Shown here in pieces: positions 1-64,000 of a stretch of 64,000 bases of DNA (positions are counted from its first letter, which is position 1; each line of letters begins with the position of its first letter). A program made the translations under genes and the position numbers. This DNA is from Papaver somniferum (Eukaryota; Streptophyta; Magnoliopsida; Ranunculales; Papaveraceae). Below the pieces are notes generated by a model. That model was not told the DNA's origin. It saw only the letters and a list, made by a program, of their open reading frames with translations, and did not search any database. The stretch is taken from positions 163,014,542 through 163,078,541 of the forward strand of contig NC_039367.1 in the NCBI RefSeq assembly GCF_003573695.1, in the 5' to 3' direction.

Positions 1-433
1 ATTGTAACTTTTAAGTCTTTTTAAGAGGATATTAAATGATTAATGGCACATAAAAGGCTTTCAGGCCGGACATCGTAATTAATTGCAAAGCCCGAGACGG
101 CCCAATAAATTAATCCAGGCCAGGCCGGATGGTCCATGACAGGCCATAACAGACTTACACTATTTCGGGTACAGGCGGGCTCGGACGGGTACAAAGTAGA
201 CCGAGTATTTTCGGGTATTATTTACACCCCTAATTTTAATGCTTTCTCAACAAAAAAGAATATCTAGGAACCCGAAAAGAAATTAGGGGTAGTTTGCCTC
301 TTGTGTCAAAACAGTACCTTTGGAAATTAATTGTAAGAGGCTTGTACAATTATTGGAATTTAAATGTAATTCCGTACCACAACACAAAAAATGCACATTT
401 CATTTTGTTCATCATGATTTGGATTATAAATGT
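1..433. other. Intergenic, no gene seen
   Basis: No coding region, tRNA or clear repeat boundary is supported here. The stretch has several short GC-rich patches built on 'ggcc' and 'cgggt' words (about 60-230) in an AT-rich background. It could be the edge of an older repeat, but no partner copy lies in the window. Confidence 0.5.
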
Positions 434-825
434 TGTTGGAATATTGTGTCAGTGAGCACGCACTCGTGCAATGAACCAACCGTGAAAAGAAGATAACCCG
501 GGAAGGTGTGCATGAAAAGAAGATAATTAAAGATTCCAAGATATATAGAATATTGCATGTAATATTTAGTTTCCTAATAAGCATATTCTAATATTAATTA
601 GTAAATATTTTCACCCTCTCAATTTTATAAATAGAGTGTAATTGTAATTGTAATTGTAATCTCATCAGAGAAAGTTCTGATGATCAATCTAATTCACTTT
701 TATGGGTTTCTCCATGGACGTAGACGTTAGTGTCGAATCACGTTAATCGATTTCTCTTCTTTTATTTGTGTTTGAATCATTTTGTTTAATCCATGATTTG
801 TATCAATGATACCCATAATTTATTA
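434..825 (+). repeat. 5' LTR of a short copia-type element
   Basis: This block starts TGTTGGAATATTGTG and is repeated at 2213-2600 in the same orientation with the same order of words, including a TATAAATA-like box followed by runs of 'gtaattgtaatt'. It ends just before a primer-binding site complementary to initiator Met-tRNA (TGGTATCAGAGC, 826-837). That placement marks it as a 5' LTR. The two LTRs differ by many substitutions, so the insertion is not recent. Confidence 0.8.
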
Positions 826-837
826 TGGTATCAGAGC
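826..837 (+). other. tRNA-Met primer-binding site
   Basis: TGGTATCAGAGC directly follows the LTR at 434-825. This is the usual minus-strand primer site of plant Ty1/copia elements, complementary to the 3' end of initiator Met-tRNA. Confidence 0.85.
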
Positions 838-2212
838 ATGCTATTTGCGACGAGTCATTGACCGCACCTTAACTCCGCGTCACCCCATTTATTGTCCACG
901 TGTTAGACCCAATGAGCCTACACGTGGGGGGCGTGTTGAGATTATTAGTCCCACGTCGTCTGGGCAATCTAAGATCTTGCAGTTTATAATCCTTCGGGCC
1001 TCTCCACTCATTGCCAATTGGTTTTGAGTTGGATGCCCGTATTCTAATATGGTATGACAGCGGTGAGATCCGCTCAATTCGCTTTCACAATACATATTTC
1101 CATGACCAAGTATTTCATGTTTGTTTCACTTAGTTGATTTGGATGAGTCATTCCCAAATCATCAATTGTTTCCACTGCTTATATTTTATAACAGTCATTT
1201 AATGGCTTAAATCAAATAATCATTTAAATCGAATATATATATCTTTTATCATCAGAGTTATATTACCCTGTTATATTTTTTACTCCTCCGAAACAAAATG
1301 GTTTGTTTTACATTTGGTTTGTGTATTATGGATTCTATTCTAATTACTTGTTTTTTGGTGTCAAATAACTTAGTTCTTGTGCCAACAAATATCTCTGTAT
1401 CTTATCATCATCAAAAGATGTCTTTGATTCTATCGACAACTAATGGTTGCAATAAATTGTTCTTGTTGTTCTTTTCGTGCCATGGTCTTTTGGCAATTTC
1501 CATTTTGATCAATCAAATTGGTTCTATTTGTTTAAAATTGATTGATGTATGCTAAAGATTCTGTCTTTGATATCATTATTTATTGTTCATTGTATCTTCG
1601 TCAGTCGTCACTAAAGATGTATTATATCAATTCAGTCATTTAATCTCCTAACAATAATATTCAATTCAAAATATTTTTCAGAAAGACATTTACTTTAAAT
1701 TATATTACTCATTTTGGATATCAAGTATCCTTTATTATCAATTCAATTCTGAAAGTTTCACTATATTTTCAAATATCTCGTTATCTCCTTACATTTATAA
1801 GGACGAACATATTCTATTTGTTTGGGTAATCTTTAAAATATCCATACCCCATCTTGATTTTTATATCATTATGATCTGGGTATTCCCCATAAATTATCTC
1901 ACTATCAAATCCAGAACAATCTCTTAATTTTTCTGATAATTTTAAAATATTTCTATATTTGTGAAAATGAATTCAAAATATCTTCCATCTTTATCCCAGA
2001 TACTATCTAGGGAAATCATAATTCTGCCACTTTTGGTCACCAAAGATGAATTTTACCATTTTTGGCAGTACTTGTTACCCGAAATATCTCAATGCTCCAT
2101 TTATTTTATTGAAGGAAATTCGATAATCAAATTTCAAGTTACAAGATTATTTTCCAAGAAAAGGTTCAAGTTGAACACTTCAAAAATTCTCCGTGTCCAA
2201 CTTGAGGGATGG
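838..2212 (+). mobile_element. Internal region of a short, non-coding copia-type element
   Basis: Only about 1.4 kb separate the two LTRs, and none of it reads as gag or pol. The longest open stretch (1961-2410) runs into the 3' LTR and has no recognisable domain. The interior ends with a purine-rich tract (CTTGAGGGATGG) immediately before the 3' LTR, as expected for the plus-strand primer. The element is either an internally deleted copia element or a non-autonomous derivative that depended on proteins from another copy. Confidence 0.65.
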
Positions 2213-2600
2213 TGTTGGAATATTGTGTCCGTATGCACTAGTGCAATGAACCGAAGTGATCGTGAAAAGAAGATTATCCGTGGAGGTGTACATGAAAAGA
2301 AGATAATTAAAGATCGCAAGATATATAAAATATTGCATGTAATTTTTAGTTTCCTAAATAAGCATATTCTAATATTAATTAGTAATATATTTTCACCCTC
2401 TCAACTCTAAAAATAAAGTGTAATTATAATTGTAATCTCATCTTAGAAAGTTCTGATAATCAATTTAATTCACCCTTATGGGTTTTTTCGTGGACGTAGG
2501 CGTTAGTACCGAACCACGTTCACCGATTTCTCATATTTATTTGTGTTTGATTCATTTTCTTTTATCGATGATCTGTCTCACTGATACCCATAATTTATTA
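2213..2600 (+). repeat. 3' LTR of the short copia-type element
   Basis: Direct repeat of 434-825. It begins TGTTGGAATATTGTG after the purine tract and its last shared word is 'cataatttatta'. I could not find an unambiguous target-site duplication around the pair. Confidence 0.8.
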
Positions 2601-3370
2601 ATTGTCACATGTTAAAATTTGTTAAAATCCAGAAAATAATATGTTAGAAAATTTGGTAAAATTAGAGGGTTAAAAAACACAAACAAAATTGGTATACTTT
2701 TTACTTCAAGGATCTTTTGTTTTGTTTGGACAATTATTTAACATTCCCAAACAATTGGTGAGTATAACAAGTCAATATATTATACCTTCAAAATCCAATG
2801 AATCCTTAACACTGTAATCGAATCCGAAGATTATATTTCTTTGATCCGACCAAAAACATATTAATTGAGATTTTTATGATGCTATTAGAAAGGAACAAAG
2901 TCACAAGTTTTTGATTTGTTTTCAAGAAAACCAATCACAACTATTTATAGGGGTTCATGTCCGTTGGAGATGCATCATTTGGTTGGAATGGAACTTTTTT
3001 CCGACTGATACCAAGTTGATTTAAGGACCCCTGAAACAAACTTCTATTACGTAACGAATAAAAATGCCCTAAATACGTCTCAATTATGTAACCAATAAAA
3101 ATACGTCCATGTCATGTAACCAATAGGCCACCGTAAAATTTACGAGTCAATTATTTCATTCGCATCCTTACTGGCATCTTGAAAGGTCCTGCCATTTCTT
3201 TTTCCAAAGACACCAAGAGATCACAAAGGGAAGACAAAAGTTTAATAAAGTTTCTCTTGACAGATTAGCTTTAAGAGGCCAAGTGCTAACAAGAGTTGAG
3301 AAGCCAGGAGAGGTACGCATTTCATAGACAACTCCTTGAGAAAGAAACTCCACACATCCCATGCCACCTT
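2601..3370. other. 5' flank of neprosin copy 1, no gene seen
   Basis: No coding region is supported. From about 3235 the sequence resembles 50600-50730 upstream of neprosin copy 2, for example the words 'caagtgctaacaagagttgag' against 'aagagctaacatgagttaag'. This marks the left part of the duplicated unit. Confidence 0.55.
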
Positions 3371-3374
3371 ACAG

Positions 3375-3860
3375 TGAGGTGATAATAAGGGCCGAGGATT
3401 CAATTGGTGGATCCAAAGCCCAACATCCAATACCACCTGACATACAAAATTTTTGCCTTTTCCATCCGATGCAATCTCACTAATTATCAAAATACCAAGT
3501 GAGACTGACAAGTGACAAGTGACAACTAATAAAGATTATTATCCCAAACTGGAGTGTATTAATTCACAATTTATGCACATTAAGATGTAGCTATCTGGAC
3601 ACTCTTAAATCAAGACACTAATTTTAGACATGTAATTAAACTGGAACTGGAAGGAGATGATAATAAGGGTTGTGGATTGTGGACCCAGAGCCTAAGTTGC
3701 CTTGCATCAAATGCCACCCAAAAAAGCCAAATTCTTGCATTCTCTGTCCGGTCCAATCTTACTCATTAAAGACCATATGAGACTATTATCTTGAGATGAT
3801 AGAGTCCATTAAATCAAATTTAATGCATACTATTAGTAAATGTAGAAATCCGCATTAAAT
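3375..3860 (+). repeat. Imperfect ~260-bp repeats upstream of neprosin copy 1
   Basis: Two units start with 'ggtgataataaggg' or a close variant (near 3377 and 3655). They run through 'ggtggatccaaagcc' and 'gaccatatgagac' to 'aatttaatgcac'. Related units occur at 57106, 57827, 58069 and 58339 upstream of copy 2, so the array is part of the duplicated gene neighbourhood. Confidence 0.65.
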
Positions 3861-4300
3861 TAAGAGATTACTCAAAAATTACAACCCAAAAACTATCCTA
3901 ATAAAGTCTATTAATTCAAATTTAATGCACATTAGTAAATATAGCAATCTGTGCACCATTAAATTAAGAGATTACTCAGGAAATACAGCACAAAAACTAT
4001 CATAATAGAGCCTATAAATTCAAATTTAATGCACATCGGTAAATGTAAAAAATCGATGCACCATTAAATTGAAAGATTACTCAAGAAATACAACCCGAAA
4101 ACTATCCTAATAGAGTTTATTAATTCAAATTTAATGCACATTAGTAAGTATAACAATGCATCATTAAATTTAGAGATTACTCAAGAAATACAACCCAAAA
4201 ACTATCATAATAGAGTCTATAAATTCAAATTTAATGCACTGTGCACCATTAAATTAAGAGATTACTCTAGAAATACAACCCAAAATCTATATAAATCAAA
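3855..4300 (+). repeat. ~100-bp tandem repeat just upstream of exon 1
   Basis: The phrase 'attaagagattactc' or a near match recurs near 3859, 3963, 4068, 4168 and 4253, a period of about 85-105 bp. Each unit also holds 'tacaacccaaaaactat' and 'attcaaatttaatgcac'. The array ends about 40 bp before the neprosin ATG, so it overlaps the likely promoter. Confidence 0.75.
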
Positions 4301-4337
4301 CAAAAAAATATTTTACTCATATACCAGATTTAACATA

Positions 4338-4507
4338 ATGAAGTTTTTACAGATTATTTATATCGTGTATTTTATCCTAGTTGATTTTACTCTTATTTCA
4401 GCAACATACCAGCAAATGGAAAACGAATTATGTCAAAAGTAGAAGATGATATAGAAAATGAAAAACAACTAAGAGTTTTGAACAAAAAGCCAGTTAAAAC
4501 ATTTGTG
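4338..4507 (+). CDS. Neprosin copy 1, exon 1 (signal peptide and propeptide start)
   Basis: The ATG at 4338 opens a hydrophobic stretch (MKFLQIIYIVYFILV) typical of a signal peptide, ending near ISA. That frame hits a stop at 4440-4442. The propeptide part (SKVEDD to LNKKPVKTFV) is open in another frame up to the donor GTG|gtaag at 4507. Copy 2 has the same 170-bp length and the same frame offset. Either an ancestral frameshift was copied by the duplication or the true first exon is not this one. Confidence 0.6.
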
Positions 4508-4657
4508 GTAAGAAATTTGTTCTCTCGTTCATATTCAACTATTTACACATTTTAATTTTAGATTGGAATATTATATTGTACGTAGATGAGTCTTCCAATT
4601 TATTCATGTCAAAAGTATCTTTTTAGTGTATTCTTTTTTCTTTGTATTCAATTTTAG

Positions 4658-4744
4658 ACTAAGATTGGTGACATAATAGATTGCGTAGACATTTATAAAC
4701 AACCGGCATTTGATAATCCATTGCTCAAAAAACACAAAATCCAG
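4658..4744 (+). CDS. Neprosin copy 1, exon 2
   Basis: 29 codons in phase 0, flanked by ttttag and gtaaga. It encodes the strongly conserved propeptide block [20 protein letters not shown] ending in HKIQ. It has the same length as exon 2 of copy 2 (58942-59028). Confidence 0.88.
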
Positions 4745-5140
4745 GTAAGAAAATACTATTGCATGTACAGGTGATTTCTTTTAATTTGTTTCTTTATAGA
4801 AATTAAACCTAAAATTGGGAAATGGTTTCCAAAATCAATTACATCAAGGAAAGATTAAATTAAAAATGACCATGCTAATTGTCGAAAAATATGGTGAAAT
4901 TGTAACATAAATGTAGGGGTGGACATTTGGGTTCGTATACGCGAATTTGAACAAGCCCATCCATTTTTTATGGGTGGGTATCTAATCCGGAGACTAACGG
5001 ATTGGATGCGGGTGCAGAATTAAATATCCTTCAGATATCCATATCCTCAGAGTTAATAGTTATTCTAGTCTTTAATAGGGGATGAGCTTCTTTACTAGTA
5101 TTCGATGGGTAAGCAAAATTTAGTAAAAGTTTTGTGAATG

Positions 5141-5308
5141 TTTTGGAGTAACAATTAGGTTAAAGCAAGAGATAGAGAAGAAGAAAAACTTGGTATTGAT
5201 AAAGAGGCATCAAACTATTACATACATATAACGTTCTCTTATATACAGGAAAGGGAAGACCTATTCATCTAATGGACCGCACATCCATGGGCCACAGGCC
5301 CTATAACA
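5141..5308 (-). repeat. Copia LTR (3' LTR, element on minus strand)
   Basis: 168-bp repeat running from TTTTGGAGTAACAATTAGG to CCTATAACA on the + strand, nearly identical to 17429-17596. It contains a short TATA-like word (tatatacagg) and 'catccatgggccacagg'. Confidence 0.88.
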
Positions 5309-5325
5309 CTCCCCCTTGTGTGGTT
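5309..5325 (-). other. Polypurine tract of the copia element
   Basis: On the minus strand this reads as a purine run (AAGGGGGAG) directly before the LTR start TGTTATAGG. This is the plus-strand priming site expected next to a 3' LTR and it fixes the element's orientation. Confidence 0.75.
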
Positions 5326-6456
5326 CAATAACAAAGCTTTATACATAGTGCTTCACATATAGTGCTTTAAATGTAGTTCTTCAAATGTCGTTCTCTCCTT
5401 GATGAGTTGTGCCAAAATCAATTGCCTTACTAAAACTTTGACAAAGAAAAACCCAGTGGGATAAAACCTTGGTACAAAACTTCACATGTAGTACTTCACA
5501 TGTTATCTGGTACTTTACACGTAGTTCATCACATGCAATACGATCTTCAAATATCGACGAGTCTAAGTTAATTGCCTCGTTAAAACTTCGCCAGGGAAAC
5601 CTAGAGGGACAAAACCTGAACTAAAGAAAAAGAATACAATATTAAGAAAACTTTGAACATAGTTGGACTAGAATATGTTGCCTCATTAAAACCTTGACAA
5701 GGAAAAACCAAGTGGGACAAAACCTTGGCGAAGGGGAAAGAGTACAACGTGACAGAAAGTCACTTTTATTCGTTGAACTTGATTAGTTGCTTCACAACTC
5801 CTAAGGTAGAAAATCCTCATGGGAAAGACAATAGCCTTAGATGGAAAATTACATTCCTCGTGTTTGTTGTTGTCTCATTAAAAACCTTGCCCAGTAACAA
5901 AACCATGTGGGAAAAAGAAACCCCAGTGAAGGAAAATAGTTCAACACACCATTAGATGCTCCCCCTGATGTCAAACAAATTTCATTAGTCTAATGCAGTC
6001 AAAAGGAGTTTATCACACTTAACTTTGGTGACTTGAATGTTTATAGGACCATGTTGTTGATTCTGGAAGTTACGTTGCTTAACGGACTATCGTGTTTCAT
6101 TACTTTGATTCATATATTTTCAATAATATCAACGCGATCTTTATGTCTTCAACGTTCAACATACTTGATGTCTTTAGTGTTATCTCGCTAAAAACCTTGT
6201 CGAGTAACAAAACCCTTTGGGAAAAAATATTCTCGATCGAAGGGAAAATAGTACAACACAGCTTCAATTTCGAAGTAAAATATGTCGACATCATATCTTT
6301 GGATCCTCCCCCTGATTACTTTTAGAGTTGTTCCAGACAGTTCCTTTAGTCACGTATTTTTCGAAACTGAATATCGGTAATGACTTAGAAAATAGTCTAC
6401 CATATCTCCCCCTTATTACTTTAGTTGGAGAAGAGATTATTGTTCCTTCATAATCA
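5326..6456 (-). repeat. 3' untranslated part of the copia element with a dispersed ~45-bp motif
   Basis: No coding sequence is seen. A motif of the form 'cattaaaaccttgacaagg' followed by 'aaaacc(a)agtggga' and 'aaaacc' recurs at about 5420, 5572, 5681, 5873 and 6181 with decreasing similarity. The spacing is irregular (about 110-310 bp), so it is not a simple tandem repeat. Confidence 0.6.
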
Positions 6457-6800
6457 CATTAGTACAAAAATGGCTTTTCATCACGGTAATTTACCGTGAC
6501 CAAAGGTCTATGGTCACGGTAATTCATTTTTTAAGAAACCGTGTCTAAAGGCTGCGAGGCCAAAAGTATGTCATTTGGTCACGGACAAATCGCGTGACTA
6601 TTTAATATATTTCACCGTGACAACTGCTTCTTTAGTCTCGTCATTTTATTTCACCCGTGACAAGTTTGTGTTTTGGACACGAAACATTTAGATTCACCGT
6701 GTCCAAATTTGCTCATTGGTCTCAGAATATATTTCCCTTCGTGACCAATCTGTGTAATGGTCACGGATCTGTAAAACTCACCGTGTCCAAATCAAGCATC
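6457..6800. repeat. CACTA left terminal and subterminal repeats
   Basis: The terminal inverted repeat is followed by dense variants of accgtgaccaaa, accgtgtccaaa and ggtcacgg at about 6493, 6513, 6538, 6577, 6613, 6653, 6697, 6739, 6759 and 6780. These are probable transposase-binding subterminal repeats. Confidence 0.8.
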
Positions 6801-7039
6801 TCCATGAAGTCGTGCATCGTTTTTATTATTAATATCGTTCCCAGAAAAATCTCCAAAGTGGTAACCAACACTAAATTGGATTTTTATTAATTATTAATCA
6901 AACAACATTATCCTTGACATGAATTTCCATAAGCATATATACAGATGATGATTACTGTTAACAAAGACTAAACAAGAAACGAAAGATGAAATCCCTATTT
7001 ACAATACTGATATTACTTGTAATGACTATTATCCAATGG

Positions 7040-7620
7040 GAATCTAATCACATAAGTGATAGTTGTGCACACACTCACTCCCAGCAGAATGCCTGACACT
7101 TCCATGTTAGTCTTACTGAGAGCATTTGTTGAAGTGATCACAGCTTCACAGGTGTGGTTTCTTTATCCAAAAAGACCTCAGTGAGATCATAGGAATAGAT
7201 TAATGAAATACTTTAAATGAATTAAGTTAGTGTGTTTAAGTCTCTGACATCCTATATGTGGCATCTCCATTAGAAGCTTGGTGTGCCTGGAATCGAATGG
7301 CATGCTGCCTCTGCATATCTTTACACTTTACCAGAAATTCCTGAAACGTACCAAATTTGTGTGGTTCACCATTTTATCATATTTCTAGATCAAACAATAC
7401 AACTAAAGTTCTTGGTCTGATATATCAACGATATAATGAAAGAAACAATTTGTATGTCGTAAGTTCAGTTTATAAAATTAATGATCAGAATATAACCTGA
7501 GCGAACTTCTTTTCACTGCGGATAACTGTTGTAGGTCTAAGTCAGATAGCCAACCGTTTACCACTTCTGCAGCTCCAATCACCAGAGGAAGTAGCAAAAT
7601 TGTTTTGACTCTAATTTGTT
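7040..7620 (-). other. Possible unidentified exons inside the CACTA element
   Basis: On the minus strand 'acgtttcag' (near 7345) precedes an open stretch reading EFLVKCKDMQRQHAIRFQ and continuing to a stop near 7245. An upstream stretch near 7500-7550 reads RPTTVIRSEKKFAQ before a gt. This has the look of exons from a captured gene, but I do not recognise the protein. Confidence 0.3.
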
Positions 7621-7879
7621 TAAGCTAAATCTACCCAACACACCATACTTGAGTAACCAAGTTGACTGTTTTCTTCATTCTCTGGTCACATGTAGGTGGA
7701 TATAATCAATTCAACCAAAGGGAACTACAGCCGTCAAGAAGAAGTTGATCCATACAATATGTATTATGAAGGTATTTTGATGCAATATATTCAACAAAGA
7801 CCACCAGGAGAGACACAAGTCAAAAGCTCTTTCGAATTACTGAAATAGCTTTACAGAAGCATTCAGAAAACTTGTTTAC

Positions 7880-8361
7880 CTTTATCGGAGGGTACTTCGA
7901 GAAGGGAGCATGATTATGGGCCAACTCTGTAATTTGTGTACACAAAGAAACTTCACAAGAGTAGATAATGATTCTTATAGGCATATAAGACAAGGGTTCT
8001 CTGTATCGGTAGTTTTCATGCAAAGTAAAAACTGCTATACGGTACAGTAAGAAATAAGAAATACGCACTTACTTGAAATCGTATCAACATCCCGGCTCCA
8101 AAACATTTGAGCCATCCCTGTAAAATATGGGAATGTTTCCAATTTCAAATTGTGTACAACAATGAAAAAGAAAAAAAAAACAAAAAAAATGGAAGAAATA
8201 GTAGGTTTCACTGAGAAAAAACGTGTTTGAAGAGGAAAAAAAACTGACCAGCATGGAGTTACTATAAAAGTATTACTTGAGCGTTGCCTGTCACCCTTGT
8301 AAAATATACAAGTTGAAACACCGAAATCCCCAATCTTCACTATTCCGTCGCTATCAAGCAG
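7880..8361 (-). pseudogene. Fragment of a STE20/BLUS1-like protein kinase gene captured by CACTA
   Basis: Three exons read on the minus strand with splice signals: 8361-8248, 8117-8073 and 7926-7880. The first encodes the magnesium-binding DFG motif in the context KIGDFGVSTC, then GDRQRS and the activation-loop end TPCW. The second aligns with the start of the APE segment (MAPEV in the family) but reads MAQMFW, so the key Pro-Glu is lost. The third encodes ELAHNHAPFSKYPPIK, close to the ELAHGHAPFSKYPP of plant STE20-type kinases of the BLUS1/OSR1 group. Introns are retained, so the capture was at DNA level. The kinase N-lobe and the end of the C-lobe are absent, so no working kinase is possible. 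Identification rests on recalled family motifs. Confidence 0.8.
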
Positions 8362-9256
8362 TGGGTTAAAAAATAGCTAGAAAAACGAAAAATACACAAT
8401 GAAGGATGGTAACAAAAGTATAAGCTAGTTCTAACAAGACAGTTTCATACCTGATCGTTGGATGTCATTTCCTAGTGTTGTTGAAACAATTTAACAACTA
8501 TCAACTCGTTTTTCATATTGGTAAATGGAAGGGGTTCACAATTTGTATCTCCCTTGTATGATAACTTAGGACATTGCTGAGCATCAAAAGTAAGTTTATT
8601 TGCTTAAATTTCCTGCAGTTGTGGGTCCTACATTCTATGTTTTCAGGAGAAGTATCCGTACTAAAATCAATTTTAATATAACGATCATCTATTTTATCTC
8701 TAGGCCGTAGGCTTACTTCGGAGACATGGAGCTTTTCTTGGAAAGCTTTAGATGTCGGTATAATGAGCCAATGTTTTTGTGAATTGTGTATTTCCTGTTG
8801 CCAGGCCTCGCACAAAACACAAACCCTGCGGTCAACAAGTAAGATGCTTAAGAAACTTAAAGCATTATTCTAAACTTTCATCAACACTGACTGTCTCATT
8901 ATTAGAACTGATGAAATATCTGTAGAGATTTAACATAAGGATACCCTTTCTAAGTCCTCCACTATCACCTGAAGTCTGATTCACATGAGTGTGAACAACT
9001 TCATTTCGACCACACCCACAATGACCGTTAACCCAGTAGTTTTTAGTAAAGGATATATCTAGTGTGAATTCAAATGATTGATACAAGGGCGCCAGTTTTA
9101 TATCTTCTCTAGCTGAACTAGATATCGAACGCAGATTATAGTTGCAAAAAAAGGAAAAAAACTAAGAAATTTGTGAATGTCAAACTATAACTAGGATTAT
9201 TTTTGAGTATGGACTTGGAAATCTAGGACTTAGAGTGATTTTTGAGTTTGTATTAC
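8362..9256 (-). other. CACTA interior, minus-strand open stretches of unknown origin
   Basis: Open stretches at 8513-8815 and 8865-9086 on the minus strand (100 and 73 codons) lie between the two recognisable captured fragments and on the same strand. I find no family for them. The second contains a GHCGCGRNE segment and an SGDSGG segment. The SGDSGG resembles a trypsin-type serine motif but has no supporting context. Treat as possible further captured sequence. Confidence 0.3.
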
Positions 9257-9470
9257 CGGTGGTGAGTATGGAAGATTTAATGGCAGAAGGAGACCAAGCT
9301 GGATGGAATGACTTGACGTAAGCAGCAACACCAGCGACGTGAGGGCATGACATGGATGCACCTTACATGATGTTGAACTTGGAATGCTTGGTATCACCTT
9401 CTATACCACTTATTGACCTAAGTGGAGTAAATGCTACCAAAATGTCAATGACTGGTGCCGTGATATCGGG
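9257..9470 (-). pseudogene. Exon of a subtilisin-like serine protease gene captured by CACTA
   Basis: A 214-bp exon-like block on the minus strand starts after 'ttgaacag' and ends at a 'gtaata' donor. It begins PDITAP and ends with the catalytic-serine block [19 protein letters not shown] and WSPSAIKSS, both hallmarks of plant subtilases of the cucumisin/SBT4 type. The frame is continuous except for one stop (TAA) in place of the Ser codon just before GASMSCPH. The active-site Ser remains. In the family this exon is followed by the C-terminal fibronectin-like domain; I do not see that downstream. A gene fragment, not a working protease. Confidence 0.88.
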
Positions 9471-11100
9471 CTGTTCAATAACATTAACAGAAGGAAATCA
9501 GTATGACGGAATGCAACTTTTAGCAACTATAAACATTTGTCAGAAGTTTCATAAAACCGATTTGAATTTTTACAAGCGCTTTTCTAGTGCAAAAATGTTA
9601 AACTTAAACCTAAGGAAGGAGACTAATACCATTTTAGTGATATAACATTCTTACTTTGAGTAGATGACATGAACCAGAATTAGGCCCTCGCGACGAAAAG
9701 GATGCCACAAATGGAGCTTTGACCTTCATTCTTGGGTACGCGAACTATTTGGAAAAGTTTCCAGAACCATATCTAATAAGAATTCACATAAAAATCCCTA
9801 AATTAAAATGTAAAATCACCATAAATTGATTAAGAACTTGAGTTTACGCCTCTCCTTCTCAAATCCTAGAAAGATAATTCGAAGGAATTGTGAAGAATAA
9901 GTCAGACCTAAACGAAAATGCGTAACAAGTTATTTGAATTGGCACAAACACCATCTACATATAACACATTTAGTATTCCTTTTGTACAGATGATAATAAT
10001 CAATTCATAGAAATGGATTTTGCGTCTATCATGATACTAAACTAATTGAACGCCAATTTTAAGTTTAACAATAGAGTGAATATGTACCAACACCACCATC
10101 AATGATCAGTAGACCATCATTGTCCTAACAAACACGCAAAATTCACTATCATCTTCACATATCACCTATCTGAACCAGATCAAAACTAATATTCATTAAG
10201 CTGGAACCATGATGGCCAAATGGTAGATAAATTCTCCTAAATTAAGCAAAAACATATTCATTACATTCAAACAAAATAATGACAATTGTAAATCTAGAAC
10301 ATAAAAAGAATGGATTTTTGTTCTTAACTGTTTATCCATCATGGTGATAACGACAACCGAATATCTCATTACAGCAAGGGCGAAGGGCCTCGAAATTCAC
10401 ATCAACATTCTGACATAACTATACTAAAAGTACACATATCAATCCCTGATAATTTTGAGTACAACCAAATCGATAATTGGGTGAAATAGAAATTGGGGTT
10501 CTCTTCAACAATTGAAGATAAAACTAACTTACCTTTCACTTAAAAAAGCATGGATCTCATGTACTCTAGCAATGCTTATTTTAGGGTACCTATTTTCAAA
10601 TTCAAACACAATTGAAATTGGAAAAAAATAATGTTCCATGATTTCAAATAAAAAAACCCTAATATACAAAAAGGAATTCAGTAATTTAACATTTGAGCAA
10701 ATTATTGCATTCATTAAGCAAAAGCGAGCCAAAAATTAACGCCTTCAGACTCTTACCAGAAAAAATCCAAGCTTAATGAACATCAGTTTCACCATCAAAT
10801 AGAAAAATGCGTTGATTACTGCGTCAACCTCTATTTTAACAATAAAACTTCATGTACTATCTGATCTAGGGAGACAAAACATTGACCGACTGATTCAAAA
10901 CTTCCGATTGATTACCTTAGGAACATGAAATCAGATCGAACAGTCAAGATACAGTAAGGTTTTTTTTGGGAATGGATGACAGAGAGACGAGGAAGCAAAG
11001 AGGAACGATTACCCTAAAATGTAAGAAGGTGAGCAGAGGTGTAGGAGATCGTGGAAGACGGGAGTGTAGAAGTTCAGTTAAGAACCAAAGAAGTTCTAAC
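9471..11100. other. CACTA interior, no recognisable gene
   Basis: AT-rich sequence with no ORF I can assign. It may hold introns or upstream parts of the captured subtilase on the minus strand, but no Asp or His catalytic block was found. Confidence 0.45.
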
Positions 11101-11129
11101 TTTTGATCGTGTGTAACATTTTGGACTGA

Positions 11130-11293
11130 TTAAACTTAATGTACATTTGACACGCGTCAAATGTACCCGTATCCAAAGAGATGTGAAATGGTCTCGGAAA
11201 TACATTTACCCGGGACAAACGTAGCTTTAGTCCCGTTTATAGATACAGACGTGACAAGGTCAACCGTGACCAAAGACCATAATTGTACTAGTG
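11130..11293. repeat. CACTA right subterminal repeats and terminal inverted repeat
   Basis: Inverted counterpart of the left end. It contains gacaaggtcaaccgtgaccaa and ends TTGTACTAGTG at 11293, followed by the TCA target duplication. Confidence 0.82.
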
Positions 11294-11296
11294 TCA

Positions 11297-12895
11297 ACAA
11301 CTTTTGGATTACACTTTCATTAGCATTACTTTTATGTTTTTGCAGGGATAAAAAAATTTTATGTCAATGGTTACTTTTAATCACATGATTACATTCACTA
11401 TACCATTCCAATGACGTTGCGTTGGCGCTGAGCTATATCTAGCTAACAATTTCATTGAGGATGTAACATTTGGTCGAGTACATTATGCTAAGTACAATAA
11501 TGCGTCTATTATACTTAAATAAGGAAAGTTCATCTCCCGAACCAACTTCGTCATCTTCCTTTAGACGAATTGATTATTTATATAAATTTGAAACTCGACT
11601 AATCATGGGAGTGCTAGCAGCATGCATGTCCTTGTTAAATTTCCTGACAATGGACATATGCAAACTGGTGGAATAATATACCACAAGCTCGGTCTTCTAG
11701 TTTAGAACATATATAAGTTCGAGATTTCGCAGGGTTTTCATCTCAAATTCAGGTTTTAAATAGCTTGTAAGATCTCTTATTCTATTAAGATTACTTATCA
11801 TGTCCATACCGTCGACATAGATAGCTATAATTATGAATCAGGAATTTATTTAATACGCATGGCACGAAATCTTATTTGTTTATCCCTTCCCAATCAAATA
11901 GTCACTTAGACGGGTATACCACATCCGCCTGATTGTTTAAATCAATAAGTGAGTGTTCCAGTGTAACTGCAAACACACTCCGTGGTTTAGAGTCATTCGG
12001 CTTGGGAAGAAAAAGTCCATCATGCACTTTTGCAAATATCGTTGAGCCTACATCTCCAGAGATATAACCACATCTACTATGTTTCAAGTTCTTTTGAAAC
12101 TACCAAGAAAACTAATTAACTGAACATTATGATGTTCAAAAGAGTAAGCGATCCAGGGGTTTGTGAGAAACCTCGTGCCACAAGGTGATTCTTTATACTT
12201 TAAGACCTCATTCTTCTCACTACACTTTGTGACAAATAACCACATATGTTCCACAGGCTTTACACTAGGTTGGTTGCGTAGGCCAAATATGCTACTTATT
12301 TGAAATTAATCAAAATAAAGCATGGTTCGATCTCATTGTGCTCTACTTCTGGAGCAACTATTTATGGATTATATCATCATTGTGCACGCATGATCTTTTC
12401 ATTGACTCATATATGAATTCTCATGATCCGTCAGGATTTCATTGTTCTCTAGAATCATTCAAAACTTCGGAGCGTCCTCCAGTTTGATTCATGGACATAT
12501 TCATAGAAAATCTTATAAGATGACTTCTGATGATATAAATAAGTTGTGCCTTACTCACCTACTTGCTTTCTAGGTGAGGATTGATCGAACCAAGTGGTCT
12601 CTCCAACTTCCTTTATGAATCCACGGCCTCAACCACACTTTCACTGATTGTAGTTGCAACACCTTAGTCTATGGTGTATATCCCGTATTGAGGATTTGTA
12701 ACTTTGCAGGTAGGTTTGCAGCTGGTATGTGTGATCTCATCACTTTAGCAACATCAGTGTACATTTTGAAAATCGAATATTCTTCATCACTTCACATTTA
12801 CATTTTTGGAGTACAAGAATCAATATGAGACACAGTGGGAACACACCACGATAATTCCTATCGTTCCCTTAGAAAATACTTTTTCTTATGTCCCC
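11297..12895 (-). pseudogene. Decayed RT/RNase H part of the copia polyprotein
   Basis: By position this should hold reverse transcriptase and RNase H of the minus-strand copia element. Only weak traces are seen. The open stretch 11902-12087 contains HDGLFLPKPNDSKP, which resembles the 'GLFYP..DSK' segment before the copia RNase H. The sequence has many stops and shifts. Assignment rests mainly on its place downstream of the integrase remnant. Confidence 0.4.
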
Positions 12896-13388
12896 CTAAC
12901 GACGGGAAGACTGTCTCATTAAAGTGAGAAACCACAAATCTAGCGATAAGAGATCTCCTTCCAAAAGTTTTAAAATGCGGATAATTGTTGGGAACTCATT
13001 TCCAACATAACTACTTAACAGTTTTGAAGACCCATCATAGTACGATGTGGAGTCGTAATGGCACATATATAGTGCAACTAAATGCGTAAGAACACGAATG
13101 TCAGTCTTAAATCCAGTTACCAACTGGTATGCAAAAAACGTTGACTAATATTGGGTTCTAAAAAAGAATTAAGTAAGATTCGTGTAATATTGCATATCCC
13201 CAAAGCAATAAAATATAAGTTGGTACGCATAACCTATTCCTTAGGCACCATCTGTAACCTTTGATGGCAGCCTCTGCGAAACCATTGGGTATAAGATGCT
13301 CTATATTGATCCTATTAAACATGCAATATTCATCAAGTCCTTTTGATGTAAATTCTCTAGCATTAATAAGGGTGGTGAGCCTTTGCAC
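12896..13388 (-). pseudogene. Copia integrase remnant
   Basis: Two adjacent minus-strand open stretches. 13158-13388 reads EFTSKGLDEYCM, then IEHLIPNGFAEAAIK and WGYAILH, a damaged match to the copia integrase core, where EFTS..F..YC and HTQNGLAE..IK..Q are typical. 12896-13123 reads YVGNEFPTIIR and EGDLLSLDL, matching the segment after the core (IYVG..SPSII..LEP.TGDLF). Frameshifts and stops separate them. Integrase would cut and join retroelement DNA; this copy is dead. Same strand as the LTR polarity. Confidence 0.75.
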
Positions 13389-15600
13389 TTTGTATTGTGT
13401 AATATATGCTAGGAGTTTTTAAACGCAAATTTCTTGGGAACTAGAACTAGTCCAAGATGTCAAAACATTCACCAGAGCCATAAGTCACTTTAATGGTCCT
13501 CATTTTTCATGAATATTTTTCTAAATTTCACCTTGTGTTCTTTGTAATATGAAATTTTTTACCATTTGCACCTGTTTTACTGAAGACTTTGTAAAATGAT
13601 TGATATGCTCTATTACTTAAAAGCATAATGGGAGGGAGGAGGGGGTTGTGCATCTAGTACTTTAGAAAACACTTATTGAGAGTTATGTCGTTACTTAGCA
13701 TTCTGTCAATCTTTTTCCCGTTGTCTCGTCCACTCAAACACGACGATGTACGTATGAGTCCTTTCAAAACGAAATATCATGTCACAACCAAAGCGCATTT
13801 ATGGTTATGTCAAAGTCTGTATGAGTGAATTTCCAACATTTCGTCATCGGAGTCAATATGGATTCAATAATCCAAATTAATAATATAGTGATTTACATTT
13901 CACTAAATTGACTCATTAGTCTCTCTAAAGTATGTTTTCTTCCAAATACATTAGTGACTATAAAAGATGCAATCAATTACATTATAATTACAGTCAGGTT
14001 TCACATGATATCCATTTGCATGTGTTTCTTTGGAATTTAAAAAGGTGTGATTATCTCTCGGTACACATAGAGATTTTGTGACGTCTTTGTTCTATCTTGA
14101 AAACAAATTTTTGAGCAGTGTTGCGCTCGATGATCCAATCATCGTAGTCACATTATAAGGAAATAGTTCAACAACTAGTTTAAATTCCTTAAGCTAGTGG
14201 AAGAAAAACAACTATGAGTTAGACATTTGGGTCTTGAGAGTTGTAATAAGTGGTGTGGCCTTGTTACGTAATAAAAATGGGATTCTACTCAAGTACTTTA
14301 GATTGAATATATATTACGTTTCACCCAATATATCTCAAGTACTTTAGAGAATTTATGTCTCGTGTTTTCATTCCATAGGTGCGGATATTGGATCTAGTTC
14401 AACTGAATAAGATAGTCAATTGTCCCGGCAAAGTTCTTGTTGCCATTAAAGTTGATGTGAAAATTGGTTGCTATTATGATACATACATTACATTATATAT
14501 ACCAACATCTATGACCAGGTGTATTTCCAATTCTTTCATTTATGATGGGAGCTAGTATTACATTTTAGCTGATCACATACTCGGTTGATACTTGTGTATT
14601 TGATTTAATTACTATCATAGACAAACGTACATCTTTTTCTCATGATATATGTATCCCTTTTCACATGCTTTATATGAGTCAGTACGTCTAACCCTCATTA
14701 CTTCGGGGTTCTTTCCATTTCCAATTTTACTACATTTAGCTTAATTTGAGAAATTTCTTTATCTCAACAGGACAAGAGAATCTCACAACACATGTCAACC
14801 AGTTACTTTAGGTTGATATATTACTATAGATAGTTCTCTTGTTGTCATACTTCAACATGTACTGGTTCGTTTGTATCATGGATGAAGTAAATAAATGGAA
14901 ATTTTCTGACTCATATAATCTTTTTTGAGTTCTTCCATAAAAATTGGAATACATGTGATTTTATTTGAACGTATCTTTTAAAACTACCGACTCTTTAATA
15001 GTCGAGTAAGCGGATTACATCCCACAAAACATTCAAGTTTGGGCGGAAAATATCAAATACATAATAATGGTGCTCAAGTACTTTTAAAACCCAAATAAAC
15101 ATATTTGAATCGAGTTGGTACTACAAATTGAACAAAAGATAAACATCATTCACCCATAGCCAATATCATTTCAAGAGAACAAAATAATAACAAGACCAAA
15201 ATTTTTAATTGCCGAGATCAATAGTCATAGTTTAAATTGACCGTTTATACGGTATGCACTTATTTTAAGGGGAAAAAAATAGAACTATACATCTTCTAAA
15301 AACAAATAAATAAATAAGCCCAACGTATATTCAATATAAAAACCCACATTAGTTAGTTACATACCTCAATTTTCGGTTCCCGCTATATTTGTATGTAGAC
15401 AAAACCGGAACAGCTTTGGTTGTGCGAAGCCCAGAACCAGCTGGAACATCACACCAGGAACAAGCTGGAACAGCGCAGACCTGGTTGGATCGGACCGAGT
15501 TGGTCCTGGTTGGACCTGGCCATGTTGGTCGTGGTTGAGTTGCATCGGGTTGAGTATTTTCCAATCGGAAGACGAACAGACTTTTCCCTTTCATGACGAA
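13389..15600 (-). other. Copia interior, no recognisable gag
   Basis: By position this corresponds to gag, protease and N-terminal integrase of the minus-strand copia element. The sequence is AT-rich and full of stops; I recognise no CCHC knuckle or protease motif. Confidence 0.4.
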
Positions 15601-16130
15601 CAGAAAGTTTCCCCTTTCACGATCCTCCGCATCTGGGTTGCACAGACGCGGACGCGTAGACGCGGACACGACATGACGCGGACACTACAAAATTCTCAAA
15701 AAACTAGGACGCGGACACGTATATACATATTTTATTTATATATTATTTATATATATAATCATGTATTTATACAACAAAGTCAAGTATTTCGATCCTAAAA
15801 ATTAGAATATGATGCTACATGTGTATAAATTTCAAAAGAAAATAAGATATCGTTTATTTATACACGCTGCAGGGTATGCGTGATGTCATTTCCAACTACA
15901 AAACCCTAATAAAGACCTAAATTATTGACCTAAATGTTTGTCTTTCTTCATTTGGTTAATAATAGTAAAAATAAAGGAAGAAGTTTAAATGAAAATGAAA
16001 AAGAAATGCGTCGGGCACGCATCATCGGTGCGTCCAAACCAGACGCGCGCAGGACACACAAATTGGTGCGTCGGACGCGGACACGGCTCAAGAAATGGAG
16101 TGTCCGTACAACCCAGCTCCGCATACATCT
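15600..16130. repeat. GC-rich acgcggacacg-type repeat patches
   Basis: Two clusters (15640-15725 and 16005-16100) of imperfect repeats of acgcggacac and gcgtcggacg stand out from AT-rich surroundings, about 300 bp apart and separated by a TA-rich stretch. They may be the ends of a degraded element; no clear TSD was found. Confidence 0.45.
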
Positions 16131-16646
16131 CCGACCCACATGATCAATCAATCACGGAATGAGTGAATGGGAATATATTATAAAACTTTAATCTAATGTA
16201 TCATTGTGAATCCGAATACATATATATATGACTATTTTGTGATTCCTCCCCTCCCAAGATCGCTAATTAGCGTTTCCTCCCCAAATAGATTAAAATTAGT
16301 GAATCCTCCCCTCGTTAGGAATTCCGTCCACTGCTCGGTTAGCTGAGTCAGGTGCTGTGCATGCGTGGAAAAAATTGTCCATGTGTTTACCGACCTTCCC
16401 AAAATGCCCTCGGCTAAAAAACAAGTTAGATATCACATGTGTATGGTCGAAGATGGAGCAATCTGTACGGTCGGAAATCCTCCAAAATTGTGTCGTTGGT
16501 TGCATAACGGTCACTTTCTCCTCATCTCCTCTTCCCATCTGTTTATTAAGAAGAAGACCGATTCATTCCATACACTACCATTATTTTTCTGAAAGTGTAC
16601 AATCTGAAGAAAGAAATAGCTTAAGTGAAGAAGGAAACACGACTCA

Positions 16647-17161
16647 ATGGGGGATTCATCATCCAGCTCCACCTGTAAGGTAAGTGAATCCGCCATTAGG
16701 GGAGGTAATGCTAATTAGTATATTCACAGTGAGAAGGAAACACTAATAAAATTATACATTTCCAGTGTAGATGCAGCTGCCAAATTTGCAAATCACCTTC
16801 ACATCATGCCATGAAGTGCCCATTCCTATACTCAAAATGCAGAAAATGTAATGGTATGCGCAAAGTATGTGAAGCAAATACTGATGCTAACAAAGGAAGG
16901 AGATTCCTAAAATGCCTAGATCAACCAATATGCAATGAATTTCAATGGTTAGATCAGGCTGTGCAATCACCAACAAGATCCACACAACAATCTATAGATG
17001 GATGTTTCAAGTGTGGTAGTGATTCTTACTGGGTTTCAAACTGTCCAGAACCTTCACATGCATCCAAGAAACAAGTGAAACCTATTGATGGATGTGATGA
17101 ATGTTTTTTAAACCAATTAGGAGAAAACAATCCCTTATTTCTGATTGGTGTATATGATTAA
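16647..17161 (+). CDS. Small GRF plus CCHC zinc-finger protein, two exons
   Basis: Exon 1 is 16647-16679 (MGDSSSSSTCK, donor AAG|gtaagt) and exon 2 is 16766-17161 (acceptor tttccag). The two join in phase to give about 142 residues. The protein has a Cys-rich start (CRCSCQICKSPSHH), a GRF-type zinc finger (CRKCNG, GRRFLKC, then C..FQWLD) and a CCHC-like knuckle (CFKCGSDSYWVSNC, with Trp where the knuckle His would lie). GRF fingers bind single-stranded nucleic acid in known proteins. It lies inside the copia element on the opposite strand, next to the element's 5' LTR. It is intact, with usable splice sites. It could be a captured host gene, part of another inserted transposon, or a remnant of a longer protein. 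Function unknown. Confidence 0.6.
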
Positions 17162-17428
17162 TCAAAAAAATCTCTAATTCCTGATTAAACCATTTTTCGA
17201 CGCAGATTTAACATACCCAAAATTGAAATCACAAAACAGGTCAGATTCCAAAAATGAAATCAAAAATTAGGGAATAGAAAAAAAATATATTTATAGAGCA
17301 AAGAAGATCCAACTTATCTGATTTGATTGCAGCAATTTTCAAATTAGCTTGACGTAATCCGTGTAGCAAAAAAAAAAAAGTCAATCAATCCGATATAGCT
17401 CCACGATATAGCATCATGCATGATAACG
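17162..17428 (-). other. 5' leader of the copia element with degenerate primer site
   Basis: Read on the minus strand, the base pairs after the 5' LTR are GTTATCATGCATGATG. This is a plausible mutated tRNA-Met primer site (GGTATCAGAGCATG type). No coding sequence is seen. Confidence 0.45.
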
Positions 17429-17596
17429 TTTTGGAGTAACAATTAGGTTAATGCAAGAGATAGAGATGAAGAAGAACTTGGTATTGATAAAGAGGCATCA
17501 AACTATTAAATACATATAATGTTCTCTTATATACAGGAAAGGGAAGACCTATTCATCTAATGGACCGCACATCCATGGGCCACAGGTCCTATAACA
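17429..17596 (-). repeat. Copia LTR (5' LTR, element on minus strand)
   Basis: 168-bp direct repeat of 5141-5308 with a few substitutions. It ends CCTATAACA at 17596, followed by aaatg, the likely target duplicate of gaatg at 5136-5140. Confidence 0.88.
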
Positions 17597-18774
17597 AAAT
17601 GTAGTAAATTATTAAAAATTATGGTAATGATGGTGGGATCTTAGTTAAATAATTTTCATTAAATTCGTCTTTTATATTTTAAATATTAATTATAGAAGAA
17701 ATAAATTGGATCATTGGCACCTCGTATGGCAGATGTTAATTCCGATACGGATGTCAAAGTGAAAGAATAGATCAACCCAATAAAAGCTTTCATTTTTTTC
17801 TTCTTGTATGTATTGGATCTTGATTTTGTACTTTGATCACCATTAACTCTTATTTCTTCCTTATATTTGATCACCATTAATCCGTGGATTTTGATTTCAT
17901 GTTTTCGATATGAATACTCGCATCTCTACAAATATTTTATACGAGAGCGAGAAAGAGATATAAAGAGATAAGTCTCATACGTAGAAAAAACAAAAATTCG
18001 ACAATAGGCTTACTTTATAAAAACAATGATGCTACGTCGACAACGGTTTCTACCGGAATTAATCCCGTGTGAGAGAGCCCCTGGGACCCGCTGGAGCTAG
18101 CAGGAGATGGGCATATGGAGCCCACTGAAATTTGTGTCTATCTGGAAATCCCACGAGATTTCAGCCCCGATAGACTAAGCATTATTGTTATAAAAATGAA
18201 ACGGATGTAATACATCTATTAACACATTTGAGATTTTAGTATAACTTTTGAAATATATGGAGCTTTTATAGATCTCTAACTTATGCTTGGAGTTTAGTTG
18301 GTCTAATATTTATGTAGGGTCATCTCAATGTTTTACCCGATGTTATGTTTTAAAAGTTGAAAGATTACTCTAGGTTCAAAAGGGTCATCTCGTGTATTGA
18401 TCCTATTGTAATGGCAGATTCTATGGATAGAACGTACCCATGTTATTTCTTGCTAGTTTAATAAAATATCATGAACGTGAGGGACAAACTCGCGACCTCT
18501 CTTCTCATCATCATTTCATGCTTCAAGATATACTAATGTCTAATGGTAAACACGATAATCGTGATTCAGATATGTTTTTGATTAATCTGCAACCATTAAG
18601 TCTACGATAGTTTTGTCGTATTCTTAAGATAAGGTAGGCATGGGCTTCTTCATGGTATATACGAGTTAGATTCGCAGAATGTATGAAGTCTTAAATCCAC
18701 CCACACTAAGGTCCACGTGTTAGAGGATCAGTGACGTCCGGATAAGTGGGACATCGAAAGAATAACAAATTATA
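17597..18774 (+). other. Original intron 2 sequence of neprosin copy 1
   Basis: No gene is seen. From about 17815 it is recognisably similar to copy 2 intron 2 (59465-59640), for example 'gatcaccattaatccgt' against 'gatcaccattcatccgt' and 'tatacgagagcgaga' against 'tatacgagagtgaga'. This shows where host sequence resumes after the copia insertion. Confidence 0.6.
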
Positions 18775-19121
18775 CTTCCTCCGTCCTAATTTACTTGTCT
18801 AAATTGATCATTTTTTTTGTCCTAATTTAGTTGCTAAGTTTCATATTTTATCCCCATGTTGGAATCAGATCATGGTATTGAAAATGGTGTAATTCTATTT
18901 CCCATGCACATCTTAAATACTCCTCTCTCTATATATCCTTTATTCCCTTCTTCTCGGACTAAAACATTTTTTTTTGTTTTGAATTCTTAAATACTAGACC
19001 AAAAAACTAGGTATCTTAAATACTAGTTTTGGGGGTAATTTTGGAATTTTATTTTCTCTCTCTACTTTTCTTAATCTGTGTGCAAAAACCATTTTAAGCA
19101 AGTAAATTAGGACGGAGGGAA
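18775..19121. mobile_element. Stowaway-type MITE
   Basis: The left end CTTCCTCCGTCCTAATTTAC and the right end GTAAATTAGGACGGAGGGAA form a terminal inverted repeat of about 20 bp, flanked by TA on both sides (18773-18774 and 19122-19123). The CTCCCTCCGTCC-like terminus with TA duplication is diagnostic of plant Stowaway (Tc1/mariner-derived) MITEs. Length is 347 bp with no ORF. The corresponding point in copy 2 intron 2 is empty. Confidence 0.92.
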
Positions 19122-19458
19122 TATGCTTTATTGAATTGGTTTTTGATTTTCACTCATTTTAACATGATATTAGTCTATTAGAGTTAAACAATACAGCATG
19201 TGAGCGTTGTGAGGTGCATGCAATTTCACATTGCGTGTCTGCTTATAGTTACAATATAAACAAACCAATTTACTTACTTATTGCCAGTTTGGTTCGAGTT
19301 TGATGCACAGAAACTTCAGCAGTTAATAGCTCTGATTCCCAGGCTAATGAAAAAAATATAAGTCCATATTCCATATTGTTCCATCATACAATGATCTATA
19401 TGACACTAGGATAGTTTTCCTATATTGTTTACAAAATTTGATGTTTACATATTTACAG

Positions 19459-19675
19459 ATGAGTCCCGACTCAATTCCAGGAGAGACGACCAATAAAACC
19501 ATCTCATCATCCTCTATATTTGGTGTTCTTCAAAAGGAAATATGTTCCTTAGGGACAGTACCTATTCGGAGAATAACCAAGGAAGATTTGATGAATGCTA
19601 AAAAAAATTATAAAGAAAACTAGACTAATCCATGCAAATAATACTTATCCTAACGCACCTACGGCTAACCAGCAG
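19459..19675 (+). pseudogene. Neprosin copy 1, exon 3 (frameshifted)
   Basis: Encodes MSPDSIPGE, then GTVPIRRITKEDLMNAK. A run of seven A where copy 2 has AAGAAA adds one base and brings a stop at 19621-19623. Out of that frame the sequence continues to match copy 2 up to the donor CAG|gtaagc. Three extra bases lie just before the donor relative to copy 2. Confidence 0.82.
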
Positions 19676-19794
19676 GTAAGCAGTATACTCTTGTTACATG
19701 TTTTTTTTTTTTTTTTTTGAAGAATCTATATACATTCCTTTTAATTATTAGCTCATTACAGTTGAAGTATAAGTATATTTATCTTGTTTTGTAG

Positions 19795-19958
19795 TTGTCT
19801 TTGCTGAAGAAGTCATTAAAGGGAAACAATATTTCGGAGGCACTGCCTATATGTCTTTACATGACCTTTTGATATATCGTGACGAGTTCAGTATTTCACA
19901 AATTTGGCTTCGTAATGGACCTCAGGAAAAAATAAATAGCATTGAATTCAGAATAATG
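19795..19958 (+). pseudogene. Neprosin copy 1, exon 4 (one base short)
   Basis: 164 bp against 165 bp in copy 2, with one T missing directly after the acceptor gtag. The rest reads [21 protein letters not shown] sequence and SQIWLRNGP in the expected frame. Lys replaces Val/Glu at one position. Confidence 0.8.
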
Positions 19959-20102
19959 GTAGGTATTGTCTTTTACATTTTCAAATTTGATCATATAATT
20001 CATAGTTTCTTACCAAACAAAAATAAAAGTCTCACTTTATTTTATCGGGTTATGTCGTAAATATATTCTATTTTTGGTGTTTTTTTTTTGTTTTTTTTGA
20101 AG

Positions 20103-20156
20103 CACGATCCTTTGTTATTTGGTGATGGTCGCGCTCAATTATTTGGTTCTTGGACT
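20103..20156 (+). CDS. Neprosin copy 1, exon 5
   Basis: 18 codons, [18 protein letters not shown], with acceptor tgaag and donor gtaagt. It matches exon 5 of copy 2 in length and frame. Confidence 0.82.
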
Positions 20157-20444
20157 GTAAGTTACATTCTTAGTTATTTTTGTATATATATGTTTATTCA
20201 ATGCAAGAAACCACCAGAATGCTACTAATGGAGTTCCCCGGGCAATGAACTCCGTGAGGATTGAGTATGAATTATTATAATTATATATCAACAAGAAAGT
20301 AAAATGTTTGCATATTATATACCTCTCTCTGGAATTATAGTTTTTATTAGAATTGTGTATGTTTGTAAGTATGCGTCGCAATCAAATATCACGTTGTTAT
20401 AGCATGAAAAGAAAATAATAACTGTCTTAAGACTAATGTTACAG

Positions 20445-20588
20445 GCTGATGGACACCAAACAACAAGTTGTTATAATATAATGTGCCTCAGCTTCGTTCA
20501 GGTTAATCGTGCGATAACGTTTGGTAACCAGTTTCATTCAACAATATATGGAAAAGTAATATTCGATATACATCTTATGGTGCGCAGG
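20445..20588 (+). CDS. Neprosin copy 1, exon 6
   Basis: 48 codons starting ADGHQTTSCYN with FVQVNRAITFG and ending VRR before gtaagg. Open, but the family's GCYN and CPGF signatures read SCYN and CLSF, suggesting relaxed constraint. Confidence 0.82.
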
Positions 20589-20744
20589 GTAAGGAAGTAT
20601 ATCTGATTTTTTTTTCCTTCATCAGTGTTCTTCTTTTCTTCAGATACCACAGATTTGGATATGTAAATACCAACTTGTATTTGAGTTGAAACCTATATTA
20701 TTAAAAAAGTTAATGAAAAATTCTTATAACCATATACGCGACAG

Positions 20745-21134
20745 GCCCCGTTAAATAAAGACTGGTGGTTAAGCATTGGATCAAATGCTGAAACAAGTGA
20801 ACCAATAGGATATTGGTCGAATGAAATATTTACACATCTGGCCAACAGTGTATCGAATCTACGGTATGGAGGGTTGGAAAGTGCTTTATATAGAAGATCA
20901 AGTCCACCGATGGGAAATGGAGACTTACCTCAACTTAAGGATTTTACAAAAACAACTTACATGGTTAAAATGAAGTATATAAACGAGACAGGACATACTG
21001 TTAACCTAGATCGACAATCAATGCAAATCCATCATGGCACGATAACAGAATGCTATGATGTTATGTTTGATAATCCTTTAGGAGATTTTGATATAACTAT
21101 GGCGTATGGAGGACCTGGTGGTGTATGTACCTAG
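20745..21134 (+). CDS. Neprosin copy 1, exon 7 (C-terminus)
   Basis: 130 codons including TAG. Contains DWWLSIG, EPIGYWSNEIFTHLA, PMGNGDLPQL, MVKMKYINETG and the final YGGPGGVCT. Same length as copy 2 exon 7. The family's GGE after the THLA block reads GGLES here. Confidence 0.85.
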   Translation, partial: APLNKDWWLSIGSNAETSEPIGYWSNEIFTHLANSVSNLRYGGLESALYRRSSPPMGNGDLPQLKDFTKTTYMVKMKYINETGHTVNLDRQSMQIHHGTITECYDVMFDNPLGDFDITMAYGGPGGVCT

Positions 21135-21522
21135 TACAATGATACCGTAATAATATTCTTAATATGGAAGCATTCAGAATAATATTGAGATTCTAATAAT
21201 ATTGTTTCTCTAAAAAGGATAGTCAAAATCATTTCATTGTTTTGCCCAAATTTCATTTTTTTGTTCATCCAAAGAGTTTTGCGAGAATAAGTATAACCAA
21301 CAACATAAATACTCAATAACATCCCCTTTTAAAGAATAAAACTAACATTGGTCGAGCTTATCCGTCGTTTCATTTGGCTGTTGAACGTAACCACGTCTTC
21401 TCATTGGCTCGGAAGTAAGCCATTTGTGTCTGACAGATGAAATTCTGAGGTATATGTGCCTTAATGAAGCAACTTGCGTATTGGGCGGGTGCTTGTTACA
21501 CACCTGACGGACGTCCCTTATT

Positions 21523-22097
21523 AGGGGTATCAATGGGGTACAGAATCTCGACATTTGTTATCGGTAATCCGAGTTCCTATATGTAATTTTCAGATATAAC
21601 GATAACCGGAATTCGACAACGAAATTTTATTGGTAATTATTGTCTTAACGAAACGGTATCGTAAAGGAACATACCGGTTGGCTAACTACTGATATCGACA
21701 ATTGTATTTTTTGATAACGGAGTTTATCGGTATCAGTAATTATTGTCCGAGATGCAATCGTTTTTGAATTTCCTTGTGTTATTTTTCTTTTGGGAAAGAA
21801 CATATAACTAAGCAAATTAGCAAGATTTATATGTGTTTACTTTATGTTTGGCATGGATTTTGAACCGAAAGCTTCTTATTTTGAACTGAATTTGGGTTGA
21901 TCAACAGGTTATGTAGAACTCTGTCACTAAACGGTACTTATTGGTAATTTTACTGGTATACAATAACCTTAATGAAACGGTATCGACTAGGATTTTGAGA
22001 ATTCCGCCGAAAATTATCGGTATCGGAATTCCGATAGAAATTATCGGTAACGGTATCAGCTAATCCAGTTACTGTTTCGGTAGATTCCATTGACAAC
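21523..22097. mobile_element. MITE-like insertion in the 3' flank of neprosin copy 1
   Basis: The copy 2 flank runs uninterrupted from 'gtgtccctcatt' to 'gtttgttatgtatgac' (near 62715-62740). Copy 1 has about 575 bp between the same words. The insert starts TAGGGGTATCAATGG and ends in CCATTGACAACCATA, an imperfect inverted repeat (12 of 15). Its interior is built from variants of atcggtaacggtatc. The terminus is hAT-like, but I could not establish an 8-bp target duplication. Confidence 0.6.
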
Positions 22098-25000
22098 CAT
22101 ATTGTTTGTTATGTATGACTGCAAAATCGTTTATATGTGGGTTTCGACGGCTGAATAGTTGTATGCTTATTGAAAACGCGGGGGTACCAAAATACACCAC
22201 CACTTTTTTATTAGGCAATCCATATGGACTAACTCAATACAATTCCGAGAGTAACAACTCAATCAAGGAAAAGTACTCAGAGTTATATCTCTCTTTCTGT
22301 TGCGATTAAAACGTTTGCAGAAACAAGTCTGTGAACCTAATCACATAGATATTTCTTGGACGGTACCAAAGACCAATTGTCCAAGACTCAACTAGTCTTA
22401 TCCAACAAACAAGGTCAGATGTATCATCTGAGATTGATCAACGTACAACCTGTGATATTTCAATTATAAAGATAAACAATATAATGCGGAAGGGAAATAA
22501 CACAGACACCAGAAATTTTGTTAACGAGAAAACCGCAAATACATAAAAACCGCGGGACTTAGTCCATATTAAACACCACATTGTATTAAGCTGCTACAAA
22601 CATTATCCTACTACCAATTAACTTCAGACTGGAATGTAGTTGAACCCTAAAAGGTGTCATATAGATTAAGGTACAGTCACATTCTTTACGTCTCTTGAAC
22701 CACGCCGGATTATAAGCACTTGATTCCCTTAGATGATGTCACACCAACTAAGAGTTTCTTCAACTCAATTGAAGAATTTATACCAAATATGCCTCCCACA
22801 TATTAAGCCTATAAAATTTATTTCCTGATTACAATCAAACTTTGGACTAGTTAAAGCGTTTGATAAAGTTGATGGGAATCGATAACTACTTTGACCGAAG
22901 TATGGCTAGATTCAAAATCCGGACTTATGCAACCCAAAACGAAGCCTATATTATTACTCACTTCACAAGTTTAGAAAAATTGTGGAATCAACAAAGTTTG
23001 AGACGAAGATAACTTTTTTGATTACTATCTATCTTGATATTTGGAGCTATCTCTACAATCATTCAAGATCAGGATACTCAAGTCATCAAGGAAATATAGA
23101 TTGACCAGGCTTCACCAAACCCAATGAAGTTTTTATAGTTGCTAAACCCTAAAAGCGTTAGGAAGAGGACGACTATAGATACAACTAGGACACACAAAAA
23201 GTAGTTCCGGGATTCAAGGATCCTAGTTGCTTGAAGTTCCCCTTTTATACATTTTCAAAGCATAGGTTACTTTAGGTTTAAGCTAAGTAGCTTTGGAACC
23301 AAGCAACCAATATCCAACGTTAGATGAATCTTTGAATCTAATTTTGGAACTAGCGATGATTAGTGTAAAATTATTGACAAGCCAAGCTCGTATTTTATTA
23401 TTGATATTATTGACAATAGGTTACCATCAATTTAGATTTTTGACGCCTTAATATATGACAGGCTGTCCGACGAGAAGGGGCTGTCAATAATCTCTATTTA
23501 CGACAGCCCTGGACCATCGCAAAAGGTGAATTCTATCTTAGTTGCTAGATTGTGTAATGAACATAGGTTTAATTTCATATCTAGATTACTATGTTTAATT
23601 ACATGAGTTTAAGGAAGTAAATGTACAAACTTGTTTCGTAGTTGAAAGGAATCAATAGGATTGAAGCTTCGGATTTCATTGAAGATCAAATTTTGGAACG
23701 ATCCTAACCTATATATGGAATCAAGGTAGAACTGATCCTAACTTATGTCGACGTAATGAGTAATTTGAACATGAGCCGAAATCTTATTTTTTAATTTTTT
23801 AAAGATATTCCTTGATACTGAAGGTGAGATCCGAAACCCGAGATGTTTGAGAATCTTTTGAGATTTTAGAATGTCATTTTGGTATACAGTTTGTCATTGG
23901 ATGGAATTAACAAAATCGAATTTAGGTGCTTTATTGCATATCTTAAGAATATTTCTGGTTATGGAAATTCATTGGTCCAAACTACCTTGGTCTATAAATT
24001 ATGAAGTTTGTTCTTATTACAAACTCATACTGAGGAAGGCACTTTGTTTCATAGTCAGTATTGTATGCGAGTAATAGTATTGCTCGTAATACTATCTTGG
24101 AGAGGAGAGTAACCTAATTAGGCGAAATCTCTTACATCCGTTAGTTTAAAGACTTCTTTGGGATCAACAACAACCTAGATGGTACAGTTGCTAGGAAACT
24201 AGAATTGAAATGTTATTTTAGTTTTCGATTATTCATTTGATTGACTAACGGTTGTTAACTCTTGATTGCACCTAGTTTTATTATTCTTGAGAGCCATATC
24301 TTCCGACATAAGGTTATTAAAACTATATTAAGAGATTTGCGGCAGTTCAGATCTGTTTCTAGATCAGACATTGACTTGTGATCATCCATTATGAAAGGGT
24401 TCCGTTCTGTACATGATCGATCATAAGTTGGAATCAATTTTTATTGTGCAGGTACTGAAGAGTATTTAAGATTTGACTAAAAGAAGATTTTCTTATTGGT
24501 TTCGTATATTTTTGATTCGCATCGTGAACAAACTTGATTAGATGGGATACATTACATATCGTTAATCTTTTATAGGAGATTGACTGGATAATCATATTAA
24601 GATCAACAATCAATCATTTGGTGGTATTCTTCAGTGTCCAAATATGATAATTTTCTTGACTTGATCTAGTTAACTTTTTAATCCGGAGCTTGGATGATTT
24701 TACTCGAAAAATGAGTTTACTGATTTAAATATAAGAGCCTTTGACATTATCAACATACGTCTCTGATTAACTTCTTGAGATTGAATAATGGTTACCAAAC
24801 AAATTTAGTCTTTTACTGTCTGTAAGAATATCGAAAGGTTTAGTGCTTAAAGTCTTCAGAGAAGGTGAAGCAACTTAAGATGGTGGATTATACCAAGTTG
24901 GTAGTCTTCACATGCTCGTTGGACATATTGGTTATAGGTGCAAGGATATGGAGGAAACTAAGTAACTAGGGATAGTTTACTTGATCTCAACTATATCAAG

Positions 25001-25140
25001 TTGGTAGTGGTATTTGTATATTGGATTAATTCTGAGAGTATTCAAAACCGGACTAGGTCCCGAGATTTTCGCATTTATGATTTTCGCATTAAAAATCTTG
25101 TGGTGCCTTTACTTTAATTATAATTAAAAGTAAGTACACA
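22098..25140. other. Intergenic, no gene recognised
   Basis: About 3 kb without a supportable coding region. The first 200 bp match the 3' flank of copy 2. From about 22320 to 23300 the style (for example 'gagaaaccgcaaatac', 'cgcgggacttagtcc') resembles untranslated retroelement sequence, but no LTR pair was found. Confidence 0.4.
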
Positions 25141-26245
25141 GTAGACGCCACCAGTGGACATGGTATGTTCTCTTTCATGGATGGATACAGCGGATACAAC
25201 CAAATAAAGATGTACGAACACGACGCAAGTAAGACGGCTTTTCGAACTCCTCTTGGAAACTTTTACTACACTGTGATGCCCTTTGGTTTGAAAAACGCTG
25301 GCGCCACATACCAACGCGCCATGACCACCATTTTTCACGATATGATGCACAAGCAAGTCGAAGATTATGTAGATGACATAGTGGTCAAGTCAAAAACTCG
25401 GGCCGCCCATGTAGGAATTTTTCGGCAGGTGTTTGAAAGATGTCGCGAGTACAAATTGAAGATGAATCCATTAAAGTGTGCTTTTGGTGTCTCTTCGGGC
25501 AAGTTCCTAGGTTTCCAGGTGATTGTCAAGGGAAATAAAGTTGACCCAGTCAAAACACAAGCCATCCTCACGATGCCACCACCGCGGACCGTGAAAGAAC
25601 TTCAGAGTTTCATGGGTAAAATAAACTACATTCGACGCTTCATACCAGGATTGGCTCAACTTGTTGCTTCGTTTAACCCCTTACTAAAGAAAGGAGGAAG
25701 CTTCGACTGGACCACGCTACAACATGAAGCATTCCGAAAGATTCAACAAACATTATCTTCCCCAGCCGTCATGAAATCCCCATACAAGGAAGACCGCTAC
25801 ACCTCTACACTGCTTTTAGTGACACTACTGTCGGAGCTCTCCTCGCCCAAGAATATAACGAAGGGATTGAACATCCCATCTAATACTTCAATCGAACTTT
25901 AAGAGATGCCGAACTAAGATATCCCAAAGAAGAAAAGGCATGCTTAGCTTTGATCCACTCCATCCAGAAATTCAGGCATTACCTACTTTCCAATAAAGTG
26001 GTACTGATATCTAAGTCCGATTCTGTGAAGTTCCTCCTCTCAAAACCGGCCCTTATAGGAAGACCGTCCAAATGGCTCCTCCAAATGTCAGAGTTCGACA
26101 TAACATGTGCTTCCCAGAGAGCCATCAAAGGACAAGCAGTTGCGGATTTGCTGGCAGCGTTTCCGGGAGAGAACACCATGACACTACACGAGGACCTCCC
26201 TGGAGACTTTTCGTAAATCTGTTTCATCCAAGAAGAAACATGGAT
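25141..26245 (+). pseudogene. Ty3/gypsy (Tat-type) RT and start of RNase H, 5'-truncated
   Basis: Begins abruptly inside reverse transcriptase: FSFMDGYSGYNQI, then LGNFYYTVMPFGLKNAGATY, the catalytic YVDDIVVKS, and the connection segment with ELQSFMGKINYIRRFI. The RT would copy retroelement RNA into DNA. Gag, protease, the RT N-terminus and the 5' LTR are missing. A frameshift near 25830 and stops near 25882 and 26214 follow. RNase H connection motifs (LRYPKEEKACLALI, RPSKWLLQMSEFDI) remain. The RNase H core is then split by an inserted LTR element exactly within the codons for W-x-L-FFDGS. Sequence type fits the Tat lineage (Ogre/Retand group). Confidence 0.85.
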
Positions 26246-26250
26246 ACTAT

Positions 26251-28817
26251 TGGTAGGTTCGAAAACCCACAATAAAATAGTACAAGTGCAAAGTGTCTAA
26301 CTAGTAGAACAATGAAAAGTACAGGTCGTTCCCACGAGGAGTGTGAAATACTTTACCAACTAATACCGAAAACTAAGTAATCGTAATATGATGTTTTTGA
26401 GAGTTTTCAGAAATTCGGGAAAAATGAAATAATAAATAACAAAGACGTAACAAAAATGATAAAGGGTTGTTAGAGTTTTCGATTTCCACCAATTCAATCA
26501 TATAAAAATCTACTAATATCTATTTATCACTCAAGACAGATTTCGAATCAATCTCATGTCCCGGAAGATGTTATATTAAATTCTAAAAAATAGTTTCTCC
26601 GCTGTAACTTCTTTGGCTTCGTATGTAGCGATCCTAAAGCATTACCTATCTATCCTTGCATACCTCGTCTAGAGATTTAACCGAAGCACGAAATATCAAT
26701 TCAAAAGCATAAATAATCTAGAAAATCACATGAACGATAAAACACCAAGTTATATGAAGAAAAATCACTAATCAATGAATCATTATTAGAAATATCATCG
26801 TAGAGTTTATAAAACTAAATTGGCTTCTATCTAAACCCTAATATGGATTATCTAGCCATGGCTTTCTCCAAAAACCATAAACAAATTGAAATCAAAATTA
26901 GCTAAACCAAAATAATTGAAAAATGGGCGATGAAACTTCTCAAACCCTAGCTCCTGTTCACGGCTCTCCGCCGCGTCTCCTTCCTGGTTTTGGCTTGTTG
27001 CCGCAACCTCCCCCCTTCTATTCTCTGTGTGCGTTCTCTTTTATAGATCTTCTGCCAAAGACTCCTAATCGAACCAAATGATTCCAAGGCCCAGTCCAAT
27101 GATCATCACCTGGATTCCAAGACTCGTGAACCACTATGCCAATTCTCCCACTGGTTGCCTCGGTCCGTGCATTCTTTACCGCGAGCAAAGACTTTTTTTC
27201 TCCGGCCACAGCTCCTCTTATTTCTCCATCTCGGAAACAACAACTCGTCTTGTCTTCTACAATTTCTCTTAGCCCCTTGTTCGCAGCCGTTAAACAATAG
27301 CAGCAACACCAGCTCCCTCGACTGCTTCGACTGAACATCGCCTCCATTACTGCCAAGAAATGATGCTGCTGGTATTAAAGAAAAGCTCGACATCTTCCTT
27401 CGACTGTCAGCAGACCTACTCACCACCGCTTCCGCCATATTGACTGCAGCTTGCTCTACCGTAAGCAATAATTTTGTCAATATCTTCTGCTATCACCGGC
27501 TCTCAAAGCTCGTACATATAACCACTGCCGACTGCAATAATTCTGGCCATATCGCTATAGCATCACTTCCTTTCTGTCCTTCATTCTCTTATCTCCTCGA
27601 ATCAACAACGTATCTCTTCAGTCATCTTCTCGCCGCATAAATCAATGTAAACACTATCAACCAACTAGTTTGCGAAACACCCATGAAAACACCCTTTATA
27701 AACATCACGAATTCCACCATTCACGACTATTCCAGCCATATACCCAGCTTCACTATCACCAATCGATAATCCCTGAACTTCTAGCCACTATCGACTGCAT
27801 TCATCTCACCCATCACGTACTCCATCTCCATTCAGTTGAAATCACCTGTTTGATTTCATTGCCACGTTTTGTTAAGCATCAGACTCGCATCCCTTGAGTA
27901 GAAACCGGCACAAGACTACCAACGGCAACCACTCTTCTTGTCTGCTTTCTGTCCGTCCAACTCTCGGCACCTTCCTGCATTCAGTTTAGCCCAATTGCGA
28001 GCAGCACCATCTTCATTTGATTGCGCAGAGAATGGAAGCCAACTGACTCTCTTTCAATAACGTCTGCAGACAATCATCACTTCCATCTTCTGTTCATAAC
28101 TTGCAAGACTCCACCTTTTGCACCATCAAAAGTAAACACCTTCACTTCAGCCAATTACCACCTGCAGACTTGCTTTACTTTGGTAAGGAAACGTGATGTG
28201 GTGGTGGTAGAATAAGCCACGTCTCCACTTAACTTTAGCCCCTAGTGGCTTTTTCCTGCTACAAAATGTTAAGTCAACAAAAGAGTAGTCCACCATTTTC
28301 TTCTCTGTTAAACTAGCAAGTGGTGCTAACAATAGTTAAACGTTTGTATGATAATCCGTAGTGGCTCCTCTTCTTCCGTGCCATGAAATGATTTAGATTG
28401 TGCAACTATAAAGTTATCAGGGCAGATTACTACTTAAGCTCTTTTGGTGTTGTGAGTAATATGAGGGCGGCTGATATATATAGAAAGATATCAGGCCGGC
28501 TACATTTTATCGTCGTGGTTGCTGATACATGGGAATATCAGGCCAACCCATTTCATCATTGTGGTTGTTGATACATGGGAAAACCAGGCCAACCCATTAC
28601 ATCGTTGTGGTCGCTGATACATGAAAGTACCAGGCCAACCATATTTTGCCATTTTGGTCGCAAACACCATTAAGTCTCACATTTTGCTGTTTATTCGCTG
28701 GATGATCGAAATTAACTGTACTTTCTACAAAAGCACTAAAATAGTATTAGTAACCAAAATATCGAGTCCTAGCTAATATAAATATGGGTATAAAATGTAG
28801 CACTTACGTGCTTATCA
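26251..28817 (-). repeat. Long LTR (about 2.57 kb) of the minus-strand element
   Basis: Starts TGGTAGGTTCG at the target duplication and ends GTGCTTATCA. The neighbouring C-rich stretch (acacccccacactta) is the purine tract seen from the other strand. It contains no gene; the open stretches around 27018-28332 fall in LTR sequence and show no domain. A tandem repeat of about 46 bp lies at 28470-28660. Confidence 0.75.
28470..28660 (-). repeat. ~46-bp tandem repeat within the LTR
   Basis: The unit 'gctgatacatggga' plus 'ccaggccaaccca' plus 'cgttgtggt' recurs about four times (near 28470, 28521, 28566, 28613). The same array is present in the second LTR at 29890-30080, so it predates the insertion. 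Confidence 0.8.
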
Positions 28818-28865
28818 ACACCCCCACACTTATATTTTGCTAGTCTTCGAACAAAACAAAGAATT

Positions 28866-29090
28866 GACCCGCTACACAGCTGGTCATATCATAAGAGAGA
28901 GTTAGACCCGCTACACAGCTGGTCATAAAATGAAAATTTGAAATACCATACCAAGACCCGCTACACAGCTGGTCATAACCCTAAAAATCATAATGATATT
29001 TTATTTTTATTTTTTTAAGACCCGCTACACAACTGATCAAATTTTTTTTTTAATTTTTTTTTTTAGACCCACTAAACAGCTTGTCATAAC
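28866..29090 (-). repeat. Five copies of a 22-bp motif beside the purine tract
   Basis: GACCCGCTACACAGCTGGTC or a close variant occurs at 28866, 28905, 28955, 29019 and 29066, with 39-64 bp spacing and degenerate T-rich spacers. It lies in the interior of the minus-strand element, just upstream of its 3' LTR. Confidence 0.85.
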
Positions 29091-29630
29091 ATTTTTTTTA
29101 TTATTAAAAATTCCTAGCGAAAGTGCCACACCCCCACACTTAAACATTACATTGTCCTCAATGTAATTGAGTCATCCAGCATAAAAATTAAGGCGGGAAA
29201 TTTTAAAATACAATAAAAGTAAAAGATAGAGTGCAGGTAACAAATCTAATGGGTTGACTCCCATGAAGCGAAAGGTATTTTTTTCACTGCTTGCCAGTAG
29301 CACGTTCTCAAACAATGTGGAGTTGGTACCCCAAGGTAAACTGCGAATCATATATATAAAGCCTGAAGAGTTGGGGATCAACCCAACTAATATGATTAGT
29401 CATAAACATGAACCTGCAGTAAGAAATATTAGTACCCAGAGAGATAAAACTGAATTCAATCTTATTTAAAATATAATTCGAACCTTGAATATGAAGTTAA
29501 TCAGGTTCATAGATAATGAGTAAAGATTGTTTAAAGAGTTGAACAGTTTTTGTACTCCCTAAATCAGTTCTAAGTAGCAAGTGGTGCTAACAATAGTTAA
29601 ACGTTTGCACCTAGTGCTAACAGTTTTTGT

Positions 29631-30239
29631 AGAATAAGCCACGTCTCCACCTAACTTTAGCCCCTAGTGGCTTTTTCCTGCTACAAAATGTTAAGTCAAC
29701 GAAAGAGTAGTCCACCATTTTCTTCTCTGTTAAACTAGCAAGTGGTGCTAACAATAGTTAAACGTTTGCATGATAATCCCTAGTGGGTCCTCTTCTTCCG
29801 TGCCATGAAATGATTTAGATTGTGCAACTATAAAGTTATCAGGGCAGATTACTACTTAAGCTCTTTTGGTGCTGTGAGTAATATGAGGGCCGCTGATATA
29901 TATAGAAAGATACCAGGCCGGCTACATTTTGTCGTCGTGGTTGCTGATACATGGAAATACGAGGCCAACCCATTTCATCATTGTGGTTGTTGATACATGG
30001 GAATACCAGGATAGCCCATTTCATCGTTGTGGTCGCTGATACATGGAAGTACCAGGCCAACCATATTTTTCCATTTTCGTCGCAAACACCATTAAGTCTC
30101 ACATTTTGTTGTTTATTCGTTGGATGATCGAATTCACTTGTACTTTCTACAAAAGCACTAAAATAGTATTAGTAACCAAAATATCGAGTCCTAGCTAATA
30201 TAAATATGGGTATAAAATGTAGCACTTACGTGCTTATCA
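29631..30239 (-). repeat. Truncated second LTR of the minus-strand element
   Basis: 609 bp near-identical to 28209-28817, ending TTATCA at the ACTAT target duplication. The outer part is intact; about 1.96 kb of the internal side is missing relative to the other LTR. Confidence 0.8.
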
Positions 30240-30244
30240 ACTAT

Positions 30245-30690
30245 TCTTCGACGGATCCACTACTCCTAACAACGGTACTGGAGGAGCAGGTGTGGTTCTA
30301 GTATCCCCAACCGGTGAAGTATTCTCGCACTCCTTCAAGCTAGACTTCCTTGCACCAACAATTCAGCAGAATATGAAGCCTTTCCCATCGGACTATCCTT
30401 GGCTAAACGAGCTGGAGCCACACGTCTGGAAATAAGAGGGGATTCTAAATTACTTGTCAACCAGGTGAACGGAGTATACGCACTGAAGGAAGTAACCTTG
30501 GCCCCATACAGAGCCGAGGCACAAAAACTGCTAAACTACTTCGCCGATGCGACCATAATGCATATTGGGCGTAGCGGCAACCAACATGTTGATTTCCTAG
30601 CCACACTAGCATCAAAACTGCAATTTGAAGGTTTTGAGGAAACCCTGACAGTGAAGAGACGAACCGTGGCTTCAACATGGATTTCTTAAC
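30245..30690 (+). pseudogene. Tat-type RNase H, second half
   Basis: Continues the frame broken by the insertion: FFDGSTTPN, GTGGAGVVLVSPTGEV, a one-base shift near 30345, then GLSLAKRAGATRLEIRGDSKLLV and VTLAPYRAEAQKLL, a classic gypsy RNase H with the FDGS and GDS active-site Asp residues. It ends at a stop at 30687. Confidence 0.82.
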
Positions 30691-30779
30691 CTGAAGAAGA
30701 TGAAGTTGGCGACTGGAGAACACCAATTATCCAAGAGATTAACAGCTCGCTTTTCCAGGGAAAGGTCAGTCTCAAAACC

Positions 30780-32303
30780 TAATAAAATTTCTTCATGCTC
30801 TGAGGGGTGTTATATCATCGAAATCCAGACGGTTCCTTGTCAAGATGTCTTGGTGAGGGAGAAGCACAACAACAACTCAACCGCGTTCATGATGAAATGT
30901 GCGGACAAACATTAGCGGTAACACTATATCGCCGTTTGCAACGGCTTGGCTATTACTGGACAGAAATGGAGGCTCAATCTTGGTTACTTCAAAAAACCTG
31001 TTCCAACTGTCAAGCGCCGCCACATCAATTAGAAGTTTTCAATATTGGTCACGCTGGGGACTGGCAGGAGACATACATCGGTTACCTTCGCGATGGCATA
31101 CTACCCACCAATAAGAAGGATGCAGCCAAGATAAAACAAAAATCCGAGAGATTCGTATTCCACGAAGGAATCTTATATCGTAAAAGCTTTGGAGGAAGTT
31201 TGCTACTATGTTTGAACGAAGCAGAAATCCCAATCATGCTGAAAGAGATGCACGAAGGAGAACATCAAGGAAAACATAAATTATTTCTTCAGATACACGA
31301 CAAATACTACTGGCCAACCATGGAGGATGCTGCGGCTGTTTTCGTCTAGAGATGCAAAAAATGCCAAATTCACAGAAACCTTATCCATGTATTGTCGACT
31401 CCCCTGCATTCGATAAGCAGTCCGTGGCCCTTTCATAGCTGGGGACTCGACATCATTGGAAAGATTAATCCCCGTCCTCAAAGCATCACGAGTACATAAT
31501 AACAACAACCTAATATTTCACCAAGTGGGTCGAATCCATACCATTACGAGGGACGAATGGAACCACAATCACGGCATTCATTAAGAAGTACATTATCTGC
31601 CGATTTGGCGTGCCTAAAAACATCATCACCGAAAACGACACTCCTGTTGCAAACAAGAAAGTACGGGAGCTACTCGAAGAATACGGAATTAAGCAAGTCT
31701 TCTCCACCGTGTACTACCCCCAAGGGAACCGACAGGCTGAAAGCACCAACAAAACTCTGATCTGAATCCTCAGTCTTACAGTGCATGATAATCCTCAGAC
31801 ATCGCATGAGCAATTGCCAATGGCTCTCTGGGCGTACCATACATCACCAAGGAGTTCCACTGGCACCTCTCCCTACTCCCTCGTCTACGGAGCAGACACC
31901 ATCCTCCCAGCAGAAGTTAAAATCCCATTGGCTAGGATTGCCGAAGAAAGCGGAGTTCGATGGAATGAAGCTGAAGCATTAAGCGCCAGAGTCGCAGAAT
32001 TGGACACTATAGATTCCAAAAGATCCAAGGAGGAAGAACATGCACCAACATACAAAAATAGGGTTTCCGGAGCATATAACAAAACCGTGAAGCCTCAGGT
32101 TTTTCAAGTGGGAGATTTGGTATTAAAGACTGCCAAACACATTCAGCAAGACGCGTCTGCACCAAAATTCTCCACAAAGTGGGAAGGGCCTTATATAGTC
32201 AGGAAAGCGTAAAACACTGGGTATTACAAGGTCATTAAAGAAAACGGAGGAAAACTGGAAGCAGTCATCAACAGAAAGTGGCTTAAGGCATACTACGCCT
32301 GAC
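30780..32303 (+). pseudogene. Tat-type integrase, frameshifted
   Basis: 30807-31349 has the N-terminal integrase region: a VHDEMCG segment, then LQRLGYYWTEM and KTCSNCQ (the HHCC zinc-finger end), and ILYRKSFGG and EGEHQGKHKL, which start a second HHCC-like block. A stop at 31347 and shifts interrupt the catalytic core (WGLDIIGKI with the first Asp near 31450; YYPQGNRQAESTN near 31715 with the Glu). 31781-32212 gives the C-terminal part (LWAYHTSPRSSTGTSPYSLVYG, FQVGDLVLK, KWEGPYIV). After one more stop it ends RKWLKAYYA at 32301. Inactive. Confidence 0.85.
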
Positions 32304-32523
32304 CGCCACCTCGCGCCCCGCCATATCACAAACACGGATAGCCAGGCATCTTTCCACTTTTCCTCCACATCTCAAATACCAAGTTTCTTTTCCTTTGTTT
32401 GATTGAAGAAAATCAATAAAATTTTCTTATTCTTTCAAAAAAAAAAAAAAGGTATACAAAAAAAAAAAAAAAAAAACATGCTTAAAACCCAGAAAGAAAC
32501 CAAACATCTCGAAACTACATAAC
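32304..32523 (+). other. Tat region after pol, with AATAAA and A runs
   Basis: Directly after the integrase stop come 'caataaaattttc' and then two runs of about 14 and 18 A separated by 'ggtatac'. This may be the end of a transcript-like unit or simple A-rich drift between the sense pol and the antisense ORF. Confidence 0.5.
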
Positions 32524-33368
32524 TCAGAAAAGCCCATCCAACAGATTGTAGTCCCTCGAAAGCATCATCTTTAACCGGATTTGATACCTTTTAGTACTCA
32601 TCAAGTTCCGGATTGACTCTTCCACCTTATGTGACTCCATGGCCAGAAGTTTCTCCTCTTCCAGAATAGCTTTCGTAGCAGGGACCACGCCAGCAAGAAT
32701 ACCAGCTCTGTCGACTTTCACAATATCAAGACGATGCCGCAACCAACTAACGTTGAACTTCAGAGATTCACAGGTAGACACCATGTTCTCCCATTTCTGA
32801 ATAGTTGATTTCGCGACAGCACGGATAGACATACTCTCAATTTCGGCGACTATCGGCAAGAGACAATTCACTACGAAACTAAAAAAGACGAACAATATTG
32901 CACCACACTCTTGGTGGCGATATAGCCATATGTCCTCCATATCTTTGTGTAAAGAGTCACGAATTTTTTCCGCACCAGAAACCCACCAACGTTCTGGTAG
33001 TTAGAGGAAAGACACCTCATGCGGGTTCCGAACGAAAAACCTTCATTGGCATACTCATGACAAAAAATTCCTAAGTCGGCGTTCTCCAGATCTGCAGCGG
33101 TTGGTGGGATAAGGCTTGAAGGAAAAGGGGTAACCAAATCATCCTCATCAATGATGGTGACGCACGCTCCGACAAGATATCTCTACACAGAAGAAAACTT
33201 TTGTCATTCATCGGCAAACAATGAAACACCTGTTGATTAATAAAAACATACCGGTATGATCTTCTTGAACCGAATGACCCGGATGGGGGAATTGTTGCAA
33301 GAATCAGGACTCACGCGTTTGACTGGAGAATCTAACTGGCTCGAGGATAATTCACTTCTGATTGACAT
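32524..33368 (-). pseudogene. Antisense spliced ORF carried by the Tat element
   Basis: A minus-strand two-exon structure lies downstream of pol. Exon 1 is 33368-33252 (MSIRSELSSSQ to FKKIIP, donor gtatgt) and exon 2 starts at 33182 after tgtgtag, joined in phase (RYLVGACVTIIDEDDL). The protein continues with FGTRMRCLSSNY, LYTKIWRTYGYIATKSV and, after a frame change near 32885, FVVNCLLPIVAEIES and WENMVSTCESLKFNVSWLRHRLD, ending helical and charged at 32524. Antisense extra ORFs between pol and the 3' LTR are known in some Tat-lineage elements (Grande, RIRE2 type); no function is established. This copy has at least one frame break. Confidence 0.6.
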
Positions 33369-34235
33369 GATGAAGATAGACGGACTCAACAAGAGGAAAT
33401 CTTTGTTATAAACTGGGAAAGACGATGCAACTTCACTGGCATAAATACTGTGTAAACCCTAAAGGAAGAAAAAGAAACACAAACTGAATAAACGGAACGT
33501 GATTGCATCACGGCCGGGAAATCAGCCTCAAACGAAAACCCTCATCAAAACCATAATGAAATCCAAACGAGAAAGGAGGGTGTGATACTTTGGCATTTGA
33601 ATGAGGATAGGATTTCCTATTTGTGTCAAGTAAGGAAAAGAGGCAATCGGGCCCGCAAAGACAAATCACCACCACGCCAATCCGTCCACGCACGCTTTGC
33701 TTCACCAAACCGCGTCATGCCTTGTACCACCGTGCCGCGCCATGACTTTCCGCGCCAACACCAACAACTCGCCATGCCAGCGTCATGATGTTCCCTAACC
33801 TAGACAAGGTGATGTATGTCCAGACTAAGCCGACAATCTTCATCTCACCACTTCAGGGTCTACACCAAAAATAGAATCTACACAAGGCCGCCAAACACGA
33901 GGATCATGGACTCTCCTTACCTCTCGAAAAAGGTTAGTCGGACCTTCCTGACCATCTTTTCACGACTTATCGTTTCGATTTTGTCCTCGTTTGTCACCAT
34001 CTTATGCTTACCTCGCAACAATTCTCATGTTCCGAGCTAAGCAGGCGACTTAATGTTGATGGTGGTTTTTAGCTTAGGGTCAAAATCGTAAAACTGTACA
34101 TCCGACATAACGTCACTATGACCATTAGCTCATTTATTGAATCAATCAGCATGCCTACGTAAGAATTACCGGGGTACCTTTTTTTACATGGGTCATGTTC
34201 CACGGCAAAACCCTTAATATTGACTAACATCATCC
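33369..34235. other. Tat 3' untranslated region, no gene
   Basis: No supportable coding sequence. It leads from the antisense ORF's presumed promoter side to the tandem-repeat block. Confidence 0.45.
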
Positions 34236-34530
34236 ATGCCAAACCTTAGTTCTCATGCTACTGCGCCAAGGCATGCCAACCATGCCAGCTACACCACTAT
34301 GCCAATGGAAAACCATGTTAGCCATATCAACGCGCCAAGGCATGCCAACCATGCCAGCCGCACCACTGTGTCAATGGAAAACCATGCCAGCCACATCTCC
34401 GCGCCAAGGAATGCCAACCATGCCAGCCGCACCACTGTGCCAATGGAAAACCATGCCAGCCACGTTTACTGCGCCAAGGCATGCCATCCGTGCTGGCCAC
34501 ACCATGCGCCAATGACATGCCATGCCACAT
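34236..34530. repeat. ~60-bp tandem repeat in the Tat 3' untranslated region
   Basis: About four units built from 'gcgccaaggcatgccaacc' and 'atgccagccgcaccactg' and 'tgccaatggaaaaccatg' at a period of roughly 60 bp (34262, 34331, 34400, 34469). It is GC-rich against its surroundings. Open frames through it are a by-product of the repeat. Confidence 0.85.
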
Positions 34531-34559
34531 GTGCCAATGACATGCCAACCACCTTGTCG

Positions 34560-35460
34560 CGCCATACCATGCCGACCTTCCTTATGCGGCTACCAAAACG
34601 AAGGCGTGCGACGATCAACGACCACCCTTCAATCCTAAATGCAAATCCTAGCCGTCCAAGGTCGCCAGACAATGCATGGTAACCTTTGGCCAAAAACCCT
34701 AGTTTTGGCCACGCCAAAACGCGCCCAGGCATGCCATGCCACATGTTCCAATGGCATGCCAACCACCTTGCTGTGCCATACCATGCCGGCCTTCCTTATG
34801 CGGCTACCAAAACGAAGGCGTGCGACGATCAACAGCCAACCTTCAATCCTAGATGCAAATCCTAGCCGTCCAAGGTCGCCAGACAACGCATGGTAACCTT
34901 TGGCCCAAAACCCTAGTTTTGGCCACGCCAAACCGCGCCAAGGCATGCCTTGCCACATGTGCCAATGGAATGCCAACCACCTTGTCGCGCCATACCATGC
35001 CGACCTTCCCGATGCGGCTACCAAAACGAAGGCGTGCGGCGATCAACTGCCACCCTTCAATCCTAGATGCAAATCCTAACCGTCCAAGGTTGCCAAACAA
35101 TGCACGGTAACCTTTGGCCCCAAACCATAGTTTTGGCCACGCCAAACCGTGCCAAGGAATGTCATTCCACATGTGCCAATGGCATGCCAACCACCTTGTC
35201 ATGCCACGCCATACCGTCCTTCCCTATGCGGATGCCAAAACGAAGGCCTGCAACGATCAACGGCCACTTTTTCATCTAAGATACAGATCTTAGCCGTCCA
35301 AGGTTACCAGCTAACGCATGTCAACTTTTGGCCCTAGTCTGGTCGCGCCTAAACCATGCCATATTAAAGCCATACCGAGCATTCTTTCATGCCACTGGAT
35401 ACCAAACGAAGGGTTGCAATAATCAATAGCTACCTTTCCTCTTAAGATGCAAAATCTCGA
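34560..35460. repeat. 214-bp tandem repeat in the Tat 3' untranslated region
   Basis: The marker 'ccgtccaaggt' recurs at 34652, 34866, 35080 and about 35294, a constant 214-bp step. A diverged part-unit follows near 35459. Each unit runs from 'ccaccttgtcgcgccatacc' through 'gatgcggctaccaaaacgaa' to 'atggtaacctttggcc' and the smaller 'gccaaccaccttg' words. It lies directly ahead of the 3' LTR. Confidence 0.9.
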
Positions 35461-35564
35461 CCGTCGAAGGTCATCGAGCATTCTTTCATGCCAGACGACA
35501 ACAACATGCTACATGTTTTCCATGAAAACACTCGAGACATCAACGCATGTCACAAACTGGGGGA

Positions 35565-36078
35565 TGCTCATTGGGTATTGGTTTAGCGGTTTACAGCGTG
35601 CGGCGTACACTACGCTTGTTATAAGAAAGTATCATAAGGATGAGGCGGTTAGTAAATACATGGAGTAATGGTGAAACGCTTTCTTTTTTGGAACATCAAT
35701 TTCAGGCGTTACCGGTTACCACCTCCTTCCATTTACTCACCCGTTTTCCATTTCTTAATGAGACCAGAGTACGTTTCACTTCGACTTGTATAAATAAGCA
35801 TTACCTATTTCCACCGAACAACAAGTTCATGTCAGGAGCATACAACACTCAGAAAACATTTGCTATCTTTCCATCTGTTAGCTTCCCACTTTCTGATACA
35901 AGTCGTAGAAAAAAACTACTCTTCCAGGATCAACTATTGTGGTCTCAACACTTTCTTCGCTTCCCTCCCTAAAACCAACCCTTCTCCTTCACTTTGTGAC
36001 CAAAGCAATTCTGGAACGGCCATTTCTTGGTTTAGGCCGGATTTTTACAGATTGATCTCTCGAATCTAAAGTACTTGA
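35565..36078 (+). repeat. 3' LTR of the Tat element, possibly truncated
   Basis: Preceded by the purine tract in 'acaaactgggggatgc', which is typical at the 3' end of Tat/Ogre elements. It starts about TGCTCATTGGGTATTGG. It contains a TATA-like 'tataaataagc' near 35790. It is followed at 36079 by another LTR, so its true end is uncertain. No 5' LTR is present in the window. Confidence 0.65.
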
Positions 36079-37354
36079 TGTTTATTTTCAATAATGTTGT
36101 AGTAAAAGGTTCGTTGAGACTTGTGAAGGAAGATTTTTTTAGACCTAATTTTTATAAATAAAAATAAGAAACTCAATTAAAAAGTGTTGTAAAAATTATG
36201 GAGAGACCGGGGATAGGATTCTACCATTGGTCGATATTAGTGATTTAATAAAACAATAATTATGCAACTCAACATTCAAATTGATTCTAATACTATTGCC
36301 TAGACATGTAGATTTTCAAAAGAATAGATGTTAATCCAAGCATAGAATATCAAAACCCTAAATCAAGCATATTCTATCAAGAGAAAATACACCTAACTAA
36401 TTAAAATCATATAATCAAGTTTTAATTCAAAGCAAAAATCATAATAGAGTTGTTATAATTAATTAAAATAGAAATGTATCACTTTTACCGAAACAACAGC
36501 TTCCTCCATAGCCCCAAGGATTGGTGTTTAGCTCCGCATATTGGAAACACACTCAGAATAATTTTTCATTGCTTAAAAGTGTTTACAAGTGATGAAATGA
36601 GAGAAAATAATGATTAAACCGGGTTTGCTCTAAACGATCCCCAAACTCCCCATCCCCTCACTGATACCCAAGACACTCTTATTTATACTGTGAAGCCAAT
36701 CTTAGGTCGACAATCATCTCAATTACTCCAAAAGATATTTGCAGTTAATGAAAGTATTTCACGGAAATATTTCCTCTCCATTTTCACACGTGTTTTGATT
36801 TGTATGGTATATCGAAATCTTCTCATTTAATTGATCCAAATAATGAAGAGAATATCTTTAATTAATTCCGTGAATAATTCCTTCCCTGTTTTCGAAAATA
36901 TCCGAAAGTATACGATTTCCTTCCATTCAAGACAAGTACAAAATCTTACTGTCATGGTAAGAAGATAATCATGTCTTAAAGACACAAATATCCCCATAAT
37001 ATCATGACTAGAATCTCACACAGCTGAGATTTCTTTTCCCGCCAAATATCTTTCCCGTGAAGAAGAAGATGGGTGCCCCCTATCCGGTCCTGGGGTGCGA
37101 ATAGCAGATGCCATGAGGGGTGGCTCTGATTAGCTACTTGGGTGCAAATATCCTTTGGGTACCCCTTATCATTTGGGCGCCCCATATCCAAAAGTGAGAG
37201 TCTGAATAACAAGTTCCTTCCGGTGCTTTAGACGACTTTTCGAGACTATTTTTCCAAGAATGATTATTTCCAAAAATACCATAATAAGTACAAAAATCGA
37301 GTACCAACAATACATGAAATTAAAGACAACGTAGACACAAAAATGTGTCTATCA
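36079..37354 (-). repeat. LTR of a second minus-strand element of the TGATA-ending family
   Basis: Starts TGTTTATTTTCAATAATGTTG and ends GTGTCTATCA, followed by AATACCCCCAAACTTA, the purine tract as seen from the + strand. Its left part resembles the solo LTR at 39078 ('tgttgtagtaaaaggttcg' against 'tgtcgtagtaaataagattcg'; 'gacttgtgaag' in both). It is therefore a 3' LTR of a minus-strand element whose interior is cut short at about 37770. Confidence 0.75.
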
Positions 37355-37770
37355 AATACCCCCAAACTTATTATTTGCTAGTCCTCGAGCAAAACTAATC
37401 TAGAAAATAAAATGACTACACTTAGCACGTGCAACAAGCCGTTAAACCGCTAGGTGGCCCTAGCGGCGGAGTGTTTTCTCCGGAGGGTTTACCAGAGGTG
37501 TACCCACAAAACCTTTCCTTCAGACCCTAGCTATCTACGCATTACCTTGGAAGGAACTAAAGAATCTCCTTGGTTGGCATACAATCATTGACTATAGGAG
37601 GAAGTACCCTGATGCGAAATTCCAATTGTTGTACACGAGTTTGCACTCAAGCATACTAAAATTCATATAAAGTGACAGAGCTCTCCTCAGATAGTTTCTG
37701 AACATCATAAACCGGAGTCAACCAATCACATGGATAGATTAAGAAGATGGATGTAGAGAAAAACGTAGAT
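37355..37770 (-). mobile_element. Short interior piece of the same minus-strand element
   Basis: Begins with the purine tract and the stretch 'ttatttgctagtcctcgagc', closely matching 'tattttgctagtcttcgaac' at 28832 beside the other element. No coding sequence. It abuts an unrelated gypsy RNase H at about 37770. Confidence 0.6.
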
Positions 37771-39077
37771 GATGTTAACTAAGATGAACCTATGTAGTAA
37801 GACAGCTCCAATGCACATGTCACTAGCATCACTTTCAACTACAAATGGCTTAGAAAAGTCTAGTAAAGCCAATACAGGTGTAGAGCTCATTGCCTGTTTG
37901 AGTGTCTCAAATGCAGTGGTAGCAGCTGGACTCCAATGGAATGAATTTTCTTGAGAAGATTAGTGAGTGGTTTGCTTATAACTCCATAATTCTGCACAAA
38001 CTTTCTATAATAACCTGTGAGACCCAGAAAACCTCTCAGCTCTTTGATATGTTTGGGTAGTGGCCATGATTGCATACAAGCAATTTTATTTGGGTCAGCA
38101 CAAACACCATTTGATGTGACTATATGACCAAGATACTCTAATGAAGGTTGTACAAAAAAATATTTGGATAACTTGGCAGAAAGTTGATGTTGTCTGAGCA
38201 AAGAGAAAACCATCCCGAGGTGATCCAAATGTTCACTCATGCTTTGACTGTAAATAAGTATATCATAAAAGAAGACCAACACAAATTTTCTTAAAAATGG
38301 CTGAAAGATTTCATTTATAAGTGCTTGGAATTTGGTAGGAGCATTAGTAAGGACAAACGGCATGACCTTAAACTCACAATGGCCTTGATGAGTTCTAAAA
38401 GCTGTATTGTGGATATCTAGATCATGAACTCTGATGTGATGATAGTCATCTCTCAGATCTATCTTGGAAAAGATGATTGAACCATGGAGTTCATCTAGTA
38501 ACTCATCCACAATAGGGATAGGAAACTTTTCCTTGATAGTGATGTTGTTTAGCTTCCTATAATCCACACAAAATCTCCATGAATTATCTTTCTTTTTCAC
38601 AAGAAGTATTAGAGAGGAAAATGGGTTGTGGCTAGGCTGAATTATCCCAGTTTCAAGAACTTCGCTAACCCGTTGTTCAACTACTTCTTTATGCACATAT
38701 GGGCACTTATATGCTCTTTGGTTGACAAGTGATGAGTTGGGTTGTAAAGGGATTGTATGACCCAAACTTCTCTTAGGGTGAAGAGTGGAAGATTCTTCAA
38801 AATATCAGTAAACTCTTGTAATAATGGTAATAAAATGTCAGGAGTTTTAGGGGGTGTTGAGGTGGGGGTTATGGAGAATAAGTGAGCTACCATTCCATGA
38901 GAATGTTTGAGAAATATTTTTTTGACTGCCTCTCCACTCATCATCAAGAAAGAATGTTTTGGAGTAGTGCCCTGTAATGTGATATGCTGGTTTTTGTATG
39001 TAAAAGAAATACTGAGTTTTGCAAAATTAAAGGTCACATCACCTAGTTTCCTTAGCCAATCAGCTCCAAGTACTATG
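37771..39077 (-). pseudogene. Ty3/gypsy RT and RNase H remnant (host of two later insertions)
   Basis: On the minus strand: end of protease/linker (KLSISFTYKNQHITLQG), then RT with IIQPSHNPFSSLILLVKKKDNSWRF, VDYRKLNN, FPIPIVDELLDELHG, FSKIDLRDDYHHIR, the catalytic block reading FFYDILIYS (family F/YVDDILIYS), and LRGFLGLTGYYRKF. The second catalytic Asp pair reads YDI, so one Asp is lost. A frameshift near 37955 is followed by RNase H start FVVESDASDMCIGAVLL, where the element is cut off. Frame breaks near 38765 as well. Integrase and 3' LTR are missing. Confidence 0.85.
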
Positions 39078-40903
39078 TGTTATTTTTAATTTGTTGTCGT
39101 AGTAAATAAGATTCGAACTCTAAGACTTGTGAAGACTAAATTTAAAGGTTTAATGAAAATAATAAAAGAGAGAGTTACTGGGACTAGGATTCCACCGCAT
39201 TCATATCATAGGGATAAATTATTTATTCTCAATAATTATCGCCCAATAAATAAATAAAACATTGACTCTTGTTTTACCAAAGTATATCCTCAAAAAATTA
39301 GTTATAAATCGTAAGCATGGGACATCAAACATTTAAACAAGCATGACCCATCTAATAAAATAATAACTAATTAATTCGAATCATTAATCAATTCAAAATA
39401 AGTGCAAAAGTCATTTAAAAAATAATACAAATGCACCCATGTGTGAAGTTCGGCTTCCTCCGTCGACCCAGTGCAGGGGTTTAGCTTCTCATTATGAAAA
39501 CACACTCATAATATAATTCATAGCTCAAATGGTGTTTTTATTGGAAAAAACTAATAAAATAGAGGTTTGCAACACTTTATAAGTGTTACAGAGTCCACCG
39601 TTACAATGAAATTCAAATACTGTTGCTGAAGCTGCTGTTACAGAAAAACTATATATGGAAACTGTCGAGAAGAACTGTCGCGAAGCTGAGAACATGCGAC
39701 AGTTTTAAACGACATGCCAGAAGTGTAGTTTTTTGTTCTTCGTCTTCTTCTTCTCTGCAGCAGCAGAGAAGTTGCTCTCCAACTCTCTATTTTTCTCCCC
39801 AAACTCTCGATGCACCTCTGAGAAATCTCAGGACCGTTTTTATACCTCAACAACACCAAATCTTCCGCAATAACTTCATATCATCCTCTCTTTAATTCAC
39901 TGCAGTCACGGGAATATTCTTTCCCTTTTTTTTCTTCTCCTCGCACTCCTGTTGCTGTCACATCTCCTTGTTTACCTTCTATACGCTCCTTTTGCAGCCT
40001 TTCACAGTTCAAACACGATCAGGGCACGTATAAATCTTATGCAATCCCGTGAAAATTCCAAACTTCCCTGTTTCACCAAACACTCCCTTTTTTATCTCTT
40101 CACGTATCCTGAATCCTCAAATCTCTCCCAATCTTAATATATATCATTCATGTGAGAATATATTCTTTTACAGCTCACGTACCGTCCATAATTAATTCTA
40201 GAAATTCAAACAAAATAATTGATATCTTTCTTTCTCTGTTTTATGAGATCTTCATTCTCTTTCTTTTCTTTAGGAATCCAATTTGATTACCTTCCCTGTT
40301 TGGATGAAACGGACCGAATTGAATCCAAATCCAAGTCAAACACTACCAAAATCTCGGCCAAAATCTTCCCTGAAAAATACGCAGTTGGGACTCTATCCTT
40401 TTCCGCCAAATTCTGTCCTTTCTATTTTCATCAATCGGTGATTATCCAGCCAAATATAATTGAAACAACGCACATTACCATCTTTGTTTAGTTCCTAGGA
40501 ACAAACCCATTTTATTTCAGCCATTTAGTCTCATCCAAACACCTCCAAAACTGAAACCCTAATTTTGCTGCCATTTTCCCGCCAGAACTGAAATTTGAAT
40601 TGTTGAAGATGAACTCCCCCTTAATATTGTATGGGTGTCCCTTTAGCACTTATCTTATGGGGTGTAAATAGTAAGGAAGGTGGCCCTTAGCAACTGGACG
40701 CCCCTTAGTAATTGAGGTGCCCCTTAACCAACATTGAGAGTCCAAATAACACGTGTCCTCCGAGTGCAAATAACAGTTTTTCGAGCCAATTCTCCACAAG
40801 AGCTTATTATTCCAAAAACAACTAAAACAAATTTATTAGTGATAAAAATAGTCCCAGCTAATGTATTTATGGGTGAAAATACGTCGCACTTTCGTGCTTA
40901 TCA
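39078..40903 (-). mobile_element. Solo LTR inserted in the gypsy protease
   Basis: A single 1826-bp LTR starting TGTTATTTTTAATTTG and ending GTGCTTATCA is flanked by the perfect 5-bp duplication CTATG (39073-39077 and 40904-40908). No interior remains, so the element was removed by LTR-LTR recombination. Removing the LTR rejoins the protease reading GGCD.. to the following linker. Ends and several internal words match the LTRs at 26251 and 36079. No gene inside. Confidence 0.9.
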
Positions 40904-42226
40904 CTATGTCACAACCCCCTAGTGGTAGAACTCTTAAAGTTTCCATGAATTGGTGTCCTTGCATACTCCATTGTAGCTTAGAACAAATAGCTGAACTGGA
41001 TGTTTGCTCCCCATTTGCAATAGTGACCATCATAGGTGAAGTTGGTGTAATGGAGCATTTAAGTGAAGAAACCAAGGTACTATCAATGAAGTTGGTGGTG
41101 CTACCTGTGTCAATAAGTACAAAAACAGTCTTCTTGTTGATTACATCAGGAATTATGATAGTATCACCAGTAACTGAGCCCGTGAGAGCATGAAGAGATA
41201 CTTCAACATCAGATTGGACTGGGGATTCAGGTGCTTCTTCAAAGATTTCTTCCTCCTCTTCTGTCTCATGTGATTCAGTAGACTCAATGTGTAACACGTA
41301 GATTTTTTTGTTTCCCTTTACAGAAGTGTCCAGGTTTGTATACCACATCACAATTATCACAGAGCCCTTGAGCTCTTCTCTTGTTCATTTCCTCCTGAGA
41401 GAGTCTTTTAATGATATGGGTTGTGTTTGTAGGTTTTGGAGGAGAGGTGAAAAAAGATTTTGGGGGTGGAAGGGCTAGATTTAGGCGAAGTGATAATATG
41501 CTTAGGAGGTAAAGGACTAGGAGAGTAAGGTCTATGTGAGTTTGAATATGGAGTGATATATCTGGTTAATTGTTTAGGTGATGCATTAGTTAACTGAAGT
41601 TTTTGTTCTTGTAATCTGGCTAAGGAAAAAGCATCAGCTAGAGTTTGTGGGTGAAACATAGACATAGATTTGCCAATATCATCCTTCAACCCACTAAGAA
41701 AAATCATAACAAAGTATGATTCACTCAAGGAAGGGTTCATACGTAGCATCAAAGCTTTGAGTGACTCAAAATCCTCATAGTATTCATCGACCGAAGAGGT
41801 TTGGACTAATTTATTAAAGCTACCAACAAAATTTTCCAACACGGGATTTTCGAATCTAACACATAGATGAAGAGATAAATCCTTCCATGTAATTCTATTG
41901 CGATTAACTTGAAAATTTAGAAACCATTTCTCAGCCTTACCTTCCAGATAGATGGCAGCTATGTCTACCTTTCTGTGTTCTTCAATATCATTGAGTTGAA
42001 AATAACGTTCACTTTTCTGAATCCAACCTCTGGGGTTATCTCCATCAAATCATGGAATATCGATCTTAGGAATGCGATGATGCTGATTAAAGAAGTTATA
42101 ATGATGAGAATAACTTTGGTGTTCATCATCCTGGTGATGTGAACCACCTGTATCTTCAGTACGATGATTATTGTTGGATTTACTGAGTAGCTGAATCAGA
42201 TTGCGATTATTTTCTTGTAGACTTTC
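40904..42226 (-). pseudogene. Gypsy gag C-part and protease of the same host element
   Basis: Minus strand. Gag segments include WIQKSERYFQLNDIEEH, AAIYLEGKAEKWF and LENFVGSFNKLVQTSSVDEYYEDFE, then LSGLKDDIGKSM and LADAFSLARLQEQ. These are the standard retrotransposon gag region. The aspartic protease follows: VFVLIDTGSTTNFID with the DTG active site and LPLGGCDIV. A stop is present near 42050 and frame changes near 41400. It continues across the insertion at 42226/50415 into the gag N-terminus. Confidence 0.85.
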
Positions 42227-42545
42227 TGATGCAGCATCTTGATACCTTTCCTAATTTTGGTCTTTTTAGATTTCCTTTTTCTTTTATAATTCCTTTTCTT
42301 AGATGTTTGATTTTTAGGAAAGATAGGTTCATATAAATAAGGGATTGTAAGATAGTTTTATTCATTCAGTTTTAAGAGATAATACACTAGAGTTTTCTCT
42401 AAAGCCTTGCATTGATTTGATTCTGTCATCAATTCAAGAGCCTTGCATCGAATTTGATTGAACTCTTCGATTCAAGAAGTCAGGTCTCTAGAAATTTAAC
42501 CTATATTTCTAGATTGAGCTGAATCACCGTTGATACGCTGCGCCA
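42227..42545 (+). repeat. 5' LTR of the composite element
   Basis: Starts TGATGCAGCATCTTGATACC, has a TATA-like 'catataaataagg' near 42330, and ends GCTGCGCCA. It differs from the 3' LTR (50096-50414) at only about one position (gcagc against gcaac), so the insertion is young. Confidence 0.93.
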
Positions 42546-42547
42546 GG

Positions 42548-42559
42548 TTGGTATCAGAG
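42548..42559 (+). other. tRNA-Met primer-binding site of the composite element
   Basis: TTGGTATCAGAG lies two bases after the 5' LTR and matches the initiator Met-tRNA primer site used by many plant LTR elements. Confidence 0.85.
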
Positions 42560-42573
42560 ACAGGCTACGTTCT

Positions 42574-45525
42574 TTGTCTGTCACTACAATGGTGAGACCT
42601 CGTCGAACACCAGTTCGTACTGCAGCAGAAATCAATCGTGACGCCATTACTGAGCTACAAGCCCAGATGGCTTCCATCACAACTGCCCTCCAAACCCTTC
42701 TGGTTCAACAACCAGCACCAGCCGTACGCGAGCATGTTGCTCACGTTAACAGTACCAGAGACGATGTTGATGACGAAGAAAACCCGTTTGCAGACGACGT
42801 TAATCCCTTTGCTCCTCTACACACCAACCGTACTCTAGCACCAGATAACGTACCAAACGCAGCAGCTCATATTCATTGGGAATCGGGTTTCAAAACCGAG
42901 ATACCAGAGTTTCATGGAAATTCTTCAGCTGAAGAACTGCTCGATTGGATAGTCACGGTAGAAGAAATCCTAGAATTCAAACGAGTTCCAATGGATCAAT
43001 GTGTTCCTGTCTTAACAATGCGTTTTCGTGGCAGAGCAGCTGCCTGGTGGACACAATTGAAGACAACTCGTGCACGTCTTGGAAAACCAAAGATTATGTC
43101 ATGGGATAAACTTTCATCAAAACTTAAGAAAACATTCTTGCCTTACAATTATGACCAGCTAATGTTTCAGCGTCTCCATACCATCCGTCAGGGAAATCGA
43201 TCTGTGGCTGACTACTCTACTGAATTTTTTTTACTTCTCAATCGAGTTGATATACAAGACTCTGAGCGTCAACTGGTGGCACGGTTTACAGCAGGATTAC
43301 GACAACAGATCCAACACACAATCAATCTCTTCCATCCATCAACACTGTCAGAAGCACATCAGCAAGCTTTGACTATTGAGGCGCAAACTAAATTATCCTT
43401 CTCATCATGGTCTACTGTTCGTTCTTCTCGACCAAATCAGACTCCGACTGCGACAGATGACGCTATATCTGTCAAAGCAGACACACCCATTGTTCCAGCT
43501 CTTGACACTCGACAAACTCAACCAAACTCAATTCGTTGCTTTTCTTGTGGAGATTTAGGTCATCGACAGTCTTCCTGCCCCACTAGAAACAGAAGAGGCC
43601 TCCTCCTTGACACTGCTGGTAATGACGTTGAAGTAATTTACGATGAGGAAACTACAGAGCCACAGGATGAAGTAGAGGTTCTTAAAGCAGATAGCGGACC
43701 AGCATTAATGTTGCGACGTGTGTGTTTAGCTCCGCGTGGAACAGATATCAACCCTCAACGACATAATCTTTTTCACTCAAAGTGTACTATTGGAGGCAAG
43801 GTGTGTAACTTCATAATTGATTCTGGTAGTAGTGAAAACGTCATTGCTGAGGAGGTTGTAACCAAACTTCAATTATCAACAGAACTACATCCTAACCCCT
43901 ACAAGTTGGCATGGTTGGATCGGAATACTGATGTACTCATAACTCGACGAGCATTGATTTCTTTTTCGGTGGGAGATTCGTATAAGGATCAAATTCATTG
44001 TGATATTGCTCCAATGGATGCTTGCCATCTACTTTTAGGACGTCCTTGGTTATCTGATCTTCGAGTACAACATGATGGCTATCGTAATACCTACAGTTTT
44101 CGTTACAATAATCGCAATTTCACTCTACAACCTTCTTTGCCCGAGAAACAACATACACCATCAGCTCCAGTCCTTTTCTTGCAGCAAAAAGCTTTTGAAG
44201 AAACACTTCGCGAAGAAAGATATGTTCTAATATTGATCAATTCGGTTGTCAGAAAGTCTTTGCCGTCACCTCCAGAACATTTTCAAAGACTATTGGAAGA
44301 GTTTCAGGATGTTTTTCCTAATGAGTTACCACCCGGCCTTCCTCCACTCAGAGATATTCAACACCATATTGATCTAATTCCAGATGCTGTTCTTCCTAAT
44401 AGAGCTCATTATCGTATGAGTCCGAGTGAGCATGAAGAACTTAGACGACAGGTTGAGGAACTTGTGTTGAAGGGATATTTACGTGAAAGCTTGAGTCCGT
44501 GTGCAGTCCCAGCTTTGCTTATACCAAAGAAGGATGGATCTTGGAGGATGTGTGTCGACAGCCGTGCTAAATAAAATTACAGTACGCTATAGATTTCCCA
44601 TTCCCCGTCTCGACGATCTATTAGATCAAATTGGAGCTGCAACGATTTTCTCTAAACTGGATCTTCGAAGTGGTTATCATCAGATACGGATCCGCCCAGG
44701 AGATGAATGGAAGACGGCTTTTAAAACTCGCGAAGGACTTTTTGAATGGCTTGTCATGCCCTTTGGCTTGTCCAATGCACCAAGCACTTTCATGCGTGTT
44801 ATGAATCAATCTCTTCGGCCCTTCATAGGTAAGTTTGTAGTTGTTTATTTTGATGATATTCTCATATTTAGTAAGTCCTTCACTGAACATCTTGCACACT
44901 TAAGAGAAGTACTTCTTTTTCTCCGTCGAGATCGACTATTTGCCACACAAAAAAAGTGTGAGTTTGGCTCTCCTGAGGTTCACTTCCTTGGATACATCGT
45001 CTCAGCACAAGGTCTAGCCGTCGATCCGAGCAAGGTAGAAGCAATAAAATCTTGGCCTACTCCTACTACTTTATCTGAAACTCGAAGTTTTCATGGTCTA
45101 GCATCTTTTTATCGAAGATTTGTGCCGCAATTTAGCAGTTTGATGGCACCTATCACTGATTGTATTCGTCATGATAGTGTCTTCACTTGGACTGCCGAAG
45201 CAACTACAGCTTTTGAGATCATTAAGACGAAATTGTTATCAGCACCTATTCTAGCTCTTCCAGATTTTACTCAAGTTTTTGAACTTCATAGTGATGCTTC
45301 TAAGTTGGGCATTGGTGCTGTCTTGAGCCAACGCAACAAACCTATTGCCTTCTTCAGTGAAAAACTGGCTGGAGCTCGTCTACGTTATAGTACTTACGAT
45401 GTGGAATTTTATGCAGTGGTTCAAGCAATCAAACACTGGAGACATTATCTTTTCCATAAAGAATTTGTTCTTTACACAGATCATGATGCTTTAAAACACC
45501 TGAACAGTCAAGATAAAATCTCAGC
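42574..45525 (+). pseudogene. gag-protease-RT-RNase H, forward half of the composite
   Basis: 42574-44574 is open for 666 codons: gag (PEFHGNSSAEELLDWI, RFRGRAAAWWTQLK), a CCHC knuckle CFSCGDLGHRQSSC (about residue 320), the protease site FIIDSGSSENVI (DSG in place of DTG), then the RT start [13 protein letters not shown] 2-bp deletion near 44567 relative to the inverted copy shifts the frame and gives a stop. RT resumes in frame from 44575: [34 protein letters not shown] (catalytic FDD), then RNase H with [10 protein letters not shown] and [11 protein letters not shown]. It is cut at SQDKISA (45525). Lineage looks chromovirus-like; no chromodomain is visible. Polyprotein function is replication of the element; this copy is broken. 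Confidence 0.9.
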
Positions 45526-45594
45526 TCACTTAAGAGAAGTACTTCTTGTTCTCCGTCGAGATCGACTATTTGCCACACAAAAAAAGTGTGAGTT
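45526..45594 (+). repeat. Displaced 69-bp RT piece at a template-switch junction
   Basis: After 'atctcagctc' the sequence jumps back to a stretch matching 44898-44963 (acttaagagaagtacttctt to aaaaaagtgtgagtt) and then into the LTR. It carries 'cttgttctcc', as the inverted copy does, where the forward copy has 'ctttttctcc'. So it was copied from a template like the inverted half, not from the adjacent forward half. Confidence 0.85.
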
Positions 45595-46164
45595 GCAGCA
45601 TCTTGATACCTTTCCTAATTTTGGTCTTTTTAGATTTCCTTTTTCTTTTATAATTCCTTTTCTTAGATGTTTGATTTTTAGGAAAGATAGGTTCATATAA
45701 ATAAGGGATTGTAAGATAGTTTTATTCATTCAGTTTTAAGAGATAATACACTAGAGTTTTCTCTAAAGCCTTGCATTGATTTGATTCTGTCATCAATTCA
45801 AGAGCCTTGCATCGAATTTGATTGAACTCTTCGATTCAAGAAGTCAGGTGGCGCAGCGTATCAACGGTGATTCAGCTCAATCTAGAAATATAGGTTAAAT
45901 TTCTAGAGACCTGACTTCTTGAATCGAAGAGTTCAATCAAATTCGATGCAAGGCTCTTGAATTGATGACAGAATCAAATCAATGCAAGGCTTTAGAGAAA
46001 ACTCTAGTGTATTATCTCTTAAAACTGAATGAATAAAACTATCTTACAATCCCTTATTTATATGAACCTATCTTTCCTAAAAATCAAACATCTAAGAAAA
46101 GGAATTATAAAAGAAAAAGGAAATCTAAAAAGACCAAAATTAGGAAAGGTATCAAGATGCTGCA
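45594..46164. repeat. LTR-LTR palindrome, 256-bp arms and 59-bp loop
   Basis: A forward LTR lacking its first 3 and last 63 bases (45594-45849) is followed without spacer by a complete LTR in reverse (45849-46167). The arms 45594-45849 and 45909-46164 are inverted repeats of each other; 45850-45908 forms the loop. The loop is the end of the LTR that the forward arm lacks. This would form a long hairpin if single-stranded. Confidence 0.92.
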
Positions 46165-47317
46165 TCAGGTCCCGCCGGGGAAGAAGGATTCGACCACGAA
46201 TCTGGAACTGGGTCTGGTGGAACAAAACGTGATAAATAACGAACATTGAAGACATCCGAAGTGTTGATGTTTGCTGGAAGTTGTAGGCGATAAGCATTGT
46301 CATTAATTCGTTCCACAACTGTGACAGGACCTATTTTCTTTGCCTTGAGTTTATTATAAGCATGAGCCGGCATTCGATCTTTAGTGAGAAATACCCAAAC
46401 TTGATCACCTACTTCGAAGAGAACACGACGGCGACGAGAATCAGACGCAGCTTTGTACTTTGAGGAGGATGACTCGAGATTGGTAATAACCTTCGTATGA
46501 ATCGTATGAATGTTGTCTACAAAATCATCAGCTACACCATGAAGACGTGTACGGTCTGGAAGAGTAGATAAATCCAAAGGACCACGAGGGAGAAGACCAT
46601 AAACGACCTGAAATGGACTGAACCCTGAACTTCTATTAAGTGAATGATTATGAGCAAACTCTGCTTGAGGAAGCTTTGAGTCCCAAGTTTTAATAGAATC
46701 TCCCACAAGGCAGCGAAGCAAATTCCCCAAAGATCTATTGGTCACTTCTGTTTGACCGTCCGTTTGAGGATGATAAGCGGAACTCATGTCAAGGCTGGTT
46801 CCTAGTAATTTCCATAAAGACCTCCAAAAATGTCCTAAGAATCGAGAATCCCGATCAGAAACGATGGAAGTTGGCAATCCATGGAGTCTGTAAACCTCTC
46901 AAAAAAAAGTGTTGCGACTTGGACTGCATCTGAAGTCTTTTTACATGGAATGAAGTGCACCATCTTGGAGAAACGATCAACAATGACAAAGATTGAATCG
47001 AAACCCTTTTGTGTACGAGGAAGACCCATCACAAAGTCCATACTGATGTCCGTCCATGGTTGTGTTGGAATAGGGAGAGGAAGGTATAGACCGGCATTCG
47101 TGGAATGACCTTTTGATGTCTGACACACTGTGCAACGTTCGACAAAACGCTCAACATCACGTCTCAATGCAGGCCAAAAATAAGACTGAGAAAGTAAATA
47201 CAACGTCCGGTCGCGACCAATGTGTCCTTCATTATGTGTTTCAGCAACAAGTTTAAGACGGAGGCTGCAGTCTGGAATGCAAAGACGACTGTCTCGAAAA
47301 AGAAAGCCATCGTGCAT
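46152..47317 (-). pseudogene. Integrase, inverted half of the composite
   Basis: Minus strand. HNEGHIGRDRTLYLLSQSYFWP and CTVCQTSKG form the zinc-binding N-terminus. The core has DISMDFVMGLPRT, FSKMVHFIP, then after a one-base shift in a T run near 46900, SIVSDRDSRFLG and SSAYHPQTDGQTEVTNRSL with the catalytic Asp and Glu. The C-terminus has FEVGDQVWVFL, KLKAKKIGPVTV and DVFNVRYLSRFVPPDP, and ends five codons into the LTR (stop at 46152). A coding end that runs into the LTR is known for CRM-type elements. Would join element DNA to the genome; broken by the shift. Confidence 0.88.
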
Positions 47318-47380
47318 AGTGAAATCAGAGAAAGACCATTCTGTACGTCAAGAAGAACTCGACCAAAGAAGTCATCAGAC

Positions 47381-48821
47381 TCATAAATCAGCAAAGGTGG
47401 AAAATCCCGGAACTGATACATGAAGAACGCTCAGCAAAGAATGGCGACGACTCAGGGCATCAGCAACTCGATTAGAAACACCTGACGTGTGTTTGATAAC
47501 AAACGTAAATTGTTGCAAGTAAGATATCCATGATGCGTGACGAGCTGAGATTTTATCTTGACTGTTCAGGTGTTTTAAAGCATCATGATCTGTGTAAAGA
47601 ACAAATTCTTTATGGAAAAGATAATGTCTCCAGTGTTTGATTGCTTGAACCACTGCATAAAATTCCACATCGTAAGTACTATAACGTAGACGAGCTCCAG
47701 CCAGTTTTTCACTGAAGAAGGCAATAGGTTTGTTGCGTTGGCTCAAGACAGCACCAATGCCCAACTTAGAAGCATCACTATGAAGTTCAAAAACTTGAGT
47801 AAAATCTGGAAGAGCTAGAATAGGTGCTGATAACAATTTCGTCTTAATGATCTCAAAAGCTGTAGTTGCTTCGGCAGTCCAAGTGAAGACACTATCATGA
47901 CGAATACAATCAGTGATAGGTGCCATCAAACTGCTAAATTGCGGCACAAATCTTCGATAAAAAGATGCTAGACCATGAAAACTTCGAGTTTCAGATAAAG
48001 TAGTAGGAGTAGGCCAAGATTTTATTGCTTCTACCTTGCTCGGATCGACGGCTAGACCTTGTGCTGAGACGATGTATCCAAGGAAGTGAACCTCAGGAGA
48101 GCCAAACTCACACTTTTTTGTGTGGCAAATAGTCGATCTCGACGGAGAACAAGAAGTACTCTCTTAAGTGTGCAAGATGTTCAGTGAAGGACTTACTAAA
48201 TATGAGAATATCATCAAAATAAACAACTACAAACTTACCTATGAAGGGCCGAAGAGATTGATTCATAACACGCATGAAAGTGCTTGGTGCATTGGACAAG
48301 CCAAAGGGCATGACAAGCCATTCAAAAAGTCCTTCGCGAGTTTTAAAAGCCGTCTTCCATTCATCTCCTGGGCGGATCCGTATCTGATGATAACCACTTC
48401 GAAGATCCAGTTTAGAGAAAATCGTTGCAGCTCCAATTTGATCTAATAGATCGTCGAGACGGGGAATGGGAAATCTATAGCGTACTGTAATTTTATTTAT
48501 AGCACGGCTGTCGACACACATCCTCCAAGATCCATCCTTCTTTGGTATAAGCAAAGCTGGGACTGCACACGGACTCAAGCTTTCACGTAAATATCCCTTC
48601 AACACAAGTTCCTCAACCTGTCGTCTAAGTTCTTCATGCTCACTCGGACTCATACGATAATGAGCTCTATTAGGAAGAACAACATCTGGAATTAGATCAA
48701 TATGGTGTTGAATATCTCTGAGTGGAGGAAGGGGGTGGTAACTCATTAGGAAAAACATCCTGAAACTCTTCCAATAGTCTTTGAAAATGTTCTGGAGGTG
48801 ACGGCAAAGACTTTCTGACAA
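47381..48821 (-). pseudogene. RT-RNase H, inverted half of the composite
   Basis: 48821-48108 holds RT with the intact junction [10 protein letters not shown] (where the forward copy has a 2-bp deletion), [25 protein letters not shown], then one base lost near 48163 shifts the frame (LREYFLF). 47947-47381 carries RNase H ([47 protein letters not shown]) past the point where the forward copy was cut, ending TSGVSNRVADALSRR. Confidence 0.88.
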
Positions 48822-49869
48822 CCGAATTGATCAATATTAGAACATATCTTTCTTCGCGAAGTGTTTCTTCAAAAGCTTTTTGCTGCAAGAAAAGGACTGG
48901 AGCTGATGGTGTATGTTGTTTCTCGGGCAAAGAAGGTTGTAGAGTGAAATTGCGATTATTGTAACGAAAACTGTAGGTATTACGATAGCCATCATGTTGT
49001 ACTCGAAGATCAGATAACCAAGGACGTCCTAAAAGTAGATGGCAAGCATCCATTGGAGCAATATCACAATGAATTTGATCCTTATACGAATCTCCCACCG
49101 AAAAAGAAATCAATGCTCGTCGAGTTATGAGTACATCAGTATTCCGATCCAACCATGCCAACTTGTAGGGGTTAGGATGTAGTTCTGTTGATAATTGAAG
49201 TTTGGTTACAACCTCCTCAGCAATGACGTTTTCACTACTACCAGAATCAATTATGAAGTTACACACCTTGCCTCCAATAGTACACTTTGAGTGAAAAAAA
49301 TTATGTCGTTGAGGGTTGATATCTGTTCCACGCGGAGCTAAACACACACGTCGCAACATTAATGCTGGTCCGCTATCTGCTTTAAGAACCTCTACTTCAT
49401 CCTGTGGCTCTGTAGTTTCCTCATCGTAAATTACTTCAACGTCATTACCAGCAGTGTCAAGGAGGAGGCCTCTTCTGTTTCTAGTGGGGCAGGAAGACTG
49501 TCGATGACCTAAATCTCCACAAGAAAAGCAACGAATTGAGTTTGGTCGAGTTTGTCGAGTGTCAAGAGCTGGAACAATGGGTGTGTCTGCTTTGACAGAT
49601 ATAGCGTCATCTGTCGCAGTCGGAGTCTGATTTGGTCGAGAAGAACGAACAGTAGACCATGATGAGAAGGATAATTTAGTTTGCGCCTCAATAGTCAAAG
49701 CTTGCTGATGTGCTTCTGACAGTGTTGATGGATGGAAGAGATTGATTGTGTGTTGGATCTGTTGTCGTAATCCTGCTGTAAACCGTGCCACCAGTTGACG
49801 CTCAGAGTCTTGTATATCAACTCGATTGAGAAGTAAAAAAAATTCAGTAGAGTAGTCAGCCACAGATCG
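48697..49869 (-). pseudogene. gag C-part and protease, inverted half of the composite
   Basis: Minus strand from SVADYSTEFFLLLNRVD through the knuckle CFSCGDLGHRQSSC and the protease site FIIDSGSSENVI to the RT linker. It is frameshifted near 48735 (NELPPPSS where the forward copy reads NELPPGLPPL) by loss of two bases. Nearly identical to 43195-44340. The gag N-terminus, primer site and LTR that should follow are absent; instead the junction to forward integrase lies at 49870-49900. Confidence 0.9.
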
Positions 49870-50095
49870 ATGAAACATTAGCTGAAACATTAGCTGGTCA
49901 TGCTTATAATAAACTCAAGGCAAAGAAAATAGGTCCTGTCACAGTTGTGGAACGAATTAATGACAATGCTTATCGCCTACAACTTCCAGCAAACATCAAC
50001 ACTTCGGATGTCTTCAATGTTCGTTATTTATCACGTTTTGTTCCACCAGACCCAGTTCCAGATTCGTGGTCGAATCCTTCTTCCCCGGCGGGACC
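49870..50095 (+). repeat. Junction and integrase C-terminus, forward orientation
   Basis: 49870-49898 contains a doubled 12-mer (tgaaacattagc twice), which derives from gag (43165-43178 reversed). It then switches at a short shared word (gct.gtcat / ggctcat) to the integrase C-terminus 'gcttataataaactcaagg'. The remaining 197 bp repeat 46168-46363 in the opposite orientation and lead directly into the right LTR. Confidence 0.88.
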
Positions 50096-50414
50096 TGATG
50101 CAACATCTTGATACCTTTCCTAATTTTGGTCTTTTTAGATTTCCTTTTTCTTTTATAATTCCTTTTCTTAGATGTTTGATTTTTAGGAAAGATAGGTTCA
50201 TATAAATAAGGGATTGTAAGATAGTTTTATTCATTCAGTTTTAAGAGATAATACACTAGAGTTTTCTCTAAAGCCTTGCATTGATTTGATTCTGTCATCA
50301 ATTCAAGAGCCTTGCATCGAATTTGATTGAACTCTTCGATTCAAGAAGTCAGGTCTCTAGAAATTTAACCTATATTTCTAGATTGAGCTGAATCACCGTT
50401 GATACGCTGCGCCA
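50096..50414 (+). repeat. 3' LTR of the composite element
   Basis: 319 bp, starting TGATGCAACATC and ending GCTGCGCCA, then the target duplicate CTTTC (50415-50419). Confidence 0.93.
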
Positions 50415-50545
50415 CTTTCCTTGAAACTATCCTTTACATTATCAATTTGTTGAGTAAGATCTGTGGAAAGATTTTTGAATTCTGATCGGAGTTGATTGAT
50501 AGTGGTTTCATTAGTTGTGGTTTTACCAAGGTCTTTGAGCGTCAT
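50415..50545 (-). pseudogene. Gag N-terminus of the interrupted minus-strand gypsy element
   Basis: From the ATG at 50545 (minus strand) it reads MTLKDLGKTTTN, then INQLRSEFKNLSTDLTQQID and VKDSFKES, a coiled-coil-like gag start. Joined across the composite insertion it continues SESLQENNRNLIQ at 42220. This confirms that the composite landed inside one gag gene. Confidence 0.8.
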
Positions 50546-50752
50546 TGGAAAACTAGTTAACTACTAAAGGCAGACTAGTTAGGCAGCCCCTGTTATTCAC
50601 ACTGTGACAAAAGCCAAGAGCTAACATGAGTTAAGAAGGTCGGAAAGGTGGCACATCTTATAGAACACTCTTTGAGAAATAAACACCATACGATGCCACT
50701 TTGAAGTGAATAAAGGACATGGTTAGACGACCCCATGTATTTGCTTATTGTC
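50546..50752. other. 5' flank of neprosin copy 2, left of the LINE
   Basis: From about 50600 the sequence matches 3240-3370 upstream of copy 1, so the gypsy remnant ends near 50595. No gene. Confidence 0.55.
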
Positions 50753-51352
50753 AACTTTAAACTTGTAATAGGCAGCCAAAAAAGCCGGAGCATTTACGGA
50801 TAAGAGGCGAATAACTCGGGGAATGAATCAGAGCGACTCGTTATCTCTGATTACGAAAATCTTGCTTCTGATCTCTTATTTCTACTTTTGTATGTTAATT
50901 TAATCACCTTCTTTATACATATTAGTTTTATTTGGTAATCTAATGGATCATGTTTCCTCTATTCACTAGGTACTGGCTTTGGTGCTGAAGGGTTGCCTGA
51001 AGATTCGAGTGGTTTTGCATAATTTTATTATAATCTCATCATACACGGTTCCATGGCTCAACTTTTGATTATCTTATGGCACACGATGATTCAATTTACA
51101 CCTTTTTGCTATGGGTATCTGCATGAAGCATTAATTGGCATCGGTTTATTCTCACCGTGGGTCTTGTTTAGGGTTTCGAAAAAAAGTAGCAGTCTCTCAA
51201 TTACGTATAAGATTAAATTATGGAGATGTAAGAACTTTTCATCTAGGTGTAAAACATTCACCGATCAAAGTAGAGGAAATGGTTTCTTTATTTTAATCCT
51301 CTACCTCATTGTTTTCTCCTAGTTCTTTTCTTACTTCTTTTATTCTAGTTCA

Positions 51353-52120
51353 ATGGACTCAGAACTTGTTCAGGTCCAACAGAAGATGGAGGGTACTTCG
51401 ATAACTGATAGATTGAGAGCTTTGAGGGAGCCAAATATTTCGACAGAAGATCTTCTACAGGGAGCAGTGCAGTTTAAGTTCAGTTTTTTAGGAAAGGTGT
51501 ATAGTTCTAAGGTTTATACAGTAAGTGAACTTGATAAAGAACTGAAAAAGCTTTGTCCAAAAAACAAAGACATCTTTATCAAAAGAGAGGAAAATGACTG
51601 TTACCTGATAAAGTTTCACACTTCAGATGAATATAATATTGTACTCAAGTTTAGACCCTGATTTCTAGAAGGAGACTTGCTCGTGATGGAGCCTTGGAAT
51701 CCTCAGATTCCAAAAACTCTAGTGGATTTAACTAAAGTACTTATGTGGCTTCGCCTTTATAACATGCAGCCGGGATTTGTGTATCCAAATATTTTTAATA
51801 GCATAGCATCTGCAATAGGAGAAGTGAGTGAACTGGATCCACCTGATTGTGTAGTCCCAAAAGGTAAAGTACAAAAAGCTCTAGTTTTGTTGGATATCAG
51901 AGATCCACTCATGAGAGGTTTTTGGATTAACAATGCAGCAGGGGAGGATGTTTGGATTAGATTGTTTTATGAAAAGCATCCTTTCAATTTGTGCGGTTAC
52001 TGCTATACAATTGACCATAAGGAGCTTGAATGTGAAATTATAGCAACATAACTTTTACAGCAACAGAGGTTATCTCTCATTAACATCAATTCTCGATCCT
52101 CCATCATGGACAAACCCAGA
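51353..52120 (+). pseudogene. LINE ORF1, DUF4283-type with zinc knuckle
   Basis: MDSELVQVQQKMEG begins ORF1. One stop at 51659-51661 separates KFRP from the rest, which continues with LLVMEPWNPQIP, MWLRLYNMQPGFVYP and FNLCGYCYTIDHKELEC, a CCHC knuckle. A second stop lies at 52049. The ORF1 protein of plant LINEs binds element RNA. A poorly conserved tail continues through 52251-53099 to just before the endonuclease. Confidence 0.82.
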
Positions 52121-53095
52121 TAACAGAGGAGTCAAATCTGTAAACCAACATGCAGCAGCTGAATCACTGGAACAAAACTCTAAAGTTATTGAACAAGGTG
52201 ATCCTCATCAGAGAGTTGAAGATCAAGTTATAGGGGCTAGTTCTTCAAACATGCATGAAGACCCAAAAAACATTCCTTCGGTGCAATTTAATGTGGAAGA
52301 GTCCAAAGATGCAGTCTTTTTAAAAGAACAAGATGAAGACAACAATATCAGGAAGATTCCTTTGTCATCTTCTTCTCCAGTAACAGTCGTTGGCTGTAAC
52401 TCTCAAGGTATGATTGAGGTTTTTATTAATAACAATAAAACGACGAGTCAGTTGAACTATAGACAGGGAAAGAGAATCATATTCGAAGATGGTGGTACAA
52501 GTAATACAAAAAATTCATATCAGCATTTGGACCACAATTTTGGGAATAGTAATATTCTAGGAAGCCTGTCTGAAGGTGATGTGGAGAAGCAACCAAGAGC
52601 ATTTAATTCCTCTATGGGTCAGAAAGGTGGATACTGGTCAAATGTGGATCTGTTAAAATCCTATATTGCTCTAGGCGAACTGGATGTATCATTAGATGAT
52701 TACAATGTTAGCAATTTAGATCCAGATTCATGTCTACCAGAGCAAGTTTTTAATGAACCACTCCAAGACCTAGTTAATCAAATTGAAGATAATTTGTCTA
52801 GTTACCATTCATCTAGCTATAATGTGGATGTCTCTGGTAATGAGCGTGTTAGTTTGGATGAGTTTTTGCCATCTCGTAACTCACATACCTCATTCCATGG
52901 AACTGTTTCAGAGCAAAACCACTCTAATAGACGCAAAGAAACTTCTTCGAGCACTGATGGAAGGTATTTCCTCTTCTCAATTTTAAATTTCTCAATACCC
53001 ATTTTGAATTTAACATTTTATCTCTTCAAACCTGTTTTACTAGTGCATTATTATTTCCCAGTGTCCTATTACAGTTACCCTTCTCTTTTAACACA

Positions 53096-53823
53096 ATGAA
53101 GATTGTGTCATGGAATGTACAAGGATTAGCTGGTAAAGAAACCATAGATCATCTAAAAGACATCATTAGAATACATAATCCAGACATCATATTTCTCATG
53201 GAAACTAAATGTGGAGCTAATAGAGCAAATTTTTTAACTCAGCCATTTAATTACCCAAATTCCCACTTTGTTAGTTCCATTGGTTTATCAGGGGGTTTAG
53301 CTCTTCCTTGGAAAGATTGATTTCCTTGTGTTATAATTTGTAGCAAAGATAACATGGTGCACGTTATCATTACTTCAAATTCTTCAAAACAGGAATGGCT
53401 GCTTTCCTGCATTATGGGTCAACACAACTTGATTTGAAAAAATAACACTGGGAATTCTTAAAGGATCTCAGTGAAAATGTTTTTCAATCATGGATTGTCA
53501 TGGGTGATCTAAATATCCACATTTCAGCAGAGGATGCTTCAACTAGTGTTGCTTCCCTTGATAATTGGATTTGTAGTATTATTAATAGCGCAGGGTTAAT
53601 GGATATGGGGTTCACTGGTTCAAAACATACCTGGAAAAACAGAATTAATGGAAAAGGTTATAAGAGAGCAAGAATAGATTTAGTTCTGCACAACTCAAAT
53701 TGGATCAGAGATTATCCATATTCCAAAGTCCTTCATCTCCCTTTCTTAGGCTCTGATCATTGCCCATTACTCTTAAATACTGATACAAAATCAAATAGAC
53801 CTGGGAATGTGTGGAAATTCTAG
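53096..53823 (+). pseudogene. LINE endonuclease (EEP/AP type)
   Basis: Starts MKIVSWNVQGLAG, then PDIIFLMETK with the catalytic Glu. A stop at 53318 and shifts follow near 53330-53500. The second part has MGDLNIHI (family GDFN), GFTGSKHTWKN, ARIDLVL and LGSDHCPLLL with the catalytic Asp-His. It would nick target DNA to start reverse transcription. ORF2 start overlaps the end of the ORF1 tail (about 53096-53099). Confidence 0.88.
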
Positions 53824-55790
53824 ACCTAGGATTCAAATTATTCTGATATCATCTCAAATGCATATAAAGTGTCTAACGACCTGGATCTTTCTCAGAAACT
53901 CTGTCATTCTAGACACAAACTGTCTAGATGGAATAGAGAGTATTTTGGGCGTAAAGAATTTCATGTCAGGCATTTAAGAGATCATCTTTCTACTCTCCAA
54001 ACACAACCGTATAGTGAGGATATATCCAATAAGATACATCACACTATTCAAAGTTTAAATCATTGGAAAAAGGTGGAAGCAGATTTTTGGCATCAAAAAT
54101 CAAGGGATAAGCGGTTAAGAGATTCAGATAATAACACCGCCTATTTTCATACTCTGGCAAATAGAAGGAAAGCAAGGAATCATATTTCAGCTCTTAGAGA
54201 TGAGCATGGCATCGACATCATTCCTATAATGACCTTCAAAACCTTCTTACCAATCATTTTTCTTCCATTGCTAGGTCAACTAATCCTGTTTTTTCAGAAC
54301 ATTCTTTTGACATCATCTCCCCAATTATTACCCAACAAGAGAACAATTCCTTAGTTTTTATGCCTACATAAGAAAAAATCTTAAATGTCTTAAGAAGTAT
54401 GCCGAGTTGGAATTCGCCGGGACCAGATAGATTCCTAACTGGGTTATACTTATCACAATCGGCAACGTTGGGAAATGACATTGTGCAATTAGTGCAACAA
54501 TTTTTCATTAATAAAACAATGCCTGCTTTCATAAACCAAATTGTACCTGTCTGATACCAAAAACTCAGCATCCTAAGACACCTAGTGATTACAAGCCAAT
54601 TAGTCTTTTTAACATCACTTACAAAATAATCTCTAAGTTTATAGTTACAAGAATGATGCCACTGATGGAGAAAATAATCTCTCCAACACAAGTTGCTTTT
54701 GTCCCAAAAAGGTACATCAATGATAATATAGTTATGGCTCATGAATTAATCCACTCAATGAAGAAATCTAAGAAGCAGCAAGGGTTAGTGGCACTTTAAT
54801 TGGACATGTTGAAGTCATTCGATAGGGTAGAATGGGAGTTTTTTATTAAAATGATGACATCTTTAGGATTCTGTGAAGAATGGTGTACTATCATTTATCA
54901 ATGTATCTCGACAACGTCTATCTAAATACATTTAAATGGTAGTAATTTCAAGTCATACATTCCTTCTCGAGGACTGAGGCAAGGGGATCCATTATCCCCT
55001 TACCTATTTATGATATCAATAGAGTATCTAGGTATATCCTTAATGAGTGCAGAGAACCAAAACTTGTTGATGGAATTCAGGTGGTCAAGAACTCAATTTC
55101 TATTAATCACCTTCTATTCGTAGACGACTCCATTCTTTTCTTTCAAGCAGATAGCAAAAGCATTGCTCAAGTTAAATTATGTTTACAGAATTTCAGTAAT
55201 GTCTCTAGACAACTGATAAATTTTTCAAAATCTTCAGCTTATGTTACGGGTGATCTCTCTCATAATGCTAAGTTATCTATCACACAGAAACTTGGGGTTA
55301 AACAACTTTGTACTTCTGATAAATACTTAGGTTTACCAATTCTTTTGGGGAGATCTAAGAAACAATCTTTTAGCTCAGTCCAAAATTCTTATGAAAACAG
55401 ATTCCAAGGTTGGTGCTTCAAAACTCTGAACCAAGCAGCTAGATCCACTGTGGTTAAGTCGGTACTAAACTCAATTCCTACCCATTATATGATTCCTTTC
55501 AATATTCCAAAAAAACTTATTAGGAAACTTGATTCGGCTCAAAGGAAGTTTTGGTGGGGACATAAATCCAACAGGGGATTAAATTTCATTGCATGGAACT
55601 CTCCGTGTAGTACGAAAGAAGAAGGTGGACTATATTTTAGGAATCTAGAGCATTTTAACATGGCATTAATTGCCAAGCTAACTTGGAGGTTATGCAATGA
55701 AGAAGATAAACCTTGGGTTCAACTTATGAAATCAAAGTATTCCCCCTCATTGCAGCTTTCTGCATCTTCAAGACTTCCCTAATAATTCGT
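53824..55790 (+). pseudogene. LINE reverse transcriptase
   Basis: 53869-54354 carries the linker (WNREYFGRKE, KVEADFWHQKSRD, NTAYFHTLANRRKARN). RT blocks: KHPKTPSDYKPISLFN, TQVAFVPKRYINDNIV, a LDMLKSFDRVEW core (stop just before it at 54797), LRQGDPLSPYLF and LLFVDDSILFF (catalytic FVDD). The 55081-55782 segment continues to KYLGLPILLGR, RKFWWGH and GGLYFRN, typical of the C-terminal RT region of plant LINEs. At least four stops or shifts. Confidence 0.9.
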
Positions 55791-56658
55791 CCTGGATTTG
55801 GAAGGGTCTGGAGGTGGGTCTTAATTATGTAAGAAGCTTTCATAGATGGGATGTTCGTAGAGGTAACAAAATTTTAGTATGGTATGATAAATGGGTCAGA
55901 GGCTTAAATTCACCACCTACTCCTAGGATACTTTTAGAGAACCAGCTAGGATTGTCCTTGTTTCTGACCTGATGCTAGATAATCCAAGGAGATGGAATGT
56001 ACAATTAATCTGGTATCTGTTTCCAGATAATACAGCAGCACTAATCTTGCAGATGAACTTAGTTCAACAAGTAAATGATAGGCTTATATGGGAACCAAGT
56101 AGGAATGGGGAATTTTCAGTAAAGTCAGCATATAAAGTCTAATCTAACATGAACCCTAATGTTAGGAAAACTTCTGGTATCAACTGGAAAAGTTTATGGA
56201 GAATTGATGCACCTCATAAAGTTAAGTTATTTATCTGGAAGTGTCTAAAAGGAATAGTGTCAACTAGATTCATTCTTAATAAATATAATCCTTCTTTAGA
56301 CACACTATGTCCTAGATGTTCTCAAGCAGAAGAAACATTGCAACACCTACTATTAGATTGTGATCATTCAAGATCAGTGTGGTTATCAATGAACATAAAT
56401 GTGGCAGCACTTCAACAACAACAAATTTCACTCTCTGATTGGATCTCTAGTTGGTTTCAGACTTGTACTGATTTGAATAACCAACATAGAGATTATTGGA
56501 TTTTGAAGCTCGTGATCTCGACTTGGTATATTTGGAAAAACAGCTGTTCAAAGTTGTTTCAAAATAAAAATCAAAATGTTCTCTGCACAACTCACTTGAT
56601 TAATAACATGCTCAAGCAATGCTCACCTGAGGTAGACAGTAAAAAAATAATAAAATAG
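55791..56658 (+). pseudogene. LINE zinc-binding RT-linked region
   Basis: After a stop at 55781 the sequence reads FLNNSSWIWKGLE and VRGNKILVWYDKWV in another frame. Then 56149-56658 has WKSLWRIDAPHKVKLFIWKC and LCPRCSQAEETLQHLLLDCDH, the C-x2-C...H...C zinc-binding segment (zf-RVT) of plant LINEs. It ends at a stop at 56656. Confidence 0.85.
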
Positions 56659-56700
56659 CAGGAATCTTGGTCTCCACCACAACATAGTGAAGTCAAAATA

Positions 56701-57063
56701 AATATGGATGCAACTTTTGATTATGTTACCAAAACTTTTGGAATTGGTTTATTAATTCGAGATTCTGCAGGGTACTGCCATGGAGTCAGGTGCAAATACT
56801 TCAATGGTGGAGTAGATCCTGAGCAGGCGGAGTGTCTAGCCATGAAACAAGCTATTATACGGGATGGACAATGTAAGTTAAGTAAAGTGGTGTTGGAAAG
56901 TGACAACCTTAATGTAATTAACTCTATCAAGCATGCCAATTCCTCAGTTCACTGGATGAACCAAGGAGTAGTAGATGAAATAAGGCATTTGCTCTTTTCT
57001 TTTTCTTGTGTTAAGTTAAACCATGTTAAGAGATCAGCTAATAACGTTGCTCACGTAACTTGA
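56701..57063 (+). pseudogene. LINE RNase H
   Basis: MDATFDYVTKTFGIGLLIRDSAG, then AECLAMKQAI and VVLESDNLNVIN with active-site Asp and Glu residues, and VKRSANNVAH near the end. This is the RVT_3 RNase H that ends ORF2 of plant L1-like elements. The stop is TGA at 57061, directly before the A tail. Confidence 0.88.
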
Positions 57064-57091
57064 AAAAAAAAACAAACTTTAAACTTGTAAT

Positions 57092-58560
57092 TAAGCTTGG
57101 AGGAGGCAACAACAGGGGCGTGTATTCAGATGGTGGATCCAAAGCTTAATATCCAAGGACACCTACTATGTGCAATGCTTTGCGCTATATGTCCAATCTA
57201 ATCTCACGTATCAAAAGACCATAATGAGACCGACAATTAAAAATTAAAAAAGACTATTATCCCTAAATAGAGCATATTAATGTACATTTAATGTACATTA
57301 AAAATGTAGCAATCTGTACATCATCAAATTAAGAGAATCTCCAATGCTAGGGGTGAAGATCTTAAAAAGACATGACACATAGGATTTAACATTTTCTTAA
57401 CAAAAATTAATCTCCAATACTAAGGTGAAGGTTAATGAAAATCATGACAAGGATGTCATCTCATAAGAAGGGGTAAAGGATAAAGTCATATCTTCACCTT
57501 CTTCATGACCCTGGATCTATTTACACATCATCAATATTTTATTCTAAAATTAATTTCTTTTAATTAGAAAATATTGTTATTGGGTGATAACTTCAAAGAT
57601 GTTTTTCCCCATAATTTTAACCATTTTCCAAAATTGATTTTAGGGAAAGAAGACTTTAGCAGTGGAGATGAAAGTTGAGGTAAAATGTCAAATTTTCATT
57701 TGTTTTAGCCACATAAGAATTACTCCCAATAAAAAATATTAATAAAACCCGCACATAGGGTGACTTCCACTCTTAGCATTGGAGATGCTCTAATAGATTA
57801 CTAAACATGTTAGTAAGTTGGAAGGAGGTGATAATAAGGGCCATGCATTCATATGGTGGATCCAAATCCTAACACCCAATAGTGCCACCTAACATAAAAT
57901 ATCCCTTATCAAGAGACCATATGAGACAGATTAATTCATAAATGTTATTATTTCAAAATAGAATGTATTAATTCATATTTAATGCACACTAATGAATGCA
58001 GCAATCTGTACACCACTAAATTAAGAGATATTATCATCAATTTTAAACTTGTAATTAAGCCATATAAAGAGGTGATAGTAAGGACCGGCGGAGGATTTAC
58101 ATGGGGGATCCAAAGCCTAAGATCTAAAACCACCTACTATGTGCTAGTATTTAGGTTCCCCGGCCAATTCAATCTCACTTATCAAAAGACCATAAGACGC
58201 TGATAATTAATAAAGATTATTATCCTAAAATAGAGTGTATTAATTGACATTTAATGAATATTAATAACTGTCGAAATCTGTACACCATTAAACTAAGAGA
58301 TTACTGTTAAAAGTAAACTTTTAATTAAGATGGAAGAAGGTGATAATGGTTGTGTATTCAAATGCTAGATCCAAAGCTTAACATCCAATGCCCCTAACTT
58401 ATGCAAATTCTTCCGTTTCTAATCCAACCTCACTTATGAGAAGACCATATGAGACTCATAATTAATAGAACCTCACTTATGAGAAGACCATATGAGACTC
58501 GTAATTAATACCCCGGAATAGAGGGTATTAATTGGCATTAATGCAAATTAATAATTGTAA
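57092..58560 (+). repeat. ~260-bp imperfect repeats upstream of neprosin copy 2
   Basis: Units beginning 'aggtgataataaggg' or 'aggtgatagtaaggacc' are near 57106, 57827, 58069 and 58339. They match the units upstream of copy 1 (3377, 3655). A MITE (57333-57790) interrupts one unit, and a short 'gagaagaccatatgagact' duplication lies near 58436-58500. Confidence 0.7.
57333..57790. mobile_element. Harbinger/Tourist-like MITE
   Basis: Ends GAGAATCTCCAATGCTAGGG and, read inward from the right, GAGCATCTCCAATGCTAAGA, an inverted repeat of about 20 bp. The trinucleotide TAA flanks both sides (57330-57332 and 57791-57793). A 3-bp TAA/TTA duplication is characteristic of PIF/Harbinger. 458 bp, no ORF. 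Removing it restores 'aaattaatagattac' of the host repeat unit. Confidence 0.88.
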
Positions 58561-58678
58561 AAATATTTACATCATGAATGAAATTCAATTAATACAAGAG
58601 ATTACACATAAAATACCTATAAAAAAACTATATAAATCAACCAGAGAAATATTTAACTCGTATGCTAGATTTAACACA

Positions 58679-58848
58679 ATGAAGAACTTATAAATTAGCT
58701 TTATTGTTTATTTTATCCTAGTTTCTTTTCCTCTAATTTCAACAACCATGTGGATGGAAAACAGAGCATATCAAAAACTGAAGAAGATGATACAGAAATC
58801 GAAAGGAAACTAAGAATTTTGAACAAAAATCCAATTAAAACCATTACG
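58679..58848 (+). CDS. Neprosin copy 2, exon 1
   Basis: The ATG at 58679 aligns with that of copy 1, but the reading MKNL is followed by TAA. The hydrophobic run [14 protein letters not shown] is still recognisable after it. The propeptide (SKTEEDD to [10 protein letters not shown]) is open in another frame from about 58695 to the donor ACG|gtaag. Same length (170 bp) and offset as copy 1. Confidence 0.6.
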
Positions 58849-61800
58849 GTAAGTAATTTTGTATATTTCTAATTTCAATTAGTTCATATCCAAAAATTAA
58901 AAAAATTAATGTATTCTTTTTTCCTATATTTTCAATTTCAGACTAAGATTGGTGACATAATAGATTGCATAGATATTTATAAGCAACCGGCGTTTGATAA
59001 TCCACTGCTCAAAAACCATAAAATCCAGGTAAGATATACAAATGGTTTTTTTTATTTGTTTGTAATGAGAATTAAACCATTTACATCAAGGAAAGATAAA
59101 ACAAAAAAACAACCATGTTTATTGTTGAAAAATAATTGTTACGTAATGGTTGGGATGGTTATTTGGGATCGATTCGTGGTCTAAACAAGACCACCATTTT
59201 TTTTATGGGTGAATCAGTAGACTAATCGACTGGATGCTGGTGTGGAGCTAAAAATCCTCTAAACATCCACATCCTCTTAGTACTGAATAGTTATTTTATT
59301 TTTGTATGGTTCTCTTGCAATGTTGGTATTAGTTGTTTACTTGAAGTACTATAATGATAAATTTCCTTACATTATTATATTAGATAAAATGAGAAATGTT
59401 ATTATTAAATAAAACTGATGGGTTTCTTTACAAGTATATGATGGGCGATTAAGGAAACTTTAGACCTTGATTTTATATTTCAATTACCATTAATTCTTAT
59501 TTATTACATAAATTTTGATCACCATTCATCCGTAAATTTTAATTTCACGAATTCGATTTGAACATTTAAGGATTCGATTTAAATTCATGCATTCATTCTA
59601 CGTTTTATACGAGAGTGAGATGGATACATGGAGAGAAAGTTAAGTCTCTTATGGAGAACATGAAGAATATGATAGTAGGCTTGTATTTTTCTAAAAATGA
59701 AATGAGCGTGATTTACGTCTATTAAAATATTTGAGATTTTAGTATCGCTTTAGAGAAATATGAGGTTTTTCTAGATATTCAACTTAAAGTTAGAGGTTTA
59801 ATTTGTTGTATGAATGGGTGAGGTTTTTACCATTTTATCTTTTAATTGTTCAAAACCTATATCCATTAAATAGTTAAAGTCTCTTCCATGAGTGGGTGAG
59901 GGTCAAACTCGCGACCTTTCTTGACATCATCATTTCAGGATTGAAGATTTAATAATGGTAACTTAAGGAACTATTTTTATTTTTGAAGATAATAGGAATA
60001 AGATAATAGTGATTCAAAAATGGTTGTTTTTGTTAATATGTACCCATTAAGAAGTTAGAACAATTTTACACCACTATATTTCTTTTTGCATCATATAAAA
60101 GTTTTGGACAATTTCATTGTTGCAAGCATGTTTTGAAGATTAGTTATAGATGGACATATTCTTGGTATAAGTGTTAAATTTGTGAAATATATGAAGTCTT
60201 ATATCCAAACCAAGGTCCACGTGTGTTCGAGGATCACATATGACTAAATAAGAGGGGGCATGAGAATAATGGTACTCGAACTTAAATTATAACATTTATT
60301 TATTGAATTGTTAGTTTTAGGTAGCCACCAATTTAACATGGTATTAGAATTAAACAAAACAACATGTGAGGTGCAATTTTCCATTGCTTATTTGCTTATA
60401 GTTACAATATGAAAAAACCGATACTTACTTATTTCCATTTTGGCCTGAGTTTGATGTCCACAAACTTCAACAGTTAATATCCTTCTTTATCCAAATTTTT
60501 ACTTTCCACGTCAAAGTTTTTTTTTAAAATATAGGTTCATAATTCAATAATTTTCCATTGTACAGTGATCTATATGAAATAGTTATTTACTAATATGTTT
60601 TCCCTATATTTTTTAACAAATTTAACACTTACATATATACAGATGAATCCCGACTCAATTCCAGGAGAGATGACTAATAAAGTCACCTCATCGTCCTCTA
60701 TATTTGGTGGGATTCAAAAGGAAAGATGCCCTTTAGGAACAGTACCTATTCGCAGAACAACCAAAGAGGACCTGGTGAATGCTAAGAAAATTATAAAGAA
60801 AACTAAACTAATCAGTTTAAACAATACTTATCCAAATGCACCTACGACAAACCAGGCAAGTAATATACTTTATTTACATTTTTTTTGGAGCACCCATTTA
60901 TATTGTTTTAGTAATTAGCTCATTTCATTTGAGATATAAGTATATATGTTATGTTTTGTAGTTTGTCTTTGTTGAAGAAGTCGTTGAAGGGAAACAATAT
61001 TTCGGAGGCACTGCTTATATGTCTTTACATGACCTTTCGGTATTCCGTGACGAGTTTAGTACTTCACAAATTTGGCTAATCAATGGACCTACCGAACAAA
61101 TAAATAGCATTGAATTCGGAATAATGGTAGGTATTTTCTTTTAGATTTTAAAATTTGATCATCTAACTCATATCTTTTTTTCTAACAAAAATAGACTCTC
61201 ACTTTATTTTACGGGGTTATGCTGTAAATTTTTCATAGATGTTCTCACGTTTTTTTTTTTGTTTGTTTGTTTGTTTGGTTTTTGAAGCATGATCCTCTAT
61301 TATTTGGTGATAGTCGTGCTCGATTATTTAGCTCTTGGACTGTAAGTTCTATTTTAACTCATTTTTCTGTTTATATGTTTATTCAATGTAAGAATTTACC
61401 ATGGTAATATAAACGGAGTTCCCCGAAGAATGAATTACGGGAGCATATCGTATAAGTTATTATAATAAATCAGCAAAAATAAATTAACATGTTTCAATAT
61501 ATACCTATTTTGAAATGTACTTTTATTTATATTAAATTTGTAAGTATGCAAGGAAAACGAAGAACCGCTCTTTATATCATGAAAATAAAATATCAACTTT
61601 CTTATGACTAATATTAATTATAGGCTGATGGACACCAAACAACGGGTTGTTACAATATGATGTGCCCCGGCTTCGTTCAAGTTAATCGTGCTGTAACGTT
61701 TGGTCAACAGTTCCAGTCATCAATATATGGGAAAGTATCGTACGAATATTCTTTTATTGTACGCCGGGTAAGAAGTACTTTTGATATTTTACTTTGTAAG

Positions 61801-62303
61801 TGTATAAGTTTTCTTCGTATACCACGTAAATAGTAAATTCCAACTTAGAATTAAGCTAAAATTTATCTTATTAAAAAATCTAAGGAAATTCTCCATAACT
61901 ATATACATGACAGGCCGCAATAAGTAAAGACCGGTGGCTAAGCATTGGATTGAGTGCTGAAACAAGTGAACCGATAGGATATTGGCCAAAGGAACTCTTT
62001 ACACATTTAGCCAAAAGTGCATCAACGGTACGACATGGAGGATTTGCAAGTGCAAGATCGAAGACATCAACTCCGCCGATGGGAAATGGATTTTTACCTC
62101 AACTTACCGACTTTAAAAAAACAGCTTTCATGGTTAAAATGATGTATGTAAACGAGACAGGACACATGGTTAACCTAGACCGAAACTCAATGCACACCCA
62201 CCGTAGAGAAAAACCAGAATGCTACGATATTATGTTGGATGGTCCTTTAGGAGATTTTGATATAACCATGGTGTATGGGGGACCTGGTGGTATATGTACC
62301 TAG
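58679..62303 (+). CDS. Neprosin-domain (DUF4409/DUF239) protein gene, copy 2
   Basis: Exons by splice signals and match to copy 1: 1, 58679-58848; 2, 58942-59028; 3, 60643-60855; 4, 60962-61126; 5, 61288-61341; 6, 61624-61767; 7, 61914-62303. Exons 2 to 7 join in phase without stops, giving about 350 residues plus a propeptide start of about 35, near the usual 400. Motifs: [91 protein letters not shown]. Exon 1 is the problem: the candidate signal-peptide ATG meets TAA at codon 5, and its frame is offset from the propeptide. Intron 3 starts with GC instead of GT. The family's WGGE after the THLA block reads HGGFA. In plants such proteins are secreted; activity is shown only for neprosin itself. 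May be a pseudogene or have an unseen first exon. Confidence 0.8.
58942..59028 (+). CDS. Neprosin copy 2, exon 2
   Basis: 29 codons, [20 protein letters not shown] to NHKIQ, acceptor ttcag and donor gtaaga. Phase 0 at both ends. Confidence 0.9.
59029..60642 (+). other. Neprosin copy 2, intron 2 (unexpanded)
   Basis: A 1.6-kb intron with no gene or clear insertion. It serves as the empty-site reference for the copia, CACTA and Stowaway insertions in copy 1. Confidence 0.7.
60643..60855 (+). CDS. Neprosin copy 2, exon 3
   Basis: 71 codons in phase, [14 protein letters not shown] to NAPTTNQ. The acceptor is tacag. The donor is CAG|gcaagt, matching the GC-AG intron consensus; copy 1 has gtaag at this site. 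The A run has six bases in frame (AAGAAA), unlike the shifted copy 1. Confidence 0.85.
60962..61126 (+). CDS. Neprosin copy 2, exon 4
   Basis: 55 codons, [16 protein letters not shown] to INSIEFGIM, opening the DUF239 domain. Acceptor ttgtag, donor gtaggt. In frame with exons 3 and 5. Confidence 0.88.
61288..61341 (+). CDS. Neprosin copy 2, exon 5
   Basis: 18 codons, [18 protein letters not shown], acceptor ttgaag and donor gtaagt. Confidence 0.88.
61624..61767 (+). CDS. Neprosin copy 2, exon 6
   Basis: 48 codons, [17 protein letters not shown] and [14 protein letters not shown] to VRR. It keeps the GCYN and CPGF signature of the family, with the two Cys residues. Confidence 0.9.
61914..62303 (+). 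CDS. Neprosin copy 2, exon 7
   Basis: 130 codons including [23 protein letters not shown], then [42 protein letters not shown] and YGGPGGICT. It ends the protein. Confidence 0.9.
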   Translation, partial: AAISKDRWLSIGLSAETSEPIGYWPKELFTHLAKSASTVRHGGFASARSKTSTPPMGNGFLPQLTDFKKTAFMVKMMYVNETGHMVNLDRNSMHTHRREKPECYDIMLDGPLGDFDITMVYGGPGGICT

Positions 62304-64000
62304 CATAATGAGACCGTGATAATATTTTTATTATTAGAAAAAAATAATACTTGAGATTATACATATTGTTATAACTTTTTCCCTTAAAAGACAGTCAAAA
62401 TCATTTTCCTTTTTTTTTTTATTTTGAAATGATCTTTTCTATTGTTTTATCTAAATTTCATCATTTTGTTCATCTAAAGTCGTCTGTGAAAATAATATAT
62501 TATCAACAACCTAAATATTCAATAACACTGCTCCTTCCGGACTAAAAGTAGCACTGATAGAGCTTACCCACTCTCATATTGGTCGTTGAGCGTAACCGTG
62601 CCTTTTCATTGGCTCAGAAGGATACCATTTGTTTCTGTCGAATGAAATTCAGAGCATATGGTGACGGGGCAACGTGCGGTATAGATTAGATGGGTGGTTG
62701 TTACACACCTCACGGGTGTCCCTCATTGTTTGTTATGTATGACCTCTGGACCGTCGAGATGTGGGTTTGGAAGGCTGAGTATTTATTTTCTATATTTACG
62801 CCGGGTTTATATATTTTTATTTAAATTGTACACCCCCTGGAAATACTAACGGTACCCTCATTGGGTTATATTGTTTAGCATGAAAATTGTTAAGTTATTT
62901 GAAAATTTTGCTATCCTTACCCCCTCTTTAAAATTTGTTGTGAAAGATCATAGAAAAACCAAAGGTAACTCAATTTATCAGACAGTATGTTATCAAGACT
63001 GTAAGGTTAAAACCTATACTTTGAAGCTAAAATTTCATATCTATACTTTTTGAAAGTAAATACATCAGAACCCAACACTTTATGGACCAGTTGTAGCAAT
63101 TTAAACGACGACGTAAGGTGATTGCAAGCGAGAAAGAGGGATAGAAATAACTAAGTGGTAAAAGTCTTATGAACTTGGGGAAGAAGTGTGTGATAGCACT
63201 TCACTTTTAATGCTAGTATACTTGGACGGTGATCGGGATAAACGAGAAAAGTAAAGAAAAATTGCTTCAATTACGGCAACCATTTAATCTAACCGTTAAT
63301 ATACACTTCAATGAGTTCAATATGTATCTCCATCAATAAATTACCATATGCTTTAAAAACCTCTTGTAACTAATTTGTTTTTCACCGAAATTAACCCTAA
63401 GGTTTACAACAAGATAATATAACTAATGTGTTTCTTCTATATTTAAAATTACATATTTGTTCTTATCAGCTTTGAAATTTTCTCTTCATTTTATCTGCTC
63501 TGCTACCTCTTGAAGATGTCGTTTTTTTGCACCCTCCCTCTTTGGTGTAATAAGAAGAGAAGAAATCAAGATAAACAAGGGTTTATTTGATTATGGTTGG
63601 TGAGGTTTAGGAAAATTAGAGGTTAGAACAAATAGGTTTTCCCAAAGTTTTTCTATTTGGATCTTTGAAGAGAGGAGAGAAGAAAAACAACTCCATATTT
63701 TCGTGAGTTTCAAATGAAGGAGAAAAAATGAGGTTGTGTTTCTATTTCTCTGTCTGGGATATGAAGGTTTTACCGATCTGATGGGGTACGGAGAGAAAAA
63801 AACTTTGTATAGATAAAGTGGTATTATTAGTATTTCTAGGGGGTACATATAGGAATTCCCTCTTCTTTTGGTACGCTCGGACTGCTGATCTTAACTTAGA
63901 TTGTGTACAAGAATTCGCAAAAAAAATACTAATACGATGCTATCATAAAAAAAAAATATCTAATTTTAAATTTTTCTAATCACTACAGGGAAAAAACTCT
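62304..64000. other. 3' flank of neprosin copy 2, no gene seen
   Basis: 62304-62780 matches the 3' flank of copy 1 (21135-21522 and 22098-22170). No supportable gene follows to the window end. A minus-strand open stretch at 63591-63848 shows no domain. Confidence 0.5.

What the first reader, a model, noticed from the sequence alone, without database searches (positions are those of the whole stretch)
42227..50414. A scrambled, partly inverted gypsy element that integrated as one piece
Seen: one perfect CTTTC target duplication, near-identical outer LTRs, and an interior ordered gag-RH(+), RT scrap(+), partial LTR(+), full LTR(-), IN-to-gag(-), IN end(+), LTR(+). The halves differ at very few bases. 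Known: integrase leaves 5-bp duplications only at the ends of the molecule it inserts. Inference: the rearrangement existed in the cDNA, made by strand or template switching or by self-integration between two co-packaged templates. Old nested insertion or ectopic recombination would leave extra or mismatched target duplications.
Basis: partly seen in the sequence, partly recalled or inferred. Interest (0 to 1): 0.82.

Follow-up and report, generated by a model that had tools for sequence, protein, structure and literature searches.

The report
Scrambled retrotransposon carrying self-integration scar
A young plant Ty3/gypsy retrotransposon copy holds, inside itself, most of a second copy turned backwards, joined in a way that suggests the element's DNA first inserted into itself and was then patched into another copy, so a supposed dead-end molecule may have ended up in a chromosome.

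Summary
The layout is real. One 8,188-bp composite of a plant (poppy-like) Ty3/gypsy element lies between perfect CTTTC duplications. It interrupts the gag of another gypsy element, whose frame reopens (105 codons) across the joined flanks, so both ends entered together. Inside are an inverted, largely complete second copy, a 68-bp RT scrap and a 256-bp LTR piece. No proper inner target duplication was found. I refine the mechanism. At 45849 the inverted LTR stops exactly at its CA end, without the 3-nt GGT spacer that unprocessed cDNA should carry. That fits integrase strand transfer into an LTR, most simply one-ended inverting self-integration. Two other junctions carry templated fillers, one with a 4-nt overlap, and look like end-joining into a second copy that lost ~1.18 kb; the 1-nt overlaps are chance level. 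The claim that the rearrangement must predate integration does not follow: a chromosomal break that captured such a cDNA leaves the same single duplication. I favour pre-integration assembly, unproven. Evidence for two RNA templates is weak. The genome-wide search did not complete (11 tries), so the canonical element, sister copies and read support are unchecked.

The parts
42222..42226 (.). target-site duplication CTTTC, left
42227..42545 (+). outer 5' LTR of molecule A (TG...CA, 319 bp)
42546..42548 (+). 3-nt spacer GGT between LTR end and primer binding site; expected on unprocessed cDNA ends
   Evidence: role inferred
42549..42564 (+). primer binding site resembling tRNA-iMet complement
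   Evidence: sequence; tRNA identity recalled, not searched
42574..45527 (+). gag, protease, RT, RNase H of molecule A, frame broken near 44570 (2-nt TA indel relative to the inverted half)
45527..45594 (+). 68-bp RT filler copied from the region of 44897-44964 (one difference; 1-nt overlap at each edge)
45594..45849 (+). LTR positions 4-259, read as the 5' LTR fragment of molecule B
   Evidence: assignment to B inferred
45849..46167 (-). full LTR of molecule B, its CA terminus joined exactly to the partial LTR (1-nt ambiguity)
46168..49871 (-). inverted IN, RNase H, RT, protease, gag of molecule B (gag ends at the equivalent of 43196; frames broken)
49872..49901 (-). gag-derived filler: 27 nt skipped, then a 12-nt tandem repeat, then 6 nt
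49898..50095 (+). integrase end and polypurine-tract region of molecule A (TCAT shared with gag filler)
50096..50414 (+). outer 3' LTR of molecule A
50415..50419 (.). target-site duplication CTTTC, right
50420..50545 (-). first ~42 codons of the interrupted host gypsy gag (start codon inferred; continues at 42221 downwards)
40836..42221 (-). rest of the interrupted host gypsy gag and protease (target of the insertion; decayed, with stops)

Best explanation
Two closely related cDNAs of one Ty3/gypsy family met before integration. In molecule B, integrase processed the U5 end to CA and joined it to the antisense strand of an LTR at position 258/259, most simply B's own 5' LTR. This gave an inverted, one-ended self-integration product: LTR(4-259) followed by everything else backwards. 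The two ends of that product, a U3 terminus trimmed by 3-4 nt and a break in gag, were joined by Pol theta-like end-joining, with fillers copied from RT and gag, into a break in molecule A that lost about 1.18 kb between RNase H and the integrase end. A's intact outer ends were then integrated into another gypsy element's gag with one CTTTC duplication. Shown: the layout, the junctions, the single TSD and the reopened target frame. Inferred: the enzymes, that the partial LTR is B's own, and the order (joining before integration).
For: Exact CA end without GGT at 45849, while the only canonical LTR-PBS junction in the window carries GGT. If the eight breakpoint sides fell at random, at least one would land on an LTR terminus in 1.2% of simulations, and a second within 4 nt as well in 0.04% (post hoc). 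Fillers: a 68-bp RT copy at J1/J2, and at J4 a 27-nt skip, a 12-nt tandem repeat and a 4-nt overlap. Single TSD and a host gag frame open for 105 codons across the joined flanks, against 14 and 8 in the other two minus frames. All LTR pieces 0-1 differences apart, so the pieces are about the same age. Literature: autointegration yields deletion or inversion circles (PMC2644782, passages); [quoted passage not shown]
Against: Only one of the two integrase joints is present, so the 5-bp duplication that a complete self-integration makes cannot be seen. The 1-nt ambiguity, and a cDNA end trimmed by exactly 3 nt and joined by ordinary NHEJ, allow the same joint. The 1-nt overlaps at J1-J3 are what random joins give (0 nt in 55%, 1 nt in 28%); 4 nt or more comes up in about 1.8% of random joins, and there are four joins. 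Nothing dates the joining before integration. One locus, no read support, GGT spacer known from one boundary only.
Confidence: 0.45

Rival explanations
1. Post-integration capture: an ordinary element A was already in the chromosome; a break inside it was repaired by capturing an extrachromosomal cDNA B of the same family (itself perhaps self-integrated), with filler DNA.
For: Leaves the same single TSD and the same end-joining junctions; it needs no integrase bound to a repaired molecule.
Against: Needs a chance break in a very young copy (outer LTRs differ at 1 of 319) to be met by same-family cDNA; no age difference between A and B is visible.
Confidence: 0.27
2. Reverse-transcriptase template and strand switching alone, between co-packaged RNAs or between RNA and minus-strand DNA, made the whole scramble in the particle.
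For: Template-switching complexes with TSDs and matching outer LTRs are reported (PMC1950507, whole main text read); 4-nt overlap at one jump; one A/B site (A/V) is also variable among poppy relatives.
Against: Two changes of synthesis polarity are needed; at 45849 the jump would have to occur exactly at the LTR's CA end, before the GGT and tRNA-primer positions; three of four joins have no more than chance overlap.
Confidence: 0.15
3. Assembly artefact: reads from different copies, or a fold-back read, were joined.
For: Repeats of several kb and long inverted arms; no read data available here.
Against: TSD, reopened target frame, half-specific differences and a junction-specific 12-nt tandem filler are not expected from a simple mis-join or fold-back.
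Confidence: 0.08
4. Nested insertion of a second element followed by deletions, or ectopic recombination between copies.
For: Nesting is common in plant LTR elements (PMC6911290, start of abstract in listing), and this one is itself nested in another gypsy. One 5-mer, TCAGG, recurs around the inverted LTR if the right copy may overlap the LTR by 3 bases.
Against: No 5-mer match in the proper positions beside five inner blocks; the inverted LTR abuts an LTR fragment of the same family with no other DNA; matching outer TSD and continuous target exclude recombination between two loci.
Confidence: 0.05

Closest known systems
Template-switching complex LTR retrotransposons of Triticeae, rice and maize (Sabot and Schulman 2007, PMC1950507)
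   Same: More than one element unit between one TSD pair, outer LTRs nearly identical, read as one integration.
   Different: Those have two complete cores with a shared internal LTR; here the second unit is inverted and truncated and has non-homologous junctions (for the paper).
Autointegration (self-integration) products of retroviruses and Ty1
   Same: LTR CA end joined to a site inside element DNA, with inversion.
   Different: Known products are deletion or inversion circles called nonproductive (PMC2644782, passages); here such a joint sits in a chromosome, and only one of the two ends is seen.
Truncated and chimeric EVD/ATCOPIA21 eccDNA and insertions in Arabidopsis mutants (PMC10462705)
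   Same: Rearranged LTR-retrotransposon insertions with two LTRs, some with TSDs.
   Different: The passages seen (12 of 13 places) describe truncations and gene chimeras, not an inverted second copy; that paper leaves open whether such forms arise in the particle, after integration or from eccDNA.

Membership tests
Ty3/gypsy LTR retrotransposon | gag, protease, RT, RNase H, then integrase order | tested here: met
   Pfam matches on both strands; the order through integrase is seen in the inverted half, where the rve core (20.0 vs cut-off 32.6) and gag capsid (20.6 vs 29.1) pieces fall below their cut-offs, the ORFs being broken or truncated
Ty3/gypsy LTR retrotransposon | TG...CA LTRs, primer binding site, 5-bp TSD | tested here: met
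   PBS tRNA identity recalled
Template-switching complex (PMC1950507) | flanking TSD and highly similar outer LTRs | tested here: met
Template-switching complex (PMC1950507) | an internal LTR shared by two complete core sequences | tested here: not met
   inner full LTR and second core are inverted, both cores incomplete
Autointegration product | integrase-processed CA terminus joined to an internal site | tested here: met
   45849, 1-nt ambiguity; that integrase made it is inferred
Autointegration product | second LTR end joined 5 bp away, giving an internal 5-bp duplication or a circle | tested here: not met
   other end absent; flanking 5-mers do not match in the proper positions
Microhomology/Pol theta end-joining junctions | microhomology above chance at the joins | tested here: inconclusive
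   overlaps 1, 1, 1, 4 nt; 1 nt is chance level, 4 nt or more about 1.8% per random join
Microhomology/Pol theta end-joining junctions | templated fillers | tested here: met
   68-bp RT copy and gag-derived 30-nt filler with a 12-nt tandem repeat
Microhomology/Pol theta end-joining junctions | dependence on Pol theta | not testable with these tools
   needs a mutant plant

The most novel reading that the evidence does not exclude
Self-integrated retrotransposon cDNA, regarded as suicidal, can be rescued by host alternative end-joining onto a sister cDNA and enter the chromosome by ordinary integration, leaving a readable scar: a processed LTR terminus inside an inverted LTR pair.
Probability: 0.4. 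Interest if true: 0.62.

Novelty: new variant of a known kind. Interest (0 to 1): 0.48.

Why it matters
If right, the locus is a chromosomal fossil of autointegration, so the frequency of that pathway could be counted in any long-read plant genome by searching for inverted LTR pairs joined at an exact CA end. It bears on the question left open in PMC10462705 (passages) of whether rearranged insertions arise in the particle, after integration, or from extrachromosomal DNA.

Tried and rejected
Whole-genome search for the canonical element and sister composites: the tool did not answer on any of 11 identical requests, so nothing was learned. A 28-nt LTR-end/PBS pattern in viral contigs gave 0 matches, as expected for a plant element. 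ARAGORN found 0 tRNA genes in the window, so the primer tRNA could not be compared here. A first regex for the F/V site found nothing because of a bad pattern (240 proteins loaded); repeated by alignment. In one search the Q/R site index was off by one (it tallies the neighbouring residue); the R of the relatives was read from the printed context of six rows (five poppy, one Brassica). One search printed some inner flanking 5-mers one base off; one search repeats them.

Rejected: two-template origin as shown fact. Polarity: the RT F (half A) looks private (V in 65, F in 1 of the 120 proteins); the gag F (half B) looks private (L in 59, F in 1 of 71 that aligned well enough); Q (half A) is R in the six rows shown. 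The A/V site is mixed: A in 70, V in 3 of 99 aligned overall, but V in 3, A in 1 and T in 1 of the five poppy rows shown, the one hint of two templates. Rejected: nested insertion, solo-LTR insertion and ectopic recombination (no proper inner TSDs, continuous target).

Among the entries listed, judged by title and start of abstract only, none describes it; one search listed 25 of 379, one search found 0. The library lacks most subscription journals, and Garfinkel 2006 was not held. So absence from print is not shown.

Full report
What is there. The window is plant DNA: the gag/protease part of the element is 80-90% identical to Papaver somniferum proteins (best four rows), and the relatives listed with a species name are plants (many rows have no name). 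The element is a Ty3/gypsy retrotransposon with gag, protease, RT, RNase H and integrase domains, 319-bp TG...CA LTRs and a primer binding site that I recognise from memory as tRNA-iMet type. From the pieces, a complete family member would be about 5.0 kb long (length only).

The composite. Between CTTTC at 42222-42226 and 50415-50419 lie, in order: LTR(+), gag to RNase H (+) ending at 45527, a 68-bp RT scrap (+), LTR positions 4-259 (+), a full LTR (-) at 45849-46167, integrase to gag (-) ending at 49871, a 30-nt gag-derived filler, the integrase end (+) from 49898, and LTR(+). The outer element, A, lacks about 1,176 bp between RNase H and the integrase end.

One insertion. The flanks belong to another, decayed gypsy element on the minus strand (RT 37887-38765, protease 40836-41360, gag 41408-41842). 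Joining the flanks and dropping the composite with one CTTTC gives a minus-strand frame open for 105 codons across the join (47 before, 58 after), against 14 and 8 in the other two minus frames; after one stop the same frame leads on into that gag. The two outer ends therefore went into one site, which excludes recombination between two loci. Directly beside five inner blocks no 5-mers match; with each flank slid by up to 3 bases one match appears (TCAGG around the inverted LTR), but its right copy takes three bases from the LTR itself.

The informative junction. In the only canonical LTR-to-primer-site boundary in the window, GGT separates the LTR's CA from the primer binding site. The U5 end of newly made cDNA should carry those three bases until integrase removes them (established retroviral biochemistry; the 3-nt length is inferred from this one boundary). 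At 45849 the inverted LTR ends exactly at CA and is joined straight to LTR position 258/259. Reverse transcriptase jumping would not be expected to stop there, and ligation of an unprocessed end would leave GGT unless exactly trimmed. Integrase strand transfer predicts it. If the target LTR was the same molecule's own 5' LTR, the product is an LTR fragment followed by the rest of the element backwards, which is what 45594-49871 shows. Under random breakpoints, at least one of eight sides hits an LTR terminus in 1.2% of simulations, and a second within 4 nt in 0.04%. This is a post hoc figure, and linear cDNA ends joined by NHEJ would raise it.

The other junctions. J1 at 45527: 1-nt overlap. 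J2 at 45594: 1-nt overlap, with the LTR lacking its first 3-4 nt. J4 at 49898-49901: 4-nt overlap (TCAT), preceded by a 27-nt skip and a 12-nt tandem repeat of gag. Overlaps of 1 nt are what random joins give; 4 nt or more occurs in about 1.8% of random joins. The case for Pol theta-type end-joining therefore rests on the two templated fillers more than on microhomology; that such fillers are typical of it is general knowledge. Host alt-EJ is reported to act on retrotransposon cDNA in Drosophila and mouse (as cited in PMC12786077, passages).

Before or after integration. It does not: a break in a resident copy repaired with an extrachromosomal cDNA also leaves it. I favour joining before integration because related cDNAs are together at that time and all pieces look equally young (LTR differences 0, 0 and 1). 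No allele or sister copy was available to decide.

One template or two. The halves differ by 4 substitutions and 4 indel events over 2,334 columns. The RT scrap matches the inverted half at the G/T substitution and the plus half at the two single-A indels; at that substitution it carries the commonest state of relatives (V in 65 of 120 homologues, F in 1). Two gag differences look private to one half. At the A/V site both states occur in poppy relatives, the only hint that two different parents were involved; across all 99 aligned proteins A is the commonest.

Against known kinds. Template-switching complexes (PMC1950507, main text read in two parts) share the single TSD and matching outer LTRs but have two complete cores and a shared internal LTR. 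Autointegration gives circles (PMC2644782, passages; PMC9694575, passages, for LTR-internal circles in a fungus). Rearranged new insertions occur in Arabidopsis mutants (PMC10462705, passages), with origin left open. This is best called a new variant of a known kind. I rate interest at 0.48: one well-defined locus with a testable signature, but without genome-wide counts or read support.

Noticed in passing
37887-42221 and 50420-50545: A decayed gypsy element on the minus strand (RT, protease, gag) is the target; the composite sits in the N-terminal part of its gag.
   Followed up: yes
42536-42545: The last 10 bases of the LTR look complementary to the D-stem side of plant initiator tRNA-Met as I recall it, next to a primer site for the same tRNA; possibly an extended primer interaction. 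tRNA sequence recalled, from no call.
   Followed up: no
53869-56658: Fragments that look like a non-LTR (LINE) element: zf-RVT domain at 56149-56658; the neighbouring ORFs at 53869 and 55081 had no Pfam match, so the assignment is inferred.
   Followed up: no
25165-32212: RT at 25165-25902 and an integrase zinc-binding domain at 30807-31349 on the plus strand, probably pieces of another gypsy-type element (inferred from order; 31781-32212 had no Pfam match).
   Followed up: no
34258-35334: Tandem arrays with 69-bp and 214-bp units, both containing a GCGCCAAGGCATGCCA stretch.
   Followed up: no
28503-28640 and 29937-30062: Two short arrays with nearly the same 46-bp unit (rotated), starts about 1.4 kb apart.
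   Followed up: no
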